64,000 bases of DNA, taken from the NCBI GenBank assembly GCA_022821085.1, contig JAJEEG010000003.1, positions 1 through 64,000 of the forward strand, read 5' to 3'. Positions 1 to 64,000 of the stretch are shown in pieces (positions within the stretch are counted from its first letter, which is position 1; each line of letters begins with the position of its first letter). The notes beneath the pieces were generated by a model. It was not told the DNA's origin and did not search any database. It saw nothing but the letters and a program-made list of their open reading frames with translations. Both the position numbers and the translations under genes were made by a program. Source of the stretch: Candidatus Latescibacterota bacterium. GTDB lineage: Bacteria; JAAXHH01.

Positions 1-261
1 GTCGGCGTGTCCGGGACAGTCCACGTGGGCGTAGTGCCTGTTGGCGGTCTCGTACTCGGCGTGGTGCACGTTGATGGTGACGCCGCGCTCCTTCTCTTCG
101 GGCGCGTTGTCGATCTGGTCGTAATCCTGGAACTCGGCCAGTCCCTGCTCGGCCAGGACCTTGGTGATCGCCGCCGTGAGGGTCGTCTTGCCGTGGTCCA
201 CGTGACCGATCGTGCCGATGTTCACGTGGGGCTTGGTACGCTCGAATCTTTCCTTCGACAT
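1..261 (-). CDS. tuf: Elongation factor Tu, N-terminal part (cut by window edge)
   Basis: Translation elongation factor Tu delivers aminoacyl-tRNA to the ribosome as a GTP complex in the cytoplasm. The 87 visible residues start [20 protein letters not shown]. They contain the P-loop GHVDHGKTT (about residues 19-27), the effector region with GVTI, and the DCPGH motif at the end, so the GTPase domain is intact as far as it can be seen. The ATG at 261 is preceded by a clear AGGAG ribosome binding site. It is the last gene of a tRNA-tuf transcription unit read leftward and continues beyond base 1. Confidence 0.98.
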
Positions 262-345
262 GGAGTCTTTCTCCTGAACCGGCTAGGTTAACGAAACGAA
301 AACGTCTTCTAAGTCAGCAAAATTCGTCAGCGAAATGCAGCGCCA

Positions 346-419
346 AGCCCTCGGCCGGACTTGAACCGGCGACCTACGCCTTACCATGGCGTTGCTCTAC
401 CAATCTGAGCTACAAGGGC
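346..419 (-). tRNA. tRNA-Thr (anticodon GGT)
   Basis: A 74-nt cloverleaf folds by eye. The acceptor is GCCCTTG/CGAGGGC, the anticodon stem ACGCC/GGCGT encloses a loop ATGGTAA with anticodon GGT, and the T arm has TTCAAGT. The discriminator is T, as usual for bacterial tRNA-Thr. CCA is not encoded. It lies 84 nt upstream of tuf, the position of thrT in E. coli. Confidence 0.96.
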
Positions 420-503
420 ACTTTCGTTCAAGGTTCAGATAAGCTTTTACAGTTCTGCGGTAAAAACCTTCAGTTATTCCGAACCCCGGACACGGGCCTT
501 TAG

Positions 504-577
504 AGCGGGAAACGGGACTCGAACCCGCGACCCTCAGCTTGGAAGGCTGATGCTCTAGCCAACTGAGCTATTCCCGC
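504..577 (-). tRNA. tRNA-Gly (anticodon TCC)
   Basis: A 74-nt cloverleaf with acceptor GCGGGAA/TTCCCGC, anticodon stem TCAGC/GCTGA, loop CTTCCAA with anticodon TCC, and a T loop TTCGAGT. No CCA is encoded. It is third in the tRNA-tuf unit, equivalent to glyT. Confidence 0.96.
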
Positions 578-608
578 CGGTCTTCGTTCTGAAGCTGCTG
601 GCCAGCCT

Positions 609-668
609 GGTCATCCTGGTCAGGCGGCCGGCTCGCGTCGGTCTCGACGGTCCGGTCATCCTGGTCAG
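609..668. repeat. Direct repeat in the Gly-Tyr tRNA spacer
   Basis: The 15-bp sequence ggtcatcctggtcag occurs at 609-623 and again at 654-668, with related ctggtc fragments around them. The repeats lie in the 135-nt spacer between tRNA-Tyr and tRNA-Gly, the longest spacer of the tRNA cluster. This is one of many locus-specific short repeats at gene junctions in this window. Confidence 0.8.
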
Positions 669-712
669 TCCACGTGGTCCAGCCGGCGTCGCCGGGCCCT
701 CTTCGCGAAACA

Positions 713-794
713 TGGGGAGGGCAGGATTCGAACCTGCGAAGGCTGAGCCAACGGATTTACAGTCCGTCCCATTTGACCGCTCTGGAACCTCCCC
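713..794 (-). tRNA. tRNA-Tyr (anticodon GTA)
   Basis: An 82-nt type II tRNA with acceptor GGGGAGG/CCTCCCC and discriminator A. The anticodon stem ACGGA/TCCGT encloses CTGTAAA with anticodon GTA. A long variable arm precedes the GCAGG/CCTGC T stem, as expected for bacterial tRNA-Tyr. No CCA is encoded. It is equivalent to tyrU in the E. coli operon. Confidence 0.96.
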
Positions 795-806
795 TGGCTG
801 CCAGAA

Positions 807-879
807 AGCCACCACTCGGATTCGAACCGAGAACCTACTGATTACAAATCAGCCGCTCTGCCATTGGAGCTATGGTGGC
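807..879 (-). tRNA. tRNA-Thr (anticodon TGT)
   Basis: A 73-nt cloverleaf with acceptor GCCACCA/TGGTGGC and discriminator T. The anticodon stem GCTGA/TCAGT encloses TTTGTAA with anticodon TGT, and the T stem is CTCGG/CCGAG. It is the first gene of the tRNA-tuf unit (equivalent to thrU), separated by only 12 nt from tRNA-Tyr. No CCA is encoded. Confidence 0.96.
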
Positions 880-933
880 CATTATAATCAGTACGGATCC
901 GCATCTTGAGCAGCTCAAGAACACAGACAGGTA

Positions 934-962
934 AATATAATCAACATCCCTGCCATTGTCAA
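934..962 (-). promoter_or_regulatory. Sigma-70-type promoter of the tRNA-tuf operon
   Basis: Read on the minus strand there is TTGACA (957-962), a 17-nt spacer, then TATATT (934-939). The distance from the -10 box to the first mature tRNA (879) is about 55 nt, leaving a 5' leader to be removed by RNase P. This is the only good promoter in the 118-nt gap after aspS. Confidence 0.8.
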
Positions 963-997
963 GGGTGTAAGTAAAATAAAAAGGATGCGGGGCCGGG

Positions 998-2770
998 CTA
1001 CCGCCGAAGGCGGATGTGGAGTTCCCGGAGCTGTTTTTCGCTGACCTCCCCGGGCGCGCCCATGAGCAGGTCCTGGGCGTTCTGGTTCAGGGGGAAGGCG
1101 ATGACTTCCCGGAGATTGGTCTCGTCGGTGAGGAGCATGACGATGCGGTCGATGCCCGGAGCGATGCCGCCGTGGGGCGGTGCGCCGTACTTCAGCGCGC
1201 TGATCATGCCGCCGAACTCCGCGTCGACCTCGCTGGCCGGGTAACCGGCGATCTCGAAGGCCCGGTACATGATGTCGGGCCGGTGGTTCCGGATGGCGCC
1301 GCTGGACAGCTCCGTACCGTTGCACACGATGTCGTACTGGTAGGCCAGGACCTCGAGGGGCGGCGTGGTCTCCAGGGCTTCGAGGCCGCCCTGGGGCATG
1401 GAGAATGGATTATGCGAGAAGATCACCTTGCCCGATTCTGCGTCGTACTCGTACATGGGGAAATCGACGATCCAGCAGAAGCGGTAGGCGCCCGGTTCCC
1501 GCAGGTCGAGCATATCGGCGAAATGCAGCCTGAGCCGGCCCGCCACGTCGCCGGCCCGTTCCTCCGTGTCGGCCACGAAGAACCACGAGGCGCCCGTTTC
1601 GGGTTCGATGACGGTTTTCAGCCGTTCGAGGGTCGGCTCGTCCAGCACGCGGGCGATGGAACCCTTGACCCCGTCCTCGGTGAAGGAGATGTACGCCGCG
1701 CCCCGTCCCCCGAAGTCCTCTTTCACGGTCCGGTCCAGGTTGTCGAAGAAACTGCGGGGCCGCGCGGCCACGCCCGGGACGGCCAGGACCCGGACGACGC
1801 CACCTTTCTCGACGATCTGGCGGAAGGCGTTGAATTCCGACGCCCGGAAGGCTTCGGTGACGTCCTCGATCTCCAGGGCGAACCGGAGGTCGGGCTTGTC
1901 GGTCCCGTAGCGGAGCATCGCGTCGCGGTAGGGGATGCGCGGGAAGGGCGGGGCGGTGACGTCCCAGTCGCTGAACTCGGTGAACAGTCCGTAAAACAGG
2001 GTCTCCAGCGCTTCGAAGACGTCGTCCTGCTCGACGAAGGACATCTCCACGTCCAGCTGGTAGAACTCGCCCGGCGACCGGTCGGCCCGGGCGTCTTCAT
2101 CCCGGAAGCACGGGGCGATCTGAAAGTAACGGTCGAACCCCGAGATCATCAGGAGTTGCTTGAACTGCTGAGGCGCCTGGGGCAGGGCGTAGAACTTTCC
2201 GGGATGCACGCGGCTCGGGACCAGGTAGTCCCGCGCGCCTTCGGGCGAACTGCTGGTGAGGATGGGCGTGTTGAACTCGTTGAAACCCAGTTCCGTCATG
2301 CGGCGCCGTATGCTCGCGATGATGCGCGACCGCATGATGATGTTGTGGTGCGGCCGCTGCCTGCGCAGGTCCAGCATGCGGTAGGTCAGCCGGGTAGCCT
2401 CCGGGTATTCCCGCTCGTCCGCGACGGACAGGGGCAGGGGATCCGCGGCGCTGAGCACCGTCATGGAATCGGCCTTCACCTCGATGTGCCCGGTGGGCAG
2501 GTTGGGGTTGATCGCATCATCCGCCCGCAGGATCACCCCGCCGGTAAAGGTGGCGACGCTCTCCGAACGCAGGTCTCCCGCCTCCTCGTGGAATCCGCTT
2601 TCCGGGGTGATGACGACCTGCGTGACCCCGTAGTGGTCTCTCAGGTCGATGAAGAGCAGGCCGCCGTGGTCCCGCTTGCGGTGCACCCAGCCGGCGATCC
2701 GCACCCGCGTTCCATCGTCGGTCTGCCGCAATTCACCGCAGGTGTGCGTCCTGTACGGGTGGTCTTTCAT
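998..2770 (-). CDS. aspS: Aspartyl-tRNA synthetase (class II, bacterial type)
   Basis: Charges tRNA-Asp in the cytoplasm. The 590 residues match the usual bacterial AspRS length. An OB-fold anticodon-binding domain occupies about 1-110. The catalytic core carries [11 protein letters not shown] (198-208) and class II motif 2 [10 protein letters not shown] (222-231). A bacterial GAD insertion domain lies in the middle, and motif 3 GIDRIVM begins at about 539. The ATG at 2770 directly abuts the stop codon of the upstream isomerase-like gene, so the two are likely translationally coupled. Whether it discriminates tRNA-Asp from tRNA-Asn cannot be judged here. Confidence 0.98.
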
Positions 2771-3685
2771 CTAAAGGTCCCTTTCTTCCCTTTCCTGTCT
2801 GTCCTCGCGCCCGGTTACGCCCAGTTCGGCCAGGAGGTCCAGGGTGTTCCGCATGCAGATCCTGGAGGCCGCCTCGCCCGCCTCCGAAAACTGTTTTCCG
2901 CCGGGCAGTTCAAGCAGGGTCTGTTCGATCTGCTCCGGTCCGACGCGCCAATGGGTCTCGAGTGACACGCAACCCTCGTAGCCCTGCTCGACCAGGTCGG
3001 CGAACTGACCGCGGTAGTCTATTTCGCCTTCGCACATGGGAACATTGACATACTCCCCGTCCGTGCCCTGTGCCCCATCCTTGATGTGCATGTGATACAT
3101 GTCCGACCGGATGTGAGCGTAGCCGTCGGGATAAGGAGCATGACCGTCGGCGTCGAAAAGTTCGTTGCAGGGGTCCCAGAGGGGTTTGACGACCGGTGTA
3201 TCCAGGGCGTCGATCAAACGCCGGGTTTCCGCGCCGGTGCCGATCATGGTGGACATTTCGTTTTCCAGGCCCAGCACGACGCCCTCGCCCTCGGCGATGC
3301 GGACGGGTTCAAGGAACCGGTCGACAATCCGGTCCCAGAATCCATCGAGGGGGTCCTGTTTCCAGAAGGCGAAGACGCGGACCAGCGACGTGTCCAATCC
3401 CCGGGCGACCCGTATGCTCCTTCGGAGAATATCGAGATGTTCGCTGCACGAAGCGTCGTCGTCTATGTCGCACTTGTAGAAGGGTGGCGCCACGCCGACG
3501 ACCGCCAGTCCGGCTTCGCCGGTCCGGTCCCTGATCCGGGCGATCTCGTCGTCGTCGAGATCCTGGGGCGGTTTGTCCCAGATCGATCGAATCTCGATCC
3601 CGTCCAGGTTGAAATCACGGGCGAATGCGATGATCCTGTCCAGGTCCTGGGACACCTCGTCGGTGATTACGGCGATCGTGAACAT
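2771..3685 (-). CDS. Sugar phosphate isomerase/epimerase-like TIM-barrel protein
   Basis: This 304-residue protein belongs to the xylose-isomerase-like TIM-barrel superfamily (AP endonuclease 2 fold). It starts MFTIAVITDEVSQDL. It has the DGIEIRSIW strand near the N terminus, a GLENE motif mid-protein, the WDPCNEL segment, and HMHIKDGA towards the C terminus. These supply the Glu, Asp and His ligands typical of the divalent metal site. No signal peptide is visible, so it should be cytosolic. The substrate is unknown. It ends at the base before the aspS start codon, which suggests an operon rather than a functional link. A second member of the family lies at 46051-47052. Confidence 0.85.
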   Translation of the reverse strand: MFTIAVITDEVSQDLDRIIAFARDFNLDGIEIRSIWDKPPQDLDDDEIARIRDRTGEAGLAVVGVAPPFYKCDIDDDASCSEHLDILRRSIRVARGLDTSLVRVFAFWKQDPLDGFWDRIVDRFLEPVRIAEGEGVVLGLENEMSTMIGTGAETRRLIDALDTPVVKPLWDPCNELFDADGHAPYPDGYAHIRSDMYHMHIKDGAQGTDGEYVNVPMCEGEIDYRGQFADLVEQGYEGCVSLETHWRVGPEQIEQTLLELPGGKQFSEAGEAASRICMRNTLDLLAELGVTGREDRQEREERDL

Positions 3686-3705
3686 GGGGCTGGATGCCTC
3701 CCTTT

Positions 3706-3756
3706 CGCGTCTTGTCCCTGCGCGTCTTGTCTTACGCTTTGTGATTACGCTTTGTG
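3706..3756. repeat. Two adjoining short direct repeats
   Basis: cgcgtcttgt occurs at 3706-3715 and 3721-3730 (15-bp period). ttacgctttgtg occurs at 3732-3743 and 3745-3756 (13-bp period). The second pair overlaps the 3' end of the phosphatase-like gene and supplies its TAA stop. Confidence 0.75.
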
Positions 3757-4239
3757 CCCGGCCATGGATTCGGCGAACCGGAAGATCGACGATTCCTGGT
3801 CGAAGGTCTCCACCGAACCGGGCCGGCTGCTTCTGATTTCCGCTATGGCGGCTTCGGGCGTGGCCCCCTGCCAGACGAGATACCCGGCCAGCACGGTTCC
3901 GGTTCGGCCTATGCCCGCCATGCAGTGCACGACCACGCCGCCCTCTTCCACATGCTCATCTATATAATGGACGGCCCTTCGGATCTGTTCGGGTGTAGGC
4001 GCCGTCATGTCCTCCACGGGTATGTGCAGGCTACGGAAGCCGCAGTGCTCCAGCGTCCCCCCGTGGAGCGGTTCGCGCGTCAGGGACACCACGGTGCTTA
4101 CGCCCAGTTCCTTCAGGCGCAACAGGTCCTGCTCCAGCGCGGGGTCGGCCGAATCGCCCGCGCTTCTTCGATGGGCGCCCGTCGGCAGGGCCATGCCGGC
4201 CAGCCGGCGGGGTATGACCCAGGTGAAGTTTCTCAGCAT
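3745..4239 (-). CDS. Dual-specificity / tyrosine-type protein phosphatase
   Basis: A 164-residue cysteine phosphatase of the DSP/PTP superfamily. The signature C-x5-R loop is HCMAGIGRTG, with nucleophile Cys106 and phosphate-binding Arg112. A candidate general acid, Asp77, lies in the PVEDMTAPT segment about 30 residues upstream, as usual for the fold. No signal peptide is seen. The true substrate, protein phosphotyrosine or a small phosphorylated molecule, cannot be told. It is co-directional with the flanking genes. Confidence 0.88.
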   Translation of the reverse strand: MLRNFTWVIPRRLAGMALPTGAHRRSAGDSADPALEQDLLRLKELGVSTVVSLTREPLHGGTLEHCGFRSLHIPVEDMTAPTPEQIRRAVHYIDEHVEEGGVVVHCMAGIGRTGTVLAGYLVWQGATPEAAIAEIRSSRPGSVETFDQESSIFRFAESMAGHKA

Positions 4240-4271
4240 CCTTTGCTCACGTTGCCAATTTGCTCACGTTC

Positions 4272-4484
4272 TCACTTCCCGGGGAGGTCCTCGAACTTGC
4301 CTTCCTCTATATTCCTCGGATCGATGTTCGTCTTCGGCTTCTGCGGCGTCCGGGACCGGGGTTCGGGCGCCGGTCGGGCCGGTCGGGGGGGACGCATGAC
4401 CATGGCGGCCAGGAAACGAAGGGCCTGCTGGATCAGGATCCCCGCCAGGAATCTCATTACGAACCGGAGTATGTAGGTCAACAT
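4272..4484 (-). CDS. Small single-span membrane protein, function unknown
   Basis: A 70-residue protein starting 4 nt after the tmk stop codon. Residues 1-30 are hydrophobic (MLTYILRFVMRFLAGILIQQ and following) and should form a membrane anchor. A proline- and arginine-rich linker follows, then an acidic tail ending IEEGKFEDLPGK. The tail resembles that of small DUF4834-type proteins of the FCB group, but I do not recognise the family firmly. The tight spacing to tmk and the coherent anchor-plus-tail layout support a real gene. Confidence 0.65.
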   Translation of the reverse strand: MLTYILRFVMRFLAGILIQQALRFLAAMVMRPPRPARPAPEPRSRTPQKPKTNIDPRNIEEGKFEDLPGK

Positions 4485-4488
4485 GGCG

Positions 4489-5151
4489 CTATCCGCCGCA
4501 GGAGGGTTGCATCACTTCTTCCACCCGCGCGCGCGTTTCCTCCTGCACTTCGTCGGGCGAACGCGCGCCGTCGATGATCCTGATGTGGTCAAGGGCGCTT
4601 CTCCGCCGCGCCAGTTCCAGGTAGTTCTCGCGGATGGCGCGGAGCGTTTCGAGATCCTCGAACAACTCGGTATCCGGCCGCGCCCGGCGTATGCGGTCCA
4701 TGCAGACTTCGGCGGGCGCGTCGATCAGCAGGGTCAGGTGGGGATGGATCGCCCGGGCGTTAATCGACTCGATCCAGTCCAGTTCGCCGGGCATCTCCCG
4801 CCACTGGTAGGCGAAGGACGAGAGGAAATACCGGTCGCACAAAACGGGGATGCCGCGGTGTATGTAGGATTCGATTTCCGTTTTGACGTGGTCGATCCGA
4901 TCGGCCGCGAACAGCAGCGCGTGACAGATTCCGTCGAGCTCCACCCGGCGCTGAAGGGCGTCTTTCAACAGCCTGCCGATGGGGCGGTTCGTGGGTTCCC
5001 CCGTGGTATGGACCGGACCTTCGTAACGGGCTTCCATCCACTGTCTGAGCCGCTTCAGCTGGGTCGTCTTGCCCGCCCCGTCGATCCCTTCGATCACGAT
5101 GAACGGCGCGGTGGTCTCCCCGGCGTCGCCGCGGACCTCCTTCCCCGTCAT
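4489..5151 (-). CDS. tmk: Thymidylate kinase
   Basis: Phosphorylates dTMP to dTDP for DNA synthesis. The P-loop GIDGAGKTT lies at residues 22-30, followed by the DRYFLSS motif and a LID region with RRARPDTELFED. The start is placed at 5151 because this ATG overlaps the stop of the upstream DUF624 gene as ATGA. Longer in-frame starts at 5163 and 5184 would run further into that gene. The resulting 220 residues fit the family length. The LID differs from the E. coli type, as in many non-proteobacterial enzymes. Confidence 0.95.
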   Translation of the reverse strand: MTGKEVRGDAGETTAPFIVIEGIDGAGKTTQLKRLRQWMEARYEGPVHTTGEPTNRPIGRLLKDALQRRVELDGICHALLFAADRIDHVKTEIESYIHRGIPVLCDRYFLSSFAYQWREMPGELDWIESINARAIHPHLTLLIDAPAEVCMDRIRRARPDTELFEDLETLRAIRENYLELARRRSALDHIRIIDGARSPDEVQEETRARVEEVMQPSCGG

Positions 5152-5828
5152 GAATACCCCCATGGGCGGAGCAGGTCCCGCCATCCACGCGCTTCCTCCA
5201 GGCCGCCGCCTTCCCTTCGCTCATATCGTTTCAGGATTTCCCTCAGCCCGGTGCTGAACAGGACGCCGATGGCGCCGAGACCCAGAAAGAGCAGTCCGAC
5301 GCCGCTGGCCAGGCTGAAGGCCATGACGAGGGCGCCGGCCGCCAGCAGCGCGAAGGAATGCCGCGGGTTGTCCACGACCAGGTAGACGCCCTTCCGGACG
5401 ATCTGCCTGACCGGTACCTGTTCGCGCAGCATGAGGGGCAGCGTGTATACGGCCGTCATGCAGACGAAGACGATCAGCCACATCATCACGCCGCTCAGAA
5501 TCGCCCCCGTCCATGGCCAGTCTTCCATGAGCCGGACGTAGAAGAGCACGTTGGCCGCCAGGAGGATCAGGACGCCCGCGTACAGGCCGCAGAGCAGAAA
5601 GCTCCGGCGCAGGTCCCCGCGGGTGTGGGCGAAGAAGTCCCTGATGCCCGTTTCTTCGTAGGCCGCGATGTGTCCGGTGACCCGGAACAGTCCGGCGAAG
5701 GCGAGGGGAAGGGTTACCAGCGGCAGGGCGAGCAGCAACCAGAGGATGTTGATCACGATCAGCGTTCCCAGGTAATCATAGGTATTCCAGAACCACTTCC
5801 TGAACAGACCGGGTTCCCTGTCCTGCAT
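5148..5828 (-). CDS. DUF624 (YesL-like) integral membrane protein
   Basis: About 226 residues with roughly five hydrophobic segments, and the YesL-type N terminus with a WNTYDYLGTL segment ahead of the first membrane span. Function is unknown; in Firmicutes yesL lies among sugar-uptake genes. The start at 5828 is preferred over the ATG at 5909 because the preceding 27 residues are Arg-rich and lack family resemblance, and because a plausible promoter (5881-5909) overlaps the longer start. It overlaps tmk by 4 bp. Confidence 0.8.
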   Translation of the reverse strand: MQDREPGLFRKWFWNTYDYLGTLIVINILWLLLALPLVTLPLAFAGLFRVTGHIAAYEETGIRDFFAHTRGDLRRSFLLCGLYAGVLILLAANVLFYVRLMEDWPWTGAILSGVMMWLIVFVCMTAVYTLPLMLREQVPVRQIVRKGVYLVVDNPRHSFALLAAGALVMAFSLASGVGLLFLGLGAIGVLFSTGLREILKRYERREGGGLEEARGWRDLLRPWGYS

Positions 5829-5880
5829 ATTCGGCGCACCCCGTATCCAGCGGCCTACTCGGACGCTCCACAACGCCAGC

Positions 5881-5909
5881 ATGGTACAGGCTCGCCCCCG
5901 AATTCGCAA
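5881..5909 (-). promoter_or_regulatory. Possible promoter for the DUF624-tmk operon
   Basis: On the minus strand there is TTGCGA (5904-5909), 17 nt, then TACCAT (5881-5886). It is divergent from the aromatic operon promoter, 25 nt away. The match is moderate, but its place fits a start codon at 5828. Confidence 0.45.
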
Positions 5910-5933
5910 CTGTTTTCTTGGTGAGAAAAAACC

Positions 5934-5962
5934 TTGACTTTACGGCCGTGCCGCGCTATAAT
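5934..5962 (+). promoter_or_regulatory. Near-consensus promoter of the aromatic supra-operon
   Basis: TTGACT (5934-5939), a 17-nt spacer and a perfect TATAAT (5957-5962). Transcription should start near 5969, about 48 nt before the leader-peptide ATG. No comparably strong promoter is seen within the following 16 kb of same-strand genes. Confidence 0.88.
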
Positions 5963-6016
5963 GGCGCATTCGACATACGGCAGCAGAACGGTTTTCACAT
6001 CGAGCAATGGACTGAT

Positions 6017-6136
6017 ATGACAGCCGCAAGTTCGTCCCGGTCATCCCGATTCTATGCATGGCGGAAGCAGAGCGATCTGTTTACCTGGTGGCCTTTTTAC
6101 GGGACGAGGCGGCATGTCATGCGAAGCGGCGCCTGA
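6017..6136 (+). CDS. Aromatic leader peptide (trpL-like)
   Basis: A 39-codon reading frame between the promoter and a terminator hairpin. It has eight aromatic codons: Phe12, Tyr13, Trp15, Phe22, Trp24, Trp25, Phe27 and Tyr28. Seven codons in the middle read FTWWPFY (6080-6100). The stop is at 6134-6136, 32 nt before the terminator stem. Tandem Trp codons ahead of a terminator and trpE(G) are the hallmark of ribosome-mediated transcription attenuation in trp operons. The added Phe and Tyr codons suggest, but do not prove, sensing of all three aromatic charged tRNAs. The ribosome binding site is weak, and the frame stays open upstream to 5918, which lies before the promoter. Confidence 0.82.
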   Translation: MTAASSSRSSRFYAWRKQSDLFTWWPFYGTRRHVMRSGA

Positions 6137-6174
6137 TTGAAGTAGATTCATCCTTCGTTGATTTGACCGGCCTC
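6106..6174 (+). promoter_or_regulatory. Predicted antiterminator pairing of the attenuator
   Basis: GAGGCGG at 6106-6112, just downstream of the FTWWPFY codons, can pair with CC (6167-6168) and GCCTC (6170-6174), leaving G6169 bulged. Those bases form the 5' arm of the terminator, so the two structures exclude each other. A ribosome stalled on the Trp/Phe/Tyr codons would leave 6106-6112 free. The pairing was found by eye; no folding energy was computed. Confidence 0.55.
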
Positions 6175-6206
6175 TACCCTCATAAGGTAGCGGCCTTTTT
6201 TGTTTT
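6169..6206 (+). terminator. Attenuator (intrinsic terminator) before trpEG
   Basis: The stem GGCCTCTACC (6169-6178) pairs with GGTAGCGGCC (6186-6195) with one T-C mismatch. The loop is CTCATAA. TTTTTTGTTTT follows at once (6196-6206). It ends about 80 nt before the trpEG start codon, where a trp attenuator is expected. Confidence 0.9.
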
Positions 6207-6284
6207 ATGGGGTGAATCGAAGACGGGCCGCTAAAAGGGTTGGGGATACTTTTAAGATCGGTTCACCGTGCGCGGGACAGGATA

Positions 6285-8546
6285 ATGCGTGTTACCCATA
6301 TACACCTGGAAGCCATCGAATACCAGACCGAAGGCGGCCTGTCCGTCAAGCGGTACGCCGAGCATCTGCCTCCGGACGAAGCCATTGAACCCGTAATCGA
6401 CGCGCTTGACGCCCGCCCGGGCGCCCTGTTCGCGTCCGGTTACGAGTATCCGGGAAGGTATACCCGGTGGGACATGGGGTTCGTCGATCCGCCGATCCGG
6501 ATCGAGACCCGGGAGAACGCCTTTCGTATCGACGCCCTGAACGTCCGGGGCGGGGTGTTGCTGCCCGCGATCCTCGCGCAGGTCGAAGGCCTGCGGGCTA
6601 CGCGTAACGTTGCCCGTCACGAAGACCGCGTCTCCGGCGAGGTACATCCGCCCGGTGAACATTTCCCGGAAGAGCTGCGCAGCCGGCAACCCTCCGTTTT
6701 CTCGATCCTGCGGGGGATCATCGATCTCTTCTCCTGCCCGGACGAGCATCATCTCGGGCTCTACGGCGCTTTCGGCTACGACCTTGCCTTCCAGTTCGAA
6801 CCCATGGACTACCGGCTGCCTCGTCCGAAGGACCAGCGCGACCTGGTGCTCTACCTGCCCGACCGGCTGGTGACGGTCGATCACAATCGCGAAGTGGCCG
6901 TCCGGTACGATTACGAATTCGATACGGACGGAGGGTCTACCCGGGGTCTGCCCAGGGAGGGCGCCGTCCAGCCCTACCGCGCGGGACAAGCCACGGCCGC
7001 CAGGGAATTCGAGAAGGGCGCCTATGCCGACGTCGTCCGCAAGGCGCAGGAGTACTTCAGGCGGGGCGATCTGTTCGAAGTCGTGCCCAGCCAGACGTTC
7101 TACGAGTCCTGCCCGGACCCGCCGTCCGAGATCTTCCGCCGCCTGAGGGAACGGAATCCCGCGCCTTACGCCACGCTCATCAACCTCGGACAGCGCGAAT
7201 ACCTGGTCGGCGCGTCGCCCGAGATGTTCGTCCGGGGCGAAGGGATCCGGATCGAGACCTGCCCCATATCAGGCACGGTCAGCCGGGGGAACGACGCGTT
7301 GAGCGACGCCGACCAGATCCTCAAGCTGCTGAGCTCGGAGAAAGAGGAATCCGAGTTGACCATGTGTACGGACGTGGACCGGAACGACAAGTCGCGGATA
7401 TGCGTGCCCGGCAGCGTCCGGGTCATCGGACGGCGCCAGATCGAGATGTACTCGAGGGTGATCCATACGGTCGACCACGTGGAAGGCATCCTGCGGCCGG
7501 AGTATGACGCGCTGGACGCCTTTCTCGCGCACACCTGGGCGGTCACGGTGACCGGCGCGCCGAAAATCTGGGCGATGCGGTTCATCGAAAGCAACGAACG
7601 GTCGTGCCGCGCCTGGTACGGCGGCGCGATCGGATTCCTCGGATTCGACGGGAACATGAACACCGGACTCACCCTCAGGACCATACGCATTAAAGACGGG
7701 ATCGCCGAGGTGAGGGCCGGGAGCACGCTGCTGATCGACTCCGATCCCGGGGACGAGGAGCGCGAGACGGAACTCAAGGCCATGGCGTTCATCGATGCAA
7801 TCGGGCGTCCCCGTGAACACCGGGGGGGAAGCGCCCATGCCGGATCCGCGGAAGACGCCGGATCGGGGAAGCGCGTGCTGCTGATGGACTACGAGGATTC
7901 TTTCGTGCATACGCTGGCCAATTACCTGCGCCAGACCGGCGCCGACGTCACGACGGTCAGAACGGGCATCTCGCGGTCCAGGCTGACGGAACTCATGGAC
8001 GCGTACGATCCGGACCTGGTCTTTCTGTCGCCCGGTCCCGGCCGGCCGTCGGATTTCGACGTGGCGCAGGCCATCGACGCGGCGCTGGAACGGGCGGTGC
8101 CCATCTTCGGCGTCTGCCTCGGGCTGCAGGCCATCGTCCAGTATTTCGGCGGCGAACTGGGCGTGCTGCCCTATCCCATGCACGGGAAGGAGTCGCGCGT
8201 GACCGTCCTGGAAGGGCGGCCCGGGCGGCCCGGGCGGCCCGGGCGTGACGGGCGTGACGGGACGCTGTTCGAAGGCTTCCCCCGGTCCTTCACGGTAGGC
8301 CGCTACCATTCGCTGCACGCCGTACGCGATCGGTTGCCGCCTGAACTAACGGTCACGGCAGAGACGGAAGACGGCACCGTCATGGCCATCGAACACCGCA
8401 CGATGCCCGTCGCGGCGGTACAGTTCCATCCCGAGTCCATCATGACGCTCAAGGACGGCATCGGCATCCGGCTCATCGACAACGTCTTCAGGAAACTGGT
8501 CGAAGCGGCCGATGCGGTGGACGCGAGCCGGGAGGGCGGTCCATGA
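6285..8546 (+). CDS. trpEG: Anthranilate synthase, fused TrpE-TrpG
   Basis: Makes anthranilate from chorismate and glutamine, the first step of tryptophan synthesis. The chorismate-binding TrpE part covers about residues 1-515, with GSTLLIDSDPGDEE-type motifs near its end. The class I glutamine amidotransferase part starts near 531 and has the triad Cys611 (GVCLGLQ), His715 and Glu717 (QFHPES). Fusion in this order is known from rhizobial TrpE(G), also attenuator-controlled. The start at 6285 is preferred over 6240: it has an ACAGGA site upstream and omits a stretch unlike the family. A Gly-Arg-Pro repeat insert lies in the TrpG part (see 8214-8258). Confidence 0.96.
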   Translation: MRVTHIHLEAIEYQTEGGLSVKRYAEHLPPDEAIEPVIDALDARPGALFASGYEYPGRYTRWDMGFVDPPIRIETRENAFRIDALNVRGGVLLPAILAQVEGLRATRNVARHEDRVSGEVHPPGEHFPEELRSRQPSVFSILRGIIDLFSCPDEHHLGLYGAFGYDLAFQFEPMDYRLPRPKDQRDLVLYLPDRLVTVDHNREVAVRYDYEFDTDGGSTRGLPREGAVQPYRAGQATAAREFEKGAYADVVRKAQEYFRRGDLFEVVPSQTFYESCPDPPSEIFRRLRERNPAPYATLINLGQREYLVGASPEMFVRGEGIRIETCPISGTVSRGNDALSDADQILKLLSSEKEESELTMCTDVDRNDKSRICVPGSVRVIGRRQIEMYSRVIHTVDHVEGILRPEYDALDAFLAHTWAVTVTGAPKIWAMRFIESNERSCRAWYGGAIGFLGFDGNMNTGLTLRTIRIKDGIAEVRAGSTLLIDSDPGDEERETELKAMAFIDAIGRPREHRGGSAHAGSAEDAGSGKRVLLMDYEDSFVHTLANYLRQTGADVTTVRTGISRSRLTELMDAYDPDLVFLSPGPGRPSDFDVAQAIDAALERAVPIFGVCLGLQAIVQYFGGELGVLPYPMHGKESRVTVLEGRPGRPGRPGRDGRDGTLFEGFPRSFTVGRYHSLHAVRDRLPPELTVTAETEDGTVMAIEHRTMPVAAVQFHPESIMTLKDGIGIRLIDNVFRKLVEAADAVDASREGGP
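8214..8258. repeat. 9-bp tandem repeat inside the TrpG domain
   Basis: Three copies of gggcggccc (8214-8240) and two of gggcgtgac (8241-8258) run in frame. They encode a collagen-like GRP GRP GRP GRD GRD segment between SRVTVLE and LFEGFP of the amidotransferase part. Other TrpG proteins have a short surface turn here, so the array looks like a slippage expansion in a tolerant loop. Confidence 0.9.
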
Positions 8547-9622
8547 ACCGGCTTGTGAACCAGCCTGCGAACCGGCCTGCGAACCGATCCATGCACCGGC
8601 CCGACGTCATCCTGACCGGAATCAAGCCGACGGGCAGCCCGCATCTCGGCAACTACATCGGCGCCATCCGGCCCGCGCTGGCACTCGCGCGGCGGTCGCC
8701 CGAAGCGCATGCCCTGTATTTCCTGGCGGACTATCACGCCCTGACGCTCGTGAAGGACCCCGTGCGCTTCAGAGACCTGTGCCACGAACTCGCCGCGACC
8801 TGGATCGCCTGCGGGCTGGATCCCGATCGCCAGGTCTTCTACCGCCAGTCGGACGTGCCGGAGGTGTTCGAACTGTCCTGGATCCTGTCCTGCTCGACGT
8901 CGAAGGGTCTGATGAACCGCGCCCACGCGTACAAGGCGCAGGTGGACCGTCACACGCGAGGCCACATGCGGAGCGGCGGGGACGTGGATGCCGGGGACGT
9001 GGAAGCCGGGGTGAACATGGGTTTGTATTCCTATCCCATACTCATGGCGGCGGACATCCTGCTGTTCCAGGCGAAGTACGTACCGGTGGGGCGGGACCAG
9101 GAACAGCACATCGAGATCGCCAGGGACATCGCCGCGCGATTCAACCGGTCCTTCGGCGACGTGCTCACCCTGCCGCTGTACCTGTCCGATCCTTCAACGG
9201 CCGAGATTCCCGGCACGGACGGAAGAAAGATGAGCAAGGCCTATAACAACACCATACCGCTTTTCGGGTCGCGCGAACAGTTGCGCAGGGCCATATTCGG
9301 GATCAAGACGGACTCGAGCCCGCCCGGCGCGCCCAAGGACCCCGGGACGTCGCTCGTCTTCCAGATCTACCGGCAGTTCGCGGACGAGGACCGGACGGAT
9401 ACGATGCGGAACCGGCTGGTGCAGGGCCGGATCACCTGGAAAGCGGCCAAGGAAGAGTTGTTCGACCTCATCGACGGTTTACTGGAACGCCCCAGGGCGG
9501 TTTACGAGGAGTTGATGGCCGATCGGTCCCGCATCGACCGCTTGCTGGAAGCGGGTGCCTGCAGCGCGAGGGAACTGGCCCGCCCGACCATGGAGATCGT
9601 GCGGCAGGCGGTCGGGCGATGA
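8543..9622 (+). CDS. trpS: Tryptophanyl-tRNA synthetase
   Basis: A class I synthetase charging tRNA-Trp. The 359 residues include the HIGH-like motif SPHLGNY after TGIKPTG, and the KMSKS-type motif GRKMSKAY. The GRDQEQHIEIARDIA segment is typical of bacterial TrpRS. It overlaps trpEG by ATGA. The first 20 residues (QPANRPANR and similar) come from a 12-bp repeat, and family alignment would begin near RPDVILTGIKPTG. Lying behind a Trp-codon attenuator means synthetase output should respond to the charging it controls. Confidence 0.97.
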   Translation: MNRLVNQPANRPANRSMHRPDVILTGIKPTGSPHLGNYIGAIRPALALARRSPEAHALYFLADYHALTLVKDPVRFRDLCHELAATWIACGLDPDRQVFYRQSDVPEVFELSWILSCSTSKGLMNRAHAYKAQVDRHTRGHMRSGGDVDAGDVEAGVNMGLYSYPILMAADILLFQAKYVPVGRDQEQHIEIARDIAARFNRSFGDVLTLPLYLSDPSTAEIPGTDGRKMSKAYNNTIPLFGSREQLRRAIFGIKTDSSPPGAPKDPGTSLVFQIYRQFADEDRTDTMRNRLVQGRITWKAAKEELFDLIDGLLERPRAVYEELMADRSRIDRLLEAGACSARELARPTMEIVRQAVGR

Positions 9623-9690
9623 CGGCGTACGTCCCGGGAACGGGAAGCGCGCAACCCGCGGCCCGCATGCCGAGGTCGGGCGACAGTGGT

Positions 9691-9749
9691 CTTCATGCCG
9701 GTGTCTTGCATGCCGGCGTCTTGCATGCCGGCGGCCCGCATGCCGGCGG
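9691..9749. repeat. 15-bp tandem repeat between trpS and trpD
   Basis: Four units of the form cttgcatgccggcgt: 9691-9704 (one base shorter), 9705-9719, 9720-9734 and 9735-9749. Each holds the palindromic core gcatgc or a close variant. They lie in the 163-bp trpS-trpD gap, ending shortly before the trpD ribosome binding site AGGAG. Confidence 0.9.
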
Positions 9750-9785
9750 CCTGGATTTCAGGCGACGCATAGGAGAAAGGGTTCC

Positions 9786-10796
9786 ATGATACAGCAGGCC
9801 ATAGCGAAGGCGATTGAAGGGATCTCGCTGACCGAAGCGGAAGCCGTGGAGGTCATGAACGGGATCATGTCGGGGGACGCCACGCCGGCGCAGATCGGCG
9901 CGTTCCTCGTCGCCTTCCGCCTGAAGGGCGAGACGATCGAGGAGGTCACCGGGTTCGCCAGGGTCATGCGCGCCCGGGCCACGCGGATCGACTGCCGGGC
10001 CTATCCCATCGTGGATACCTGCGGCACGGGCGGCGACGGAAAGCATACGTTCAACATATCGACGGCCGCGGCATTCGTGGCCGCGGCCGCGGGCGCGTTC
10101 ATCGCCAAGCACGGCGGCCGCGCGGCGTCCAGCAAGGCGGGCAGCGCCGACGTGCTGACGGCCCTGGGCGTCAATATCGAGACGCCGCCGGAAAGGGTGT
10201 CCGCCTGCATCGACGAGATCGGCATCGGGTTCATGTTCGCCCCCGCCCTCCACTCGGCCATGCGGTTCGCGAGCGGTCCGCGCCGGGAACTCGGCGTGCG
10301 GACGGTGCTCAACCTGCTGGGGCCGCTGACCAATCCGGCCGGGACCACGGCCCAGGTCATGGGCGTGTACGACGCGAGCGTCATCCAGACCGCCGCCCAC
10401 GTGCTGAACAACCTGGGGGCGGAGCGCGCTTTCGTGGTGCACAGCGCGGACGGCCTGGACGAGTTCACCACCACGGCGCCGACCCACGTGGCGGAGGCAC
10501 GGGACGGCTTCGTGAGGACCTATGACGTCGCGCCGGAAGACTTCGGCCTGCCGCGGGCTTCCATCGAGGACCTCAAGGGGGGCGAGGCGGAAGAGAACGC
10601 GGAGATTATCCGGTCTGTGCTGGCCGGGGAGTCCGGTCCCCGGCGGGACATCGTACTGCTTAACGCCGCCGCGGCGATCGTGGCCGCCGCCGCCGCGGAG
10701 GACTTCGACGAGGGCATCGAAAAGGCGGCCCGGGCCATCGACACCGGCGGGGCGCGGGAGAAGCTCGACGCATTGATCCGCATGACCAACGAGTAG
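9786..10796 (+). CDS. trpD: Anthranilate phosphoribosyltransferase
   Basis: Transfers phosphoribose from PRPP to anthranilate. The 336 residues are typical. The PRPP-binding glycine loop DTCGTGGDGKHTFNIST covers 77-93, and the KHGGRAASSKAGSADVL region follows. The start at 9786 is chosen because it follows AGGAGAAAGGG at good spacing and matches the family N terminus. Upstream in-frame codons from 9555 lie inside trpS and the repeat array. Confidence 0.97.
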   Translation: MIQQAIAKAIEGISLTEAEAVEVMNGIMSGDATPAQIGAFLVAFRLKGETIEEVTGFARVMRARATRIDCRAYPIVDTCGTGGDGKHTFNISTAAAFVAAAAGAFIAKHGGRAASSKAGSADVLTALGVNIETPPERVSACIDEIGIGFMFAPALHSAMRFASGPRRELGVRTVLNLLGPLTNPAGTTAQVMGVYDASVIQTAAHVLNNLGAERAFVVHSADGLDEFTTTAPTHVAEARDGFVRTYDVAPEDFGLPRASIEDLKGGEAEENAEIIRSVLAGESGPRRDIVLLNAAAAIVAAAAAEDFDEGIEKAARAIDTGGAREKLDALIRMTNE

Positions 10797-10887
10797 GTGG
10801 CCGGAGACCGGCGCATGACCCTCCGGACGCCGTGCGCCGGCCCCGTGCGTCGGCCCCGGACAACGGGATGGGAAAGACACGGAAGTC

Positions 10888-11733
10888 ATGAATATCCTTG
10901 ATCGAATCGTAGCGCATAAGATCGAAGAGGTCGAAGACCGGAAGCGGCGCGCGCCCCTGCCTGAAGCCGGACCCGAAACCGGACCCGTTCGCCGCGGCGA
11001 CGTCCGGCCCTTCGACCGCGCGCTGAAACAGGGAGACGGCATCGGGGTCATCGCCGAATTCAAAAAGGCTTCACCGTCGAAAGGCGCGATCCGTCCCGAC
11101 GTGGCGGCTGCGGAGATCGGGTCGGTCTACGCAGCCCACGGGGCATCGGCCATATCGGTTTTGACGGACCGGCGGTTCTTCCAGGGCTGCAACGAGGACC
11201 TGGCGGTCCTTCGCCGGTGCGTCCCCGTGCCCGTGCTGCGCAAGGAGTTCATCGTGGATGAGTACCAGGTCCACGAGACCGCGGCGCTGGGCGCGGACGC
11301 CATGCTGCTCATCGCGGCCATCCTGGACGACACCCGCCTGGCGGCCCTCCAGCGTACCGCGCAGGCATACGGCCTGCACTGCCTGGTGGAAGTGCACGAC
11401 GAGCGGGAACTGGACCGGGCCCTGGCGGCAGGCAGCCGCGTCATCGGCATCAACAACCGGGACCTGACGGACTTCACCGTTTCGCTGGAAACGTCGTTGC
11501 GTCTCCGGCCGCGCATTCCCCGGGGCATCGTGACCGTCAGCGAGAGTGGGATCCACGGGCGCGAGGACGTCCTGCGGCTGGAGCAGGCGGGATTCGACGC
11601 CGTACTCGTGGGCGAGTCCCTGATGGCGGCGGAGGAGATCGGCGGACAACTGGACGCCCTGCTGGGCCGGTCCGCCGCGAAGGCGCAGCAGGGAATCGAA
11701 GGTCGGAAGGCCACCTCGGGGACAGGGCCATGA
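10888..11733 (+). CDS. trpC: Indole-3-glycerol phosphate synthase
   Basis: Closes the indole ring in tryptophan synthesis. A 281-residue TIM barrel with IAEFKKASPSKG (55-66, catalytic Lys60), VLRKEFIVDEYQ, GINNRDL and VSESGI. About 15 extra C-terminal residues follow the barrel before the ATGA overlap with trpF. A 91-bp gap with C- and G-rich imperfect repeats separates it from trpD. It is a separate gene, not fused to trpF as in E. coli. Confidence 0.97.
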   Translation: MNILDRIVAHKIEEVEDRKRRAPLPEAGPETGPVRRGDVRPFDRALKQGDGIGVIAEFKKASPSKGAIRPDVAAAEIGSVYAAHGASAISVLTDRRFFQGCNEDLAVLRRCVPVPVLRKEFIVDEYQVHETAALGADAMLLIAAILDDTRLAALQRTAQAYGLHCLVEVHDERELDRALAAGSRVIGINNRDLTDFTVSLETSLRLRPRIPRGIVTVSESGIHGREDVLRLEQAGFDAVLVGESLMAAEEIGGQLDALLGRSAAKAQQGIEGRKATSGTGP

Positions 11734-12368
11734 ACGACAGGGCCACGAATTCGGTCAGGATCAAGATCTGCGGCATCACGAACGAGGCGGACGCCGCCGC
11801 GGCGGTTCGCGCGGGCGCGGACGCGCTCGGGTTCATTTTTTATACGGGCAGTCCCCGCTGCGTGGCGCCGGACCGGGCCGCGGAAATCGTGGCCGGACTG
11901 CCGCCCTTCGTCGTCCCGGTGGGCGTATTCGTGAACGCTGCGGCCGGCGACGTGGAAGGCATCTGCGAGACTGCGGGTATCCAGGTCGTGCAGCTCCACG
12001 GCGACGAAACGCCCGGTTTCTGCGGTGCGCTGGCCGGTTCCGGGCGCCTGGTCATCAAGGCCTTCCGCGTAAGGGACGCATCGTGGAAATCCGCTGCCGC
12101 GGACTATCCCGTCGGAGCGGTATTGCTCGACACGTTTGCCGAAGACCGGTACGGCGGCACGGGCGCCACCTTCGACTGGCGGCTCGTGGAAGGCAGCCCC
12201 CACCGCGTCATCCTGAGCGGCGGGCTGAATCCGGACAACGTGGCCGAAGCCGTGCGCAGCGTGCGGCCCTACGGTGTGGATACGGGCAGCGGCGTGGAAC
12301 GGGAACCGGGACGCAAGGACCACGACAAGGTCCGGGCTTTCGTGGAAGCGGCGAGGCGGCCGATATGA
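11730..12368 (+). CDS. trpF: Phosphoribosylanthranilate isomerase
   Basis: Catalyses the Amadori rearrangement before TrpC. A 212-residue TIM barrel with IKICGITNEADA near the N terminus (catalytic Cys14), VQLHGDE, the DTFAEDRYGGTG strand that carries the general acid Asp, and LSGGLNPDNV phosphate-binding residues. It overlaps trpC and aroE by 4 bp each (ATGA), implying translational coupling. Confidence 0.97.
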   Translation: MNDRATNSVRIKICGITNEADAAAAVRAGADALGFIFYTGSPRCVAPDRAAEIVAGLPPFVVPVGVFVNAAAGDVEGICETAGIQVVQLHGDETPGFCGALAGSGRLVIKAFRVRDASWKSAAADYPVGAVLLDTFAEDRYGGTGATFDWRLVEGSPHRVILSGGLNPDNVAEAVRSVRPYGVDTGSGVEREPGRKDHDKVRAFVEAARRPI

Positions 12369-13258
12369 TCTCTTCACATGAAAACGGGTCCAACGGCAAC
12401 GGCCCCGGCATATCGGGTTCGACCCGCGTGGTCGGCGTATGCGGGCAGGATATCGGGTATACGCTTTCGCCGGCCATGCATAACGCGGCCTTTCGCCATT
12501 GCGGACTGGATTACGTGTATGTAACCTTCGAAATCGCGGCGTCCGAAGTGCGGCAGGCCGTGGACGGCATCCGGGGACTGGGGCTGGCCGGAGTCAACGT
12601 GACCAAGCCGCTCAAGACGGACGTGCTGCCCTACCTGGACGAGGTGTCCGAAGAGGCCCGCAGGATCGGTTCGGTCAACACCATCGTGAACCATGCGGGC
12701 CGGCTCGCAGGCACGTCGACGGACGGCGCCGGACTGTTGCGGGCGCTCGGGGAAAGAGGCGTTGCCGTCGCCGGTTCGAGGCTGTTGATCCTGGGTGCGG
12801 GCGGTGCGGCCCGGGCGGCCTGTGCCATGGCCCGCGGGCAGGGGGCCGCATCGATCACCATCGCCGCGCGTAACGCGGACCGGGCCCGGGACACGGCGTC
12901 GGTGGGTGGCGCGGAAGCGATCACGCTTACGCCATCGGACCTCGGCGCCGCGGTCCGTGCGTCCGACCTGGTGATCAACGCGATCCCGGGGGACCTGCCG
13001 TTGGAAGGCGACTGGTTCACCGGCGGACAGTTCGTCTACGACACGCGGTACGACCAGGCGGAAACCGCGTTGATGCGCTGCGCCCGGTCGCGGGGCGCGG
13101 AGACCTCGAACGGCATCGGCATGCTGCTGTTCCAGGGCGCGGCATCTTTCGAAACCTGGACCGGCCGCGCGGCGCCGGTCGAAGTGATGAGGAGCGCGTT
13201 GGAAGAACAGCTAAGGCACAGGAAAGCCCGGGAGGAGAAGGCATGTTGCGATACCTGA
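12365..13258 (+). CDS. aroE: Shikimate 5-dehydrogenase
   Basis: Reduces 3-dehydroshikimate with NADPH. The 297 residues include the substrate-site motif [18 protein letters not shown] with the catalytic Lys, GTSTDGAG with the catalytic Asp, and the nucleotide-binding [11 protein letters not shown]. The position before TD is Ser rather than the common Asn. The first 20 residues are Asn/Gly/Ser-rich and unlike the family, but the ATGA overlap with trpF supports the start at 12365. Confidence 0.95.
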
Positions 13259-14400
13259 CCGCAGGCGAATCACACGGACCGGCCATATCGGCAATCCTCG
13301 AGGGACTGCCCGCGGGGCTGCCCGTAGCCGCGGAAGACATCAACCGGGACCTGAAACGGCGCCAGGGCGGGTACGGACGGGGCCGGAGAATGCAGATCGA
13401 GACCGATACGATCGAGATCCGGGGCGGCGTGCGCCACGGCAGGACCATGGGCGGGCCGGTATCTCTCGTCGTGCAGAACCGGGACTGGCAGAACTGGACG
13501 GACGTGATGGCGATCGAGGAGGCCGAGGGACCGGTGAGGCGGCGGGTGACCCGACCCCGGCCCGGCCACGCCGATCTCGCGGGTGGACTGAAGTACGACC
13601 GCCGCGATCTGAGGGACATCCTGGAACGGGCGAGTGCGCGGGAGACGACCATGCGCGTTGCGGTCGGCGCGATTGCCCGGTCCCTGCTCGGGGCCTTCGG
13701 CATGCGCGTGCTCAGCCACGTGGTGCGGATCGGGCAGGTGGACGCGGACGTGAGCGGCCTGTCGAACGATGAGATCATCGACCGGGCCGAGGCCTCGCCC
13801 GTGCGCTGCGCCGACGAAGACGCCGCGCAGAAGATGATCGCGGAGATCGACCGGGCGAAGTCCCTCAAGGACACGATCGGCGGGGTTTTCGAGGTCAAGG
13901 TGCTTAACGCGCCGCCCGGCCTCGGCAGCCACGTGCAGTGGGACCGCAAGCTCGACGGCCGCCTGGCCCAGGCCGTCATGAGCATCCAGGCCGTGAAGGG
14001 CGTGGAGATCGGGCTGGGCTTCGGCGTGACCCGGGTGCTCGGTTCCGAGGTCCACGACGAGATCTTCTACGAAGACGGACGGTTCTACCGCGAAACGAAC
14101 CGGGCCGGCGGCGTCGAGGGCGGCATGACCGAAGGCGAGGAAATCGTCGTCCGCGGCGCGCTCAAGCCCATCGCGACGCTGATGCGCACGATCATGTCGG
14201 TCGATATAGAGACCAAGGAAGCCTTCGATTCCGCCAAGGAGCGGTCGGACGTATGTACCGTGCCCGCCGCCGGCGTGATCGGCGAGGCGGTGGTGGCCTT
14301 CGTCGTCGCCGACGCCATGCAGGAAAAGTTCGGAGGTGACAGCCTGGAGGAAATGCAGCACAACTACAGGGGCTACATGGACCAGCTGGCGCGCTACTAG
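13243..14400 (+). CDS. aroC: Chorismate synthase
   Basis: Converts EPSP to chorismate using reduced FMN. The 385 residues contain the signatures GESHG (8-12), [11 protein letters not shown] and the DARETTMR-like stretch [12 protein letters not shown]. The last part holds [16 protein letters not shown]. It overlaps the end of aroE by 16 bp. EPSP synthase (aroA), the step before it, is absent from the window. Confidence 0.97.
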
Positions 14401-14435
14401 TCACAAGAACGGCACGGACAACAGGCGGACGGGAA

Positions 14436-16040
14436 GTGGCTGAACCTGTAAAACGGCAACACGGCGGCATCGTCCTGATCGGCTTCATGGGCACGGGCAA
14501 GACGGCGGTGGGCTGGCGCCTCGCACGTGGCCTGGGCATTCCCTTCGTGGACACCGATGCCCTGATCGAGAAGAAGGCCGCCGCGCGTATCCCCGAGATC
14601 TTCGAGCAGCGGGGGGAGTCCGGCTTCCGGACGATCGAGAAGGCGGTCATCCGGGGCCTCGCCGACGGGGTGCGCAGGGTGGTCGCCACCGGCGGCGGCG
14701 CGGTGCTCGATCCGGACAACTTCGCCGTGCTGCGGTCGCTCGGTTCGGTCATACACCTGAACGCCCCGGCGGAAACGGTGCTGGCGCGCACACGAGGCGA
14801 TTCGGGGATCAGGCCGCTCCTGGCCGGGAACGACCCGCTGGATCGGATCCGGTCGCTCCAGCGCGAGCGCGCACCGGTCTACGGCCGGGCGGACCACGAA
14901 ATCGACACGTCGCGGCATACGATCGAGGAAACGGTAGAGATGGTGAAGGCCTGGGTGGAAAGCGAAGAACGCGTGATCCGGGTGGACCTCGGATCCGACA
15001 GTTATGACATCGTGATCGGGCCCGATGTGCTCGACCGGCTGGGACACCGGATGACGTCTTTCGATCTGACCGGCCGCGCGCTGGTCGTGACCCATCCGGG
15101 CATTGCACAACGCTATGGAGGCCGGACGACGGACGCCCTGCGGTCGGCCGGGTTCGAACCGGACGTGGTCGAAGTGCCGGACGGCGAGGCGCAGAAATCG
15201 CTGCCGTGGGCCGGGAAGCTCTATGACGCCATGCTGGCCCACCGGATGGACCGCCGTTCACCCGTCATCGCGCTGGGCGGCGGGGTCATCGGAGACCTGG
15301 CCGGTTTCGCCGCGGCCACCTTCATGCGCGGCATCCCGTTCATCCAGGTCCCCACCTCGCTCCTGGCCCAGGTGGACGCCAGTGTGGGGGGCAAGGTAGC
15401 CGTGGACCATCCGCGCGGGAAGAACCTGATCGGTGCGTTCTACCAACCCCTGCTCGTACTGGCCAGCCTGGATACGCTCGACAGCCTGCCGGACCGGGAA
15501 CTGCGCGCGGGCATGGCGGAAGTGATCAAGTATGGCGTCATTGCCGACCCCGGCCTGTTCGCCTATATTGAGGGGCGCCTGGACGATATACTGAAGCGCG
15601 ACCGCGGCGTGCTGGCGCACCTGGTGGCGCGGTCCTGCGAGATCAAGGCGGATGTGGTCGCCGGCGACGAGCGCGAACAGGGACGTCGCGCCATACTCAA
15701 TTTCGGCCATACCATGGGCCACGCCATCGAGACGCAGACGGGCATGCTGCACGGCGAGGCCGTGGCCATCGGCATGGTCTACGCCGCCCGGGTCGCGGAG
15801 CGCATGGACCTGCTGGACGGCGAAAGCGTCCGGCGGCTGACCGAACTACTGCGGCGCACGGGGCTGCCCCACCGGTGCGACGGGCTGGACGTCCCGGCGA
15901 CGATCGAGACCATGAAGTTCGACAAGAAGTCGGTGGGCGGCCGTCCGCGTTTCATCCTGCCCAGCCGCATCGGCGAGGTGGCCGTCCGCGACGACGTGCC
16001 GGCCGAGTACATCCGGTCCGTCCTCGCGGCAGGGAACTAG
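14436..16040 (+). CDS. aroKB: Fused shikimate kinase - 3-dehydroquinate synthase
   Basis: A bifunctional enzyme for steps 5 and 2 of the shikimate pathway. The kinase part (about 1-170) has the P-loop GFMGTGKTA (16-24), DTDALIE, RGESGFR and ATGGGAV. The synthase part (about 180-534) has [13 protein letters not shown], the [14 protein letters not shown] region, the EVIKYGVI segment and [10 protein letters not shown], which supply NAD, zinc and substrate ligands. The join falls near [13 protein letters not shown] with no stop or frameshift. The start is GTG at 14436. In many bacteria aroK and aroB are neighbouring but separate genes. Confidence 0.95.
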
Positions 16041-16074
16041 AAGGGCGGCGCATCGGCGCCGAATCGGCGAAGCC

Positions 16075-16524
16075 ATGATGAGAATACTCGTGTTGCACGG
16101 TCCGAATCTGAACATGCTGGGCGTCCGGGAACCGGAAGTTTACGGCACGGACACGCTGGAGGACATCAACCGGTCCCTCGAGACGTCCGTGGCGGGACGG
16201 GGGATCGAGATGCGCATCCGCCAGTCCAACCACGAAGGGGTGCTGGTGGACGAGATCCAGCAGACCCTCGGCTGGGCCGACGGCATCCTGATCAATCCCG
16301 GCGCGTACACCCACACGAGCATCGCCCTGCACGACGCGATCGTCGCCGTGGGCCTGCCCGTCGTGGAAGTCCACATGTCGGACATACACGCCCGGGAGAA
16401 GTTCCGGCATCATTCCTATATCGAACCGGTGGCGCTCAGGCAGATCTGCGGACACGGCAGCGACAGCTACCGGCTGGGCCTGGAGGCCCTGATCGACCAC
16501 ATCAGCAGCGGGAGCGAAGGATGA
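16075..16524 (+). CDS. aroQ: 3-Dehydroquinate dehydratase, type II
   Basis: Dehydrates 3-dehydroquinate. The 149 residues match the dodecameric type II family: [11 protein letters not shown] (6-16), catalytic Tyr23, QSNHEG, the [15 protein letters not shown] segment, and [11 protein letters not shown]. It overlaps trpB by 4 bp. Confidence 0.97.
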
Positions 16525-17747
16525 CGGCGATTACGCTGCCCGACCAGCGCGGACATTTCGGGATATTCGGCGGCCGCTACGTTCCGGAGACGCTGATGAC
16601 GGCCCTGGACGAGCTGCTTGAAGTGTACGAGGCGGCGAAAGGGGACCCGGACTTCGAGGAGGAGTTCCGTTACTACCTCCGGGACTACGTGGGCCGTCCG
16701 TCCCCCCTCTACTACGCGGAGCGACTGACGCAGACCCTCGGCGGTGCGCGGATCTATCTCAAGCGGGAGGACCTGAACCACACGGGTGCCCACAAGATCA
16801 ACAACACGATCGGCCAGATCCTGCTCACCCGGCGCATGAAGAAACCACGGGTCATCGCGGAGACCGGGGCCGGCCAGCACGGCGTGGCCACGGCCACCGT
16901 GGCCGCCCGATTCGGCCTGGAATGCGACGTCTACATGGGTTCCGAGGACATGGAACGCCAGGCGCTGAACGTCTTCCGCATGCGCCTGATGGGCAGCCGG
17001 GTCATCGCCGTCGACGCGGGCAGCCGCACGCTGAAGGACGCGCTGAACGAGGCCCTGCGCGACTGGGCGACCAACGTCCGCCATACCCATTACATCATCG
17101 GATCGGTGGCGGGGCCCCATCCCTTCCCCATGCTGGTGCGTGATTTCCAGTCGGTCATCGGCCGGGAAGCGCGGGAGCAGGTCCTGGAGAAAGAAGGACG
17201 GCTTCCCGACGTGCTCGTCGCCTGCGTGGGAGGCGGCAGCAACGCCATCGGGCTCTTCCATCCCTTCCTCGGCGACGGCGTACGCCTGGTCGGCGTGGAG
17301 GGCGCGGGACACGGGCTGGATACGGGGATGCACGCGGCGACGCTGGGCCTGGGCACGCCGGGCGTGCTGCACGGCGCCATGAGCTACACCGGACAGGACG
17401 CGAACGGCCAGATCCAGGTCGCCCATTCCGTCTCCGCCGGACTCGACTATCCCGGCGTGGGACCCGAGCACAGCTACCTGAAGGACTCCGGACGTGCGGA
17501 GTACGTGAGCGTGACCGACGACGAGGCGCTGGAGGCCTTCGAACTGCTTTCCAGGGTCGAAGGGATCATACCCGCGCTCGAAAGTGCCCACGCCATCGCC
17601 CATATCGCCCGGATTGCCCCGGAAATGGATCGGGAGGAGGTCATCGTCGCCGGGCTGTCGGGCCGCGGGGACAAGGACGTCGAGCAGGTGGACGGGTTAC
17701 TGGCCGGAAACGATGAGCGCGGCGAAGGCGGAGGAGGCGCTGAATGA
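16521..17747 (+). CDS. trpB: Tryptophan synthase beta chain
   Basis: The PLP enzyme that joins indole and serine. The 408 residues have [10 protein letters not shown] near the N terminus, the PLP lysine in HTGAHKINN (Lys92), ETGAGQHG, and the phosphate-binding VGGGSNAIG loop. This is the TrpB1 type that works with TrpA, which follows with a 4-bp overlap. Confidence 0.98.
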
Positions 17748-18550
17748 ACCGGATCGAAGAGACTTTCGCGTCGCTGAAGTCCGCGGGCCGCAAGGCGCTG
17801 ATTCCCTACGTCATGGCGGGGGACCCGGACCTGGAAACGACGGCCGCGCTGGTCATTGAACTGGATCGCCGTGGGGCCGACCTGGTGGAACTGGGCGTGC
17901 CCTTTTCCGACCCCATCGCCGACGGCCCCACGATCCAGCGCGCCGCGCTGCGGGCCCTGAATCAGGGAACGACCCTGCGGGCCATCGTCGACACGGTAGC
18001 CTCGATCAGAAAGCAGTCCACCATACCCATCGTCTTGATGACCTACTACAACCCGGTGCTCGCCTACGGGATCGGGGACCTCTGCCGGGACGCCGCCCGC
18101 GCGGGCGTGGACGGCCTGATCGTGCCCGACCTGCCGCCGGAAGAAGGGACCGAACTGTCCGACGCCTGCCGGAGGCATGGCCTCACCGTGGTCTTCCTGG
18201 TGGCGCCCACGAGCACAGCGGCGCGGATCGAACTGGTGAGCCGGCATACCACGGGATTCGTCTACTGCGTCTCCCTGACCGGCGTAACCGGTGCGCGGGG
18301 AAAACTGGCGGACGGGGTGGACGCATTCATGGCGCAGGTGCGGTCCCACACGGACCGGCCCCTCGGACTGGGCTTCGGCATCTCGTCGCCGGAACAGGCC
18401 GGTGAGGCCGCGTGCCTGGCCGACGGGGTCATCGTGGGTAGCGCCATCATCAACGTGATGGAGGCGCACGCCGGCGAGTCGGACATGCTCCGGTCCGTGG
18501 GCGAATACGCCGCGTCGCTGCGCCGCGGCATCGACAAGGGCCGACGGTGA
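17744..18550 (+). CDS. trpA: Tryptophan synthase alpha chain
   Basis: Cleaves indole-glycerol phosphate. A 268-residue TIM barrel with the catalytic pair Glu49 and Asp60 in [36 protein letters not shown], and [10 protein letters not shown]. It ends the Trp-specific part of the cluster and is followed by the longest internal gap of the operon. Confidence 0.97.
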
Positions 18551-18749
18551 AGGCTTCGTCCGGCGAAGGACCGGCACTGGCATTATCAGGTGGTCTGACG
18601 GGATCTTGACATGGCATCTTTTTCAGGCATCGGAGGAGCGGTCAGTGGGCGTCCAGGAGACCGGACCGGTCTTCGCGGCGCCCACCTGTTTTACCCCGTT
18701 CCCGGTCTTCGCCGGGAAAAAACGGGTACGCACCAACCTGGGAGGAGTT
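18551..18749 (+). other. 199-bp internal gap between the Trp part and the Phe/Tyr part
   Basis: There is no convincing gene here. A TTGACA hexamer sits at 18606-18611 without a good -10 box at 17 nt. A stem-loop TTCCCGG-TCTTCG-CCGGGAA lies near 18702-18721 without a following T-run. A short open frame from ATG 18611 contains a Leu-Phe-Tyr codon cluster. The gap ends in the strong GGAGGAG site of the chorismate mutase gene. It might hold a second control point, but the evidence is thin. Confidence 0.4.
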
Positions 18750-19115
18750 ATGGTCCGAGGGATTCGCGGCGCTATAACCGTTGAATCGAATACAGCGGAA
18801 GCTATTCGAAGCGCTGTTCATCGGCTGCTTTCAACGATCGTGGACCGAAACGGCATCGAACTGGAACGGATCGCCAGCGTGGTTTTCTCCGTGACGAAGG
18901 ACATCGACGCGGAGTCTCCGGCCTTTGGCGCGCGGCAGATGGGGTGGACCTCGATCCCCCTGTTCTGCACGCAGGAGATGGAGGTCCCGGAGGGACTCGC
19001 CCGGTGCGTACGGGTACTGATTCATCTAAACACGGATAAATCGCAGGATGAAATCCGGCATGTGTACCTGGACGGCGCCGTCGTGCTCCGGCCGGACATC
19101 GCCGAGGGAGGATGA
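18750..19115 (+). CDS. aroH: Chorismate mutase, AroH type
   Basis: Rearranges chorismate to prephenate. The 122 residues match the small monofunctional AroH fold of Bacillus: VRGIRGAITV at the N terminus with Arg7, the SVVFSVTKDIDAE segment, RCVRVLIH, and HVYLDGAVVLRPD at the C terminus. The ATG at 18750 follows GGAGGAG, and the upstream in-frame stretch from 18606 is unlike the family. Neither tyrA nor pheA in this cluster carries a mutase domain, so this enzyme serves both. Confidence 0.94.
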   Translation: MVRGIRGAITVESNTAEAIRSAVHRLLSTIVDRNGIELERIASVVFSVTKDIDAESPAFGARQMGWTSIPLFCTQEMEVPEGLARCVRVLIHLNTDKSQDEIRHVYLDGAVVLRPDIAEGG

Positions 19116-19116
19116 A

Positions 19117-20133
19117 ATGGTGGTTGTTATGAAACTCGGGGCTTCAAAGGAACAGAAGGAGCACGTCCGGGAGACGATCCGGGCTTTCGGCTGCAAGCCA
19201 CGGGATATCCAGGGCGACGAGATGTCCATCATCTGCGTGATCGGCAATACGCTCAGCCTCGTTCCCGAACAGTTCGAGATCCTGGAGGGGGTGGACCGCG
19301 TTCAGCGCATCCAGCGGCCCTACAAGCTGGTAAGCCGGGAGGTGCAGCCGCACAAGACCCGTTTCCAGGTAGGCGACGTGACGATCGGCGGCGACGGCAT
19401 CGCCATCATCGCCGGTCCCTGCTCTGTCGAATCCTATGACCAGTTCCTGGAGGCGGCCCACCACGCACGGGCCGCGGGGGCCCACATTATACGCGGCGGG
19501 GCGTTCAAGCCCAGGACCTCGCCCTACAGCTTCCAGGGGCTCGGTGAGGAGGGCCTGAAGATCATGGCCCGGGTCAGCGAGGAAACGGGCCTGCCGACCA
19601 TCTCGGAGGTGATGGAGCCCGAGATGGAGCCCATGGTCTCCGAGTACGTGGACATGCTGCAGATCGGCGCGCGGAACATGCAGAACTATCCGCTGCTGAA
19701 CGTAGCGGGGCGCAGCAACAAGCCCGTCATGCTCAAGCGGGGCATGTCCGCCACGCTCGAGGAGATGCTGCTGGCGGCCGAGTACATCCTGGCGGCGGGG
19801 AACCACCATGTCGTCCTGTGCGAAAGGGGTATCCGGACCTTCGAGACCTGGACCCGGAACACACTCGACATCTCCGCCGTGCCCGTGCTGCAGAAATACA
19901 CCCATCTGCCCGTGTTCATCGACCCGAGCCACGGGACCGGCAACGCCGATTTCGTGGGACCGGCCGCCCGGGCGGCCGTGGCGGTGGGCGCCGACGGACT
20001 CATGATCGAGATGCATCCGACGCCGGAGCGCGCGCTGTCCGACGGGGACCAGTCCCTGACTCCGGAAGCGCTGACCTCCCTGATCCCGGAACTGAAGGCG
20101 GTCGCGACGGCCGTCAACCGTACCATCGGCTGA
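19117..20133 (+). CDS. aroF: DAHP synthase, type I-beta with ferredoxin-like domain
   Basis: Condenses PEP and erythrose 4-phosphate, the first shikimate-pathway step. Of 338 residues, about 1-70 form the ferredoxin-like regulatory domain (MVVVMKLGASKEQ start). The KDO8PS-like barrel follows with IIAGPCSVES, RGGAFKPRTSPYSFQG, LKRGMSAT and the IDPSHGTGN metal-site motif. In Thermotoga the same layout confers feedback inhibition by Tyr and Phe, likely also here. The start at 19117 follows GGGAGGA and lies one base after the aroH stop. Confidence 0.96.
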   Translation: MVVVMKLGASKEQKEHVRETIRAFGCKPRDIQGDEMSIICVIGNTLSLVPEQFEILEGVDRVQRIQRPYKLVSREVQPHKTRFQVGDVTIGGDGIAIIAGPCSVESYDQFLEAAHHARAAGAHIIRGGAFKPRTSPYSFQGLGEEGLKIMARVSEETGLPTISEVMEPEMEPMVSEYVDMLQIGARNMQNYPLLNVAGRSNKPVMLKRGMSATLEEMLLAAEYILAAGNHHVVLCERGIRTFETWTRNTLDISAVPVLQKYTHLPVFIDPSHGTGNADFVGPAARAAVAVGADGLMIEMHPTPERALSDGDQSLTPEALTSLIPELKAVATAVNRTIG

Positions 20134-20141
20134 GCTGGCCT

Positions 20142-21005
20142 ATGCGCATCACCATTATCGGGGTGGGCCTGCTGGGCGGGTCCTTCGGCATGGCGGTCCG
20201 GAAGGCGGGCGCGGCGGAACGCGTAGCGGGCGTCGACCTGGACCGGGCCGTACTGGACCGGGCCCTGGACCGCGGCGCCATCGACGCGGGGTACCTGGAT
20301 ATGGCCGAAGGGGTGGAAGGGGCCGACCTGGTCGTCCTCGCCACACCCGTGCGGTCCATCCTGGAAATGCTGCCCGGCCTTGCACCGATGCTAGGTGAGG
20401 AGACCATCCTCCTGGACCTGGGCAGCACGAAAGAGGCCATCGTTTCCGCCGTCGCCGGCCAGGCCGGCATCAGGCGGTACGTCGGCGGGCATCCCATGGC
20501 GGGAACCGAGCACACCGGCATCGATCACGCCGATGACGGGCTGTTTCAGGACGCGACGTTCGCCCTGGTACCGCCGACCGCGGCAGATGAAGGCGCGCTC
20601 GACCTGCTCATGGACCTGGTCCGCCGGATCGGGGCGCGTCCCGTCCTCATTCCCGCCGACCGCCACGACCGGATCGTCTCCGTCACCAGCCACCTGCCCT
20701 ACCTGCTGTCCGTGGTGCTGGCGCTTGCCGCGGAGAAGACGGCGCGCGAGGATAAACGCCTGGGCGAGTTCGCCGCGTCGGGATTCCGGGACACGACCCG
20801 CCTGGCCGCGTCCACCGTGCGGGTGATGGCCGACATCTGCCTGACCAACGGTCAGCCCCTGTTGCGTGGCATCGAGGACGCCAGGCGGTTGCTCGACGAC
20901 CTGGCGGCGCTGATCGAGGAAGGGCGCGAATCGGAACTGGTGAAGACGCTGACGAAGGCGAAGGAAAGCAGGGCCGCGTTGCTGGGTGAAAGGAGGACCG
21001 ATTGA
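20142..21005 (+). CDS. tyrA: Prephenate dehydrogenase
   Basis: Oxidises prephenate to 4-hydroxyphenylpyruvate for tyrosine. The 287 residues begin with the Rossmann motif IGVGLLGGSFG (5-15). GGHPMAGTEHTG, the VTSHLPYLLS segment and the FAASGFRDTTRLAAS helix are typical of the family. There is no ACT or mutase domain. An arogenate preference cannot be excluded. Confidence 0.95.
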   Translation: MRITIIGVGLLGGSFGMAVRKAGAAERVAGVDLDRAVLDRALDRGAIDAGYLDMAEGVEGADLVVLATPVRSILEMLPGLAPMLGEETILLDLGSTKEAIVSAVAGQAGIRRYVGGHPMAGTEHTGIDHADDGLFQDATFALVPPTAADEGALDLLMDLVRRIGARPVLIPADRHDRIVSVTSHLPYLLSVVLALAAEKTAREDKRLGEFAASGFRDTTRLAASTVRVMADICLTNGQPLLRGIEDARRLLDDLAALIEEGRESELVKTLTKAKESRAALLGERRTD

Positions 21006-21844
21006 AGAAGTACAGGACCGGCTTCCAGGGCGAGCTGGGAGCCTTCAGCGAGATGGCCGTGCTCGCCTATTTCGGAGACGGGGCCGAACCGGTTCCCCAC
21101 GGATGGTTCGACGACGTGTTCCGCGCCGTGGACGAGGGCAGCTGCGACTACGGAATGCTGCCCATCGAGAACACCCTGGCGGGCAGCATCCACGTCAACT
21201 ACGACCTGATGCAGGAGCACGACCTGCAGATCGTGGGCGAGATCGTGCTCCGCATCGTCCACAACCTGATGGCGAAACCGGGCGTCCGGCCGGAGGAACT
21301 CCGCCGGGTCCAGTCCCATCCCAAGGCGCTCGAACAGTGCGTCCGGTTCTTCCGGGAGCACCCATCGATGCAAGCCGAAACCGTGTACGATACCGGCGGC
21401 GCGGCCAAGATGCTCGGTGAAGGGGAAGAGCGGGACGTGGGCGTGATCGCGAGCACGCGGGCCGCGGATCGGTACGGGCTCGAGATCCTGGAGCGCGGGA
21501 TCGAAGACAACCCTCAGAACTATACGCGGTTCCTGGTCCTGGGCAGGGAGTCCGAACCACCGGAGGGTGAACGCCTGAAGACCTCCATCGTGTTCTCGGT
21601 CCCCCACGAACCCGGCATGCTGTTCAAGGCCATGAGCGTCTTCGCGCTGCGGGACATCTCCATCAACAAGATCGAATCGCGTCCCCTGGTCGGCTCCCCC
21701 TGGGAGTACCTGTTCTACCTGGATTTCGAGGGGCACGCCGAGAGCCTGCTCTGCAGCCGTGCGCTCAACCACCTCCGGGAGATCGCGGCCGACTTCAAGC
21801 TGCTGGGTTCCTACGCCGAAGGCCGTATCGTGGACCGGGTCTGA
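21002..21844 (+). CDS. pheA: Prephenate dehydratase with ACT domain
   Basis: Makes phenylpyruvate for phenylalanine. The 280 residues comprise a catalytic part with GELGAFSE, LPIENTLAGSIH and NYTRFLVLG (the TRF motif), then a C-terminal ACT domain (from about 195) with a Phe-binding-type ESRPL motif. No mutase domain is present. The start is TTG at 21002, which overlaps the tyrA TGA and follows AAGGAGG. It is the last gene of the aromatic supra-operon. Confidence 0.95.
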   Translation: MKKYRTGFQGELGAFSEMAVLAYFGDGAEPVPHGWFDDVFRAVDEGSCDYGMLPIENTLAGSIHVNYDLMQEHDLQIVGEIVLRIVHNLMAKPGVRPEELRRVQSHPKALEQCVRFFREHPSMQAETVYDTGGAAKMLGEGEERDVGVIASTRAADRYGLEILERGIEDNPQNYTRFLVLGRESEPPEGERLKTSIVFSVPHEPGMLFKAMSVFALRDISINKIESRPLVGSPWEYLFYLDFEGHAESLLCSRALNHLREIAADFKLLGSYAEGRIVDRV

Positions 21845-21856
21845 ACGGAACGCATT

Positions 21857-21916
21857 AACCCCGGCCGGACGTCCCGGCGCGTCGTGTCAACCCCGGCCGG
21901 ACGTCCCCGGCGCGTC
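21857..21916. repeat. 28-bp direct repeat at the pheA-rqcH convergence
   Basis: aaccccggccggacgtcc plus cggcgcgtcg occurs at about 21857-21884 and again at about 21889-21917, with one extra C. The second copy forms the last codons of the minus-strand rqcH gene (tail DAPGTSGRG). No classical terminator was found between these convergent genes. Confidence 0.8.
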
Positions 21917-23686
21917 GGCTTGCCGGAGTGCCAGCCCGGGTTCGACGAAGAGCGTTTTTTCGCGGGTGAAAACGACCTGTCCGGGACTGCCGTTTCTCAT
22001 CTTCCGGACGTAACGGCGTTCCGTGTAGTCTACCGGCACCGTGGTGGATCCCCGGCCTTTGCTGTACCAGGCCGCCAGGCAGGCCGCTTCGTACAGGGTC
22101 TTCCTGCTCGGCATCTGGGTCTTGTCCTCCCGCCGCAGGATCACGTGGGAACCGCCCAGGTTCCGTGCGTGCAGCCAGATGTCGTCCGGCGCCGCCGATT
22201 TCGTCAGCGCTTCGTTCTCCCGGCTGTTGCGGCCCACGAGCAGCAGGTGTCCGCTGGAGGTCAGGTACCTCCTTGGGTGGATGTCCTGTGCGGCCTTTTT
22301 GCGCGGCCGTTTCGAAGCCCCGGTTTTCGAAGCCCCGGTTTCGCGGGGTGCCTTGACCAGGCCCAGCCTGATGCAGGACCGGTGGGCTTCCTCCAGCCTT
22401 TCTTCGTCGGCGCCGCATCCCAGCTTAGCCTGGATCCCCGTGACTTCTTCCAGGCGTTTCCGGGCACGGGCGATGCGTCGGGCCACTTCATTCCGGCCGT
22501 CCCGGGCCTTGCGGGCCTGCCGGAAGTACCACCGGGCGTTCTCCGCCGGCGACAGATTGGGCTTCATGGGTATGACGACTTCCTCCCGGCCACTGCTGAA
22601 GTAGTCTTCGACCACGGCTTCCGCCGACCCCGCTTTCAGCCGGGCCAGGTGAGAGGTGATCAGTTCGCCGTACCGGCGGTATTCTTCTTCCTGCTCCACG
22701 TGAACCAGATCCTTTCCCAGGTTCTCCGTCAGGCGTTCCAGGCGCCGGATCTCATCGCGCAAGGCCCGCTGCACCTTCTGCAGCCGCTGCATGAACGCTT
22801 CTTCAGCCATTCGTTCTTCATAGAAACGTTCCGCGGCGACGCTGACGGATTCGTGGTGTTCTACCTGCGCAGCGGGCAGGGAATAGATCGGGACCGCGGA
22901 AAGGACGCGGGCCCGGCCGTCCCCCGATCTTCCGATGCAGGGTGTCCAGTCCCGGGCCCTGACGATCTGTACAAGCTCTTCCAGGCTCTGCCAGGTCCGG
23001 ACGACGCGGTCCTCCGCATCCGTGTCCGCGAAACGCTCCGCGTCCGACAGGTCCGCCCGGGCCAGGATCTCCACGGCCATATCTTTGGACAGGCCCGCGA
23101 ACGTGGCGGTCAAATGACGCGCCAGTTCCCCGGGGGTCTCCAGCGTTTCCAGGCGATCCGCCTCGGCCAGCAGTTCGCGCGTGGCTTCGCCGAGCGGCGT
23201 TTTATTCATCGGCGGAGGGAACGCGTAGGGCTCGCCGGGGGCCAGCGTCCTCTCCGTGCCCCGGATGCGCCTGAGGGTCTCCAGGATGACCTGGTCCGGC
23301 TCGGAAATGAAGACCATGACGCCCCGGTTGCCGATGAGTTCGGCGATCAGGCGATACCGGCCGGAACCCGGCGAAGACCGGCCCTGGCAATGGAGTTGCG
23401 CCACCCGTTCGAAGGGCGCCGCGTCGACCTTCTCCAGCACGCCGGGAACGAGATGGTCCCGCAGCGCGGCGAGCATCGCGGATGACACAGAGCCCTTCCT
23501 CGCGGCATCCGACAGGTGGACCCGGGAGAAACCCGGCTGCACGGAAAGCGACAGCACGCGCCGGCCCGTGCTCGTCTTCAGCACGAGGCCGATTTCCATG
23601 GGTGCGTACTGTTCGACCGCCACAATACGCTTCCCCTCCAACTCCCCGCATTCGTCTTTCACGGCCTGCAACACCAGGGCATCCAT
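21887..23686 (-). CDS. rqcH: RqcH / NFACT-family ribosome quality control protein
   Basis: Homologue of bacterial RqcH and eukaryotic Rqc2, which bind stalled 50S subunits and add C-terminal alanine tails. About 599 residues. The NFACT-N region comes first, then a coiled coil (from AAERFYEERMAEEAF onward), then the NFACT-R (DUF814) domain with GHLLLVGRNSREN and DIWLHARNLGGSHVI. The start at 23686 is chosen because it begins at the usual MDALVLQAVKDE. The longer start at 23776 overlaps a possible -10 box. A short repeat (GASKTGASK) sits in the basic linker before NFACT-R. Confidence 0.92.
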   Translation of the reverse strand: MDALVLQAVKDECGELEGKRIVAVEQYAPMEIGLVLKTSTGRRVLSLSVQPGFSRVHLSDAARKGSVSSAMLAALRDHLVPGVLEKVDAAPFERVAQLHCQGRSSPGSGRYRLIAELIGNRGVMVFISEPDQVILETLRRIRGTERTLAPGEPYAFPPPMNKTPLGEATRELLAEADRLETLETPGELARHLTATFAGLSKDMAVEILARADLSDAERFADTDAEDRVVRTWQSLEELVQIVRARDWTPCIGRSGDGRARVLSAVPIYSLPAAQVEHHESVSVAAERFYEERMAEEAFMQRLQKVQRALRDEIRRLERLTENLGKDLVHVEQEEEYRRYGELITSHLARLKAGSAEAVVEDYFSSGREEVVIPMKPNLSPAENARWYFRQARKARDGRNEVARRIARARKRLEEVTGIQAKLGCGADEERLEEAHRSCIRLGLVKAPRETGASKTGASKRPRKKAAQDIHPRRYLTSSGHLLLVGRNSRENEALTKSAAPDDIWLHARNLGGSHVILRREDKTQMPSRKTLYEAACLAAWYSKGRGSTTVPVDYTERRYVRKMRNGSPGQVVFTREKTLFVEPGLALRQADAPGTSGRG

Positions 23687-23774
23687 GTCTGCTCTATCCT
23701 GATTCCGGTTTCTGTGCGATCTGGATACGACGACGTTCCGCGTCGTCTCGGTACCGTCGCGGAACGACTTTTTC

Positions 23775-23801
23775 ATAATATAACGGGACCTGCCGCGTCA
23801 A
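23775..23801 (-). promoter_or_regulatory. Possible rqcH promoter
   Basis: Minus strand: TTGACG (23796-23801), a 15-nt spacer, then TATTAT (23775-23780). The spacer is short. If real, transcripts start after the ATG at 23776, which supports the 23686 start for rqcH. Confidence 0.4.
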
Positions 23802-23825
23802 GGGTCATGAATCTTCTTTTCGGTG

Positions 23826-23905
23826 TGCCCGGGGCGTGCGGGGGGCGTGCCCGGGGCGTGCGGGGGGCGTGCCCTGAGCGTGCCCTGAGCGTGCTGTGGG
23901 CGTGC
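23826..23905. repeat. GGGGCGTGCC-type repeat array
   Basis: About seven copies of a 10-13-bp unit (variants ggggcgtgc and ccctgagcgtg) fill the gap between the divergent rqcH and yicC genes. They end just before the yicC promoter. No gene or clear hairpin explains them. Confidence 0.85.
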
Positions 23906-23948
23906 CGGAAACGGGAAGGAACACCGCCGGACGGCCGCCAATATGTTA

Positions 23949-23977
23949 TTGACAAATCGCCGTTTAGCGTGTATTTT
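23949..23977 (+). promoter_or_regulatory. Promoter of the yicC-gmk-rpoZ operon
   Basis: TTGACA (23949-23954), 17 nt, TATTTT (23972-23977). The start of transcription would be near 23984, about 40 nt before the yicC ATG. A long run of closely spaced plus-strand genes follows. Confidence 0.8.
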
Positions 23978-24023
23978 CATGTTTCTTGGAAACAGGCCGT
24001 AACCGGGGATTCAGGGGCTTTGA

Positions 24024-24902
24024 ATGATATGCAGCATGACTGGATACGGCGCCGGGGAATCCGACCTCGCCGGCGTCCGCACCGTCGTCGAACTGCGTTC
24101 GGTTAACGGCCGGTTCTGCGACATCGCGGTACGGCTGCCGAAGTCGCTGGGTTCGCTGGAGGGCCGCGTGCGCGCGTACGTGCAGGACCAGGTGACGCGG
24201 GGCAACGTTTCGGTGTCCGTCCGGTGCGACGACGGCGATGCCGGCGCCCACGGTATACGGATCGACGCGGAGGCGGGAAGGAAGTACTGCGACGCGCTGA
24301 GGCAGCTCAAGGACGAGCTCGGCGTATCGGGCGAGGTCTCCCTCGAAATGGTCGCCGCCTACCCGGGCCTGGTGACGCCGGAGGCCGACGAAGTCGACCC
24401 GGCCGAGCGCTGGAAGGGTATCGAGGCCGCCCTCGAGCGTGCGCTCGTCGCCTTCAAGGACATGAAGCGAAACGAGGGGAAGGCGCTCGAAACCGACCTG
24501 CGCGGCAGGATCCAGGCCATTCAGGCTTTGCTGCGGTCGGTCGAGGACCGGGCGCCGGAACGGGTGGCCGAGTTCCGGGAACGCCTGCGCCACCGGATCG
24601 ACGGCCTGCTCGAAGACGGACCGGTCGACCCGCAGCGCGTGGCCATGGAGATCACCCTGTTTGCGGAGCGCAGCGACGTGACCGAGGAATGCGTCCGCAT
24701 GAACGCCCATTGCGGCGCCTTCCTGGAAGCGCTGGGGGACGACGGGAGTCCGGGCAGGCGCCTTAACTTCCTCATCCAGGAAATGAACCGGGAGATCAAT
24801 ACCATAGGCTCCAAGGGCAACGATACGGAAATCAGCCATTCCGTCATCCAGGCCAAGGAAGAGCTGGAGAAGGTCCGTGAACAGGTGCAGAACATTGAGT
24901 AA
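24024..24902 (+). CDS. yicC: YicC family protein (endoribonuclease)
   Basis: A 292-residue YicC protein. It starts MICSMTGYGAGESD, the family hallmark, and contains ELRSVNGRFCDIAVRLP near the N terminus. The C-terminal DUF1732 part ends with GRRLNFLIQEMNREINTIGSK and the SHSVIQAKEELEKVREQVQN helix. E. coli YicC is reported to act as an endoribonuclease. The gene often precedes gmk and rpoZ, as here. Confidence 0.95.
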   Translation: MICSMTGYGAGESDLAGVRTVVELRSVNGRFCDIAVRLPKSLGSLEGRVRAYVQDQVTRGNVSVSVRCDDGDAGAHGIRIDAEAGRKYCDALRQLKDELGVSGEVSLEMVAAYPGLVTPEADEVDPAERWKGIEAALERALVAFKDMKRNEGKALETDLRGRIQAIQALLRSVEDRAPERVAEFRERLRHRIDGLLEDGPVDPQRVAMEITLFAERSDVTEECVRMNAHCGAFLEALGDDGSPGRRLNFLIQEMNREINTIGSKGNDTEISHSVIQAKEELEKVREQVQNIE

Positions 24903-24930
24903 TTCCGTCGCGCCCGGCCGCACGGAGTCA

Positions 24931-25518
24931 ATGGGGTTCTGCCTGGTCCTCTCCGCGCCGTCGGGTACGGGTAAGACCACGATCGGCGAATTGCTTACGA
25001 CCGGAGACCCGACCATTGTCCGGTCCGTATCCATGACGACCCGGAAGATGCGGTCGAACGAGCGGGACGGGATCGATTACCAGTTTGTCAGCGCGGAGGA
25101 ATTCAAGGAGAAGATTCGCCAGGGCGCCTTTCTCGAATGGGCGGAGGTTTACGACGGCGTGCTGTACGGCACCCCCAGGGACGCCGTCGAGCAAATCATC
25201 CGGTCCGGGGGCGTGGCCCTGCTGGTCATCGACGTCCAGGGCGGAGGGGCCGTCAAGGCCATATTTCCGGAAGCCGTTCTGGTCTTCCTGATACCGCCTT
25301 CCCTGGACTGCCTGACGCGGCGGTTGAAACAGCGCGGCCTGGAAACGGACGAACAGATCCGCAAGCGGCTGGACAAGGCGCGCACCGAGATGAAATACCT
25401 GCCCGCGTATGACTACGGGGTCGACAATGAAGAAGGCGAGCAGCAGTCAACCGTTGACGCCATTCGGGGGATCATAGCCGCCGAACGGCGTCGCATCAGC
25501 CGATGGGAGCAGCCATGA
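24931..25518 (+). CDS. gmk: Guanylate kinase
   Basis: Phosphorylates GMP to GDP. The P-loop is APSGTGKTT near the N terminus (Ala replaces the common Gly). SMTTRKMRSNERDGIDY binds GMP, and EWAEVYDGVLYGTP and the DVQGGGAVK segment follow. The start at 24931 has GGAG upstream and gives 195 residues. A TTG at 24895 and an ATG at 24877 are longer alternatives that overlap yicC. Confidence 0.95.
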   Translation: MGFCLVLSAPSGTGKTTIGELLTTGDPTIVRSVSMTTRKMRSNERDGIDYQFVSAEEFKEKIRQGAFLEWAEVYDGVLYGTPRDAVEQIIRSGGVALLVIDVQGGGAVKAIFPEAVLVFLIPPSLDCLTRRLKQRGLETDEQIRKRLDKARTEMKYLPAYDYGVDNEEGEQQSTVDAIRGIIAAERRRISRWEQP

Positions 25519-25757
25519 ACGCCACCAAATCGACACAGTACATTTCCCAGGAGCGCATGAGGGACGTCGCCGACAACATCTACGAGGCTGTCATGGTTAC
25601 GGCCATGGAGGCGCGGCGAATCAACCTCCACAACAAGATGCTGGGCACGCAGGACGACCGCGCCGAGAAAGTGACGACCCAGGCGCTGGATCGGTTGCTC
25701 GGCGACGAGTTGAACTACGACTACCAGCCGGCCGCGGAAGACGAGGCCGTGGAGTAA
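25515..25757 (+). CDS. rpoZ: RNA polymerase omega subunit
   Basis: An 80-residue omega subunit that helps assemble RNA polymerase. The conserved core is NIYEAVMVTAMEARRIN, followed by a polar region and an acidic C terminus. The ATG at 25515 overlaps the gmk stop as ATGA. The gmk-rpoZ-coaBC order is common in bacteria. Confidence 0.92.
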   Translation: MNATKSTQYISQERMRDVADNIYEAVMVTAMEARRINLHNKMLGTQDDRAEKVTTQALDRLLGDELNYDYQPAAEDEAVE

Positions 25758-25766
25758 GGCAGCGGT

Positions 25767-25797
25767 TTTCGATGTCCAGGAGCTTTCGATGTCCAGG
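25767..25797. repeat. Direct repeat duplicating the coaBC start region
   Basis: tttcgatgtccagg occurs at 25767-25780 and 25784-25797 (17-bp period). Each copy contains an ATG (25772 and 25789), in different frames. The end of copy 1 supplies AGGAG (25778-25782), six nt before the ATG of copy 2. The duplication thus seems to have created the ribosome binding site of coaBC. Confidence 0.85.
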
Positions 25798-27006
25798 TTG
25801 AAAGGACGCCGGATCGTACTCGGCGTGACGGGGAGCATATCGGCCTACAAGGCGGCCGAAGTGGTCCGCGGACTCGTCCGGGAACAGGCGGACGTCCGGG
25901 TGGTGATGACCCGTGAAGCCGGCGCCTTCGTCGGCGCCGTAACGTTCAGCGCACTGACCGGGCATCCCGTGGCCGTCGAGCAGTTTCCCGACACCGGGAT
26001 GGCCGGTGAAGAACACGTCGACCTCGCGGCATGGGCCGATACGGTGGCCATCGCGCCCGCCACGGCCAATATCATCGGCAAGATGGCGAACGGGCTGGGG
26101 GACGACCTGCTCTCAACCGTAATGCTGGCCTGCGAAGCGCCCTGCTGCCTGGCGCCGGCCATGAATTTCCGCATGTGGAGAAACGAGGCCGTCCAGTCGA
26201 ATCTCGATCGCCTCAGGAGCCGGGGCGTTCACGTCATCGATCCGGAATTCGGCCTGCTGGCCAACGGCGAAGAGGGAGACGGGAGGCTGGCGGCGCCGGA
26301 GCAGATCGTGGAAGCGGTCGCCATCCTTGCCGATCCCGATCATGACCTGGCGGGATGCAATGTGCTGGTGAGCGCCGGCCCCACGGCGGAGGACATCGAT
26401 CCCGTCCGGTGCGTTACGAACCGCTCCAGCGGAAAGATGGGCTACGCCCTCGCAAGGGCCGCGGCGCGGCGCGGCGCGTCGGTCACGCTCGTGGCGGGTC
26501 CAACGAGCCTCCAGGATCCATACGGGGTCGCCGTGGAACATGTCCGGACCGCCGGTGAGATGCGCGATGCCGTTCTGGCCAACCGCGAAGGCCAGCATGC
26601 CGTGATTATGGCGGCGGCCGTGGCGGACTACCGGCCGGGCACCCAGGCCCCCCGGAAGATGAAGAAGACGCAGGAAAGTCTTACGCTGGAAATGACGCGG
26701 ACCGCCGATATCCTCGCGGAAGTGGCCGCCGACCGGCCGCCCGTGCTGATCGGTTTTGCCGCGGAGACCCATGACGGTCTGGACAACGCGCGCCGGAAGC
26801 TGGCGGACAAGGACCTGGACCTGGTGGTCTACAACGACGTCACCGCCGATGGCGCCGGGTTCGAGACGGATACGAACATCGTCACCCTGATACGCCGTGA
26901 CGGCCGCGAGGAATCCCTGCCCCTGCAATCCAAGTCCGACGTGGCGGACCGCGTCATGGACGAAGTCGCCGCCCTTCTGAGAAACCGGGAAGTCGTTCCC
27001 GCATGA
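25789..27006 (+). CDS. coaBC: Bifunctional CoaBC (PPC decarboxylase / PPC synthetase)
   Basis: Two steps of coenzyme A synthesis. The flavin-dependent CoaC part (about 1-180) has GVTGSISAYKA, the catalytic His76 in EEHVDLA, and PAMN (123-126). The CoaB part has SAGPTAEDIDPVRCVTNRSSGKMG. In the substrate flap the sequence is LLANGEEGDGRLA, so the cysteine that protonates the intermediate in E. coli Dfp (the ACG motif) is Asn159 here. Some lineages carry other residues at this place, so loss of activity is not implied. It overlaps udg by 4 bp. Confidence 0.95.
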   Translation: MSRLKGRRIVLGVTGSISAYKAAEVVRGLVREQADVRVVMTREAGAFVGAVTFSALTGHPVAVEQFPDTGMAGEEHVDLAAWADTVAIAPATANIIGKMANGLGDDLLSTVMLACEAPCCLAPAMNFRMWRNEAVQSNLDRLRSRGVHVIDPEFGLLANGEEGDGRLAAPEQIVEAVAILADPDHDLAGCNVLVSAGPTAEDIDPVRCVTNRSSGKMGYALARAAARRGASVTLVAGPTSLQDPYGVAVEHVRTAGEMRDAVLANREGQHAVIMAAAVADYRPGTQAPRKMKKTQESLTLEMTRTADILAEVAADRPPVLIGFAAETHDGLDNARRKLADKDLDLVVYNDVTADGAGFETDTNIVTLIRRDGREESLPLQSKSDVADRVMDEVAALLRNREVVPA

Positions 27007-27901
27007 ACACGCAAGCGTCGCTGTCCGACCTGATACGACAGACCGTCGAGGCCGTGAGGCAGGAAGAAGAGCAGGGAATCGAATCGCTCTACCTGCCGGC
27101 TGGCCTGGACGGGGCGCTTCCGTTGCCGGAGCGGACGCGGTCAGCACGGTCCGGACGGCCCGCCCAACCTGCCGGAGCCGGCCGACCTGCCGGGTACGCC
27201 CAACCTGCCGGAGCCGGTCGACCTGCCGGGGCCAGGCGAGCGGATCAAGCGAACCAGCCGAACCAGCCGGTCCAGTCGGTCCAGTCGGCCCAGTCGGCCC
27301 AGTCGGCCCAGGTAACGTCTCTCGAGGCCCTGTATGCGAAATACCATCGCTGCACGGCCTGCGCGCTGGGATTCACGCGAAAGCATTTTGTATTCGGTAC
27401 CGGGAACGAGCACGCCGACGTGATGTTCGTGGGCGAAGCGCCTGGTGCCCAGGAAGACGAACAGGGCCAGCCCTTCGTCGGGCAGGCGGGTAAACTGCTG
27501 ACCCGCATCCTGAACGCCATCGATTTCACCCGGGACGAGGTGTACATCACCAACATCCTGAAATGCCGGCCGCCGAACAACCGCGACCCGATGCCCGAGG
27601 AGGTCGATGCGTGCGACGCCATCCTGAAGGAGCAGATCCGCCTCGTCCGGCCACGGCTGATCTGCGCCCTCGGACGCGTCGCAGCCCAGGCCCTGCTCAA
27701 AGAGAACAGTTCGATTCGAGCGCTGCGGGGCAGGTTCCACGACTATCACGGCATCAAACTGCTGGTGACGTACCACCCCTCGGGCCTGCTGCGCAATGCG
27801 GCCTACAAGCGGCCGACCTGGGAGGACGTGCAGATGCTGCGGAAGGAATACGACCGCATCGTGCAGTCCGATGTGCAGGCGACCCCGGGAGCTGAGGTCT
27901 C

Positions 27902-27905
<4 letters not shown>
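27003..27905 (+). CDS. udg: Uracil-DNA glycosylase, family 4 (Fe-S)
   Basis: Removes uracil from DNA. The C-terminal two thirds of this 300-residue protein match family 4: CTAC (a Cys-x2-Cys pair), GEAPGAQEDEQGQPFVGQAG, NILKCRPPNNRDP with the third Fe-S cysteine, CDAIL with a fourth cysteine, and YHPSGLLR. The first 100 residues are a helix followed by a low-complexity Gly-Ala-Arg-Pro and Gln-Ser-Ala linker encoded by tandem repeats. It overlaps both neighbours by 4 bp. Confidence 0.93.
27162..27312. repeat. Coding repeats in the uracil-DNA glycosylase linker
   Basis: A 36-bp unit beginning gcccaacctgccggagccgg occurs at 27162-27197 and 27198-27233, and encodes AQPAGAGRPAG segments. From about 27250 a 9-bp unit (tcggcccag and variants) repeats up to 27312 and encodes QPVQSVQSAQSAQ-like residues. 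All periods are multiples of three, so the frame is kept. Confidence 0.9.
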
Positions 27906-29263
<1,358 letters not shown>

Positions 29264-29316
29264 ACCACGTTGGCCCGGGCTGACCGTTCTTCCCGCGTTA
29301 TGTTCTCTACCCGCTC

Positions 29317-30063
29317 ATGATCGAAATCGTACACCTGAGAAAAGCCTTCGGTAAACCTGTGCTGACGGACGTCAACCTGACCATCGAGTCCGGGGAGACC
29401 ATGGTCATCATCGGCCGGAGCGGATGCGGCAAGAGCGTGCTGCTCAAGCACATCACGGGGCTGCTGCATCCGGACGGCGGAACGCTGCTGGTGGACGGCA
29501 GGGACGTGACCAGGCTGTACGGGACGGCGCTGGACGAAATCCGGAAACGGTTCGGGTTCCTGTTCCAGGGCGGCGCCCTCTTCGATTCCATGACCGTGGG
29601 CGAGAACGTGGGGATCGGCCTGAAAGTACACACCGACCGGACCGAGGCGGAGATCAACGAACGGGTCCGGACCTGCCTCCAGATGGTCGGCCTGTCCGAC
29701 GTGGAGGAACAGAAGCCGGCGGAGCTTTCGGGCGGCATGCGCAAGAGAGTGGGACTCGCCAGGGCGATCGCCATGAATCCGGAGTACATTCTATACGACG
29801 AGCCCACCACGGGCCTGGACCCCATCATGGCGGACATCATCAACGACCTGATCCTGGACATGAACCAGCGGCTGTCGGTGACGGCGATCGCGGTGACCCA
29901 CGATATGATCAGCGCGTACAAGATCGCGGACCGCATCGCCATGCTCCACGACGGGGTGATTCACATGGTGGGGACCCCGGACGAGATCCGGAACTGCGAC
30001 GACGCGCTGGTGCAGCAGTTCATCCTGGGCCGCGGTGAAGGCCCCATCAAATCGCTGGAATAG
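29317..30063 (+). CDS. mlaF: ABC transporter ATPase, MlaF type
   Basis: A 248-residue ATPase of the Mla/Mce phospholipid transport family. It has Walker A GRSGCGKSVLLKHI (MlaF proteins have SGxGKS-VLLKHI), Q-loop FLFQGGALFDSMTV, signature ELSGGMRKRVGLARAIA, Walker B YILYDEPTTGLDP, and the H-loop VTHDM. Its usual partners, the permease MlaE and the MCE protein MlaD, are not in this window, so it is an orphan here. Neighbours dnaB and tgt are unrelated. Confidence 0.85.
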   Translation: MIEIVHLRKAFGKPVLTDVNLTIESGETMVIIGRSGCGKSVLLKHITGLLHPDGGTLLVDGRDVTRLYGTALDEIRKRFGFLFQGGALFDSMTVGENVGIGLKVHTDRTEAEINERVRTCLQMVGLSDVEEQKPAELSGGMRKRVGLARAIAMNPEYILYDEPTTGLDPIMADIINDLILDMNQRLSVTAIAVTHDMISAYKIADRIAMLHDGVIHMVGTPDEIRNCDDALVQQFILGRGEGPIKSLE

Positions 30064-30102
30064 TCATGGATCAATCGACAGGAGGATCGCGGGTCTCGCG
30101 GT

Positions 30103-31260
30103 ATGGCATCGCTGTCCTTTGACCTGCTCGCCCGGGACCCGGCTTCCAACGCACGGGCGGGCCGCATGAAGACCCCCCACGGCGAAATACGCACGCCGGT
30201 GTTCATGCCCGTGGGGACCCAGGCGACGGTGAAGACGCTGACGCCGGCGGAACTCGAAACCGCCGGCGCGCAGATCATACTCGGCAACACCTACCACCTG
30301 TTTCTCCGGCCCGGGCACGCATTGATCAGGGAAATGGGCGGGCTGCACGGGTTCATGAACTGGCAGCGGCCCCTGTTGACGGACAGCGGGGGCTACCAGG
30401 TGTTCAGTCTTTCGGACCTCAAGTCCATCGAGGAAGAGGGGGTGACCTTCCAATCGCACATCGACGGCTCGCGGCACCTGTTCACGCCGGAGTCCGTCAT
30501 GGAGATCGAGACCGCCCTCGGCGCCGACATCATCGCGCCCCTCGACGAGTGTCCGCCCTATCCCTGCGACTACGGTTACGCGAAGGATTCCGCCGCGCTG
30601 ACGCTGCGATGGGCCGAGCGGTCCCGGAAGCGTTTCGACGAACTGGAGGGAGAAAGGGCGCATCCCCAGGCGCTGTTCGGCATCGTGCAGGGAAGCGTCT
30701 ACGAAGACCTCCGGGTCGATTGCGCGCGGTCCTTGGTCGACCGGGGATTCGACGCCTACGCCATCGGAGGGATGTCGATCGGGGAACCGAAGCCGGCCAT
30801 GGCGGCCCTGATCGATGCCACTGTCGAGCACCTGCCGGAAGACCGGCCCCGTTACCTGATGGGCGCGGGGACGCCGGAAGACCTCGTCGACGCCGTGGGA
30901 CGGGGCATCGACATGTTCGACTGCGTCATTCCCACCCGCGAGGGTCGGAACGGCGCGCTTTACACGCGCTCCGGACGCATCAACATCTACAACGCCCGCT
31001 TCAGGGCCGACGCCGGACCGATCGACGCATCCTGTTCGTGTTATGCCTGCCGGACCTTCAGCCGTTCGTATATCCGGCACCTTTACCGCGCGGGAGAAAT
31101 ACTGGGTCCGAGAATGGGGACCCTGCACAACATCCACTTCTACGTCGGCCTGGTCTCCGAGATGGGAGAATCCATCCTGGAAGGCCGTTTCGGCGCGTGG
31201 AGCAGGTCGTTTCTGACCGCGTATCGCAGTGAGACCGCAAGAAAGGAGCAACCCCCGTGA
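30103..31260 (+). CDS. tgt: Queuine tRNA-ribosyltransferase
   Basis: Exchanges guanine 34 for the queuosine precursor in tRNAs with GUN anticodons. The 385 residues contain TDSGGYQVFSL with the catalytic Asp, a DECPPYP motif (DECTPYP is usual), GIVQGS, GGMSIGEP, the second Asp in MFDCVIPTREGRNG, and the zinc site CSCYACRTFS with a distal His. A folE-PTPS pair at 61263-62644 could feed the same pathway. Confidence 0.97.
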   Translation: MASLSFDLLARDPASNARAGRMKTPHGEIRTPVFMPVGTQATVKTLTPAELETAGAQIILGNTYHLFLRPGHALIREMGGLHGFMNWQRPLLTDSGGYQVFSLSDLKSIEEEGVTFQSHIDGSRHLFTPESVMEIETALGADIIAPLDECPPYPCDYGYAKDSAALTLRWAERSRKRFDELEGERAHPQALFGIVQGSVYEDLRVDCARSLVDRGFDAYAIGGMSIGEPKPAMAALIDATVEHLPEDRPRYLMGAGTPEDLVDAVGRGIDMFDCVIPTREGRNGALYTRSGRINIYNARFRADAGPIDASCSCYACRTFSRSYIRHLYRAGEILGPRMGTLHNIHFYVGLVSEMGESILEGRFGAWSRSFLTAYRSETARKEQPP

Positions 31261-31589
31261 TTCAAGATGCCTTTGCCATGGGGCCCGGCGGCGGAGACGC
31301 TTCCGGACCGGGTTTCCTGATCTCCATGATCCCCATCCTGTTGATGTTCGCCATCATCTACCTGTTGCTGATCCGTCCACAGCAGAAGCGCCAGCGGGAA
31401 CACCAGGCCATGCTGGACGCCCTGCAGAACGGAGACAAGGTGGTGACGCAGGGCGGGATCATCGGCGTCGTTACCGGACTGAAGGCGGACGTGGTCACGG
31501 TGCGCATCGCCGACGACGTCCGGATCGACCTGCAACGCAGCGCCATTTCCCGGCTGATCAGCAGCAAGAAGGGCGGCAAGGAAGAATAG
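31257..31589 (+). CDS. yajC: Preprotein translocase subunit YajC
   Basis: A single-span inner-membrane protein of the Sec holotranslocon. The 110 residues have a hydrophobic span (LISMIPILLMFAIIYLLLI, about 22-40), then IRPQQKRQREHQAML, GDKVVTQGGIIGVV and RIADDVRIDLQRSAI, all typical. The start is GTG overlapping the tgt stop (GTGA). The tgt-yajC order is widely conserved, but secD and secF do not follow. Confidence 0.95.
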   Translation: MIQDAFAMGPGGGDASGPGFLISMIPILLMFAIIYLLLIRPQQKRQREHQAMLDALQNGDKVVTQGGIIGVVTGLKADVVTVRIADDVRIDLQRSAISRLISSKKGGKEE

Positions 31590-31598
31590 GCGGCAACC

Positions 31599-32153
31599 AT
31601 GGCGGTCAGACCCATACGCATATACGGCGACCCGGTACTCCGGGAGAAAACCCGCCCGGTTGGGGATACGACCGCGGCACTGCGTCTCCTGGCCGAGGAC
31701 CTGGTCGACACCATGTTCGACGCGGAGGGCATCGGGCTTGCGGCTCCCCAGGTCGGCGAGCCCGTCCGCATGTACGTGGTGAACCTCGGCGCGATCGCTC
31801 CCGAACTCTTCCTGGACCGCCGTGGGCCGTCCCTGGATGGCGAACCGGAACACCTGGTGCTGGTGAACCCGCGCGTCGTAAAGCGGGAAGGCGCGCAGAC
31901 CGGCGACGAGGGATGCCTGAGTTTTCCCGATCTGTACGAGAAGGTGACCCGGCCCGAGGTCGTGCGCATCGAGGCGACGGACCTGGAAGGGCGCCCCGTC
32001 GAGATCGAGGGCAGCGGACTGCTCGCGCGGGTCCTGGTCCACGAGTATGACCACCTGGAGGGCGTCCTGTTCATCGATCACCTTAGCAAGCTCCGCCAGC
32101 AGTTCCTCCGCGGCAAGCTGAGGAAGCTCAAGGAGAGCGGTCAGGCGGTCTGA
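31599..32153 (+). CDS. def: Peptide deformylase
   Basis: Removes the N-formyl group from nascent proteins. The three motifs are present in 184 residues: EGIGLAAPQVG, DEGCLSFP (metal-binding Cys) and VLVHEYDHLEG (two His ligands and catalytic Glu). It has a longer middle loop than E. coli Def. fmt follows one base later, pairing formylation with deformylation. Confidence 0.97.
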   Translation: MAVRPIRIYGDPVLREKTRPVGDTTAALRLLAEDLVDTMFDAEGIGLAAPQVGEPVRMYVVNLGAIAPELFLDRRGPSLDGEPEHLVLVNPRVVKREGAQTGDEGCLSFPDLYEKVTRPEVVRIEATDLEGRPVEIEGSGLLARVLVHEYDHLEGVLFIDHLSKLRQQFLRGKLRKLKESGQAV

Positions 32154-32154
32154 T

Positions 32155-33096
32155 ATGCGCGTGGTCTACATGGGTACGCCCGCCTTCGCGGTGCCGAGCC
32201 TCGAGGCGCTGGTCGGCCGGGCGGAACACGAGGTGGCCGGCATTGTCACAGGCCCCGACCGGCCGAAGGGGCGGGGACTGAAGACCGCGCCTTCGCCGGT
32301 GAAGGAAACCGCCCTGCGGCACGGCATACCCATCTGGCAGCCGGAGAAGCTGCGCGACCCGGGTTTCCTGGACGCTCTTCGGTCCCTGGACGCCGGCCTG
32401 TTCGTGGTCGTGGCCTTCCGCATCCTGCCCGACGAACTGCTGGCGATCCCCCCGGGCGGCACGATCAACCTCCATCCTTCCCTCCTGCCCCGGTACCGCG
32501 GCGCGGCGCCCATCCAGTGGGCGGTGATGAATGGGGACGAGGTTACGGGCGTCACCACGTTCCTGGTCGAAAGGCGGGTGGATACAGGCGACATCCTCTG
32601 CCAGGAGACCGTGCCGATCGGACCGGAGGAAACCGCCGGCGAACTGTACGACCGGCTGTCCCGCGCCGGCGCGGACCTGCTCCTGCGCACGGTGGATCTC
32701 CTGGCGGACGGCCGCGTAACGCCGCGGCCGCAGCGGGGCGAATCGACGCCCGCGCCCAGGATCTCCCGGGAGGACGGCCGCATAGACTGGCGGCTGCCGG
32801 CCCGTGCCATCCACAACAGGGTACGGGGCCTGAACCCGGTGCCCATGGCCTTCACCACCTGGCGCGGCCAGCGCGTCCGGGTTATTTCGAGTCGGCCCGT
32901 CTGCCTGGAAGGGGAAGGGGGCGGACCGCCCGGAGAGATTGTCTCCGCCGACGAACGCCGGGGCGTCACCGTGCAGACCGGAGAAGGCGGGTTGAGACTG
33001 GACAAGGTGCAGCCCGAGGGCCGAAGCCGGATCGATGGCGCGGAATTCGTAAGAGGATACCGGCCCGCGGCGGGCGATCTTCTCGGCGGGTCCTGA
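32155..33096 (+). CDS. fmt: Methionyl-tRNA formyltransferase
   Basis: Formylates initiator Met-tRNA using 10-formyl-THF. Of 313 residues, the N-terminal catalytic part carries VVYMGTPAFAVPSL, the NLHPSLLPRYRGAAPIQWA segment with the catalytic Asn and His, and VDTGDIL. The C-terminal OB-like domain begins near REDGRIDW. A roughly 100-bp GC-rich gap with imperfect repeats follows before rsmB. Confidence 0.97.
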   Translation: MRVVYMGTPAFAVPSLEALVGRAEHEVAGIVTGPDRPKGRGLKTAPSPVKETALRHGIPIWQPEKLRDPGFLDALRSLDAGLFVVVAFRILPDELLAIPPGGTINLHPSLLPRYRGAAPIQWAVMNGDEVTGVTTFLVERRVDTGDILCQETVPIGPEETAGELYDRLSRAGADLLLRTVDLLADGRVTPRPQRGESTPAPRISREDGRIDWRLPARAIHNRVRGLNPVPMAFTTWRGQRVRVISSRPVCLEGEGGGPPGEIVSADERRGVTVQTGEGGLRLDKVQPEGRSRIDGAEFVRGYRPAAGDLLGGS

Positions 33097-33195
33097 CGCC
33101 CGCCGTCCGCGGTCGGGCACGGCCGGCGGGTTCAATCCCGGCACCCTCCGTCCTCCGGCGCGCGCGGCCGGCGGGTACTTCAAGGAACCCCCACC

Positions 33196-34578
33196 ATGGT
33201 CCAATCTCGCAGCGAATCAACGGCCGACGCCGGAGGGAACGCCCCTCCAGTGCGCGAGATCGCGTTGAAGGCACTGCATCGCGCGGAAACGCGGGACGTG
33301 CTGCCGCGGGACGCCCTCAATGCCCTTTTCCGGCGATACGGCTACACGGACCGGGACCGGGCCTTCGCGACCGAACTGGTGTACGGCACCGTCCGCTGGC
33401 GGCGCCGCCTGGACTGGACGCTCGGCCGACTGTTGCGCGGCAACCCGGAGTCGCTGACGCCGTGGATCCGCCTGATCCTACACCTGGGCCTGTACCAGTT
33501 GATGATGATGGACCAGGTCCCCGACGCCGCCGCCACCCATGAATCCGTGCAACTCGCCAAGCGGTACGGGCACGAGGGCACCGTCCGCCTGACCAACGCG
33601 GTCCTGAGGACGGCCATCCGGCAACGGGACCAGTTGTCGCGGCCGGCGCGCGGGGGAGGCCCCGTCGCGGACCTCGGCGTCACCCATTCCTATCCCGATT
33701 GGCTGGCGAAGCGGTGGATCGAGCGATACGGCGTGGAATCCGCCGCCGCCCTCATGGAGGCCGGGAACCGGCCGCCGCCCCTGTCCGTTCGGGTCAACAC
33801 GGCGAGGTCCACGCCGCAAGACCTCGCCGCATCGCTGGCGCCGCACGGCATCCAGGTGGAACCGGGGCGGTGGCTCGATGATTTCCTGATCATCCGGCAC
33901 GCGGGCGACCTGCACACGCTGGCCGCCCACGAGGCGGGCCTGTTCCAGGTACAGGACGAAAGCGCGGGTCTCGCGGTGAGGCTTCTGGGCCCGCGGGCGG
34001 GCGAGTCGGTTGTCGATTTATGTTGCGCTCCGGGCGGAAAAACAACATATATTGCGCAAATTGTGGGCGCGGGCGGACGGGTGATCGCCTGCGATTCGTC
34101 ACCGCATCGACTCCGCCGCGTGGAGGAACACCGGCAGCGAATGGGGTTGGGGCAGGTGCGTCTTGTCGTCATGGACGGCCGGTCGCCCGGCCTGGACTTC
34201 ATGGCCGACCGGGTCCTGGTGGATGCCCCCTGTTCCGGGCTCGGCACCATCGCGCGCCGGCCGGATCTGCGGTGGCGGAGAACGGCGGAGGACATCGGCC
34301 GGCTCCGCGCCGAGCAACTGGCGTTGCTGGAGAAAGGCGCCGGCATGGTGAAGCCGGGCGGCGTCCTGGTGTACAGCACGTGCACCATCGAGCCGGAAGA
34401 GAACGAGGACGTCGTGGCCGCGTTTTGCGGCAGGCATCCCGGTTTCAGGCCGGACAGCCCCGGCGACTGGACGGCGGAACTGGCCGCGGTCACGGACGGC
34501 GCGGGCCGGATCGCCACACTGCCGCCGGTACACGGGGTAGACGGGAGTTTCGCGGCGCGGCTGAGAAAAACCGGCTGA
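33196..34578 (+). CDS. rsmB: 16S rRNA m5C967 methyltransferase RsmB
   Basis: A 460-residue methyltransferase of the RsmB/Sun family. The N-terminal NusB-like domain (about 18-160) has REIALKALHRAETRD. The SAM-binding catalytic domain has CCAPGGKTTYIA, VLVDAPCSGLGTI (PCSG with a catalytic Cys) and YSTCTIEPEENE (STCT with the second Cys). The fmt-rsmB neighbourhood is the same as in E. coli. Confidence 0.95.
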   Translation: MVQSRSESTADAGGNAPPVREIALKALHRAETRDVLPRDALNALFRRYGYTDRDRAFATELVYGTVRWRRRLDWTLGRLLRGNPESLTPWIRLILHLGLYQLMMMDQVPDAAATHESVQLAKRYGHEGTVRLTNAVLRTAIRQRDQLSRPARGGGPVADLGVTHSYPDWLAKRWIERYGVESAAALMEAGNRPPPLSVRVNTARSTPQDLAASLAPHGIQVEPGRWLDDFLIIRHAGDLHTLAAHEAGLFQVQDESAGLAVRLLGPRAGESVVDLCCAPGGKTTYIAQIVGAGGRVIACDSSPHRLRRVEEHRQRMGLGQVRLVVMDGRSPGLDFMADRVLVDAPCSGLGTIARRPDLRWRRTAEDIGRLRAEQLALLEKGAGMVKPGGVLVYSTCTIEPEENEDVVAAFCGRHPGFRPDSPGDWTAELAAVTDGAGRIATLPPVHGVDGSFAARLRKTG

Positions 34579-34586
34579 TCGCATAG

Positions 34587-34655
34587 GGCGGCCGGCCTGA
34601 GCAGAGCCGCTGATCGCACTGGCGGCCGGCCTGAGCAGAGCCGCTGACCGCACTG
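34587..34655. repeat. 34-bp tandem repeat between rsmB and ffh
   Basis: A 35-base match (ggcggccggcctgagcagag then ccgctgatcgcactg) lies at 34587-34621 and, with one T-to-C change, at 34621-34655. A partial third copy (ccggctgatcgca) overlaps the rsmB stop codon at 34576-34578. The array ends 9 nt before the ffh start. Confidence 0.9.
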
Positions 34656-34664
34656 GAGCGTATC

Positions 34665-35999
34665 GTGTTTGAAGAATTGACCGGGCGAATGGAAGGCATC
34701 GTCCGGAATCTCCGCGGCCAGGGCAAGCTGACGGAAAAGAATATCGACGAGAGCCTCCGGCAGGTGCGCCGCGCCCTGCTGGAAGCCGATGTGAATTTCA
34801 AGGTCGCCCGGACCTTCATCGACACGGTCAAGGTAAAGGCCCTGGGGCAGGGGGTGCTCAGGAACCTCTCCCCGGGTCAGCAGATGGTGGGGATCGTCCA
34901 CCAGGAACTGATCTCCCTGATGGGCGAGGAAGCCGTCGAGGTCGCCATCGCGGAATCGCCCCCGACCATCGTCATGCTGGCCGGCCTGCAGGGGTCCGGC
35001 AAGACGACGGCCACGGGGAAGCTGGCCCACCACTTCCTGGGTGCGGGCCACCGGCCCATACTGGCCGCGGCGGACGTCTACCGGCCCGCGGCGGTGAAGC
35101 AGCTGCAGGTGCTTGGCGAACAGTTGGAGGTGCCGGTCGTGGCCCTCGGGGACAGCCGGTCTCCCCTGGCCATCTGCAAGGTCGCCGTGGACCGCGCGGG
35201 CCGGGAGGACCGGGACGTCGTCATCCTGGACACGGCGGGTCGCCTGCACGTCGATGAAGAGATGATGGAGGAACTCCGCGGGATCCGCGGGGCGGTCCAT
35301 CCCCACGAAATCCTGCTCGTGGTGGACGGCATGACGGGACAGGACGCGGTCAACGTGGCCGAGGCCTTCGACCAAGACCTCGACATCGACGGCTGTATCC
35401 TGACGAAGATGGACGGGGACGCCCGGGGCGGCGCGGCGCTGTCCATACGGCAGATCACCCGGAAGCCCATCAAGTTCGTGGGCGTCGGCGAGAAACTGGA
35501 CGCCCTGGAGGTGTTCCATCCCGAACGGATGGCGTCCCGGATACTGGGGATGGGCGACGTGGTCTCCCTGGTCGAGCGCGCGCAGGCCGCCATCGACGTG
35601 GAGGAAGCGCGCAAGCTCGAGACGAAGCTGCGCAAGCAGACCTTCGATCTCGAGGATTTCCGGTCGCAGCTCCAGCAACTGGGGAAAATGGGTTCCATGC
35701 AGGAACTGGTCGAGATGATGCCCGGCGTCAACAAGAAGGCGTTGAAGGGCATGGATATGGATGAAAGAGCGCTCGTGCGAATGGACGCCATTCTGAGTTC
35801 CATGACCAGACACGAAAGGGCGCGCCCCGTGGTGATCAACGGCAGCAGGCGCCGGCGAATCGCGCGCGGAAGCGGAACGAGCGTGCAGGAGGTGAACCAG
35901 TTACTGAAACAGTACAACATGATGCAGAAGATGATGAAGCAGTTGAACCGGCCGGGCGCCCTCGAGCAACTCGGCCAAAAGATGTTGCCGTTCAGGTAG
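34665..35999 (+). CDS. ffh: Signal recognition particle protein Ffh
   Basis: GTPase of the signal recognition particle that targets membrane proteins. The 444 residues comprise an N domain (starts with GTG; FEELTGRMEGIVRNLRGQGKLTE), a G domain with GLQGSGKTTATGKLA, DTAGRLHVDEE and TKMDGDARGGAALS, and a methionine-rich M domain at the C terminus ending in MMQKMMKQLNRPG. The ffh-rpsP-rimM-trmD-rplS order is widely conserved. Confidence 0.98.
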   Translation: MFEELTGRMEGIVRNLRGQGKLTEKNIDESLRQVRRALLEADVNFKVARTFIDTVKVKALGQGVLRNLSPGQQMVGIVHQELISLMGEEAVEVAIAESPPTIVMLAGLQGSGKTTATGKLAHHFLGAGHRPILAAADVYRPAAVKQLQVLGEQLEVPVVALGDSRSPLAICKVAVDRAGREDRDVVILDTAGRLHVDEEMMEELRGIRGAVHPHEILLVVDGMTGQDAVNVAEAFDQDLDIDGCILTKMDGDARGGAALSIRQITRKPIKFVGVGEKLDALEVFHPERMASRILGMGDVVSLVERAQAAIDVEEARKLETKLRKQTFDLEDFRSQLQQLGKMGSMQELVEMMPGVNKKALKGMDMDERALVRMDAILSSMTRHERARPVVINGSRRRRIARGSGTSVQEVNQLLKQYNMMQKMMKQLNRPGALEQLGQKMLPFR

Positions 36000-36014
36000 C
36001 TAAAGGAGCGAAAC

Positions 36015-36299
36015 ATGGCAGTGGCCATTCGGCTTCGCCGCACGGGAGCCAAGAAAAGACCCTTTTACCGGATCGTCGTAGCGGACGACAGAACCCGTCT
36101 GGGCGGGAAGTATATCGAAAGCCTGGGTTACTACAACCCCATTTCGCCGGAACAGCTGGAGATGGACGTGGACAAGGCTGTAGACTGGCTCAGGCGCGGC
36201 GCCCAGCCGAGCGATACGGTGCGATCGCTTCTGGTGAAGAGCGGCGCGATACAGAAGTGGCGCGGCGAGAACGAGGAGACGGCCGAAGCGGCCGAGTGA
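36015..36299 (+). CDS. rpsP: 30S ribosomal protein S16
   Basis: A 94-residue S16 with [22 protein letters not shown] at the N terminus and a YNPISPEQ turn, then an acidic tail. AAAGGAG lies 8 nt before the start codon. The KH-domain gene often found between rpsP and rimM is absent. Confidence 0.97.
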
Positions 36300-36385
36300 C
36301 CTGACGCGGATCGGCCGCGGGTACACCCGGGATGTCCGGGTGACCTGCGGCGGATCGGCCGCCGGTGCGCCGGGGCGGGGTGTAA
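36296..36385 (+). other. rpsP-rimM gap: repeat and perfect stem-loop
   Basis: gtgacctg plus a form of cggatcggccgcgg appears at 36296-36320 and again near 36340-36366. Between the copies, CACCCGG (36324-36330) pairs perfectly with CCGGGTG (36336-36342) around GATGT. No T-run follows, so it is not an intrinsic terminator. It could moderate the ratio of S16 to the processing factors or stabilise mRNA ends. Confidence 0.6.
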
Positions 36386-36898
36386 GTGAGCGAAGACCGG
36401 GTTAATATCGGATTCATCCGCAAACCCCACGGCCTCAAGGGTTACGTCCGCGTGGAAGGATTGTCGGACGCTCCGGACCGGTTCGCGGACCTGGACCGGA
36501 TCGGCGTGGAAATGAAGGACGGCCGGCGGGAGTCGCTGGAGATCGAACGCTGCGTCCGGGACGGGAACGGCTGGAGGATGAAGTTCCGCGGGGTCGATCA
36601 GGCGGAGCACGCGGAACGGCTCCGCGGCGCATACATCCAGGTGCCCGAAGAAGCCGTCGCCCCGTTGCCCCGCGACGCGTACTATGTCTTCGAACTCGAA
36701 GGCTGCGCGGTCGTTTCCGACGAAGGAGAAGAGATCGGAATCCTTCGCGAGGTGATGTCCCTGCCCGCGAACGACGTGTTTGTCGTGGACACGCCAACCG
36801 GAGAAGCGATGATCCCGGCGGTCCGGGACATCGTGGTGGAACTCGATCCCGGGAAAGACAGGGTCGTCATACGGAAGATCCCGGGGTTGATCTCGTAG
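36386..36898 (+). CDS. rimM: Ribosome maturation factor RimM
   Basis: Assists 30S head assembly, binding S19. The 170 residues have the N-terminal RimM barrel (VNIGFIRKPHGLKGYVRVEGLSD) and the PRC-barrel part with YYVFELEGCAVVSDEGEEIG and MIPAVRDIVVELD. The start is GTG at 36386. Confidence 0.95.
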   Translation: MSEDRVNIGFIRKPHGLKGYVRVEGLSDAPDRFADLDRIGVEMKDGRRESLEIERCVRDGNGWRMKFRGVDQAEHAERLRGAYIQVPEEAVAPLPRDAYYVFELEGCAVVSDEGEEIGILREVMSLPANDVFVVDTPTGEAMIPAVRDIVVELDPGKDRVVIRKIPGLIS

Positions 36899-36909
36899 CG
36901 GAACAGACC

Positions 36910-37674
36910 ATGCGTATCGACATTCTTACGGCTTTCCCGGGCGTATTCGCGGGACCCTTCGGGGAGAGTATCGTGGGCCGGGCGTGCCGGCGGGACCTGG
37001 TGGACGTATTCGTCCACGACCTGCGGGCGTTTACGACGGACCGCCACAAGACCGTCGATGACTACGCCTACGGCGGAAGCCCGGGCATGGTGCTCAAGGC
37101 GGAGCCCATTTTCAGGGGCGTAGGGCATATCCGGCGGCAGGCAGGCCAGGCAGACGCGACATCCAGGACTGACCGCTCCCGTACCGTGTTGTTGTCGGCC
37201 GGGGGCAGGACCTTCGTGCAGGAAACGGCCAGGTCCTTCGCGGAACTGGACCAGCTGGTCCTCATCTGCGGGCATTACAAGGGTGTCGACGAACGGGTGG
37301 CCACGGGCCTGGGCGCCGAGGAGTATTCCGTGGGCGATTTCGTCGTCACCGGCGGCGAGATCCCGGCCATGATGATCGCGGACGCCGTGATCCGTCTCCT
37401 TCCCGGGGTCCTGGGCGAAATGGCCTCCGCGGTCACGGATTCACACTACGAAGGACTACTGGGCAACGCCGTGTACACGCGGCCGGAGCACTACCAGGAG
37501 TGGCGCGTGCCCGAGGTGCTGCTTTCCGGGCACCATGAGCGCATTGAACAATGGGAGAGGCAGGACGCCCTGAAGAAGACGTACCAGCATCGTCCCGACT
37601 TGCTGGAGACCGTGGAATTGACCGGAGAAGATCTGACCTATCTTAGAACCCTTCAACAGAACGAGAACGGGTAG
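36910..37674 (+). CDS. trmD: tRNA (guanine-N1-)-methyltransferase TrmD
   Basis: Methylates G37 next to the anticodon. The 254 residues contain [32 protein letters not shown], the [15 protein letters not shown] segment of the SAM-binding knot, and [20 protein letters not shown] short extra segment ([16 protein letters not shown]) interrupts the middle region. Confidence 0.97.
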
Positions 37675-37712
37675 CGTACCCGCGATCGTTCGAAAGGACG
37701 GAAGTTTCAGCC

Positions 37713-38057
37713 ATGAACGCATTAGACACGATCACCCAGGACCAGTTGCGGACCGACCTCCCGGAATTCCGCGCCGGAGACACCATTCGGATGGAGGTCA
37801 AGGTCCGCGAAGGCGACAAGGAACGCGTACAGCTCTTCCAGGGCGTTGTCATCCAGCGGTCCGGCCACGGCATCGGCGAGACCGTCACGGTCCGCAAGAT
37901 TTCGCAGGGGATAGGCGTCGAGCGCATCTTCCCGCTGCATTCGCCGTCGGTTGGTAATATCCAGGTATTGCGCAAGGGCAAGGTACGGCAATCACGCATC
38001 TACTACCTGAGGAAGCTCAAGGGCAAGGCCGCCCGGATCGCCGAGCGGCGCAACTGA
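37713..38057 (+). CDS. rplS: 50S ribosomal protein L19
   Basis: A 114-residue L19. It contains [41 protein letters not shown] and the highly conserved [20 protein letters not shown]. The ribosome binding site is AAAGGACGGAAG upstream of 37713. Confidence 0.98.
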
Positions 38058-38059
38058 GC

Positions 38060-38704
38060 ATGTCGAAGGGCGACGCGGAGCAGCTAAGGCTCCGGGCCAT
38101 GGCCCGCTTTGATCGATCCGTGCTCGTTCATGGCACGCGGCACGCGGCCGGTGTCGACGAAGCGGGGCGGGGCGCCCTGGCCGGCCCCGTGATCGCGGCC
38201 GCCGTCATGCTGCCGGACGATGCCGAGATTCCGGGTCTGGACGATTCGAAACGCCTCACGCCCGCCAGGCGGGATGCTCTCTACGAGAGGATCACGGCCA
38301 TTGCCACGGCAATCGGCGTCGGCCGGTCCGACCCGGCCGCGATCGACGCTGTGAACATCCGCCGGGCGAATCTACTCGCCATGAAAGAAGCCGTGGAGGC
38401 CCTCTCGCCGCCGCCCGGCCATCTGCTCGTAGACGGGATCGACCCCATCGACTGGCAGGGTCCCCAGACCACCGTGGTGGGAGGCGACGCGCTCAGCTTC
38501 TCCATCGCGGCCGCGTCCGTCATCGCGAAGGTGACGCGGGACCGTATCATGATCGCGTGCGACCCGGACTTTCCCGAATACGGCTTCGCCCGCCACAAGG
38601 GTTACGGCACGGCGGCGCACCTGGCCGCGCTCGAGGACCATGGTCCGTCAGCCGTGCATCGCCGCTCCTTCCTGCGGAAGAGATTCGATTTCTCCTCGGC
38701 CTGA
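38060..38704 (+). CDS. rnhB: Ribonuclease HII
   Basis: Degrades RNA in RNA-DNA hybrids and excises single ribonucleotides. The 214 residues contain the AGVDEAGRGALAGPVIAAAV active-site strand (acidic pair DE), DDSKRLTPARR, LLVDG and AAASVIAKVTRDR. It begins two bases after the rplS stop, a common arrangement. Confidence 0.97.
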   Translation: MSKGDAEQLRLRAMARFDRSVLVHGTRHAAGVDEAGRGALAGPVIAAAVMLPDDAEIPGLDDSKRLTPARRDALYERITAIATAIGVGRSDPAAIDAVNIRRANLLAMKEAVEALSPPPGHLLVDGIDPIDWQGPQTTVVGGDALSFSIAAASVIAKVTRDRIMIACDPDFPEYGFARHKGYGTAAHLAALEDHGPSAVHRRSFLRKRFDFSSA

Positions 38705-38791
38705 CCACCGGGCCGATTCGTATGTACGGCTGTTCATCCCGCGTTGATCCCGGGCATCCAATTCATCCCTGGCATTCATCCAGAAGGCATC

Positions 38792-39166
38792 ATGACCGCA
38801 TCGAAGCAAATCCTGGGTCTACGCGGCGAGTCCATCGCGGAAGCGTTCCTGTGCAGGAAGGGCCATGCCGTGCTGGCCAGGAATTACCGGGATGCTGTTT
38901 CACGGTGCGAAATCGACCTCATCACCCGGGACGGCGACGAACTCGTCTTTGTGGAGGTCAAGGCCGGAACCGGCCGCCGGTTCGGCGACCCGCAGTCCAG
39001 GGTGGACGCGAGGAAACAGCGCCAGATCGCCCGGGCCGCCCGCCGATTCCTGCAGGAACGTAGCTGGCACGAGACGCCGTGCCGTTTCGACGTCATCGGA
39101 ATCGACCTATCGCGGAATCCGCCCGGGGTAACGCACCTGGAGCACGCATTCTGGAGTGCCGTCTGA
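38792..39166 (+). CDS. yraN: UPF0102 (YraN) nuclease-fold protein
   Basis: A 124-residue protein with a PD-(D/E)XK-like fold: GLRGESIAEAFL, NYRDAVSRCEIDLITRDGDELVFVEVKAG holds the D-x-n-E-V-K active site. RKQRQIARAARRFL follows. Function is not firmly known. The ATG at 38792 has AGAAGG upstream. The upstream in-frame region from 38744 is short repeats (catccctgg-like) and was left out. Confidence 0.9.
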   Translation: MTASKQILGLRGESIAEAFLCRKGHAVLARNYRDAVSRCEIDLITRDGDELVFVEVKAGTGRRFGDPQSRVDARKQRQIARAARRFLQERSWHETPCRFDVIGIDLSRNPPGVTHLEHAFWSAV

Positions 39167-39186
39167 TGGGTCGCGACCACCACGTG

Positions 39187-39235
39187 GCGAACCTGAAGCG
39201 GCGAACCTGAAGCGGCGGTCCTGAAGCAGCGGTCC
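39187..39235. repeat. 14-bp tandem repeat between yraN and the PHP gene
   Basis: Units gcgaacctgaagcg at 39187-39200 and 39201-39214, gcggtcctgaagca at 39215-39228, and a partial gcggtcct after that. It fills the middle of the 113-bp gap. Confidence 0.9.
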
Positions 39236-39279
39236 TCTCCCTGCGTGCGGTCGGGTCTCAAAAAGCCGGTTGGTCCGTT

Positions 39280-40455
39280 ATGCCGAAACTACGCAAATCA
39301 CTGAAAATCCTCGCCGCGGCCGGTTTCCTGCTCTGGCTCGCCGATGGGTTCTTGCTCATGCGGTCCGAATCTCCTCGTTCCGCGCCGGCCCCGGATCCCG
39401 GGCTATCGCCGCGCTATTCGGGCGCCATTCACATCCATTCCACGTACTCCGACGGCGGCGGGACGGTCGCGGATATCGTCCGGGCGGGGCAGAACGCGGG
39501 ACCGGATTTCCTCGTCCTGACCGATCACGATACGATGCAACCCCTGCTCGACGGCCACCAGGGATACCATGACGGGTTGCTGCTGCTGGTGGGCGAAGAG
39601 GTCAATACCAGCGCGGGCCACCTGCTCGCCCTCGGTGTGGGCAGGGATGTGGATCAGGACGGTCCCCTGGGGCTGCCCGCGCTCGTCGAGGAAATCTCCG
39701 AATCGGGTGGCGTGTCCATCGCGGCGCATCCCACGGGCCGGCGTCCCTGGACCGACTGGACCGTCGAAGATATGGACGGCCTGGAATTGCTCAACGGGAA
39801 CAGCGAATGGCGCGACGACGGCGTGCTTGAACTGTTGCGGGCCCTCGTGTTCCTGCCGTTCATGCCCGACGGGGTATTCAACAGCCTCGTCGACCGTCCC
39901 GACGAGGCCATCCGCCTCTGGATGCATCGCGCGAGGCGTCAGCCAGTGACCGTGATCGGCAGCCTGGACGCCCACGAGCGCATACCGCTCTGGGGCGATC
40001 GCCACCTGTCCTTTCCTACCTATGAACGCCTGTTCGGATTGATCCGGACCTACGTGATCACCGGTACGGAACTGACTGGCGAAGTCGGGGTCGACGAGGA
40101 GATCCTGGTGAACGCGATCCACCGCGGCAGTTGCTACGTGGTGCTGGAAGGATACGAGCCGGCCTACGGTTTTTCCTTCGAGCTTACCATGGGGCCGGAG
40201 ACTAAGTCCATGGGATCCAGTGTCGCGTTCCAGGACGGCGGACGGTTGCACGTGACCGCGCCGTCATCGGGCCCGGTGCGCATACGGTTATACAGAAACG
40301 GGGTCCCCCTGATCGAGACCGAAGGACATGAACTGTTCGTGGAGGTTCCGGGCCGGGGGGTCTATCACACCGAGGTCTACCAGCTTCGCAGCACCCTGCT
40401 GCGCGGCGAGCGTCAGCGGATCTGGATCATCTCGAACGCGATACGGGTGGAGTAG
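39280..40455 (+). CDS. Membrane-anchored PHP-domain phosphoesterase-like protein
   Basis: A 391-residue protein. Residues about 7-26 (SLKILAAAGFLLWLADGFLL) form a signal anchor, so the rest is probably extracytoplasmic. The PHP metal-site motifs are AIHIHSTYSDGGG, LTDHDTM, GEEVNT, IAAHPTG and GSLDAHER. A beta-rich C-terminal part (from about 300) may be a separate sandwich domain. Related proteins are annotated as PHP-domain or CehA/McbA-like hydrolases; the substrate is unknown. Confidence 0.87.
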   Translation: MPKLRKSLKILAAAGFLLWLADGFLLMRSESPRSAPAPDPGLSPRYSGAIHIHSTYSDGGGTVADIVRAGQNAGPDFLVLTDHDTMQPLLDGHQGYHDGLLLLVGEEVNTSAGHLLALGVGRDVDQDGPLGLPALVEEISESGGVSIAAHPTGRRPWTDWTVEDMDGLELLNGNSEWRDDGVLELLRALVFLPFMPDGVFNSLVDRPDEAIRLWMHRARRQPVTVIGSLDAHERIPLWGDRHLSFPTYERLFGLIRTYVITGTELTGEVGVDEEILVNAIHRGSCYVVLEGYEPAYGFSFELTMGPETKSMGSSVAFQDGGRLHVTAPSSGPVRIRLYRNGVPLIETEGHELFVEVPGRGVYHTEVYQLRSTLLRGERQRIWIISNAIRVE

Positions 40456-40513
40456 TCTCAGCCCGGCTCACGCTACCCGTCTCATGCTTCCCGGCTCACG
40501 CTTTCCGGCCCTT

Positions 40514-41521
40514 CTACCGTACCTCCGCCACTTTCCATTCCAAATCCCGTCCGGCATACATGGGGACTACGTCGCCGTACCGCTCGGGGATGGCCGCTCC
40601 GGTCTTCGCGAACACCACGGTTTTTGCGGGCGGATCGACATCGTAGATCCGCTTCGCGTTGTCCGAGACGAAGGCCTGCAGCCTGTCCAGCGCGCCATGT
40701 TCTTCGAAGAGCCCGACGAGCATCTGCAGGGCGATGGGGGCGGTGAAGACCCCCGCGGCGCAGCCGGCGCACTCCTTTTTGTCGACCGGGTGGGGCGCGG
40801 AATCGCTGCCGAAGACGAGTCCGGGGTGGGCGTCGAGGGCCAGCGCGAGGAGGGCGTCGCGGTCTTCCGGCCGCTTGGCGATGGGCTTGCAGAAGAGGTG
40901 GGGGTTGAGCAGGCCGCCCGCCACGTCGTCCAGGGTGATCAGCAGGTGCTGCAGGGTGACGGTGGCGGACAGGTTCTCGTGGCGGTCCAGCAGCGCGGCG
41001 GCCTCCCGGGTCGTGATGTGCTCCATGACGATGTGCAGCCGGGGAAAGCGCCTGGCCAGGTTTTCGTAGACGGGAAGGAACGCGCGCTCACGGTCCATGA
41101 CGAAATCCGTCGATTCGCCGTGTACCATCAGCCGGATGCCCAGGTCCTGCATCAGGTCCAGGGTATCCTCAACGTCGCCAAGGTCGCCGACGCCCTGTTC
41201 GCTGTGGGTGGTGACGCCTTCCGGGTACAGCTTGACGCCGATGATACGGTCCTTCATCGAAGCCAGTTCGCTTTCGGTGTAGGGCCGCATGAACAGGGTC
41301 ATGTAGGGTTCGAAGGCAAGGGGTTCCACGACCTCCCTGACTTCCCGATCGTATCTGTCCAGCCGGACCTGGTTGTCCACGGGAGGCACCAGGTTGGGCA
41401 TGATAACGCCTCCGGCGAAGGTCTCCGCGCTCAGCGGCGCAACGCGCCTCAGCATGGCGCCTTCGCGGAAGTGGATGTGCATGTCCAGGGGGGAATGCAG
41501 GGAAAAGGTGGTGTTCGGCAT
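40514..41521 (-). CDS. pyrC: Dihydroorotase, PyrC class II type
   Basis: Cyclises carbamoyl-aspartate in pyrimidine synthesis. The 335 residues carry DMHIHFREG (His15, His17), [10 protein letters not shown], the carbamylated Lys97 in [13 protein letters not shown], His134 (LMVHGES), His168 (EHITT) and the catalytic Asp240 in FGSDSAPHP. The start at 41521 is chosen because upstream in-frame residues are repeat-derived and lie outside the family. Confidence 0.96.
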
Positions 41522-41597
41522 GGGATGCGTGGGGATTCCGGAGTAACGCCTTCCGCGATTAAGGACCGGGGTCGTAATCAGGATCCGGGGCCGTACA

Positions 41598-42692
41598 TTA
41601 AGGGCCGGGGTCGTAGAAGGGCAGGTCCGCGATTTCGGCGCGGGCCGGGCCGCCTTCGACCTCGACTTCAAACGGTCCTCCCGACGCCATGGATCTCCGC
41701 CGGACGAATCCCAGCGCGATGATCCCGTCGACCGCTCGTCCGCGGACCGCCGTGGTGATCCACCCGGCGTCCTTCCCGTCCTTCCGGATCACGGCATTTC
41801 GCGCGGGCAGCGTTTTCCCTTCGATGGCCAGTCCCGACAGCAGGCGGTTGGGACGGCCCCGGTGTTCCATCATCACGACGGGCTCCTGCCCGATGTAGCA
41901 ACCCTTGGTGAAACTGACGGCCCGGTCCTTCACCGCCTCGTTGGGAATGATCCGTTCGTCCAGTTCCACCGCGCAGCGGGGGATGCCCGCTTCCACGCGC
42001 AGGACCTCCAGGGTCTCGTATCCGATGGGTACGCAACTGACAACGTCGTCCTCGCCATCTCCCGCGCCGGCGAGTAACGTCTTCCAGATTTCGTCCGCGC
42101 TTTCGGCGGGGACGTAGATATCGTAATCCCGTTCGCCCGTACGATGCGTACGCGCCACGGTCGCGGGCACGCCGTTCCACTCGATCTCCACGTTTCCGCC
42201 GGGTGGCAGCGGTGGCAGGGGGCCGGCCAGGCCCGAGATGCAGTCGTCCGCACGCCTGCCGGACACGCCAATCAAACCGTACCGATCGGTGACGTCCGTG
42301 ATCTCGACGTCGTCCATGAGAGCGTACCTGTCGAGCGTATCCCGGAGTACGTCCGCCATGCCCGGTTCCACGTCAATGAGCAGGTCTTCCCCGCGGACGT
42401 GGACCGTCATGTCCGAGATGATCTTCCCCTGGGGCGTCAGCATGCAGGCATAGACGCCCTCTCCGGCGCCGAGCTGCTCCACGTCGTTGGTCACCACGCG
42501 GTGCAGGAAGCGCTGCCGGTCCGCGCCGGTCATGCGCAGCTTGCCGCGGCCGGAGAGGTCGCTCATGCCGGCGGCGGTCCGGACCGCGCGGTATTCGGCG
42601 GCCGCGTCCCCGTAGTGCAGCACGGCCGGCCGGCCCTGGAAGTCGCCGGCGACCGCGCCGAGATCGTCGTGGCTGATGGCCGTTTCAAGCAT
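41598..42692 (-). CDS. ygfZ: Folate-binding YgfZ/GcvT-family protein
   Basis: A 364-residue member of the YgfZ/CAF17 family, which supports Fe-S cluster assembly or repair using tetrahydrofolate. The diagnostic motif [10 protein letters not shown] is present, after [20 protein letters not shown]. The N-terminal GcvT-like part includes [24 protein letters not shown] at 42692 is used, but GTG at 42701 adds only three residues. A repeat of the form ccggggtcgta extends from its 3' end toward pyrC (about 41558-41612). Confidence 0.92.
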
Positions 42693-42757
42693 CTGTAGCA
42701 CCGGGTGTTCGATATGCGTTATCGAAGCGGGGCGAAATACCTTAAAAAACGCTATGT

Positions 42758-42787
42758 ATCATTGCGGGGGCACCCGGCTTCTGTCAA
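42758..42787 (-). promoter_or_regulatory. Possible ygfZ promoter
   Basis: Minus strand: TTGACA (42782-42787), 18 nt, then AATGAT (42758-42763). The -35 box is perfect and the -10 box weak. Confidence 0.4.
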
Positions 42788-42820
42788 TCTATATTTTGGG
42801 TGCGGCGGGGGCCTTTTGGG

Positions 42821-42849
42821 TTGACACCGCACGGGGTTTTCGTTATGGT
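42821..42849 (+). promoter_or_regulatory. Promoter of glyS
   Basis: TTGACA (42821-42826), 17 nt, TATGGT (42844-42849). The predicted leader is about 70 nt. It contains a GCGGCG/CGCCGC hairpin but no T-box or glycine-riboswitch features that I can recognise. Confidence 0.75.
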
Positions 42850-42926
42850 GAACGCGTTGTTCGCGGCGTGCCTGAAGCGCCGCGCTGCCTGCCATCTCCC
42901 CATTGTTCAAACCGGAAAGGACCGCG

Positions 42927-44525
42927 GTGGCCGCTGTCTCGCTGGAACAACTCGTCTCCCTCTGCAAGCGCCGCGGAATCATCTACCCGGGCTCGGAAAT
43001 CTACGGCGGCCTGCAGGGCCTGTACGACTACGGCCCGGTGGGCGTCGAGTTGAAGAACAACATCGTGGACTCCTGGTGGCGGCGCAACGTCTATGAGCGG
43101 GATGACATGGAGGGGCTCGACAGCGCCATCCTGATGAATCCGCTGACCTGGAAGTATTCGGGTCACGAGGAGACTTTCGTCGACCCCCTGGTGGACTGCC
43201 GCAAGTGCCAGGGTAGGTGGCGCGCCGACCAGATAGGGGACACGTGTCCCGCGTGCGGGTCCACGGACCTGACCGAGCCGCGGCCCTTCAACCTGATGTT
43301 CAAGACGCAGGTGGGTCCGGTCTCGGAAGAAGGTGCTTTTGCCTACCTGCGCCCTGAGACGGCCCAGGGCATCTTCGTCAATTTCAACAACGTATTGACC
43401 ACCACGGCGCGCAAGCTGCCTTTCGGTATCGCCCAGGTGGGCAAGGGGTTCCGCAACGAGATCAATCCCCGCAACTTCCTGTTCCGTGTACGTGAGTTCG
43501 ACATGCTGGAGATCGAGTTCTTCGTCCATCCCGGTACCGAGGACGAATGGCAGGACCGCTGGCTGGAGGACCGCCTCGCCTGGTGGGAACACATCGGCGT
43601 CAGCCGGGACAACATCCAGATCCTTGACGTGCCGGGGGAGGATCTCGCCCATTACTCGAAGAAGACCTATGACCTCATGTACCGGTATCCCACCCTCGGT
43701 TTTGAGGAACTGGAGGGTATCGCGAGCCGGACGGACTTCGACCTGGGCTGCCACACGCGGTACCAGGAGCAGTACGACCTCACCGCGCAGGTCGCGGAAA
43801 ACCCGTCCAGCACGACACGGCTCTCGTATTTCGATCCGCAGGCGAACCGCCACTTGATCCCCTTCGTGGTCGAGCCGTCGGCGGGGGTCGGCCGGTGCCT
43901 GCTGGCCGTGCTCAGCGAAGCCTACGACGAATCCATGGTCAAGGCGCCGCCGGAGGACAAGCTGGCCGGCGTCAAGGGCGGGCTGGACGCCTTCAACGCG
44001 TCGGTCGCGAAGCACAGCAAATTGCCGGACGAAACGCGGGATTCCCTGCTGGCCTTCGGGGAGGCTATCGCCGGCGATCTGCCCGAAAATATGCCGCGCA
44101 TCGACGCGCTCCTGGCCATGCCGGGCGCGGAACGGATCAAGGAAGGCAAGACGCTGCGGAACCTGTCGCAGAAGGTCATCGGCGACCACTACCGCACGGT
44201 ATTGCGGCTCAGGCCCCACCTGGCCCCGGTCAAGGTGGCGATCTTCCCGCTGAAGCGGACCGACGACCGGCTCGCCTCCGCGGCCCGGGACATCCGCACG
44301 TCGCTGCAGTCCGGGGGCAGGATACGCACGGTGTACGACGATACGGGCGCCATAGGCAAGCTCTACCGGCGCCAGGACGAAATCGGCACGCCGCTCTGCG
44401 TCACGGTCGACTTCCAGACCCTCGACGACCAGGCGGTTACGGTCCGCGACCGGGATACCATGGCACAGGACCGGGTGGCCATCGGTGAATTGGAAGATTA
44501 CGTAGAAGAAAAGCTGGCATCCTGA
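42927..44525 (+). CDS. glyS: Glycyl-tRNA synthetase, dimeric type
   Basis: A class II synthetase charging tRNA-Gly, of the single-chain type found in archaea, eukaryotes and many bacteria rather than the alpha2-beta2 type of E. coli. The 532 residues include KRRGIIYPGSEIYGG, YDYGPVGVELKNN, a zinc-binding insertion (CRKCQGRWRADQ...CPACGS), motif 2 in GKGFRNEINPRNFLFRVREF, and FVVEPSAGVGR as motif 3. The GTG at 42927 follows AAAGGA. A TTG at 42903 is a weaker alternative. Confidence 0.95.
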   Translation: MAAVSLEQLVSLCKRRGIIYPGSEIYGGLQGLYDYGPVGVELKNNIVDSWWRRNVYERDDMEGLDSAILMNPLTWKYSGHEETFVDPLVDCRKCQGRWRADQIGDTCPACGSTDLTEPRPFNLMFKTQVGPVSEEGAFAYLRPETAQGIFVNFNNVLTTTARKLPFGIAQVGKGFRNEINPRNFLFRVREFDMLEIEFFVHPGTEDEWQDRWLEDRLAWWEHIGVSRDNIQILDVPGEDLAHYSKKTYDLMYRYPTLGFEELEGIASRTDFDLGCHTRYQEQYDLTAQVAENPSSTTRLSYFDPQANRHLIPFVVEPSAGVGRCLLAVLSEAYDESMVKAPPEDKLAGVKGGLDAFNASVAKHSKLPDETRDSLLAFGEAIAGDLPENMPRIDALLAMPGAERIKEGKTLRNLSQKVIGDHYRTVLRLRPHLAPVKVAIFPLKRTDDRLASAARDIRTSLQSGGRIRTVYDDTGAIGKLYRRQDEIGTPLCVTVDFQTLDDQAVTVRDRDTMAQDRVAIGELEDYVEEKLAS

Positions 44526-44540
44526 GACGGAGCTGCCCCG

Positions 44541-44660
44541 GCGGAAAAAGGGTCGACCCGGCGGAAAAAGGGCCGCCCCGGCGGAAAAAGGGCCGCCCCG
44601 GCGGAAAAAGGGTCGACCCGGCGGAAAAAGGGCCGCCCCGGCGGAAAAAGGGCCGCCCCG
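44541..44660. repeat. Six-unit 20-bp tandem array, built as a duplicated 60-mer
   Basis: Unit A is gcggaaaaag followed by ggtcgacccg. Unit B is gcggaaaaag followed by ggccgccccg. The order is A B B A B B, so 44541-44600 is repeated exactly as 44601-44660. Degenerate half-units flank it (44531-44540 and 44661-44681). It lies between the glyS stop and the ribosome binding site of the next gene. Each B-unit junction can form a small CCGCC/GGCGG hairpin. Confidence 0.97.
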
Positions 44661-44711
44661 GCAGAGAACGTGACCGCCCCGGCGGCGCGAGAGACGGGAA
44701 AGGAGCAATAC

Positions 44712-45884
44712 ATGGCACGGAACGTAAACGTGGGCCTGGTAGGTTATTCGTTCATGGGCAAGGCGCACAGCCACGCCTTCAAGGACATGTCCTTCTTCTT
44801 CCCGGACGCGGACGGCGTGCCGATCATGAAGGCCATTTGCGGACGCAACGAGGAGAACGTGAAAGGCGCGGCCGCCGAGTTCGGCTGGGAAGGGTACGAG
44901 ACCGACTGGAAGACGCTGATCGCCCGTGACGACATCGATCTCATCGACGTTTCGACACCGGGCGACAGCCACGCGGAGATCGCCATCGCCGCCGCCGAAG
45001 CGGGCAAGCACGTCTTTTGCGAGAAACCGCTGGCCAACAGTCTCGCGGAGGCTCGCGCCATGGCCGAAGCCGTGAACCGGGCGGGCGTGAAGAGCATGGT
45101 GGCCTACAACTATCGGAGGGTGCCCGCCGTCGCGCTGGCGAAGCGGCTCATCGAAGAAGGCCGGATCGGCCAGGTGTATCACTGGCGCGCCGTTTACCTG
45201 CAGGACTGGATCATGGACCCCGACTTCCCCCTGGTGTGGCGGCTGCAGAAGGAGAAGGCCGGCTCGGGTCCCCACGGCGACCTGAATGCCCACATTATCG
45301 ACCTGGCCCGGTATCTCATCGGCGAGATCACCGAGGTGACCGGCATGCAGGAGACCTTCATCAAGGAACGTCCCATCGTGGAGGAGATCGATTCGGCCCT
45401 CGGCGCGAGCGCCGGCGGTTCCACGCGGAAGGGACCGGTGACCGTGGACGACACGACCCTGGCGCTGGCCCGGTTCGAGAACGGCGCCGTGGGTTCCTTC
45501 GAGGCCACGCGCTTCGCCGGCGGCAGGCGGAACGGAAACCGGTTCGAGATCAACGGCAGCAAGGGTTCCATCGCCTTCAACCTGGAGAAGATGAACGAGC
45601 TCCAGTACTACAACCGGGAAGACGAGGACCACGTGCAGGGCTTCCGCGAGATCATCGTGACCGAAGGCGCCCACCCCTACATGGACCGGTGGTGGCCGCC
45701 CGGTCACATCATCGGCTGGGAGCACACCTTCATTCACGAGGTGTACGATCTCATGCAGGCCATCGCCGGCTCCGACGACAACCTGCATCCGGATTTCGAC
45801 GAAGGGGTAAGGGACCAGGCCGTGCTGGAAGCCGTTTCGCTGTCGGCGGAGAACGGCAGCTGGGTCCGGATCGCCGACCTGTAG
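44712..45884 (+). CDS. Gfo/Idh/MocA family oxidoreductase
   Basis: A 390-residue NAD(P)-dependent dehydrogenase, probably acting on a sugar or cyclitol. The Rossmann start is VNVGLVGYSFMGKAHSHAF. The conserved EKPLANSLAEA follows VFCEKP with the catalytic Lys region. GDLNAHIIDLARYLIGEI carries the typical Asp and His of the active site. The start at 44712 follows AAAGGAG and omits repeat-derived residues upstream. Its neighbours (isomerase, binding lipoprotein) suggest a small catabolic set. Confidence 0.92.
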   Translation: MARNVNVGLVGYSFMGKAHSHAFKDMSFFFPDADGVPIMKAICGRNEENVKGAAAEFGWEGYETDWKTLIARDDIDLIDVSTPGDSHAEIAIAAAEAGKHVFCEKPLANSLAEARAMAEAVNRAGVKSMVAYNYRRVPAVALAKRLIEEGRIGQVYHWRAVYLQDWIMDPDFPLVWRLQKEKAGSGPHGDLNAHIIDLARYLIGEITEVTGMQETFIKERPIVEEIDSALGASAGGSTRKGPVTVDDTTLALARFENGAVGSFEATRFAGGRRNGNRFEINGSKGSIAFNLEKMNELQYYNREDEDHVQGFREIIVTEGAHPYMDRWWPPGHIIGWEHTFIHEVYDLMQAIAGSDDNLHPDFDEGVRDQAVLEAVSLSAENGSWVRIADL

Positions 45885-45964
45885 TCCGGCCCGCAGGCCG
45901 CAAACCAGTGAACGCGACACCGGCGCGGGGCACCCGCCGTCTACCGGCGTCCTCCGCGCCCTAC

Positions 45965-46029
45965 ATGCCGGCTGTGAATGCCGACTATGAATGCCGGCTG
46001 TGAATGCCGGCTGTGAATGCCGACTATGA
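45965..46029. repeat. 13-bp tandem repeat before the second isomerase-like gene
   Basis: Five exact-length units: atgccggctgtga at 45965, 45991 and 46004, and atgccgactatga at 45978 and 46017. The array ends 5 nt before the AAAGGAG site of the gene at 46051. Confidence 0.95.
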
Positions 46030-46050
46030 AACTGAAAGGAGCAGTCAATC

Positions 46051-47052
46051 ATGTCTCGTCCCGTAACGCTTTTTACCGGCCAGTGGGCGGACCTCACCCT
46101 CGACACGCTTGCCGGGAAGGCGGCGAGCTGGGGGTTCGACGGTCTCGAGCTGGCCTGCTGGGGTGACCACTTCGACGTGAATCAGGGCGCCGAAAGCAAG
46201 GCGTACTGCGAGGACCGCAGGGCGCTGCTGGACAAGCACGGCCTGCAGGTGTTTTCCATCAGCAACCATCTCGCCGGCCAGGCGGTCTGCGACCTGATCG
46301 ATGCCCGCCACGAGGCGATCCTGCCGCCCCATGTCTGGGGGGACGGGGACCCGGAAGGCGTGCGCCGGCGCGCGGCCGAGGAAATGAAGCAGACCGCCCG
46401 GGCCGCCGCGAACATGGGCCTCGACGTGGCCAACGGGTTCACCGGCTCGTCGATCTGGCACCTGCTCTATTCCTTCCCGCCCGTGGACCCTTCGTCCATA
46501 GATGCGGGATATGAGGACTTCGCGGCCCGCTGGAATCCGATCCTGGACGTGTTCGACGAGGTGGGCGTGAAGTTCGGTCTTGAGGTGCATCCCACGGAGA
46601 TCGCCTTCGACATCTCCTCGGCGCAGCGGGCGCTGGACGCCCTGGGCAATCGCGAGGCCTTCGGATTCAACTACGACCCCAGCCACTTCGGCTACCAGGG
46701 GGTGGACTACGTCGAGTTCATCCGGACCTTCAAGGACCGCATCTACCACGTGCACATGAAGGACGTCTGGTGGTCGGAACGCCCGACCCGGGCCGGCGTC
46801 TTCGGCGGACACGTAAACTTCGGCCATTCAGACCGTTTCTGGGATTTCCGGTCCCTCGGCCGCGGCAGCATCGATTTCGAGGAGATCATCCGCGCGCTGA
46901 ACGAGATCGGGTACCAGGGTCCCCTCTCCATCGAGTGGGAGGACAGCGGCATGGACCGCGAGCACGGCGCCGAGGAGGCCTGCGCCTTCACGAAGGGCGT
47001 CGACTTTCCGCCGTCCGACGTGGCCTTCGACGCCGCCTTCGCCGAAGAATGA
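46051..47052 (+). CDS. Sugar phosphate isomerase/epimerase family TIM-barrel protein
   Basis: A 333-residue xylose-isomerase-like TIM-barrel protein. It has [17 protein letters not shown] near the N terminus. Metal-site segments are [29 protein letters not shown] and YHVHMKD, and a late SIEWEDSG supplies the last Glu. The substrate is unknown. AAAGGAG precedes the start. It follows the Gfo/Idh/MocA gene on the same strand, a pairing frequent in sugar and inositol catabolic clusters. Confidence 0.9.
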
Positions 47053-47083
47053 CCAATCGGCACGCGGCGACCGGGAGGGCAGG

Positions 47084-48793
47084 ATGGGAGGACGGAACTA
47101 CGTCCTGATCTGCGCCGCCGCGCTTGTCGCAGCGGCCTGCGGGTCACCGGACGACGGATCCGACGACGGGACGCAGACCTCGCGCGTCAATTCGGTGGGG
47201 CGGGAACTGCCGGCAGACGCCGCCCCGCTCAGCGAGCAGTACATCCGGCTGAGCATGCTGGAACCGTCCACCCTGGACGTGGGCATCTCCCTCTTCGACG
47301 CCCAGTTCAACGCCTTCCTCTTCGAATCCCTGCTGGTCTTCGACGAAGACATGGAGATCAGGGGCGCGGCCGCCGAGTCCTGGTCCGTGGCGGACGACCA
47401 CGTGACCTGGACTTTCAGGATCCGAGCGGGCGCGAAGTGGAGCGACGGCCGGCCGGTGACCGCCCACGACTTCGAATGGTCCTTCCGCCGGTTGCTCGAT
47501 CCCGCCCACGCCAATATCTTCGCCTACTTCTACTACCCGATCAAGGGCGCCCGGGCTTTCAACACGGGCCAGACGAGCGACCCGTCGACCGTCGGCGTCC
47601 GGGCCGTGGACGACCGTACGCTGGTGATCGAGACCGAAGAACCGTGTTCGCACTTTCCCTACATCCTCACCTTCTTTACCTCCGTTCCGGCGCCCCGGTG
47701 GCAGGTGGAGAAATACGGGATCAGGTGGTCCGAGCCGGAGTACTGCGTATCCAATTCCACCTGGCGCCTCGCGTCGTGGGACAAGAACGTCCGCATGACC
47801 TACGCGCTGAATCCTCATTACAACGGACCGTGGAAGGGATATCTCGAGCGCATCGAGTTCACCTTCATCCTGCCGGGCTGGCGGGGACTGCCGGCCTATG
47901 AGAACGGCGAGTTCGACCGGATCGGCGTCATGGGTCCCGATTACCATCACGCGCGCATGGACCCCGTCCTGAGCCGCGAGTTGATCACCTATCCGAACTT
48001 CGGGACGTACTATACGATTTTCAAAACGCGCGAGCCGCCCTTCGACAACATCCGGCTGCGCCAGGCCCTGGCCCACGCCATCGACCGGGAATCCATCAGC
48101 AACGTCGTGCTCGGCGGCGCCGCCACGCCGGCCTACGGCATGCTGCCGAAGGGTTTCCCGGGGTACCAGGCGGACCGGATCCGCGCATACCAGGCCTTCG
48201 ATCCGGAACGGGCCCGGGAGCGGCTGGCGCAGGCCGGCTATCCCGGCGGCAAGGGGCTTCCCCCGCTCGAACTCTGGGTGCGGGGCCAGCCGCCGACGCC
48301 CGACGAATGGAACGTGGTCGTCGCTATGCAGCAGATGTTCGAGGATCATCTGGATATCGAGGTGAACCTGCGGCAGCAGTCCACCAACGCCTTCAACGCC
48401 TTCATGCGCGACCACGAGATCCCGTGGGGTTTCCTGTGGTTCAACATGGACTACCCCGACCCCAGCGACATGATCGCCGTGCCCTGGCGCTCCCAGCCCG
48501 CGGGATCGGGCCGGCAGGACTGGATACACGAGGAGTTCGACCGACTGGTGGATGCCGCCGCGCGGGAATTCAACGAGGAGAAGCGCGTCGCCATGTACCA
48601 GGAAGCCGAGGAGATCCTGGCCGAGCAGGCCGCGGGCGTGTTCCTGCACAATATGGTCAACGCGACCCTGAGCAAGCCGTGGGTCCTGGGTATCGAGGAA
48701 AACCGGTACGGCGACCGGCGGTGGAGCGGTTTCGCGCCGGCTTTCTCCACCCTGTATATCGGTGAAAACGGGCGAGCATCAGGCCGGCGGTAG
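47084..48793 (+). CDS. Oligopeptide-type ABC substrate-binding lipoprotein (SBP family 5)
   Basis: A 569-residue periplasmic-type binding protein. Its signal peptide ends in a lipobox, LVAAAC, with lipidated Cys20, followed by an acidic Asp/Gly/Ser linker. Family 5 traits are EPSTLDVGIS, LFESLLVFDEDMEIRGAAAESWSV, WTFRIRAGAKWSDGRPVTAHDFEWSFRR (in part) and the C-terminal EEILAEQAAGVFLHN. No permease or ATPase genes lie next to it. It may bind a sugar or peptide used by the neighbouring enzymes. Confidence 0.9.
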   Translation: MGGRNYVLICAAALVAAACGSPDDGSDDGTQTSRVNSVGRELPADAAPLSEQYIRLSMLEPSTLDVGISLFDAQFNAFLFESLLVFDEDMEIRGAAAESWSVADDHVTWTFRIRAGAKWSDGRPVTAHDFEWSFRRLLDPAHANIFAYFYYPIKGARAFNTGQTSDPSTVGVRAVDDRTLVIETEEPCSHFPYILTFFTSVPAPRWQVEKYGIRWSEPEYCVSNSTWRLASWDKNVRMTYALNPHYNGPWKGYLERIEFTFILPGWRGLPAYENGEFDRIGVMGPDYHHARMDPVLSRELITYPNFGTYYTIFKTREPPFDNIRLRQALAHAIDRESISNVVLGGAATPAYGMLPKGFPGYQADRIRAYQAFDPERARERLAQAGYPGGKGLPPLELWVRGQPPTPDEWNVVVAMQQMFEDHLDIEVNLRQQSTNAFNAFMRDHEIPWGFLWFNMDYPDPSDMIAVPWRSQPAGSGRQDWIHEEFDRLVDAAAREFNEEKRVAMYQEAEEILAEQAAGVFLHNMVNATLSKPWVLGIEENRYGDRRWSGFAPAFSTLYIGENGRASGRR

Positions 48794-48840
48794 GATTCGT
48801 GCTTTCGGTAGGGTTCGGGCTGTCGGTAGGGTTCAGCGCT
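48787..48840. repeat. Tandem repeat at the convergent SBP - PhyH junction
   Basis: Three units of about 17 bp of the form cggtagggttcgggctgt lie between these convergent genes, one reading cggtaggattcgtgcttt. No T-rich terminator is seen. Confidence 0.75.
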
Positions 48841-48850
48841 ACGGCACCGA

Positions 48851-49723
48851 TCAGGCAAAGGGGTCCAGGTCGAATCCCGTTTCCGGCCGGATCCGTTCTG
48901 TGCCTTCGGGCCAGTCCGAGGGCCAGTCCCATCCCGGGATCCGCAGGCTTTCCGCGCGAACCCGGTGCGCCGCGGCCCGCCGGTGCACGCCGTGCGGCGC
49001 CGTACTGACCTCGGAACTGTGGAGCATGGTGGGATAGTAGAAGGTGACGCTTCCTTCGCCCGCCGTGCAGTCGATGGCCTCATGCTCGTGGCTTGCGACA
49101 TAGGCCTCGGGTCCGCCCTTCAGTTCAAGCGGTCCTTCGAGGTAGGAGCCGGGGAGGACCTTCATGGCGCCGTTCTCGATGGTCTGAGGGTCCACGTTGA
49201 TGCGGACGATGATGGTCTTCTGGAAGTAGTCTTCCTTCCATTCGATGTCGGCCGGCCTGATGTGTATGTGGCCGAACTGGTTCCAGTGGCCGGAAAGATC
49301 GATGTCCCGGTCCCGGGGCGGGTCTACGATGAAGAAGGTGTCCTGGTGCCATCCGATCTCCGCGTCGCCGCCGGCCACCTTGTCGAACATGGTACCGATG
49401 CTCGCGTGTTTGACCGGCTCGCCCAGGGCGCGTTCGAGCACGCTGACGATGGCGGGATGCCGGGAGAACCGGAGTCCGCCTTCGCACACGGCGTAGAGTT
49501 CCCACAGCAGCCAGACCGTGTCCTTCGATTTCCCGAGGAGCTTGTCGGTCGGCCGCCCCTTGTATTCCTCTACGCGGCTCGCCTCCGCGATGGTCCGGTC
49601 CAGCAGTCCGCGGAACGTATTCATCTCTTCCGCGGAGAAAACGCCTTCGACGGTTACGATGCCCTTCGTCTTCAGCACATCTACCGCTTCCTGCAGATCC
49701 AGCGCGTTATTACCGTTATTCAT
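48851..49723 (-). CDS. Phytanoyl-CoA dioxygenase (PhyH) family protein
   Basis: A 290-residue Fe(II)/2-oxoglutarate oxygenase-like protein. The iron ligands are likely His126 and Asp128 in GWHQDTFF and His235 in PTMLHSSEV. Arginines in HGVHRRAAAHR, shortly after, are placed to bind 2-oxoglutarate. The substrate is unknown; the family includes many small-molecule hydroxylases besides phytanoyl-CoA. It converges on the binding-protein gene. The family is strongly expanded in some candidate phyla. Confidence 0.9.
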   Translation of the reverse strand: MNNGNNALDLQEAVDVLKTKGIVTVEGVFSAEEMNTFRGLLDRTIAEASRVEEYKGRPTDKLLGKSKDTVWLLWELYAVCEGGLRFSRHPAIVSVLERALGEPVKHASIGTMFDKVAGGDAEIGWHQDTFFIVDPPRDRDIDLSGHWNQFGHIHIRPADIEWKEDYFQKTIIVRINVDPQTIENGAMKVLPGSYLEGPLELKGGPEAYVASHEHEAIDCTAGEGSVTFYYPTMLHSSEVSTAPHGVHRRAAAHRVRAESLRIPGWDWPSDWPEGTERIRPETGFDLDPFA

Positions 49724-49743
49724 TAAGTCACTCCCCTGGCGAT

Positions 49744-49851
49744 CCGGACGGCTAACCCGCGCCGGGCCGCTAATCCGCTCCGGACGGCTAACCCGCGCCG
49801 GGCCGCTAATCCGCTCCGGATCGTTAATCCGCGCCGGACCGCTAACGGTTC
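49744..49851. repeat. 18-bp tandem repeat in an alternating ABAB pattern
   Basis: Unit A ccggacggctaacccgcg (49744, 49780) alternates with unit B ccgggccgctaatccgct (49762, 49798). Two diverged units follow at 49816 and 49834. The 36-bp A-B pair is therefore exactly duplicated. The last unit contains the stop codon of the Ig-like lipoprotein (49842-49844). Confidence 0.95.
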
Positions 49852-51641
49852 AGCCTGAGCGTTATGTCTTCCGTCTCCCAACCCAATCGTACTTCCAGGG
49901 TATCCGGATGGACCATGGACCGTTCGGCGGGAACGAACGGCAAGGCGTTGCCGTAATCGAATTTCCCGTTTCCGTTTGCGTCGCGGTAGGCTTGAAGGAT
50001 ATACCGGCCCGGCAGCACGTTGTCAAACCGAAAATCCCCGGGACCGTCCAGTTGGGTCTCCGATGAGGGCTCCGAGTCCCGCAACTGGTAAAGGGAGATT
50101 CCCACAGCTCCCGCCCCAGAGGGGTCTTCGTCCTCGAACCGTCCCGAAAGCGAACCGTAGCTTTCGGGATCGATGGTCGAGAAGGTGTACGCGAGCGTGT
50201 CGGGACGGTCGCCCGTGGCCTGCAGCGGCTGGTCGAACCTGTTACTGACCAGGCCGGCCAGTACGAGAATCTCGTAGTCGGTACTCAGCTGCAGCAGGGA
50301 ATCGGGTTGCATCGCGGCGACCGTGGCGTCGATCCAGCGGATATCCCCGCCTGATTCCTGGCCCGTGGAATCCCGAAGGACCACGGCCCCTTCCTCCAGG
50401 GTAACGGGTTCGCTGAACGAGAACCGGAGCTCGACGGATTGCGCGACGTCCCGCGAACGATTGTCCGGATGAACTTCCAGGAGCCTCGGCGCCGGCGGGT
50501 TCTCAATGGACGACCCGGTGAATTCGGCGGTATTCTCCGTCGTGTCCATCGGCTCGGACCACGTGTTTTCCAGTCCGGTAACGGTCAGGCGATAGACCCG
50601 GTCACGGACCTGGGGCGCCGTGGTTAGCACGATGGTCGCCGGATCCGCCGGATCCTGGTACGCGGACGTGACCTCGAGGCTTTCGTCCGCTTCCACGCCG
50701 GCGATGGCATAAGCGCCCGTGTCCCGGACCATATCCTCGCGAGGCGCCTCGCTCAGGAAGACGCTCACCTCGCGCCGGTGGGACACCCGGGCGGACATTA
50801 CGTGCATGGCGGCGGTATCGTTCACGGCCATCCGGAACCACATGGGACCGTCCGACATGCCCTCCTCCGACATGCCCTCCTCCGACAGGACGACGTCCCG
50901 GGTGGGCACCCCGATGGGGTCCACGCCCGCGTCGTAGAGACGGTCTCTGCCCTGGTCCAGGAAGGCGAAGAGACGGTAACGGCCGGCCGAGAGATGGGTG
51001 AAAGTAAAGGTTCCGTCCCGGCCGGCCTGGGTCAGGTAGTCCGGGGTCGTACCGGCCGGGTTGGGGTCGGGCTTACCGGCGAGGTCGTAGGCCCAGACAT
51101 AGGTGTTCCTGGCGGGCTGGCCGTCGTGGACCGTCAGGCCGTTGACCTCCCCCTCTTCGATGCTGGGGCCGGTCGACAGTGCGTATACAAAGGTTGAATC
51201 CATGCGGTTGCTCCGCATGTCCCTGATGCCGGTGCCCACCGTGATGATGTAGGTTCTGTCGGCCAGCAGTGGTTCCTCGAACCGGACCGTGATCTCGTTG
51301 CCTCGCCAGTTCGGTTCGGCTACGAATTCTACGATCGGCGCGATGTACAGGTTGCCTTCGATGGAACGGGGCTGGATGCGTTCGCTGAAGGTCAGCGTCG
51401 GGGATACGTCCGGCGGCACGTGGGTCGAACCCGCCGGGGGATCGGTATCTACCACCCAGGGTGGAATACGGTCGCGCGGTCCGCCGGGCGGCATGCCTTC
51501 GCGGGCGCAGGCCACGGCGACCAGGCCGACTATGCAGGCCACGGTGAACAGGCAGGCCTTTCCGGCAAGGCCGACCTTGCCGACCAGGCCGGCCAGGCCG
51601 GCCGGAATCTTCAGCGCGGTGTGGTCCGGCGTCCCGTTCAT
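49842..51641 (-). CDS. Lipoprotein with Ig-like (Big_5/SbsA) domain
   Basis: A 599-residue exported protein. The signal peptide ends in a lipobox with Cys45 (VAVACA). Its N terminus contains repeat-encoded GLAGLVGKVGLAGKA. An SbsA-type Ig-like domain follows (PPWVVDTDPPAGSTHVPPDVSP onward in part). Then comes a carboxypeptidase-regulatory-like segment (GTFTFTHLSAGRYRLFAFLD), at least one more Ig-like unit, and a second such segment near the C terminus (GPGDFRFDNVLPGRYILQAY). Such proteins are typical of FCB-group bacteria; the role is unknown, probably on the cell surface. It starts 3 bp after the xerC stop. Confidence 0.85.
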   Translation of the reverse strand: MNGTPDHTALKIPAGLAGLVGKVGLAGKACLFTVACIVGLVAVACAREGMPPGGPRDRIPPWVVDTDPPAGSTHVPPDVSPTLTFSERIQPRSIEGNLYIAPIVEFVAEPNWRGNEITVRFEEPLLADRTYIITVGTGIRDMRSNRMDSTFVYALSTGPSIEEGEVNGLTVHDGQPARNTYVWAYDLAGKPDPNPAGTTPDYLTQAGRDGTFTFTHLSAGRYRLFAFLDQGRDRLYDAGVDPIGVPTRDVVLSEEGMSEEGMSDGPMWFRMAVNDTAAMHVMSARVSHRREVSVFLSEAPREDMVRDTGAYAIAGVEADESLEVTSAYQDPADPATIVLTTAPQVRDRVYRLTVTGLENTWSEPMDTTENTAEFTGSSIENPPAPRLLEVHPDNRSRDVAQSVELRFSFSEPVTLEEGAVVLRDSTGQESGGDIRWIDATVAAMQPDSLLQLSTDYEILVLAGLVSNRFDQPLQATGDRPDTLAYTFSTIDPESYGSLSGRFEDEDPSGAGAVGISLYQLRDSEPSSETQLDGPGDFRFDNVLPGRYILQAYRDANGNGKFDYGNALPFVPAERSMVHPDTLEVRLGWETEDITLRLNR

Positions 51642-51644
51642 AGA

Positions 51645-52541
51645 TCAGGCGCGGGGATGCGCCTCATCGTACGTTTTCTTGAGGCGGTCGAGGGCGACGT
51701 GGGTATAGACCTGCGTGGTTGAAAGCCGTTCGTGGCCGAGCAGTTCCTTGACCGCCATCAGGTCCGCGCCGGCGTCGAGCAGGTGCGTGGCGGTCGTATG
51801 GCGGAGCATGTGGGGCGTCAATCCCTGCTGGCTGATCCGGAGACCGTATCTCCGCAGGATGTACTGGACCCCGCGTCCCGTCAGCCTGCGGCCGTGTTGA
51901 TTCAGCAGGAGCGCCGCCGTATCTTCCCGTCCCGTTTTGATCAGCATGGGGCGGACGTCCATATAGGCTGCCAGCGCGGCCAGCGCCGGCCCTCCCAGCG
52001 GCACGATGCGTTCCCTGTCTCCCTTCCCGATCACGCGGATCCGTTCCTCCGTCATTTCGATCGCGCCGACGTCGAGACCGACGAGCTCCGACAACCGCAT
52101 GCCCGCGCCGTAAAGCAGTTCAAGGATGACCACGTCCCGCAGCCCGAGCAACCGGCCGCGGTCGGGCTGGCCGAGCAGGGCTTCCACCTGGCTCTTGTCC
52201 AGGAATCGGGGCAGGTGGCGGTCCCATTTCGGCGTGGTCAGGTAGACGCAGGGGTTGGAGGAAACGATCCCTTCCCGGCATAGGTAGTGGAAGAAGGACC
52301 GCACGGCCGCGAAACGGCGCGCGATGGTCCGCCTGCTGAAGCCTTCCCGGTGCAGGTGGTGAAGGAACGCCCGCACCACGGACTTGTCGACGGATTCCGG
52401 GTCCGGCGGATCGGCGCCGCCGTCTTCGGAGAGGAAAGACTGGAACTGGCCCAGGTCGCCGGCATAGGCCGACCGGGTATGCCGGGAGTAATTACGCTCG
52501 ATCTCGAGATGATCGAGAAATTCGCTGACCAGTTTCTCCAT
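51645..52541 (-). CDS. xerC: Tyrosine recombinase XerC/XerD
   Basis: Resolves chromosome dimers at dif. The 298 residues comprise a SAM-like N-terminal domain (LVSEFLDHLEIERNYSRHTR) and a catalytic domain with all expected residues: Arg149, Lys173, His244, Arg247, His270 and the nucleophile Tyr279. The start at 52541 lies 5 nt after the topA stop; longer in-frame residues are Pro/Gly/Arg repeats. Its place after topA among housekeeping genes points to a housekeeping Xer rather than a mobile integrase. Confidence 0.94.
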   Translation of the reverse strand: MEKLVSEFLDHLEIERNYSRHTRSAYAGDLGQFQSFLSEDGGADPPDPESVDKSVVRAFLHHLHREGFSRRTIARRFAAVRSFFHYLCREGIVSSNPCVYLTTPKWDRHLPRFLDKSQVEALLGQPDRGRLLGLRDVVILELLYGAGMRLSELVGLDVGAIEMTEERIRVIGKGDRERIVPLGGPALAALAAYMDVRPMLIKTGREDTAALLLNQHGRRLTGRGVQYILRRYGLRISQQGLTPHMLRHTTATHLLDAGADLMAVKELLGHERLSTTQVYTHVALDRLKKTYDEAHPRA

Positions 52542-52546
52542 ATCGG

Positions 52547-54859
52547 TCAAGCCTCCTGGAGGGTCTGGCCGGCCTGGCCGGTCTGGCCGGCCTGACCCGC
52601 CAGGTCTGCCTGGCCGGAAGCATCGGGCTGCGACTCGGCGGCCCGGACGCGATGCTTGCACGACGGGCACTGCAGCGCCTCACGGCCGGATCTTTCCTGT
52701 TTCTCGACCATGAGGGGATAGTCGCACCGGGGGCAGCGGCGGTCGACCGGCTTGTCCCACACCACGAAACGGCATTTGGGGTAGTTGCTGCAACCGTAGA
52801 AGTTCCGGCCCTTCTGCGACCGGCGCGCCGTGAGGAACCCGTCGCAACCTTCTTCAGGACAGTCGACCCCGAGATTGACCGGACGCGTCTCCCTGCAACG
52901 GGGATATCCGCTGCACGCCAGGAACGGGCCGTACCGGCCGGTCTTCACGACCATTTTCTCGCCGCACTTCCCGCATACTTCGTCGGTATTCAGGTCGGCG
53001 TTCTCTTCGTCGTTCATCGGCCGGGTGTTCCGGCACGCGGGAAATCCCCCACATGCCATGAACCGTCCGTTTCGGCCCCATCGGATGACCATGGCCTTGC
53101 CGCATTTCTCGCATTTCTCGTCCGTCTCCTCCGTCAGCGAGCTCTTCAACTCGGATCGCTGGGCGTTTACGGACTGCAGCCGCTCGTTGAAGGGCTGGTA
53201 GAAGTCTACCAGGGTGCCGGTCCAGTCCAGTTCTCCGGTTTCGATACGGTCCAGCGCGTCTTCCATCTTCGCGGTGAACGCCACGTCGAACAGGTCCGGG
53301 AAGGCCATGACCAGGATGCGGTTTACGGCCAGGCCGAGGTCCGTCGGCGTGAACCGGCCCGCTTTCATGGCCGCGTACTTGCGCATGCGCAGCGTGCTGA
53401 TGATCTGGGCATAGGTACTCGGCCGGCCGATCTGCCGGACCTCGAGTTCCTTGACGAGACTCGCCTCGGTGTACCTGGGCGGGGGCTGGGTGAAATGCTG
53501 CCTGGGTTCGAGTTTCTCCAGGGCGAGTTTCTCGTCCTTCCGCAGCTCGGGCAGGGATTTCTCGTCGTCCTTGCCTTCCGCGTCCTCGTCGACCGGTTCT
53601 TCATAGGCCTTCAGGAATCCCGCGAAGGTCGGCACGGTGCCCGTGGCGCGGAACTGGTACTTGCCGGACCGGATGTCCACGGTGGTCACGTCGAAACGGG
53701 CCGGACGCATCTGGGACGCCACGAAGCGCAGCCAGATCAGTTCATACAGCCTGTACTGGTCCTTCGTCAGGAAGGGCTTCATCTTCTCCGGTGTGCGGTC
53801 CGCCGCCGTGGGCCGGATCGCCTCGTGGGCGTCCTGGGCGCCGGCCTTGGTCTTGAACCTGCGCGGCTTGGGGGGGACGTACTCGTCGCCGTAGACCCGG
53901 CCGATCAGGTCCCGAACGGCCGAGATCGCATCGTCCACGACCCGGGTCGAGTCGGTTCTCATGTAGGTGATCAACCCGATGGCCCCCTCGTCGCCCAGTT
54001 CGATGCCTTCGTAAAGTTGCTGGGCGATCATCATGGTCTTCTGGGTAGTGAACCGGAGACGCCGGGCCGCGTCCTGCTGCAGGGTGCTGGTGATGAAGGG
54101 CGGATACGGGTTGCGCTGCGTGCGCTTCCGCGTGATGTCCTCGATTTCAAAGGCCTTTCCGCGCAGGTCCTCGATCAGCGCCCGGGCCGACTTCTCGTCG
54201 GGCAGGTTGAACTTCTCGCCGTCCACGCGGATCAGCTTGACCGGGAATACGGCGTCCCCCTCCGACCGGAGGTGGGCCGTAATCGACCAGTATTCCTCGA
54301 CCTTGAACTTCTCGATTTCCGCTTCCCGTTCGCAGATCAGCCGCAGCGCCACCGACTGAACCCGTCCCGCGCTCAATCCGCCGGTGATCGTCTTCCAGAG
54401 GAAGGGACTGACCTGGTATCCGACGAGACGGTCCATGACGCGGCGCGCCTGCTGGGCATTGACTTTCTGCATGTCGATCGACACGGGCTTGTCGATCGCC
54501 GTCCGCACCGCCCCGGGCGTGATCTCGTGGAAGAGCACCCGTCCCACTTCCTTCTTGCTGTTACCCAGTTGGCTGGCCACGTGCCAGGCGATGGCCTCGC
54601 CCTCCCGGTCGGGGTCGGTCGCGAGGTAGATCTGATCGGCCGTCCGCGCCGCGCTGCGGAGATCTTTCACGACCTTTTCCTTGCCCGGGATCGTCACGTA
54701 TTCGGGCTGGAAACCGTTCTGGACGTCGACGCCCAGGCTCTTGGGCGGCAGGTCCCGGACATGGCCCACGGACGCCATGATCTCGAAATCCTTGCCCAGG
54801 TACTTCTTGATCGTACGGGCCTTGGCCGGGGACTCCACGATAACGAGTGATTTGGACAT
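52547..54859 (-). CDS. topA: DNA topoisomerase I
   Basis: Relaxes negative supercoils. The 770 residues contain the TOPRIM domain (SLVIVESPAKARTIKKYLG; DPDREGEAIAWH), the active-site Tyr299 in GLITYMRTDSTRV, and the gate region. Four C-terminal zinc-finger-like units start at CEKCGKAM, CGKCGEKM, CPEEGCDG and CPRCDYPL. The last 30 or so residues (GQADLAGQAGQTGQAG and similar) are encoded by a tandem repeat. Confidence 0.97.
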   Translation of the reverse strand: MSKSLVIVESPAKARTIKKYLGKDFEIMASVGHVRDLPPKSLGVDVQNGFQPEYVTIPGKEKVVKDLRSAARTADQIYLATDPDREGEAIAWHVASQLGNSKKEVGRVLFHEITPGAVRTAIDKPVSIDMQKVNAQQARRVMDRLVGYQVSPFLWKTITGGLSAGRVQSVALRLICEREAEIEKFKVEEYWSITAHLRSEGDAVFPVKLIRVDGEKFNLPDEKSARALIEDLRGKAFEIEDITRKRTQRNPYPPFITSTLQQDAARRLRFTTQKTMMIAQQLYEGIELGDEGAIGLITYMRTDSTRVVDDAISAVRDLIGRVYGDEYVPPKPRRFKTKAGAQDAHEAIRPTAADRTPEKMKPFLTKDQYRLYELIWLRFVASQMRPARFDVTTVDIRSGKYQFRATGTVPTFAGFLKAYEEPVDEDAEGKDDEKSLPELRKDEKLALEKLEPRQHFTQPPPRYTEASLVKELEVRQIGRPSTYAQIISTLRMRKYAAMKAGRFTPTDLGLAVNRILVMAFPDLFDVAFTAKMEDALDRIETGELDWTGTLVDFYQPFNERLQSVNAQRSELKSSLTEETDEKCEKCGKAMVIRWGRNGRFMACGGFPACRNTRPMNDEENADLNTDEVCGKCGEKMVVKTGRYGPFLACSGYPRCRETRPVNLGVDCPEEGCDGFLTARRSQKGRNFYGCSNYPKCRFVVWDKPVDRRCPRCDYPLMVEKQERSGREALQCPSCKHRVRAAESQPDASGQADLAGQAGQTGQAGQTLQEA
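52561..52618. repeat. Coding repeat at the topA 3' end
   Basis: Units related to ggtctggccggcctggcc repeat about three to four times and encode the Gly-Gln-Ala tail of topoisomerase I. Similar but not identical repeats encode the N terminus of the Ig-like lipoprotein (about 51520-51606). Confidence 0.8.
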
Positions 54860-54861
54860 AT

Positions 54862-54904
54862 TTGAAAGTAGTCGCGTGAAAGCAGTCGGGTGAAAGTAGT
54901 CGCG
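54862..54904. repeat. 14-bp repeat between smg and topA
   Basis: Three units of gtgaaagtagtcgc (with variants tttgaaagtagtcgc and gtgaaagcagtcgg) lie directly before the topA start codon on the minus strand, within the 69-bp smg-topA gap. Confidence 0.85.
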
Positions 54905-54928
54905 CTGGAGACGAAGGAAGGTCGGCCG

Positions 54929-55399
54929 TCAGTTTCCGATGATGCCCTCTTCGAGGTCGTCGGGCAGCCAGATCATGACCTGGCCGGATTCCGACTCGAG
55001 CAAGATCGGCGCGGCGATGGTTTTAATGTCATCCCGGGTGACGGAACGGGCGCCCGTCAGCATGGCCCGTTCGATGATCAGTTCCGTCTGCGTATCGGTG
55101 ATCAGGCCCAGTTCGCGAAGCTCCAGCAGGTAGCCGTACGCGTCCGGCTGGATCATCAGCTGTTCCACGGCGTGCAGAATCCGGTTGGGTTTAGGCTGAA
55201 GCGGCCTGGTCGGATCGACTACGACTTCCGCCTGCGCCTGGAGACGATCGAAGAGCCAGGCGAAGGCCGTGTTGACCTCCTGCTGGGTATAGCCGTGGCC
55301 GACCAGGGTCTGGGAGACGTCGGCGATGTCGTTGAAGCGGCCTTTTTCATCCTGCATGTGCTTCATGAGGAAAACGATGATTTCCATCACTTTTTCCAT
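54929..55399 (-). CDS. smg: Smg family protein (DUF494)
   Basis: A 156-residue helical protein of the Smg/DUF494 family. It begins MEKVMEIIVFLMKHM, contains LVGHGYTQQEVNTAFAWLFD, and ends with VMIWLPDDLEEGIIG. Function is unknown. Association with topA is widely conserved (dprA-smg-topA in proteobacteria); no dprA is found here. AGGAG precedes the ATG. Confidence 0.92.
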   Translation of the reverse strand: MEKVMEIIVFLMKHMQDEKGRFNDIADVSQTLVGHGYTQQEVNTAFAWLFDRLQAQAEVVVDPTRPLQPKPNRILHAVEQLMIQPDAYGYLLELRELGLITDTQTELIIERAMLTGARSVTRDDIKTIAAPILLESESGQVMIWLPDDLEEGIIGN

Positions 55400-55492
55400 G
55401 ATTTTCTCCTGAAGGAATGCGAAGATGTGATTAGATCCGGGCCGAAGAACGACCCCTGGCCGTACACCGTACTTTTCGGTTTTCGCTGTCCA

Positions 55493-55521
55493 AATCTAAG
55501 CTTCCGGGGGGCCGCATGCAA
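55493..55521 (-). promoter_or_regulatory. Promoter for smg-topA-xerC
   Basis: Minus strand: TTGCAT (55516-55521), 17 nt, then TAGATT (55493-55498). It lies in the 147-bp gap upstream of smg, the only gap of that size in this set. Confidence 0.55.
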
Positions 55522-55546
55522 GTTTTTTTACCGGTCCCGGACGGCG

Positions 55547-56569
55547 TTACGCCGCTTCGAACACCTTGCCGATTTCATCCCTGTCGAAGACCGGGAGATC
55601 GGCGATTTCACCCTTGCTCCTGATCCGGATGCCGAATCCGGAAGGTTGTACGGACCCGATCTCGGCGACCGGGATGCCGGCTTCGTCAAGGTGGGCCGCC
55701 AGGGGCTCCGCACGGTCCGGGTCCACCACGATGAGCAGGGCGCCCGACGCGATGACGCCCAGGGGATCCAGGCCGTAAAACGCGCAGAGGGCCTCCGATT
55801 CCGGCAGCACCGGAATCCGTTCCTCCTCGATGAGCATGCCGACCCCGGAAGCGACCGCGATCTCCCGCAGTCCCGACGCGAGTCCGCCCTCCGTGGGATC
55901 GTGCATGGCGTGGACCCCGCCGGTTTCCATGGCAAGGCGGGCTTCCCTCACCACGCTGAGGCCGGGTTGCCTGAGGTAACGACGGCAGGTCTCGAGAAAC
56001 TCGTCGGAGAATCGCGTCCGGACCTCGTCGCTTTTTTCCATGGCGATCAGCGCCGTCGCCTCGATGGCGATTCCCTTGGTCAGGAGAATCCGGTCGCCCA
56101 CCCGGGCGCCGTCGCCCGAGACATAGCCGTCGGCCGTCGTTTCCCCCAGCATCTGCCCGATCAGCAGCGGCCGGTCCAGGCCGTGGGTGATTTCGGTGTG
56201 TCCCCCGCAGAGGGTGATGCCGAGTTCCCGGCAGGCGTCGGCCAGGCCGGAGAATATGCGGTCCACCAGGCCGGCGTCGGTTTTGGCTTCCGGAAGCAGT
56301 ATGGTCGAGAGGAACCACCGGGGCGCCGCACCCATGGCGGCGACGTCGTTGGCATTGATATTGACGGCGTACCAGCCGATTTCCTCGGTGGCGAAGGTGA
56401 TGGGGTCGGTTTTCGAGACGAGTACGCTGGAACCGAAGGAGATGACCGCCGCGTCCCGGCCGATGCCCGGGCCCACGAGCAGTCTCGGGTCGGCGCCGGA
56501 AGCATAGCGGCGCAGGATGCGGTCCAGGTCTTCCGCGGGCAGCTTGCCGACCGGGTAATAGGGAGGCAT
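55547..56569 (-). CDS. AIR synthase (PurM) superfamily protein, HypE-like
   Basis: A 340-residue two-domain PurM/HypE/SelD/ThiL-type ATP-binding protein. It has GPGIGRDAAVISFG, INANDVAAMGAAPRWFL, GGHTEITHGLDRP and MHDPTEGGLASGLREIA, closest in pattern to HypE and HypE-like AIR synthase proteins. The C-terminal Cys motif of true HypE is absent, and no hydrogenase genes are nearby, so it is not called hypE. It lacks the N-terminal Cys/Sec of SelD. The reaction is unknown. Confidence 0.85.
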   Translation of the reverse strand: MPPYYPVGKLPAEDLDRILRRYASGADPRLLVGPGIGRDAAVISFGSSVLVSKTDPITFATEEIGWYAVNINANDVAAMGAAPRWFLSTILLPEAKTDAGLVDRIFSGLADACRELGITLCGGHTEITHGLDRPLLIGQMLGETTADGYVSGDGARVGDRILLTKGIAIEATALIAMEKSDEVRTRFSDEFLETCRRYLRQPGLSVVREARLAMETGGVHAMHDPTEGGLASGLREIAVASGVGMLIEEERIPVLPESEALCAFYGLDPLGVIASGALLIVVDPDRAEPLAAHLDEAGIPVAEIGSVQPSGFGIRIRSKGEIADLPVFDRDEIGKVFEAA

Positions 56570-56615
56570 GTCTCGCTGATTGGCGTGGGTGCGTCGATGT
56601 CCGCGCGTCGGCGGT

Positions 56616-56918
56616 TTATTCCCGACGCTTCCGCTGGGCGCGCAAAGCTTCTTTCAGGATCTTGCCGGGCTTGAACTTGGCTTTCCGGCGGGCCGGGACC
56701 TCGATGGTGTAGCCGGTCCGCGGATTGCGGGCCGCCGGCTTGGGGCGGGTATTCCTGATCTCCAGCGCGCCGAATCCCCTGATCTCGATCCGGTTGCCTT
56801 CGACCAGGTTCTCCCGCATGATTTCGAAGAGCGCATCGATGACGGGGTAAATCTGCGTCTTTTTCAATCCCAGCGTCTCGCTGATTTCATTGACCAGTTC
56901 TCTGCGCGTTGTCGTCAT
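56616..56918 (-). CDS. HU/IHF family DNA-binding protein
   Basis: A 100-residue nucleoid protein. It has the helical dimerisation part (LVNEISETLGLKKTQIYPVID), the beta-arm GFGALEIRNTRPKPAARNPRTG with the conserved RNP intercalating proline region, and FKPGKILKEAL. The C-terminal tail is basic. It could be an HU-like homodimer or an IHF-like subunit. Confidence 0.95.
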   Translation of the reverse strand: MTTTRRELVNEISETLGLKKTQIYPVIDALFEIMRENLVEGNRIEIRGFGALEIRNTRPKPAARNPRTGYTIEVPARRKAKFKPGKILKEALRAQRKRRE

Positions 56919-56935
56919 GAAGGTTCCTCGGTCCG

Positions 56936-57598
56936 TTACCCTTCGTTTCCGCCGGATGGATAGGGCCGGCCGTACATTCGGTGCAGCTTGTCCACGTTCT
57001 CCTGGTCGATGGAGTTGACCTGGCCGAGCATGCGCGCCACGAGGGCGATCTGTGCGCAGTGCTCCATGGTTTCCATCTTGTGATAGGCCGAAACGATGTC
57101 CGGCCCCAGGGTCAGCGCGCCGTGGTTTTCCAGCAGGACCGCGTCGTGGTTCCGTACGAATCCCCGGAGCGATTCGACCAGTTCCATGGTTCCCGGCGTC
57201 CCGTAGGGCGCGATGGGTACGAAACCCAGGGAGACGATCACCTCGGGCAGCAGGGCGTCGGGCAGATGCACACCGGCCACCGAGAAACCCGTCGCGGCCG
57301 GGGGATGGGCGTGGGCCACGGCGTGCACGTCCGGACGCTCCCGGTACACCATAAGGTGCATCTTCATCTCTGACGACGGCTCGTGCTTCCCCGAGATCAC
57401 CGCGCCGTCGTAGTCGACGATCACGAATTTGTCCCGGTCCAGGAAACCCTTGCTCACCCCGGTCATCGTGATCAGCAAACGGTCCTCGGACAGTCGAACG
57501 CTTAAGTTCCCGTCGTTCGAGGCTACGTATCCCCGGTCATACATCCGCTTGCCGACGTGGATTACGTCGGATACGACTTGCTCAAGTTGCAAAATCAC
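56936..57598 (-). CDS. Class II aldolase/adducin family protein (FucA-like)
   Basis: A 220-residue zinc aldolase-fold protein. SNDGNLSVRL binds phosphate, Glu77 (PSSEMKMHL) is the likely catalytic acid, and His96, His98 (AHAHPPA) and the His of LENHGAL bind zinc. L-fuculose- or L-ribulose-phosphate type activity is likely, but the substrate is not known. It has its own AT-rich promoter and lies 18 nt before the HU-like gene. Confidence 0.9.
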   Translation of the reverse strand: MILQLEQVVSDVIHVGKRMYDRGYVASNDGNLSVRLSEDRLLITMTGVSKGFLDRDKFVIVDYDGAVISGKHEPSSEMKMHLMVYRERPDVHAVAHAHPPAATGFSVAGVHLPDALLPEVIVSLGFVPIAPYGTPGTMELVESLRGFVRNHDAVLLENHGALTLGPDIVSAYHKMETMEHCAQIALVARMLGQVNSIDQENVDKLHRMYGRPYPSGGNEG

Positions 57599-57670
57599 GT
57601 TGTTCCGGTTGAAAGATTGCGGATTGCGGTGGTACGGTTCGAATATATCGGGCCCGCCGTCCCCTTACAA

Positions 57671-57699
57671 GTATTATTATTTCCATAAGTTATAAGCAA
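57671..57699 (-). promoter_or_regulatory. Promoter of the aldolase gene
   Basis: Minus strand: TTGCTT (57694-57699), 17 nt, then TAATAC (57671-57676), in a notably AT-rich patch (57663-57712) just after the SelA-like gene. Confidence 0.6.
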
Positions 57700-57715
57700 G
57701 TTACAAGCCGGAGAT

Positions 57716-59149
57716 CTACAGGCCGGACTGCACGATTCGCGCCACGTCGGAGATGCGGTGCCGCGCCACGCCCCGCATATCGATCCGGACCCGGTCCCTG
57801 CCGCATTCGGCCAGCAGTGGCGGGGTTCCCTTCAACCACCGGGCCGCCAGGCCGCCGGGATCGCCGCCCGGCGGGCGTATGGATACGGCGTAACCGGACA
57901 ACCCATCGGCGGGGAGGCGGTACGCCGTGAGATACGAACGGCTTTCGATCACGTCACACGCTCCGCGAAGCCGGCCGTCTTCCGCCAGGCGTTCGAACAG
58001 CAATCGGGCGCGGGCGCCTACCTCCTCCACAGACGCGGCCAGCGTGTGGGCCGCCGGATGGCACGCGAGGTCGCAGGAGCCTTCGGCCAGTTCCGCCAGC
58101 CGCGCGTCGAATCCCGCTCTCACGTGATGGGAGGCCCGTGCCGCGGGCCAGGTGTCGTGCGATTTCAGTCGCGCGATGATCTTTCGCGTCCCGATCAGCA
58201 GTCCGCAGGACGGGCCGCCGATCAGGCCGCCACCGGCCGCGATGGTCAGTGGCGTGCCGGACCGCACGGCATCGGAAACCGAGCTCCTGGCCGCGAAGGG
58301 GGCGGAAGTGACCGGGCGCAACGTTGAATCGCCGGCCAGGCGAAGCACCGTGGCGCCGGACTCCGCTCCGGCCCGGACGATTTCCTCCAGCGCCGCTTCT
58401 TCGGTGAAACCTCGAAGGGCGCAGGTGGACGGACGCGCGGTGACGATCAGTGCGGTCCGGTCTCCCGCCGCACGCCGGTAGTCGGCCAGGCGCGTCTTGT
58501 TGGTTGCACCGGTCTCGACCATCGTGGCGCCGGCAAGCGCGCAGAGCGACAGCGGGTTCACGGGCCGATCCTCGTAAGGCGCGTCGATCAATCCCGCCTG
58601 GCTGCGGCCGATGACCACTTCCGCCCGTCCCGCGAGCGCGCGGACCGCCAGGAGGAAGGCGTCGGCGACGGACCGGCAGACCAGTACGTCTTCGGCGCCG
58701 GTCAATTCGCGCATGAGGCCGGCGGTTCGGCCGGACTCCTCGTAAGCCGCGAGGGTAAGGGCCAGCCCTGCGGCTCTCCCGGCGGCCGTTCCGGCGCAGG
58801 GGGCCCGCGCGAGCGGATGGAAGAGGATGCCGGAGGCGTTGATCAGCGCCCCGCTCGCCGAATGGGCTTTATCCTCCAGGCGCGCGGCGGCCCTTTCGGC
58901 GAAGTGCTCCGGCGCGAATCCGTCCGCTTCCGAGAGTTCGCTGGCTTCCGCGTATCCGTCCGCTTCCTTCTCCGTGGGACGAAGCCGGATCCGGTCCCGT
59001 GCGTCGCGCAGCACCTTCCGGATCGCGGCGTCGATCTGCCCGTCCTCGAAACGTCCGCGCAGCGCCTCGATGCGGGATTCGCCTTGCACCAGGCGCACGG
59101 AAGGCAGGCGGGCAAACTGGCGCTGCAGCGCTTCCCGGTCGGCTTTCAT
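57716..59149 (-). CDS. SelA-like protein lacking the PLP lysine
   Basis: A 477-residue homologue of L-seryl-tRNA(Sec) selenium transferase. The N-terminal SelA domain (LPSVRLVQ; DAAIRKVLRDARDRIR) is present. INASGILFHPLARAP, LMRELTGAEDVLVC, VETGATNKTRLADYRRA and RGFTEEAALEEI align with the PLP-fold core. In SelA the cofactor lysine sits in SGDKLLGGPQAG; here that place reads AGGGLIGGPSCG, so Lys is Gly308. The reading frame is intact over its full length. It is probably not a classical SelA. No selB, selC or selD was seen. It overlaps the upstream DUF2064 gene as ATGA. Confidence 0.85.
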   Translation of the reverse strand: MKADREALQRQFARLPSVRLVQGESRIEALRGRFEDGQIDAAIRKVLRDARDRIRLRPTEKEADGYAEASELSEADGFAPEHFAERAAARLEDKAHSASGALINASGILFHPLARAPCAGTAAGRAAGLALTLAAYEESGRTAGLMRELTGAEDVLVCRSVADAFLLAVRALAGRAEVVIGRSQAGLIDAPYEDRPVNPLSLCALAGATMVETGATNKTRLADYRRAAGDRTALIVTARPSTCALRGFTEEAALEEIVRAGAESGATVLRLAGDSTLRPVTSAPFAARSSVSDAVRSGTPLTIAAGGGLIGGPSCGLLIGTRKIIARLKSHDTWPAARASHHVRAGFDARLAELAEGSCDLACHPAAHTLAASVEEVGARARLLFERLAEDGRLRGACDVIESRSYLTAYRLPADGLSGYAVSIRPPGGDPGGLAARWLKGTPPLLAECGRDRVRIDMRGVARHRISDVARIVQSGL

Positions 59150-59898
59150 CGGTCCCTGCCCTCCCGGTTCACCGCATCGAGTGCGGCTTCCGTGTATCGG
59201 CCGGTCAGGCGGTCGCCATCGGCGCGCAGCGTCCGGATTTCTCGCGCGAGCCGGTCCAGGTCGGCGGGACGGTCCACGTCGTGCCAGGCCGGGAGTTCAT
59301 GGCATGAAAAACCATTTGCCCGGATGGCCGCCCGGGTCTGCCGCAATACGCGGCCGGTGCCCCAGTGTATCGATTCGAACAGTCGGTCGTACCGGCCGTC
59401 GACGTTTCTCCTGCCGCCCGGACCGCCCGGTCCACTCAGTCCGATCAGGTAATAACCTCCATCGTCGGCGGGTCCGAGCACGACGTCGTACCGGTCCAGC
59501 GCTTCGAAAGCCTCTTCGATGTAATCCTGGGGGAGGAGCGGGCTGTCACCACCCAGCGCGACGGTCTTTTCCCATCCGTCCTGCCGAAAGGCCGTGAAGG
59601 CGTTCGACAACCGTTCCCCGAGATGGCTGCCTCTCTGACAGAGCCAGTTCACGTCGGGATCGTCCGGACAGCCCGGACAGCCCAGGGCGGAAACGAGTTC
59701 CGCCCGTCCGTCGTCGGGCGTCCAGGCCACGAAGAGGGAAGCGACCGCGGTCCGCTGTGCCAGGTGCAGCGTGTCCAGGATGAAGGCGCGGTATAGCTCC
59801 GCGGCCTCGTCCATCGTTACTCGTGGCGTCAACCGGGTTTTCACGGTCCCGGGTCTCGGGGCTTTCATAAACAGGACGAGGGCGTTCGACATGGGCAT
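59146..59898 (-). CDS. DUF2064 / TIGR04282-type glycosyltransferase-like protein
   Basis: A 250-residue GT-A fold protein. LVLFMKAPRPGTVKTRLTP at the N terminus is the hallmark of the DUF2064 (arsenosugar-type glycosyltransferase) family. ALGGDSPLLPQDYI and VLGPADDGGYYLIGL supply the nucleotide-sugar and metal-binding acids. A local GCPGCPDD doubling comes from a 9-bp repeat. The start at 59898 agrees with the promoter at 59972-60000. Actual sugar and acceptor are unknown. It is translationally coupled to the SelA-like gene. Confidence 0.87.
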   Translation of the reverse strand: MPMSNALVLFMKAPRPGTVKTRLTPRVTMDEAAELYRAFILDTLHLAQRTAVASLFVAWTPDDGRAELVSALGCPGCPDDPDVNWLCQRGSHLGERLSNAFTAFRQDGWEKTVALGGDSPLLPQDYIEEAFEALDRYDVVLGPADDGGYYLIGLSGPGGPGGRRNVDGRYDRLFESIHWGTGRVLRQTRAAIRANGFSCHELPAWHDVDRPADLDRLAREIRTLRADGDRLTGRYTEAALDAVNREGRDR

Positions 59899-59971
59899 GT
59901 GCCGATCGGGAGGCTGTGGGGAAGGCCTGGTCCGCCCGGAAGGCGGCAAGGCGTTTCCCCGGGTCCCATGC

Positions 59972-60000
59972 ATACTACCGGCCGGCCGACGGCGTGTCAA
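59972..60000 (-). promoter_or_regulatory. Promoter of the DUF2064 - SelA-like operon
   Basis: Minus strand: TTGACA (59995-60000), 17 nt, then TAGTAT (59972-59977). Transcription would start near 59965. That excludes the in-frame ATG at 60000 as the start of the DUF2064 gene. Confidence 0.75.
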
Positions 60001-60063
60001 TTAAAACGCTTATTTATCAACTATTTAACTCGTCTTCAATCCGCTCGGAATCAACAATAAGCC

Positions 60064-60093
60064 TTGACATGAAGGCCGGCTGATCTTTATTTT
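60064..60093 (+). promoter_or_regulatory. Promoter of nrnA and following genes
   Basis: TTGACA (60064-60069), then TTATTT at 17 nt or TATTTT at 18 nt (60088-60093). The 60001-60063 stretch before it is AT-rich and holds no gene. It is divergent from the promoter at 59972-60000. Confidence 0.65.
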
Positions 60094-60160
60094 CGGCGTT
60101 TCCTACCGGCACGCCGGATCACCCGATTCGGCGGACCCAGGCGGAATCAAAGGCTTGCCG

Positions 60161-60239
60161 TGCGGACCGAAGCCGGCAAAGAGACGCTAAGCGACGGTGT
60201 GCGGACCGAAGCCCGGCAGAGAGGCGTTGTGCGATGCCG
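60161..60239. repeat. 39-40-bp imperfect tandem repeat before nrnA
   Basis: tgcggaccgaagccggcaaa and what follows (60161-60199) is repeated with changes at 60200-60239. The repeat lies in the predicted nrnA leader. The 367-bp stretch 59899-60265 otherwise holds only the two divergent promoters. Confidence 0.8.
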
Positions 60240-60265
60240 CCGGGACGGATCCATGGAAGATGGTT

Positions 60266-61237
60266 ATGTGGGATGAAGTCAAGGCAGTCATCGCATCGAA
60301 CCAGTCCTTCGTGATCTCCAGCCACGTCAATCCCGACGGGGATTCGATCGGGTCGGCACTGGGGGTCTGCGAATGCCTGAAAGCGCTGGGGAAGGACGTT
60401 GTCGTCGCCATGAACGACGCCATACCCGCCGCCTATACCTGGCTGGACCCCGAAGAGGAAATCCTCGCGCCCGCTCAGGAGAATGAGATGGAGCGCCTCG
60501 CCGCCGCGGACGTGGTCGTAATCGTGGACGCCAACAGCTGGGACAGGCTGGGGCGGCTGCGAAAGCCGCTGGAGGAATCGGCGGCGGTCAAGATCGTGAT
60601 CGACCACCATCCCTACGCTGAACTGATCACGCCTTTGTCTGTGATCGACACGAAGGCGTCCTCGACGGCTGAACTGGTTTACGACCTGATCGACTCGATC
60701 GGCGCGCCGCTCACGTCGAGGGCGGCGGACGCGCTGTACACGGGCATCCTGACCGATACCGTGTCGTTCCGCTTCGCCAGGAGCGCGCCGTGCGCCCATA
60801 TCGTCGCGGCCAAACTCCTTTCCAAGGGCGTCGACCCGTCCCGGGTCTACGACCAGATCTACAACCGGAACACCGGCGCCCGTACCCGGCTCATGGGCCG
60901 CGCGCTCTCCAATATACAGTTTACCGGTAGTGGCCGCGTCGCCTGGCTGACCGTTACCCGATCCATGATAGCAGAAACCGGCGCCCGGTCCTCGGACACG
61001 AGCGGGTTCGTGGACGTGACCATGACCATCGCCGGTGTCGAAATCGGGATCATATTCGTGGAAGGCAGGGAAGGTACGGTACAGATCAGCTTGCGGTCCC
61101 GGCCGGAAATCGACGTCAACCAGGTCGCCGTGGCCCTGGGCGGCGGCGGCCACAAGAACGCCGCAGGCGTGACATTAAACGGTACGCTGGAAGAAGCCGT
61201 CCGGACCGTGACGGAAGCGGCAGTCGAAGCGTTGTAA
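60266..61237 (+). CDS. nrnA: DHH/DHHA1 phosphoesterase, NrnA-like
   Basis: Oligoribonuclease / pAp-phosphatase type protein that degrades short RNA. About 323 residues: the DHH domain has SSHVNPDGDSIGSALG, IVDANSWDRLG, and the DHHPY signature. STAELVYDLI and LYTGILTDTVSFRFA follow, and the DHHA1 domain ends in GGGGHKNAAGV. The ATG at 60266 has GGAAG six nt upstream; 60260 is too close to it. A cyclic-di-AMP phosphodiesterase role is a less likely alternative. Confidence 0.93.
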   Translation: MWDEVKAVIASNQSFVISSHVNPDGDSIGSALGVCECLKALGKDVVVAMNDAIPAAYTWLDPEEEILAPAQENEMERLAAADVVVIVDANSWDRLGRLRKPLEESAAVKIVIDHHPYAELITPLSVIDTKASSTAELVYDLIDSIGAPLTSRAADALYTGILTDTVSFRFARSAPCAHIVAAKLLSKGVDPSRVYDQIYNRNTGARTRLMGRALSNIQFTGSGRVAWLTVTRSMIAETGARSSDTSGFVDVTMTIAGVEIGIIFVEGREGTVQISLRSRPEIDVNQVAVALGGGGHKNAAGVTLNGTLEEAVRTVTEAAVEAL

Positions 61238-61262
61238 TTCGTCGGCCGTCGCACCCCACCGC

Positions 61263-62087
61263 ATGATGCTCATTACGCGAAAAACCCGGTTCTCGGCGGC
61301 CCACCTGTGCCGCAACCCGGGATGGACGGAGGAGAGGAACCGGCGGGTTTACGGTTCCTGCGCCGTCGGCACAGTCCACGGTCACGACTACGAGGCCGAA
61401 TTCACCTTCGGTGGGCCGGTCGATCCCCGGACCGGCGTGGTCCTGAACCTGACCGAGGTCAAGCAGCACCTGCGCGCCGTGATCGAACCGCTGGACCTGA
61501 GCCACCTGAATTACGACCACGGCGCCCTGGGAGGTCCGGCGCCGACCAGCGAAAGGCTCGTCCGGTACCTCTGGAACGCGCTGGAAAGCGGTACCGGGCC
61601 ATGCGTACTCAAACGCGTCCTGCTGCGCGAGAGCCGCGCGAGAAACATCGCATACACCGGAGACGACAGCATGGTCCACGTCACGAGAAGCGTCGAGTTC
61701 AACGCCGCCCACCGCCTGCACAGTATAAGGTTGAGCGACGAAGAAAACGTGCGTATATTCGGAAAGTGCAACAACCCCCACGGCCACGGACACAACTATG
61801 AGCTGGAGGTGACGGTCCGCGGCCCGGTGGACGAGAAGACCGGGACGGTCATCGACATGGGGCGTTTCGATGACGTCCTGCAGAAGGAAGTCGTGGATCG
61901 CTACGACCATCGGCACCTGAACCGGGACCTGGAGGAATTCAGGACGGTCAATCCGACTTCGGAGGAACTGCTCAGGGTGATCTGGAAGCGGCTCCTTCCA
62001 TTCTTCGATACCCCTTCGCTCTACCGGATTCGCCTGGTGGAGACGTCCAAGAACGCTTTCGATTACTATGGCGAGGAGGACCGGTGA
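61263..62087 (+). CDS. Tandem 6-pyruvoyl-tetrahydropterin synthase / QueD fusion
   Basis: 274 residues holding two PTPS/QueD domains in one chain. Domain 1 (about 1-135) has His14 (FSAAH), Cys33 and His39-x-His41 (VHGHDY). Domain 2 (about 137-274) has His150 (FNAAH), Cys169 and His175-x-His177 (GHGHNY). Both keep the Cys-x5-His-x-His pattern of zinc ligands plus catalytic Cys, and a late Glu (Glu123, Glu260). PTPS normally works as an oligomer of single domains. The GTGA overlap with folE places it one step after GTP cyclohydrolase, for queuosine or a pterin. Confidence 0.92.
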
Positions 62088-62644
62088 CCACGATGGACCC
62101 GATCGAGGGATTGACGAGGTCGCTGCTCGCGGAGATCGGCGAGGACCCGGACCGGGACGGTCTCAGGCGCACGCCCCTCCGCGTGGCGCAGTCCCTGCGG
62201 TTTCTGACCCAGGGTTATGAAAAAAGCATTGAATCCGTCATCAACGGCGCTATCTATGAAGAGGATTACGACGAGATGGTGCTGGTGAAGGACATCGAGT
62301 TCTTTTCGCTGTGCGAGCACCACCTGCTGCCCTTCTTCGGCCAGTGCCATATCGCATACATTCCCAACGGCAAAATCATCGGGCTGGGCAAGATCCCCCG
62401 CATCGTGGACGTCTTTTCACGGCGGCTCCAGTTGCAGGAACGCCTGACCTCCCAGATCGCCCAGACCCTGCAGGCCTGGCTCGATCCCCTGGGGGTGGCC
62501 GTTGTCATGGAAGCCGGCCACTTGTGCATGATGATGCGCGGCGTGGAGAAACAGCACTCCAAGGCGACGACGAGCGCCATGCTCGGCGTGTTCAGGGACG
62601 ATCGCAGTACCCGGATGGAATTCCTCGACCTGACCCGGTCGTAG
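62084..62644 (+). CDS. folE: GTP cyclohydrolase I
   Basis: Makes dihydroneopterin triphosphate from GTP. The 186 residues include [20 protein letters not shown], the zinc-site [44 protein letters not shown], and [14 protein letters not shown] with the second zinc Cys. The start is GTG at 62084 overlapping the PTPS stop (GTGA); ATG at 62093 is an alternative. Confidence 0.97.
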
Positions 62645-62667
62645 CGTTGGGCGCATGGAGGCGACCG

Positions 62668-64000
62668 ATGAACAAAGACCAGCTCGTTGAACGGCTCGCG
62701 GCCGTGCTTGGCCGGGAGAACGTCATCGACGCGCCGGACCAGTTGATCGTCTACGAATGCGACGGGCTGACCATCGACCGGAACGTCCCGCACGCGGTCG
62801 TCTACCCCACCACGACGGAGGACGTCGCCGCCGTGGTCCGGATTCTTCATGAAGCGCGGATCCCCTTCGTGGCGCGCGGCGCGGGCACCGGCCTGAGCGG
62901 CGGGAGCCTGCCGCCCGACGGCGGGGTCATGATCGCGCTGACCAAAATGAACCGCATCGTGGAGGTCGACTTCCGCAACCAGCGGGCGCTGGTGGAAGCC
63001 GGCGTGGTCAACCTGCACCTGTCGAAGGAGACCGGAAAGCAGGGCTATCATTTCGTGCCGGATCCCTCGAGCCAGTACGCCTGTACCATCGGAGGAAACA
63101 TCGCCGAGAACTCGGGCGGTCCGCACACCCTGAAGTACGGGGTCACGACCAACCACACCCTGGGCGTGGAAGTGGTTCTGCCGGACGGGCGGATCACCTG
63201 GTTCGGCGGCAAGGCGGAAGACGCCGTGGGTTACGACCTGCGCGGTCTCCTGATCGGATCCGAGGGCATGCTGGGCATCGTCACGCGGGCGTGGGTCAAG
63301 CTGACCCGCCTGCCCCAGGCCTGGCGGACGTTTCTGGTGGTGTTCGACCAGGTGGAAGACGCATCGCGCGCCGTCGCCGGCGTCGTCGCCCGCGGGATCG
63401 TCCCGTCGGCCCTCGAGATGATCGACAGGGTCGCCATCGGCGCCATCGAGGCGGCCTACCATTTCGGATTCCCCCTGGACGCCGAAGCCGTGCTGATCAT
63501 CGAACTCGAGGGGCACGAGGCGGGCCTGGACACCCAGGCCGGAGCGGTGGCCGAGGTCTGCCGGGAGAATCGGGCCCGCGATATCCGCACCGCGGAGGAC
63601 GACAAGGAACGGGCCCTGCTTTGGATGAGCCGCAAGCGGGCCTTCGGCGCCATGGGGCGGCTGAGTCCCAGCTACTACGTGCAGGACGGCGTGGTTCCGC
63701 GCACGAAGATCCCGGACATCATGCGGGTCATCCAGGAGACGGCCGGGAAGTACGAACTGCTGATCGGAAACGTCTTCCACGCGGGAGACGGCAACATCCA
63801 TCCCTGTATCGCGTACGACGACCGGGACGAGGAGCAGGCGCGGAAGACCGTGGAGGCCAGTAACGAGATCCTGCGGGCCTGCGTCGACCTGGGCGGGTCC
63901 ATCACCGGGGAACACGGTATCGGGTACGAAAAGGTCGACCTGATGCCCCTGATCTTCAATGAAACGGATATCGAGGCCATGGAGACGGTCAAGACGGTGT
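62668..64000 (+). CDS. glcD: Glycolate oxidase subunit GlcD-like FAD-linked oxidase (3' end cut)
   Basis: The first 444 codons of an FAD-binding PCMH / FAD-linked oxidase C family enzyme that oxidises glycolate or another 2-hydroxy acid. PFVARGAGTGLSGGSLPP is the FAD-binding loop. PSSQYACTIGGNIAENSGG, GSEGMLGIVT and, near the edge, FHAGDGNIHP and TGEHGIGYEK are family signatures. GGAG precedes the ATG at 62668. The frame is open to the window edge, and about 15-30 residues are probably missing. glcE and glcF may follow outside. Confidence 0.95.
   Translation, partial: MNKDQLVERLAAVLGRENVIDAPDQLIVYECDGLTIDRNVPHAVVYPTTTEDVAAVVRILHEARIPFVARGAGTGLSGGSLPPDGGVMIALTKMNRIVEVDFRNQRALVEAGVVNLHLSKETGKQGYHFVPDPSSQYACTIGGNIAENSGGPHTLKYGVTTNHTLGVEVVLPDGRITWFGGKAEDAVGYDLRGLLIGSEGMLGIVTRAWVKLTRLPQAWRTFLVVFDQVEDASRAVAGVVARGIVPSALEMIDRVAIGAIEAAYHFGFPLDAEAVLIIELEGHEAGLDTQAGAVAEVCRENRARDIRTAEDDKERALLWMSRKRAFGAMGRLSPSYYVQDGVVPRTKIPDIMRVIQETAGKYELLIGNVFHAGDGNIHPCIAYDDRDEEQARKTVEASNEILRACVDLGGSITGEHGIGYEKVDLMPLIFNETDIEAMETVKTV

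Follow-up and report, generated by a model that had tools for sequence, protein, structure and literature searches.

Does the leader that precedes trpEG in this stretch of Candidatus Latescibacterota DNA (the window, 64,000 nucleotides) respond to tryptophan alone, or to all three aromatic amino acids whose biosynthetic genes lie behind it? Escherichia coli controls its aromatic pathways with separate sensors for each branch (TrpR and trpL, TyrR, pheL); here, in a phylum represented by metagenome assemblies, a single RNA element, about 230 bases long, appears to sense all three end products and to control about 16 kb of genes. A sequence-only reading of the window had proposed that shortage of any aromatic charged tRNA may open transcription of all three branches plus trpS. 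Based on a comparison of 16 genomes, 12 from the window's genus and the others from four further genera (G012–G015), with all five genera belonging to one phylum and thus not being independent trials, we consider it likely that the element works as a ribosome-mediated transcription attenuator whose control region is pan-aromatic, which would make it a testable prediction on multi-input control by ribosome stalling. The whole element lies at 5934–6201, ahead of the trpEG start codon (ATG at 6285), and has the following parts:

5934–5962, + strand: sigma-70 type promoter, TTGACT-17-TATAAT, 11 of 12 consensus bases matched
6017–6136, + strand: leader peptide ORF of 39 codons with three Trp, three Phe and two Tyr (ATG 6017, TGA 6136), from the ORF list and comparison across 16 genomes
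6050–6061, + strand: first aromatic codon cluster, F12 Y13 A14 W15; other genera's leaders also have aromatic codons in this part
6080–6100, + strand: second aromatic codon cluster, FTWWPFY (codons 22–28), from leader comparison and alignment
6106–6128, + strand: antiterminator 5′ arm, within the leader ORF, from folding and an arm-swap test
6152–6174, + strand: antiterminator 3′ arm, overlapping the terminator 5′ arm, from folding and an arm-swap test
6169–6201, + strand: intrinsic terminator, GGCCTCTACC-loop-GGTAGCGGCC-T6, with a near-invariant stem and a variable loop in 16 of 16 genomes

The promoter had been called near-perfect, and its two hexamers and spacing were found as described, although the consensus match alone is weak evidence for a promoter, with one match in 801 bases compared with 0.6 expected in shuffled sequences. 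In G012–G015, visual inspection likewise showed TTGACT upstream of the leader, partnered by a hexamer resembling TATAAT or TATATT. The strong terminator claimed just before trpEG was borne out (GGCC-T-CTACC/GGTAG-C-GGCC-T6, −15.1 kcal/mol), and a GC-rich stem followed by a T-run precedes the first structural gene in all 16 genomes of the phylum. Just 5′ of the promoter, at 5900–5930, lies AACTGTTTTCTTGG, kept in several members of the genus and partly in G012, G014 and G015 (by eye), which is possibly a regulator site or an element of a divergent promoter. The adjoining divergent gene (5148–5909, − strand) encodes a membrane protein with weak similarity to the MusI family, below that family's cut-off, and with no Pfam match; it adjoins the leader in all eight relatives checked.

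Behind the leader, all operon genes lie on the + strand between 6285 and 21844 and span the Trp, Phe and Tyr branches. Family searches gave these assignments:

6285–8546, + strand: trpEG, fused anthranilate synthase
8543–9622, + strand: trpS, a class I tRNA synthetase of the W/Y family, taken as TrpS with no TrpS/TyrS subfamily model applied
9555–10796 (ORF), + strand: trpD; domain from about residue 80, true start probably later
10888–11733, + strand: trpC
11730–12368, + strand: trpF
12083–13258 (ORF), + strand: aroE; true start probably near 12400
13243–14400, + strand: aroC
14436–16040, + strand: aroK-aroB fusion
16075–16524, + strand: aroQ, type II dehydroquinase
16521–17747, + strand: trpB
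17744–18550, + strand: trpA
18606–19115 (ORF), + strand: aroH, monofunctional chorismate mutase; domain from about residue 50
19048–20133, + strand: DAHP synthase
19818–21005 (ORF), + strand: tyrA, prephenate dehydrogenase; domain from about residue 109, true start near 20139
21002–21844, + strand: pheA, prephenate dehydratase

A single transcript is plausible, since between 6200 and 22000 we found only one promoter-like site, a weak one (1.8 expected in shuffles), and three terminator-like sites, one of them on the + strand (7.2 expected). EPSP synthase (aroA) is encoded outside the operon, and two PF00275 genes occur elsewhere in the window's genome. The order trpE, trpG, trpD, trpC, trpF, aroE, aroC, aroKB, aroQ, trpB, trpA, aroH, aroF, tyrA, pheA is common to G004, G005, G007, G011 and G013, with trpE and trpG fused in G007 and G011 and with tyrA and pheA in one ORF in G013; G012 (to aroH) and G014 (to aroC) show the same order as far as their contigs extend. 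The pheA gene is on the leader's contig in 11 of the 16 genomes and on another contig in G006, G009, G012, G014 and G015. About 1.4 kb of extra sequence, absent from the window, was noted between trpA and aroH in G012 and G013 (loci L054 and L055).

The trpS gene sits between trpEG and trpD in the window and in G007 and was not found in the operon of six other relatives checked (G004, G005, G011, G012, G013 and G014), so that it is probably a late addition and not ancestral to the operon. Ten genomes of the genus carry the fused trpEG, whereas G004 and G005 have separate trpE and trpG in the same place behind the same leader; the fused proteins (L001–L010) share about 41% identity with the unfused TrpE of these two genomes (L013 and L014) over the matched part. 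Anthranilate synthase was apparently displaced within the genus while the leader stayed, the regulation seemingly outlasting the enzyme.

The leader peptide of the window (MTAASSSRSSRFYAWRKQSDLFTWWPFYGTRRHVMRSGA) is preceded by GGA five bases 5′ of its ATG, and an aromatic-rich leader ORF was present in all 16 genomes of the phylum. Despite large sequence differences, the leaders of the five genera each have 2–4 Trp, 3–8 Phe and 1–3 Tyr codons (3–4 Trp, 3 Phe and 2–3 Tyr in the 12 genomes of the window's genus). Those outside the genus, MSFMLPVFFSYSFRPFWQAFRFVWRPFYPAIARRDTTRS in G012, MTTVTYFPISFMGYWRQSFLFTWRPFYGKRRDVKRSHEHE in G013, MCDAHRSPQSFRPYLFQAWPWRPFPFTPWYFYGFPVGREVRRSIEPGL in G014 and MTFIVSPISVYRIQAWLWRVFPFTRWFFTGLR in G015, are 37–53% identical to the window's peptide. 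Alignment in relatives had been set beforehand as the refutation test of the mixed-codon claim, and its outcome spoke for the claim. Among 11 distinct leaders from five genera (the remaining five of the 16 being identical to the window's peptide), five columns (M1, S10, W15, F22 and F27) are invariant, and Y28 is kept in 10 of 11; the other well-kept columns (T23, G29, R31, R32, R36 and S37) lie mostly over the antiterminator arm. Tandem UGG codons are not conserved as regulatory codons across these leaders: the Trp-Trp pair at codons 24–25 is confined to the window's genus and is lost outside it, where WR, PW or RW is found. We read the conservation pattern of the Trp, Phe and Tyr codons as suggesting selection on codon content, and the codon content of the leader matches the content of the operon.

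Chance is disfavored as the origin of this aromatic richness. In dinucleotide shuffles (5000 per leader), the combined Trp, Phe and Tyr count was reached 2 times for the window, 10 for G011, 39 for G012, 22 for G013, 0 for G014 and 515 for G015, the last of which alone would not reject chance. The other two frames across the window's leader have one and three aromatic codons, compared with eight in the 39 codons of the ORF. The 39-codon frame with its FTWWPFY run held up as first described. With the window's operon proteins used as background for all genera, Trp was singly enriched in all six leaders tested, the most of the three residues, while Phe was singly enriched in the four other genera and not in the window's leader (p 0.11), and Tyr in no leader (p 0.07–0.5 per leader).

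The strongest competing explanation is an ordinary Trp attenuator, in which control depends on the Trp codons alone and the presence of Phe and Tyr is either accidental or a by-product of the RNA sequence. It draws on trpEG being the first gene, on Trp being the residue most enriched over background in every leader tested, on a W-x-W motif in two of the four other genera, and on the position of W24 at the minimum of the stall geometry described below. We nevertheless consider it unlikely, since the residues that are invariant across genera include F22 and F27 besides W15 while the Trp-Trp pair is lost. In addition, all 16 leaders have more Phe and Tyr codons together than Trp codons, Phe alone exceeds Trp in all four other genera (5–8 compared with 2–3), and the two are equal in 11 of 12 genomes of the genus. 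Tyrosine is also kept within the genus: codon 13 is Tyr in 9 of 12 genomes and His, Asp or Asn in the other three, codon 14 is Tyr in 5 of 12, and all 12 genomes have Tyr at one or the other although neither column is fixed.

Constraint is unevenly distributed along the element. Compared with nine relatives carrying the fused trpEG, the window's sequence from codon 21 to the T-run is 96.8–99.2% identical, whereas the trpEG DNA is 81.8–92.8% identical, which points to strong constraint on the switch and on the leader's second half. ORF codons 1–20 are 80.0–96.7% identical and the spacer after the T-run 45–88%. Within the genus, codons 1–20, where the first aromatic cluster lies, show no more conservation than trpEG DNA, a pattern consistent with a first half that drifts like trpEG except for its Phe, Tyr and Trp content. 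The near-invariance of the second half within the genus is more than attenuation alone might need, and the trp leader of Sinorhizobium meliloti is said to act in trans; an additional trans activity of the aborted leader RNA or peptide is quite improbable here, given that what is conserved falls on the arms and the terminator.

The mutually exclusive pairing proposed for GAGGCGG was upheld by comparison. Its GAGGC (6106–6110) pairs with GCCTC (6170–6174) as the outer end of a longer antiterminator, 6106–6128/6152–6174. When the RNA between the last aromatic codon and the 3′ boundary of the terminator 5′ arm was folded, the antiterminator was the minimum-energy structure of this pre-terminator stretch in all 16 genomes (12 of them near-identical), with GGCC or GGCCTC paired to a purine-rich 5′ arm located within the ORF; in G015 the arm begins at the stop codon, so that the C-terminal part of the peptide is missing there. 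The folding energy of the window's antiterminator is not below that of shuffled sequences (z −0.7 to −0.8), and z ranges from −0.4 to −1.1 in 14 of the 16 genomes, with lower values for G014 (−2.3) and G013 (−4.2). The sequence-only reading had suggested folding the leader and comparing the two structures. The competing structures were indeed found, but the fold of the whole leader (z −0.8) favors the terminator, with the 5′ arm paired instead to earlier ORF sequence. Because the fold energies are unexceptional and the terminator wins the whole fold, the case for the antiterminator rests on comparing relatives.

In an arm-swap test across the five genera, the natural matching of 5′ and 3′ arms had the lowest total energy of 120 pairings; after removal of the invariant ends, four of 120 pairings equaled or undercut it. 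For each row taken separately, the cognate arm was best for the window, G012, G013 and G014, while the own pairing of G015 was the weakest or next to weakest of its row with whole arms. When the variable 5′ arm was shuffled by mononucleotides, 128 of 2000 shuffles paired as well for the window, 189 for G012, 63 for G013, 33 for G014 and 792 for G015. As a set, cognate arms pair better than swapped ones, and we regard the support for a conserved antiterminator exclusive with the terminator as moderate; for G015 taken alone, these values suggest that support for the pairing is absent to weak.

The proposed mechanism follows from this arrangement. Transcription would start near 5970. With the three aromatic tRNAs all charged, translation would pass through the aromatic codons and carry the ribosome onto the 5′ arm (6106–6128, the last third of the ORF); with this arm covered, the 3′ arm would be free, the terminator (6169–6201) would form, and transcription would end before trpEG. 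Under shortage of Trp, Phe or Tyr, the ribosome would stall at codons 12–25, behind the 5′ arm; the antiterminator, allowed best by stalls at codons 22–24, would form ahead of transcription of the terminator 3′ arm, and RNA polymerase would enter the three-branch supra-operon. What is computed from the DNA is the set of parts and how they are conserved, together with the codon content and geometry of the element; the transcription start, the translation of the leader, stalling by uncharged tRNA and the sensing of each of the three amino acids are what we infer from them.

We modeled the geometry by setting the leading edge of the ribosome 12 bases past the start of the A-site codon, which we take to be its footprint, and folded the remainder. 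In the window, the antiterminator is least disfavored with F22 to W24 in the A site, where it is 0.4–1.2 kcal/mol less stable than the terminator fold; the deficit is 4.3 kcal/mol at W25, 3.1–6.5 at F12–W15, 6.4–6.5 at codons 16–21, and more than 10 from F27 onward, where the arm is covered. Comparable dips were found in G013 at F21–R24 (−0.1 to 1.3 kcal/mol), in G014 at F24–F31 (1.1 to 3.8) and in G015 at W26–F28 (3.2 to 3.9), and in these three and the window the antiterminator is lost 1–3 codons past the dip. No dip was seen in G012 (7.5–10.5 kcal/mol to codon 29, then up to 14.8). Overall, the computed stall geometry shows a dip over aromatic codons in four of the five genera and antiterminator loss on completion of the ORF in five of five. 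The terminator fold is the more stable at every stall position except two in G013 (−0.1), so antitermination would have to be kinetic, as in classical attenuation models. In the window, F27 and Y28 lie past the switch point, where a stalled ribosome should cover the 5′ arm, and the model leaves their conservation unexplained.

The evidence for the three amino acids differs in strength, and the claim that shortage of any aromatic charged tRNA may open the operon is retained here with this grading. Sensing of Trp and of Phe appears well supported by the codon comparison. Tyr sensing is the weakest of the three, and would probably depend on codon 13 or 14, because a stall at Phe 27 or Tyr 28, which are so near the arm, should block that arm; the leader of G015 has a single Tyr codon, early in the ORF. 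Least probable among the explanations considered is a nascent-chain arrest peptide, for which TnaC is the model, sensing free aromatic amino acids and not tRNA charging: the peptide is long and aromatic, with 28 of 39 codons unvarying in the genus, but its C-terminal part is missing in G015 and elsewhere overlaps the arm, codon 28 varies synonymously in the genus (TAC in six genomes, TAT in six), and the fixation within the genus runs past the ORF to the terminator, suggesting constraint on the RNA.

Among other candidate regulators, a T-box was rejected, with RF00230 found in none of 14 genomes of the family by a search that was positive in 5 of 14 control genomes, and with none between 5000 and 24000 in the window. 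Regulation by TrpR was likewise rejected, as PF01371 was not found in the window's own genome (about 96% complete). The families of Rfam 15 gave no match to the element at gathering score, and with E-values up to 10 there were three unrelated weak matches, all below their own gathering scores.

Within the phylum, a 207-base query from the window gave one match per genome in all 16 genomes, upstream of trpE, spanning the terminator region only in G012, G014 and G015. A covariance model of the control region recovered all 16 members at E-values of 8e-19 or better, having been built from those same members. Outside the phylum, it gave weak matches in 7 of 368 genomes drawn from across the domain (E 2e-4 to 1e-2; 384 searched in all, with filters that lose weak matches). 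Upon reading five places in four of these seven genomes (those other than G220, G095 and G280), we found no leader or homolog of the window's genes in the fetched stretch. A scan of genome contigs for the terminator pattern returned 13 loci, 11 of them in genomes of the phylum; the other two (L065 and L073) had no aromatic-rich leader in the 330 bases read upstream.

At least four other genomes, picked by eye, carry trpE and pheA close together (G152, G112, G103 and G038), and in three of these clusters (G152, G112 and G103) we found no comparable Phe/Tyr-rich leader. The leader of G152, where trpE is first and pheA and tyrA lie downstream, has two Trp, two Phe and no Tyr codons. In G112 (L166, reverse strand), two leader-like ORFs with terminators are built round Trp runs, NNYWWSWWKIFRFRG and, before trpE, STWCWWWNNLSF, with counts of four Trp, two Phe and one Tyr in one leader and four Trp, four Phe and one Tyr in another. 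No leader was found by the ORF filter at the head of the G103 cluster.

The fourth cluster differs. G038 (L165) has the order ADH synthase (aroA′), dehydroquinate synthase II (aroB′), chorismate mutase-prephenate dehydratase, aroA, tyrA, trpE and then further trp genes, with MNLLAANNTSFCQYWYYWFSCACGRGEVC and a strong terminator before aroA′; within this cluster, trpE is preceded by a separate leader-like ORF of its own, containing WWW, and by a second terminator. Matches were found in 50 of 61 genomes of G038's order, mostly at the terminator only. Among the best 20 of these 50 (L168–L187), all 20 loci read have a Phe/Tyr/Trp leader, defined by a minimum of one Trp and of four aromatics in twelve residues; examples are FYFWYFYF, SYFWFFWYYYF and FYFWYWFF. 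These leaders have 2–7 Phe and 2–4 Tyr codons, with one Trp in 15 of 20 and two in 5 of 20, and may be mainly Phe/Tyr sensors. The aroA′ gene follows the leader in 19 of the 20 loci; for the 20th, the available sequence stops short. Five of these leaders were scanned against Rfam, and no family covered any of them.

Several known systems bear on both leaders. Attenuators of the E. coli trpL type place a leader ORF, an antiterminator and a terminator upstream of trp genes. The pheA and pheST attenuators have Phe codons in the control region together with a terminator and antiterminator; they use Phe only and serve a single branch or a synthetase operon, whereas the window's element is mixed and heads a three-branch operon. 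The thr and ilvGMEDA leaders are multivalent, with codons for several amino acids of one pathway set, and thus resemble the window's in that one leader addresses several amino acids, a likeness in codon content; their sets are branched-chain or Thr/Ile, not aromatic. The pheA attenuator and the thr and ilvGMEDA operons are named in PMC1183508, and pheST in PMC1262725. According to the latter, the trp attenuators of Actinobacteria share with the window's element the leader ORF, antiterminator and terminator upstream of trp genes, as well as GGCC-rich complementary triples; their leaders have double or triple UGG, whereas in the window's phylum Phe plus Tyr outnumber Trp and the operon spans three branches.

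A further precedent is in Desulfovibrio vulgaris, for which a putative attenuator was listed in 2005 for the supra-operon aroA′>aroB′>aroQ-pheA>aroF>tyrA>[trp] (Table 7 of PMC1173090). That paper, which never uses the term "leader peptide", describes putative attenuators in front of tyrA supra-operons. Like the window's, that attenuator heads an aro-trp supra-operon, with a different first gene, gene order and terminator sequence. The gene order of G038 equals the D. vulgaris order in Table 7, the paper's aroF being taken as EPSP synthase, and from gene order only G038 would be a Desulfovibrio relative. No leader with Trp, Phe and Tyr control codons was found described in the full-text literature searched (which leaves out most subscription papers), but the earlier statement that no attenuator with this logic is known has to be qualified in view of the D. 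vulgaris putative attenuator and the Phe/Tyr/Trp leaders of G038's order.

The leaders of G038's order are unlike the window's in first gene, gene order and terminator, and we therefore read the two as seemingly unrelated and as a likely convergence; this second case suggests that operon content can shape leader codon content. Whether pan-aromatic attenuation is a recurrent design in some lineages that merge Trp, Phe and Tyr genes seems to us evenly poised. It would act as an OR gate on three tRNA charging states and would have arisen at least twice, once before trpE in the window's phylum and once before aroA′ in the order of G038, where the second, Trp-only attenuator of G038 would adjust the trp branch alone. 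We place recurrence no higher because three trp-pheA clusters have no such leader and because the leaders of G038's order contain only one or two Trp.

For a broader view of leaders before trpE, we surveyed 80 genomes of 70 other families, drawn from at least 124 genomes outside the phylum with a PF04715 match, taking one match per genome and 650 bases upstream; a gene matching PF04715 may be either TrpE or PabB, and the survey would miss leaders before another first gene. It yielded 14 candidate leader ORFs with terminators in 13 of the 80 loci. Trp exceeded Phe plus Tyr in 8 of the 14 (such as WRWWW, WWVW and WSWSW) and did not in the other 6 (L081, L084, L098, L140 and two in L106). The L081 candidate has one Trp, three Phe and three Tyr, with a weak (−8.2) and distant terminator. 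In L106 (G073), the trpE leader candidate WCIWGWRAWRYY is of mixed Trp/Tyr composition, with five Trp, one Phe and four Tyr, and is followed by a terminator.
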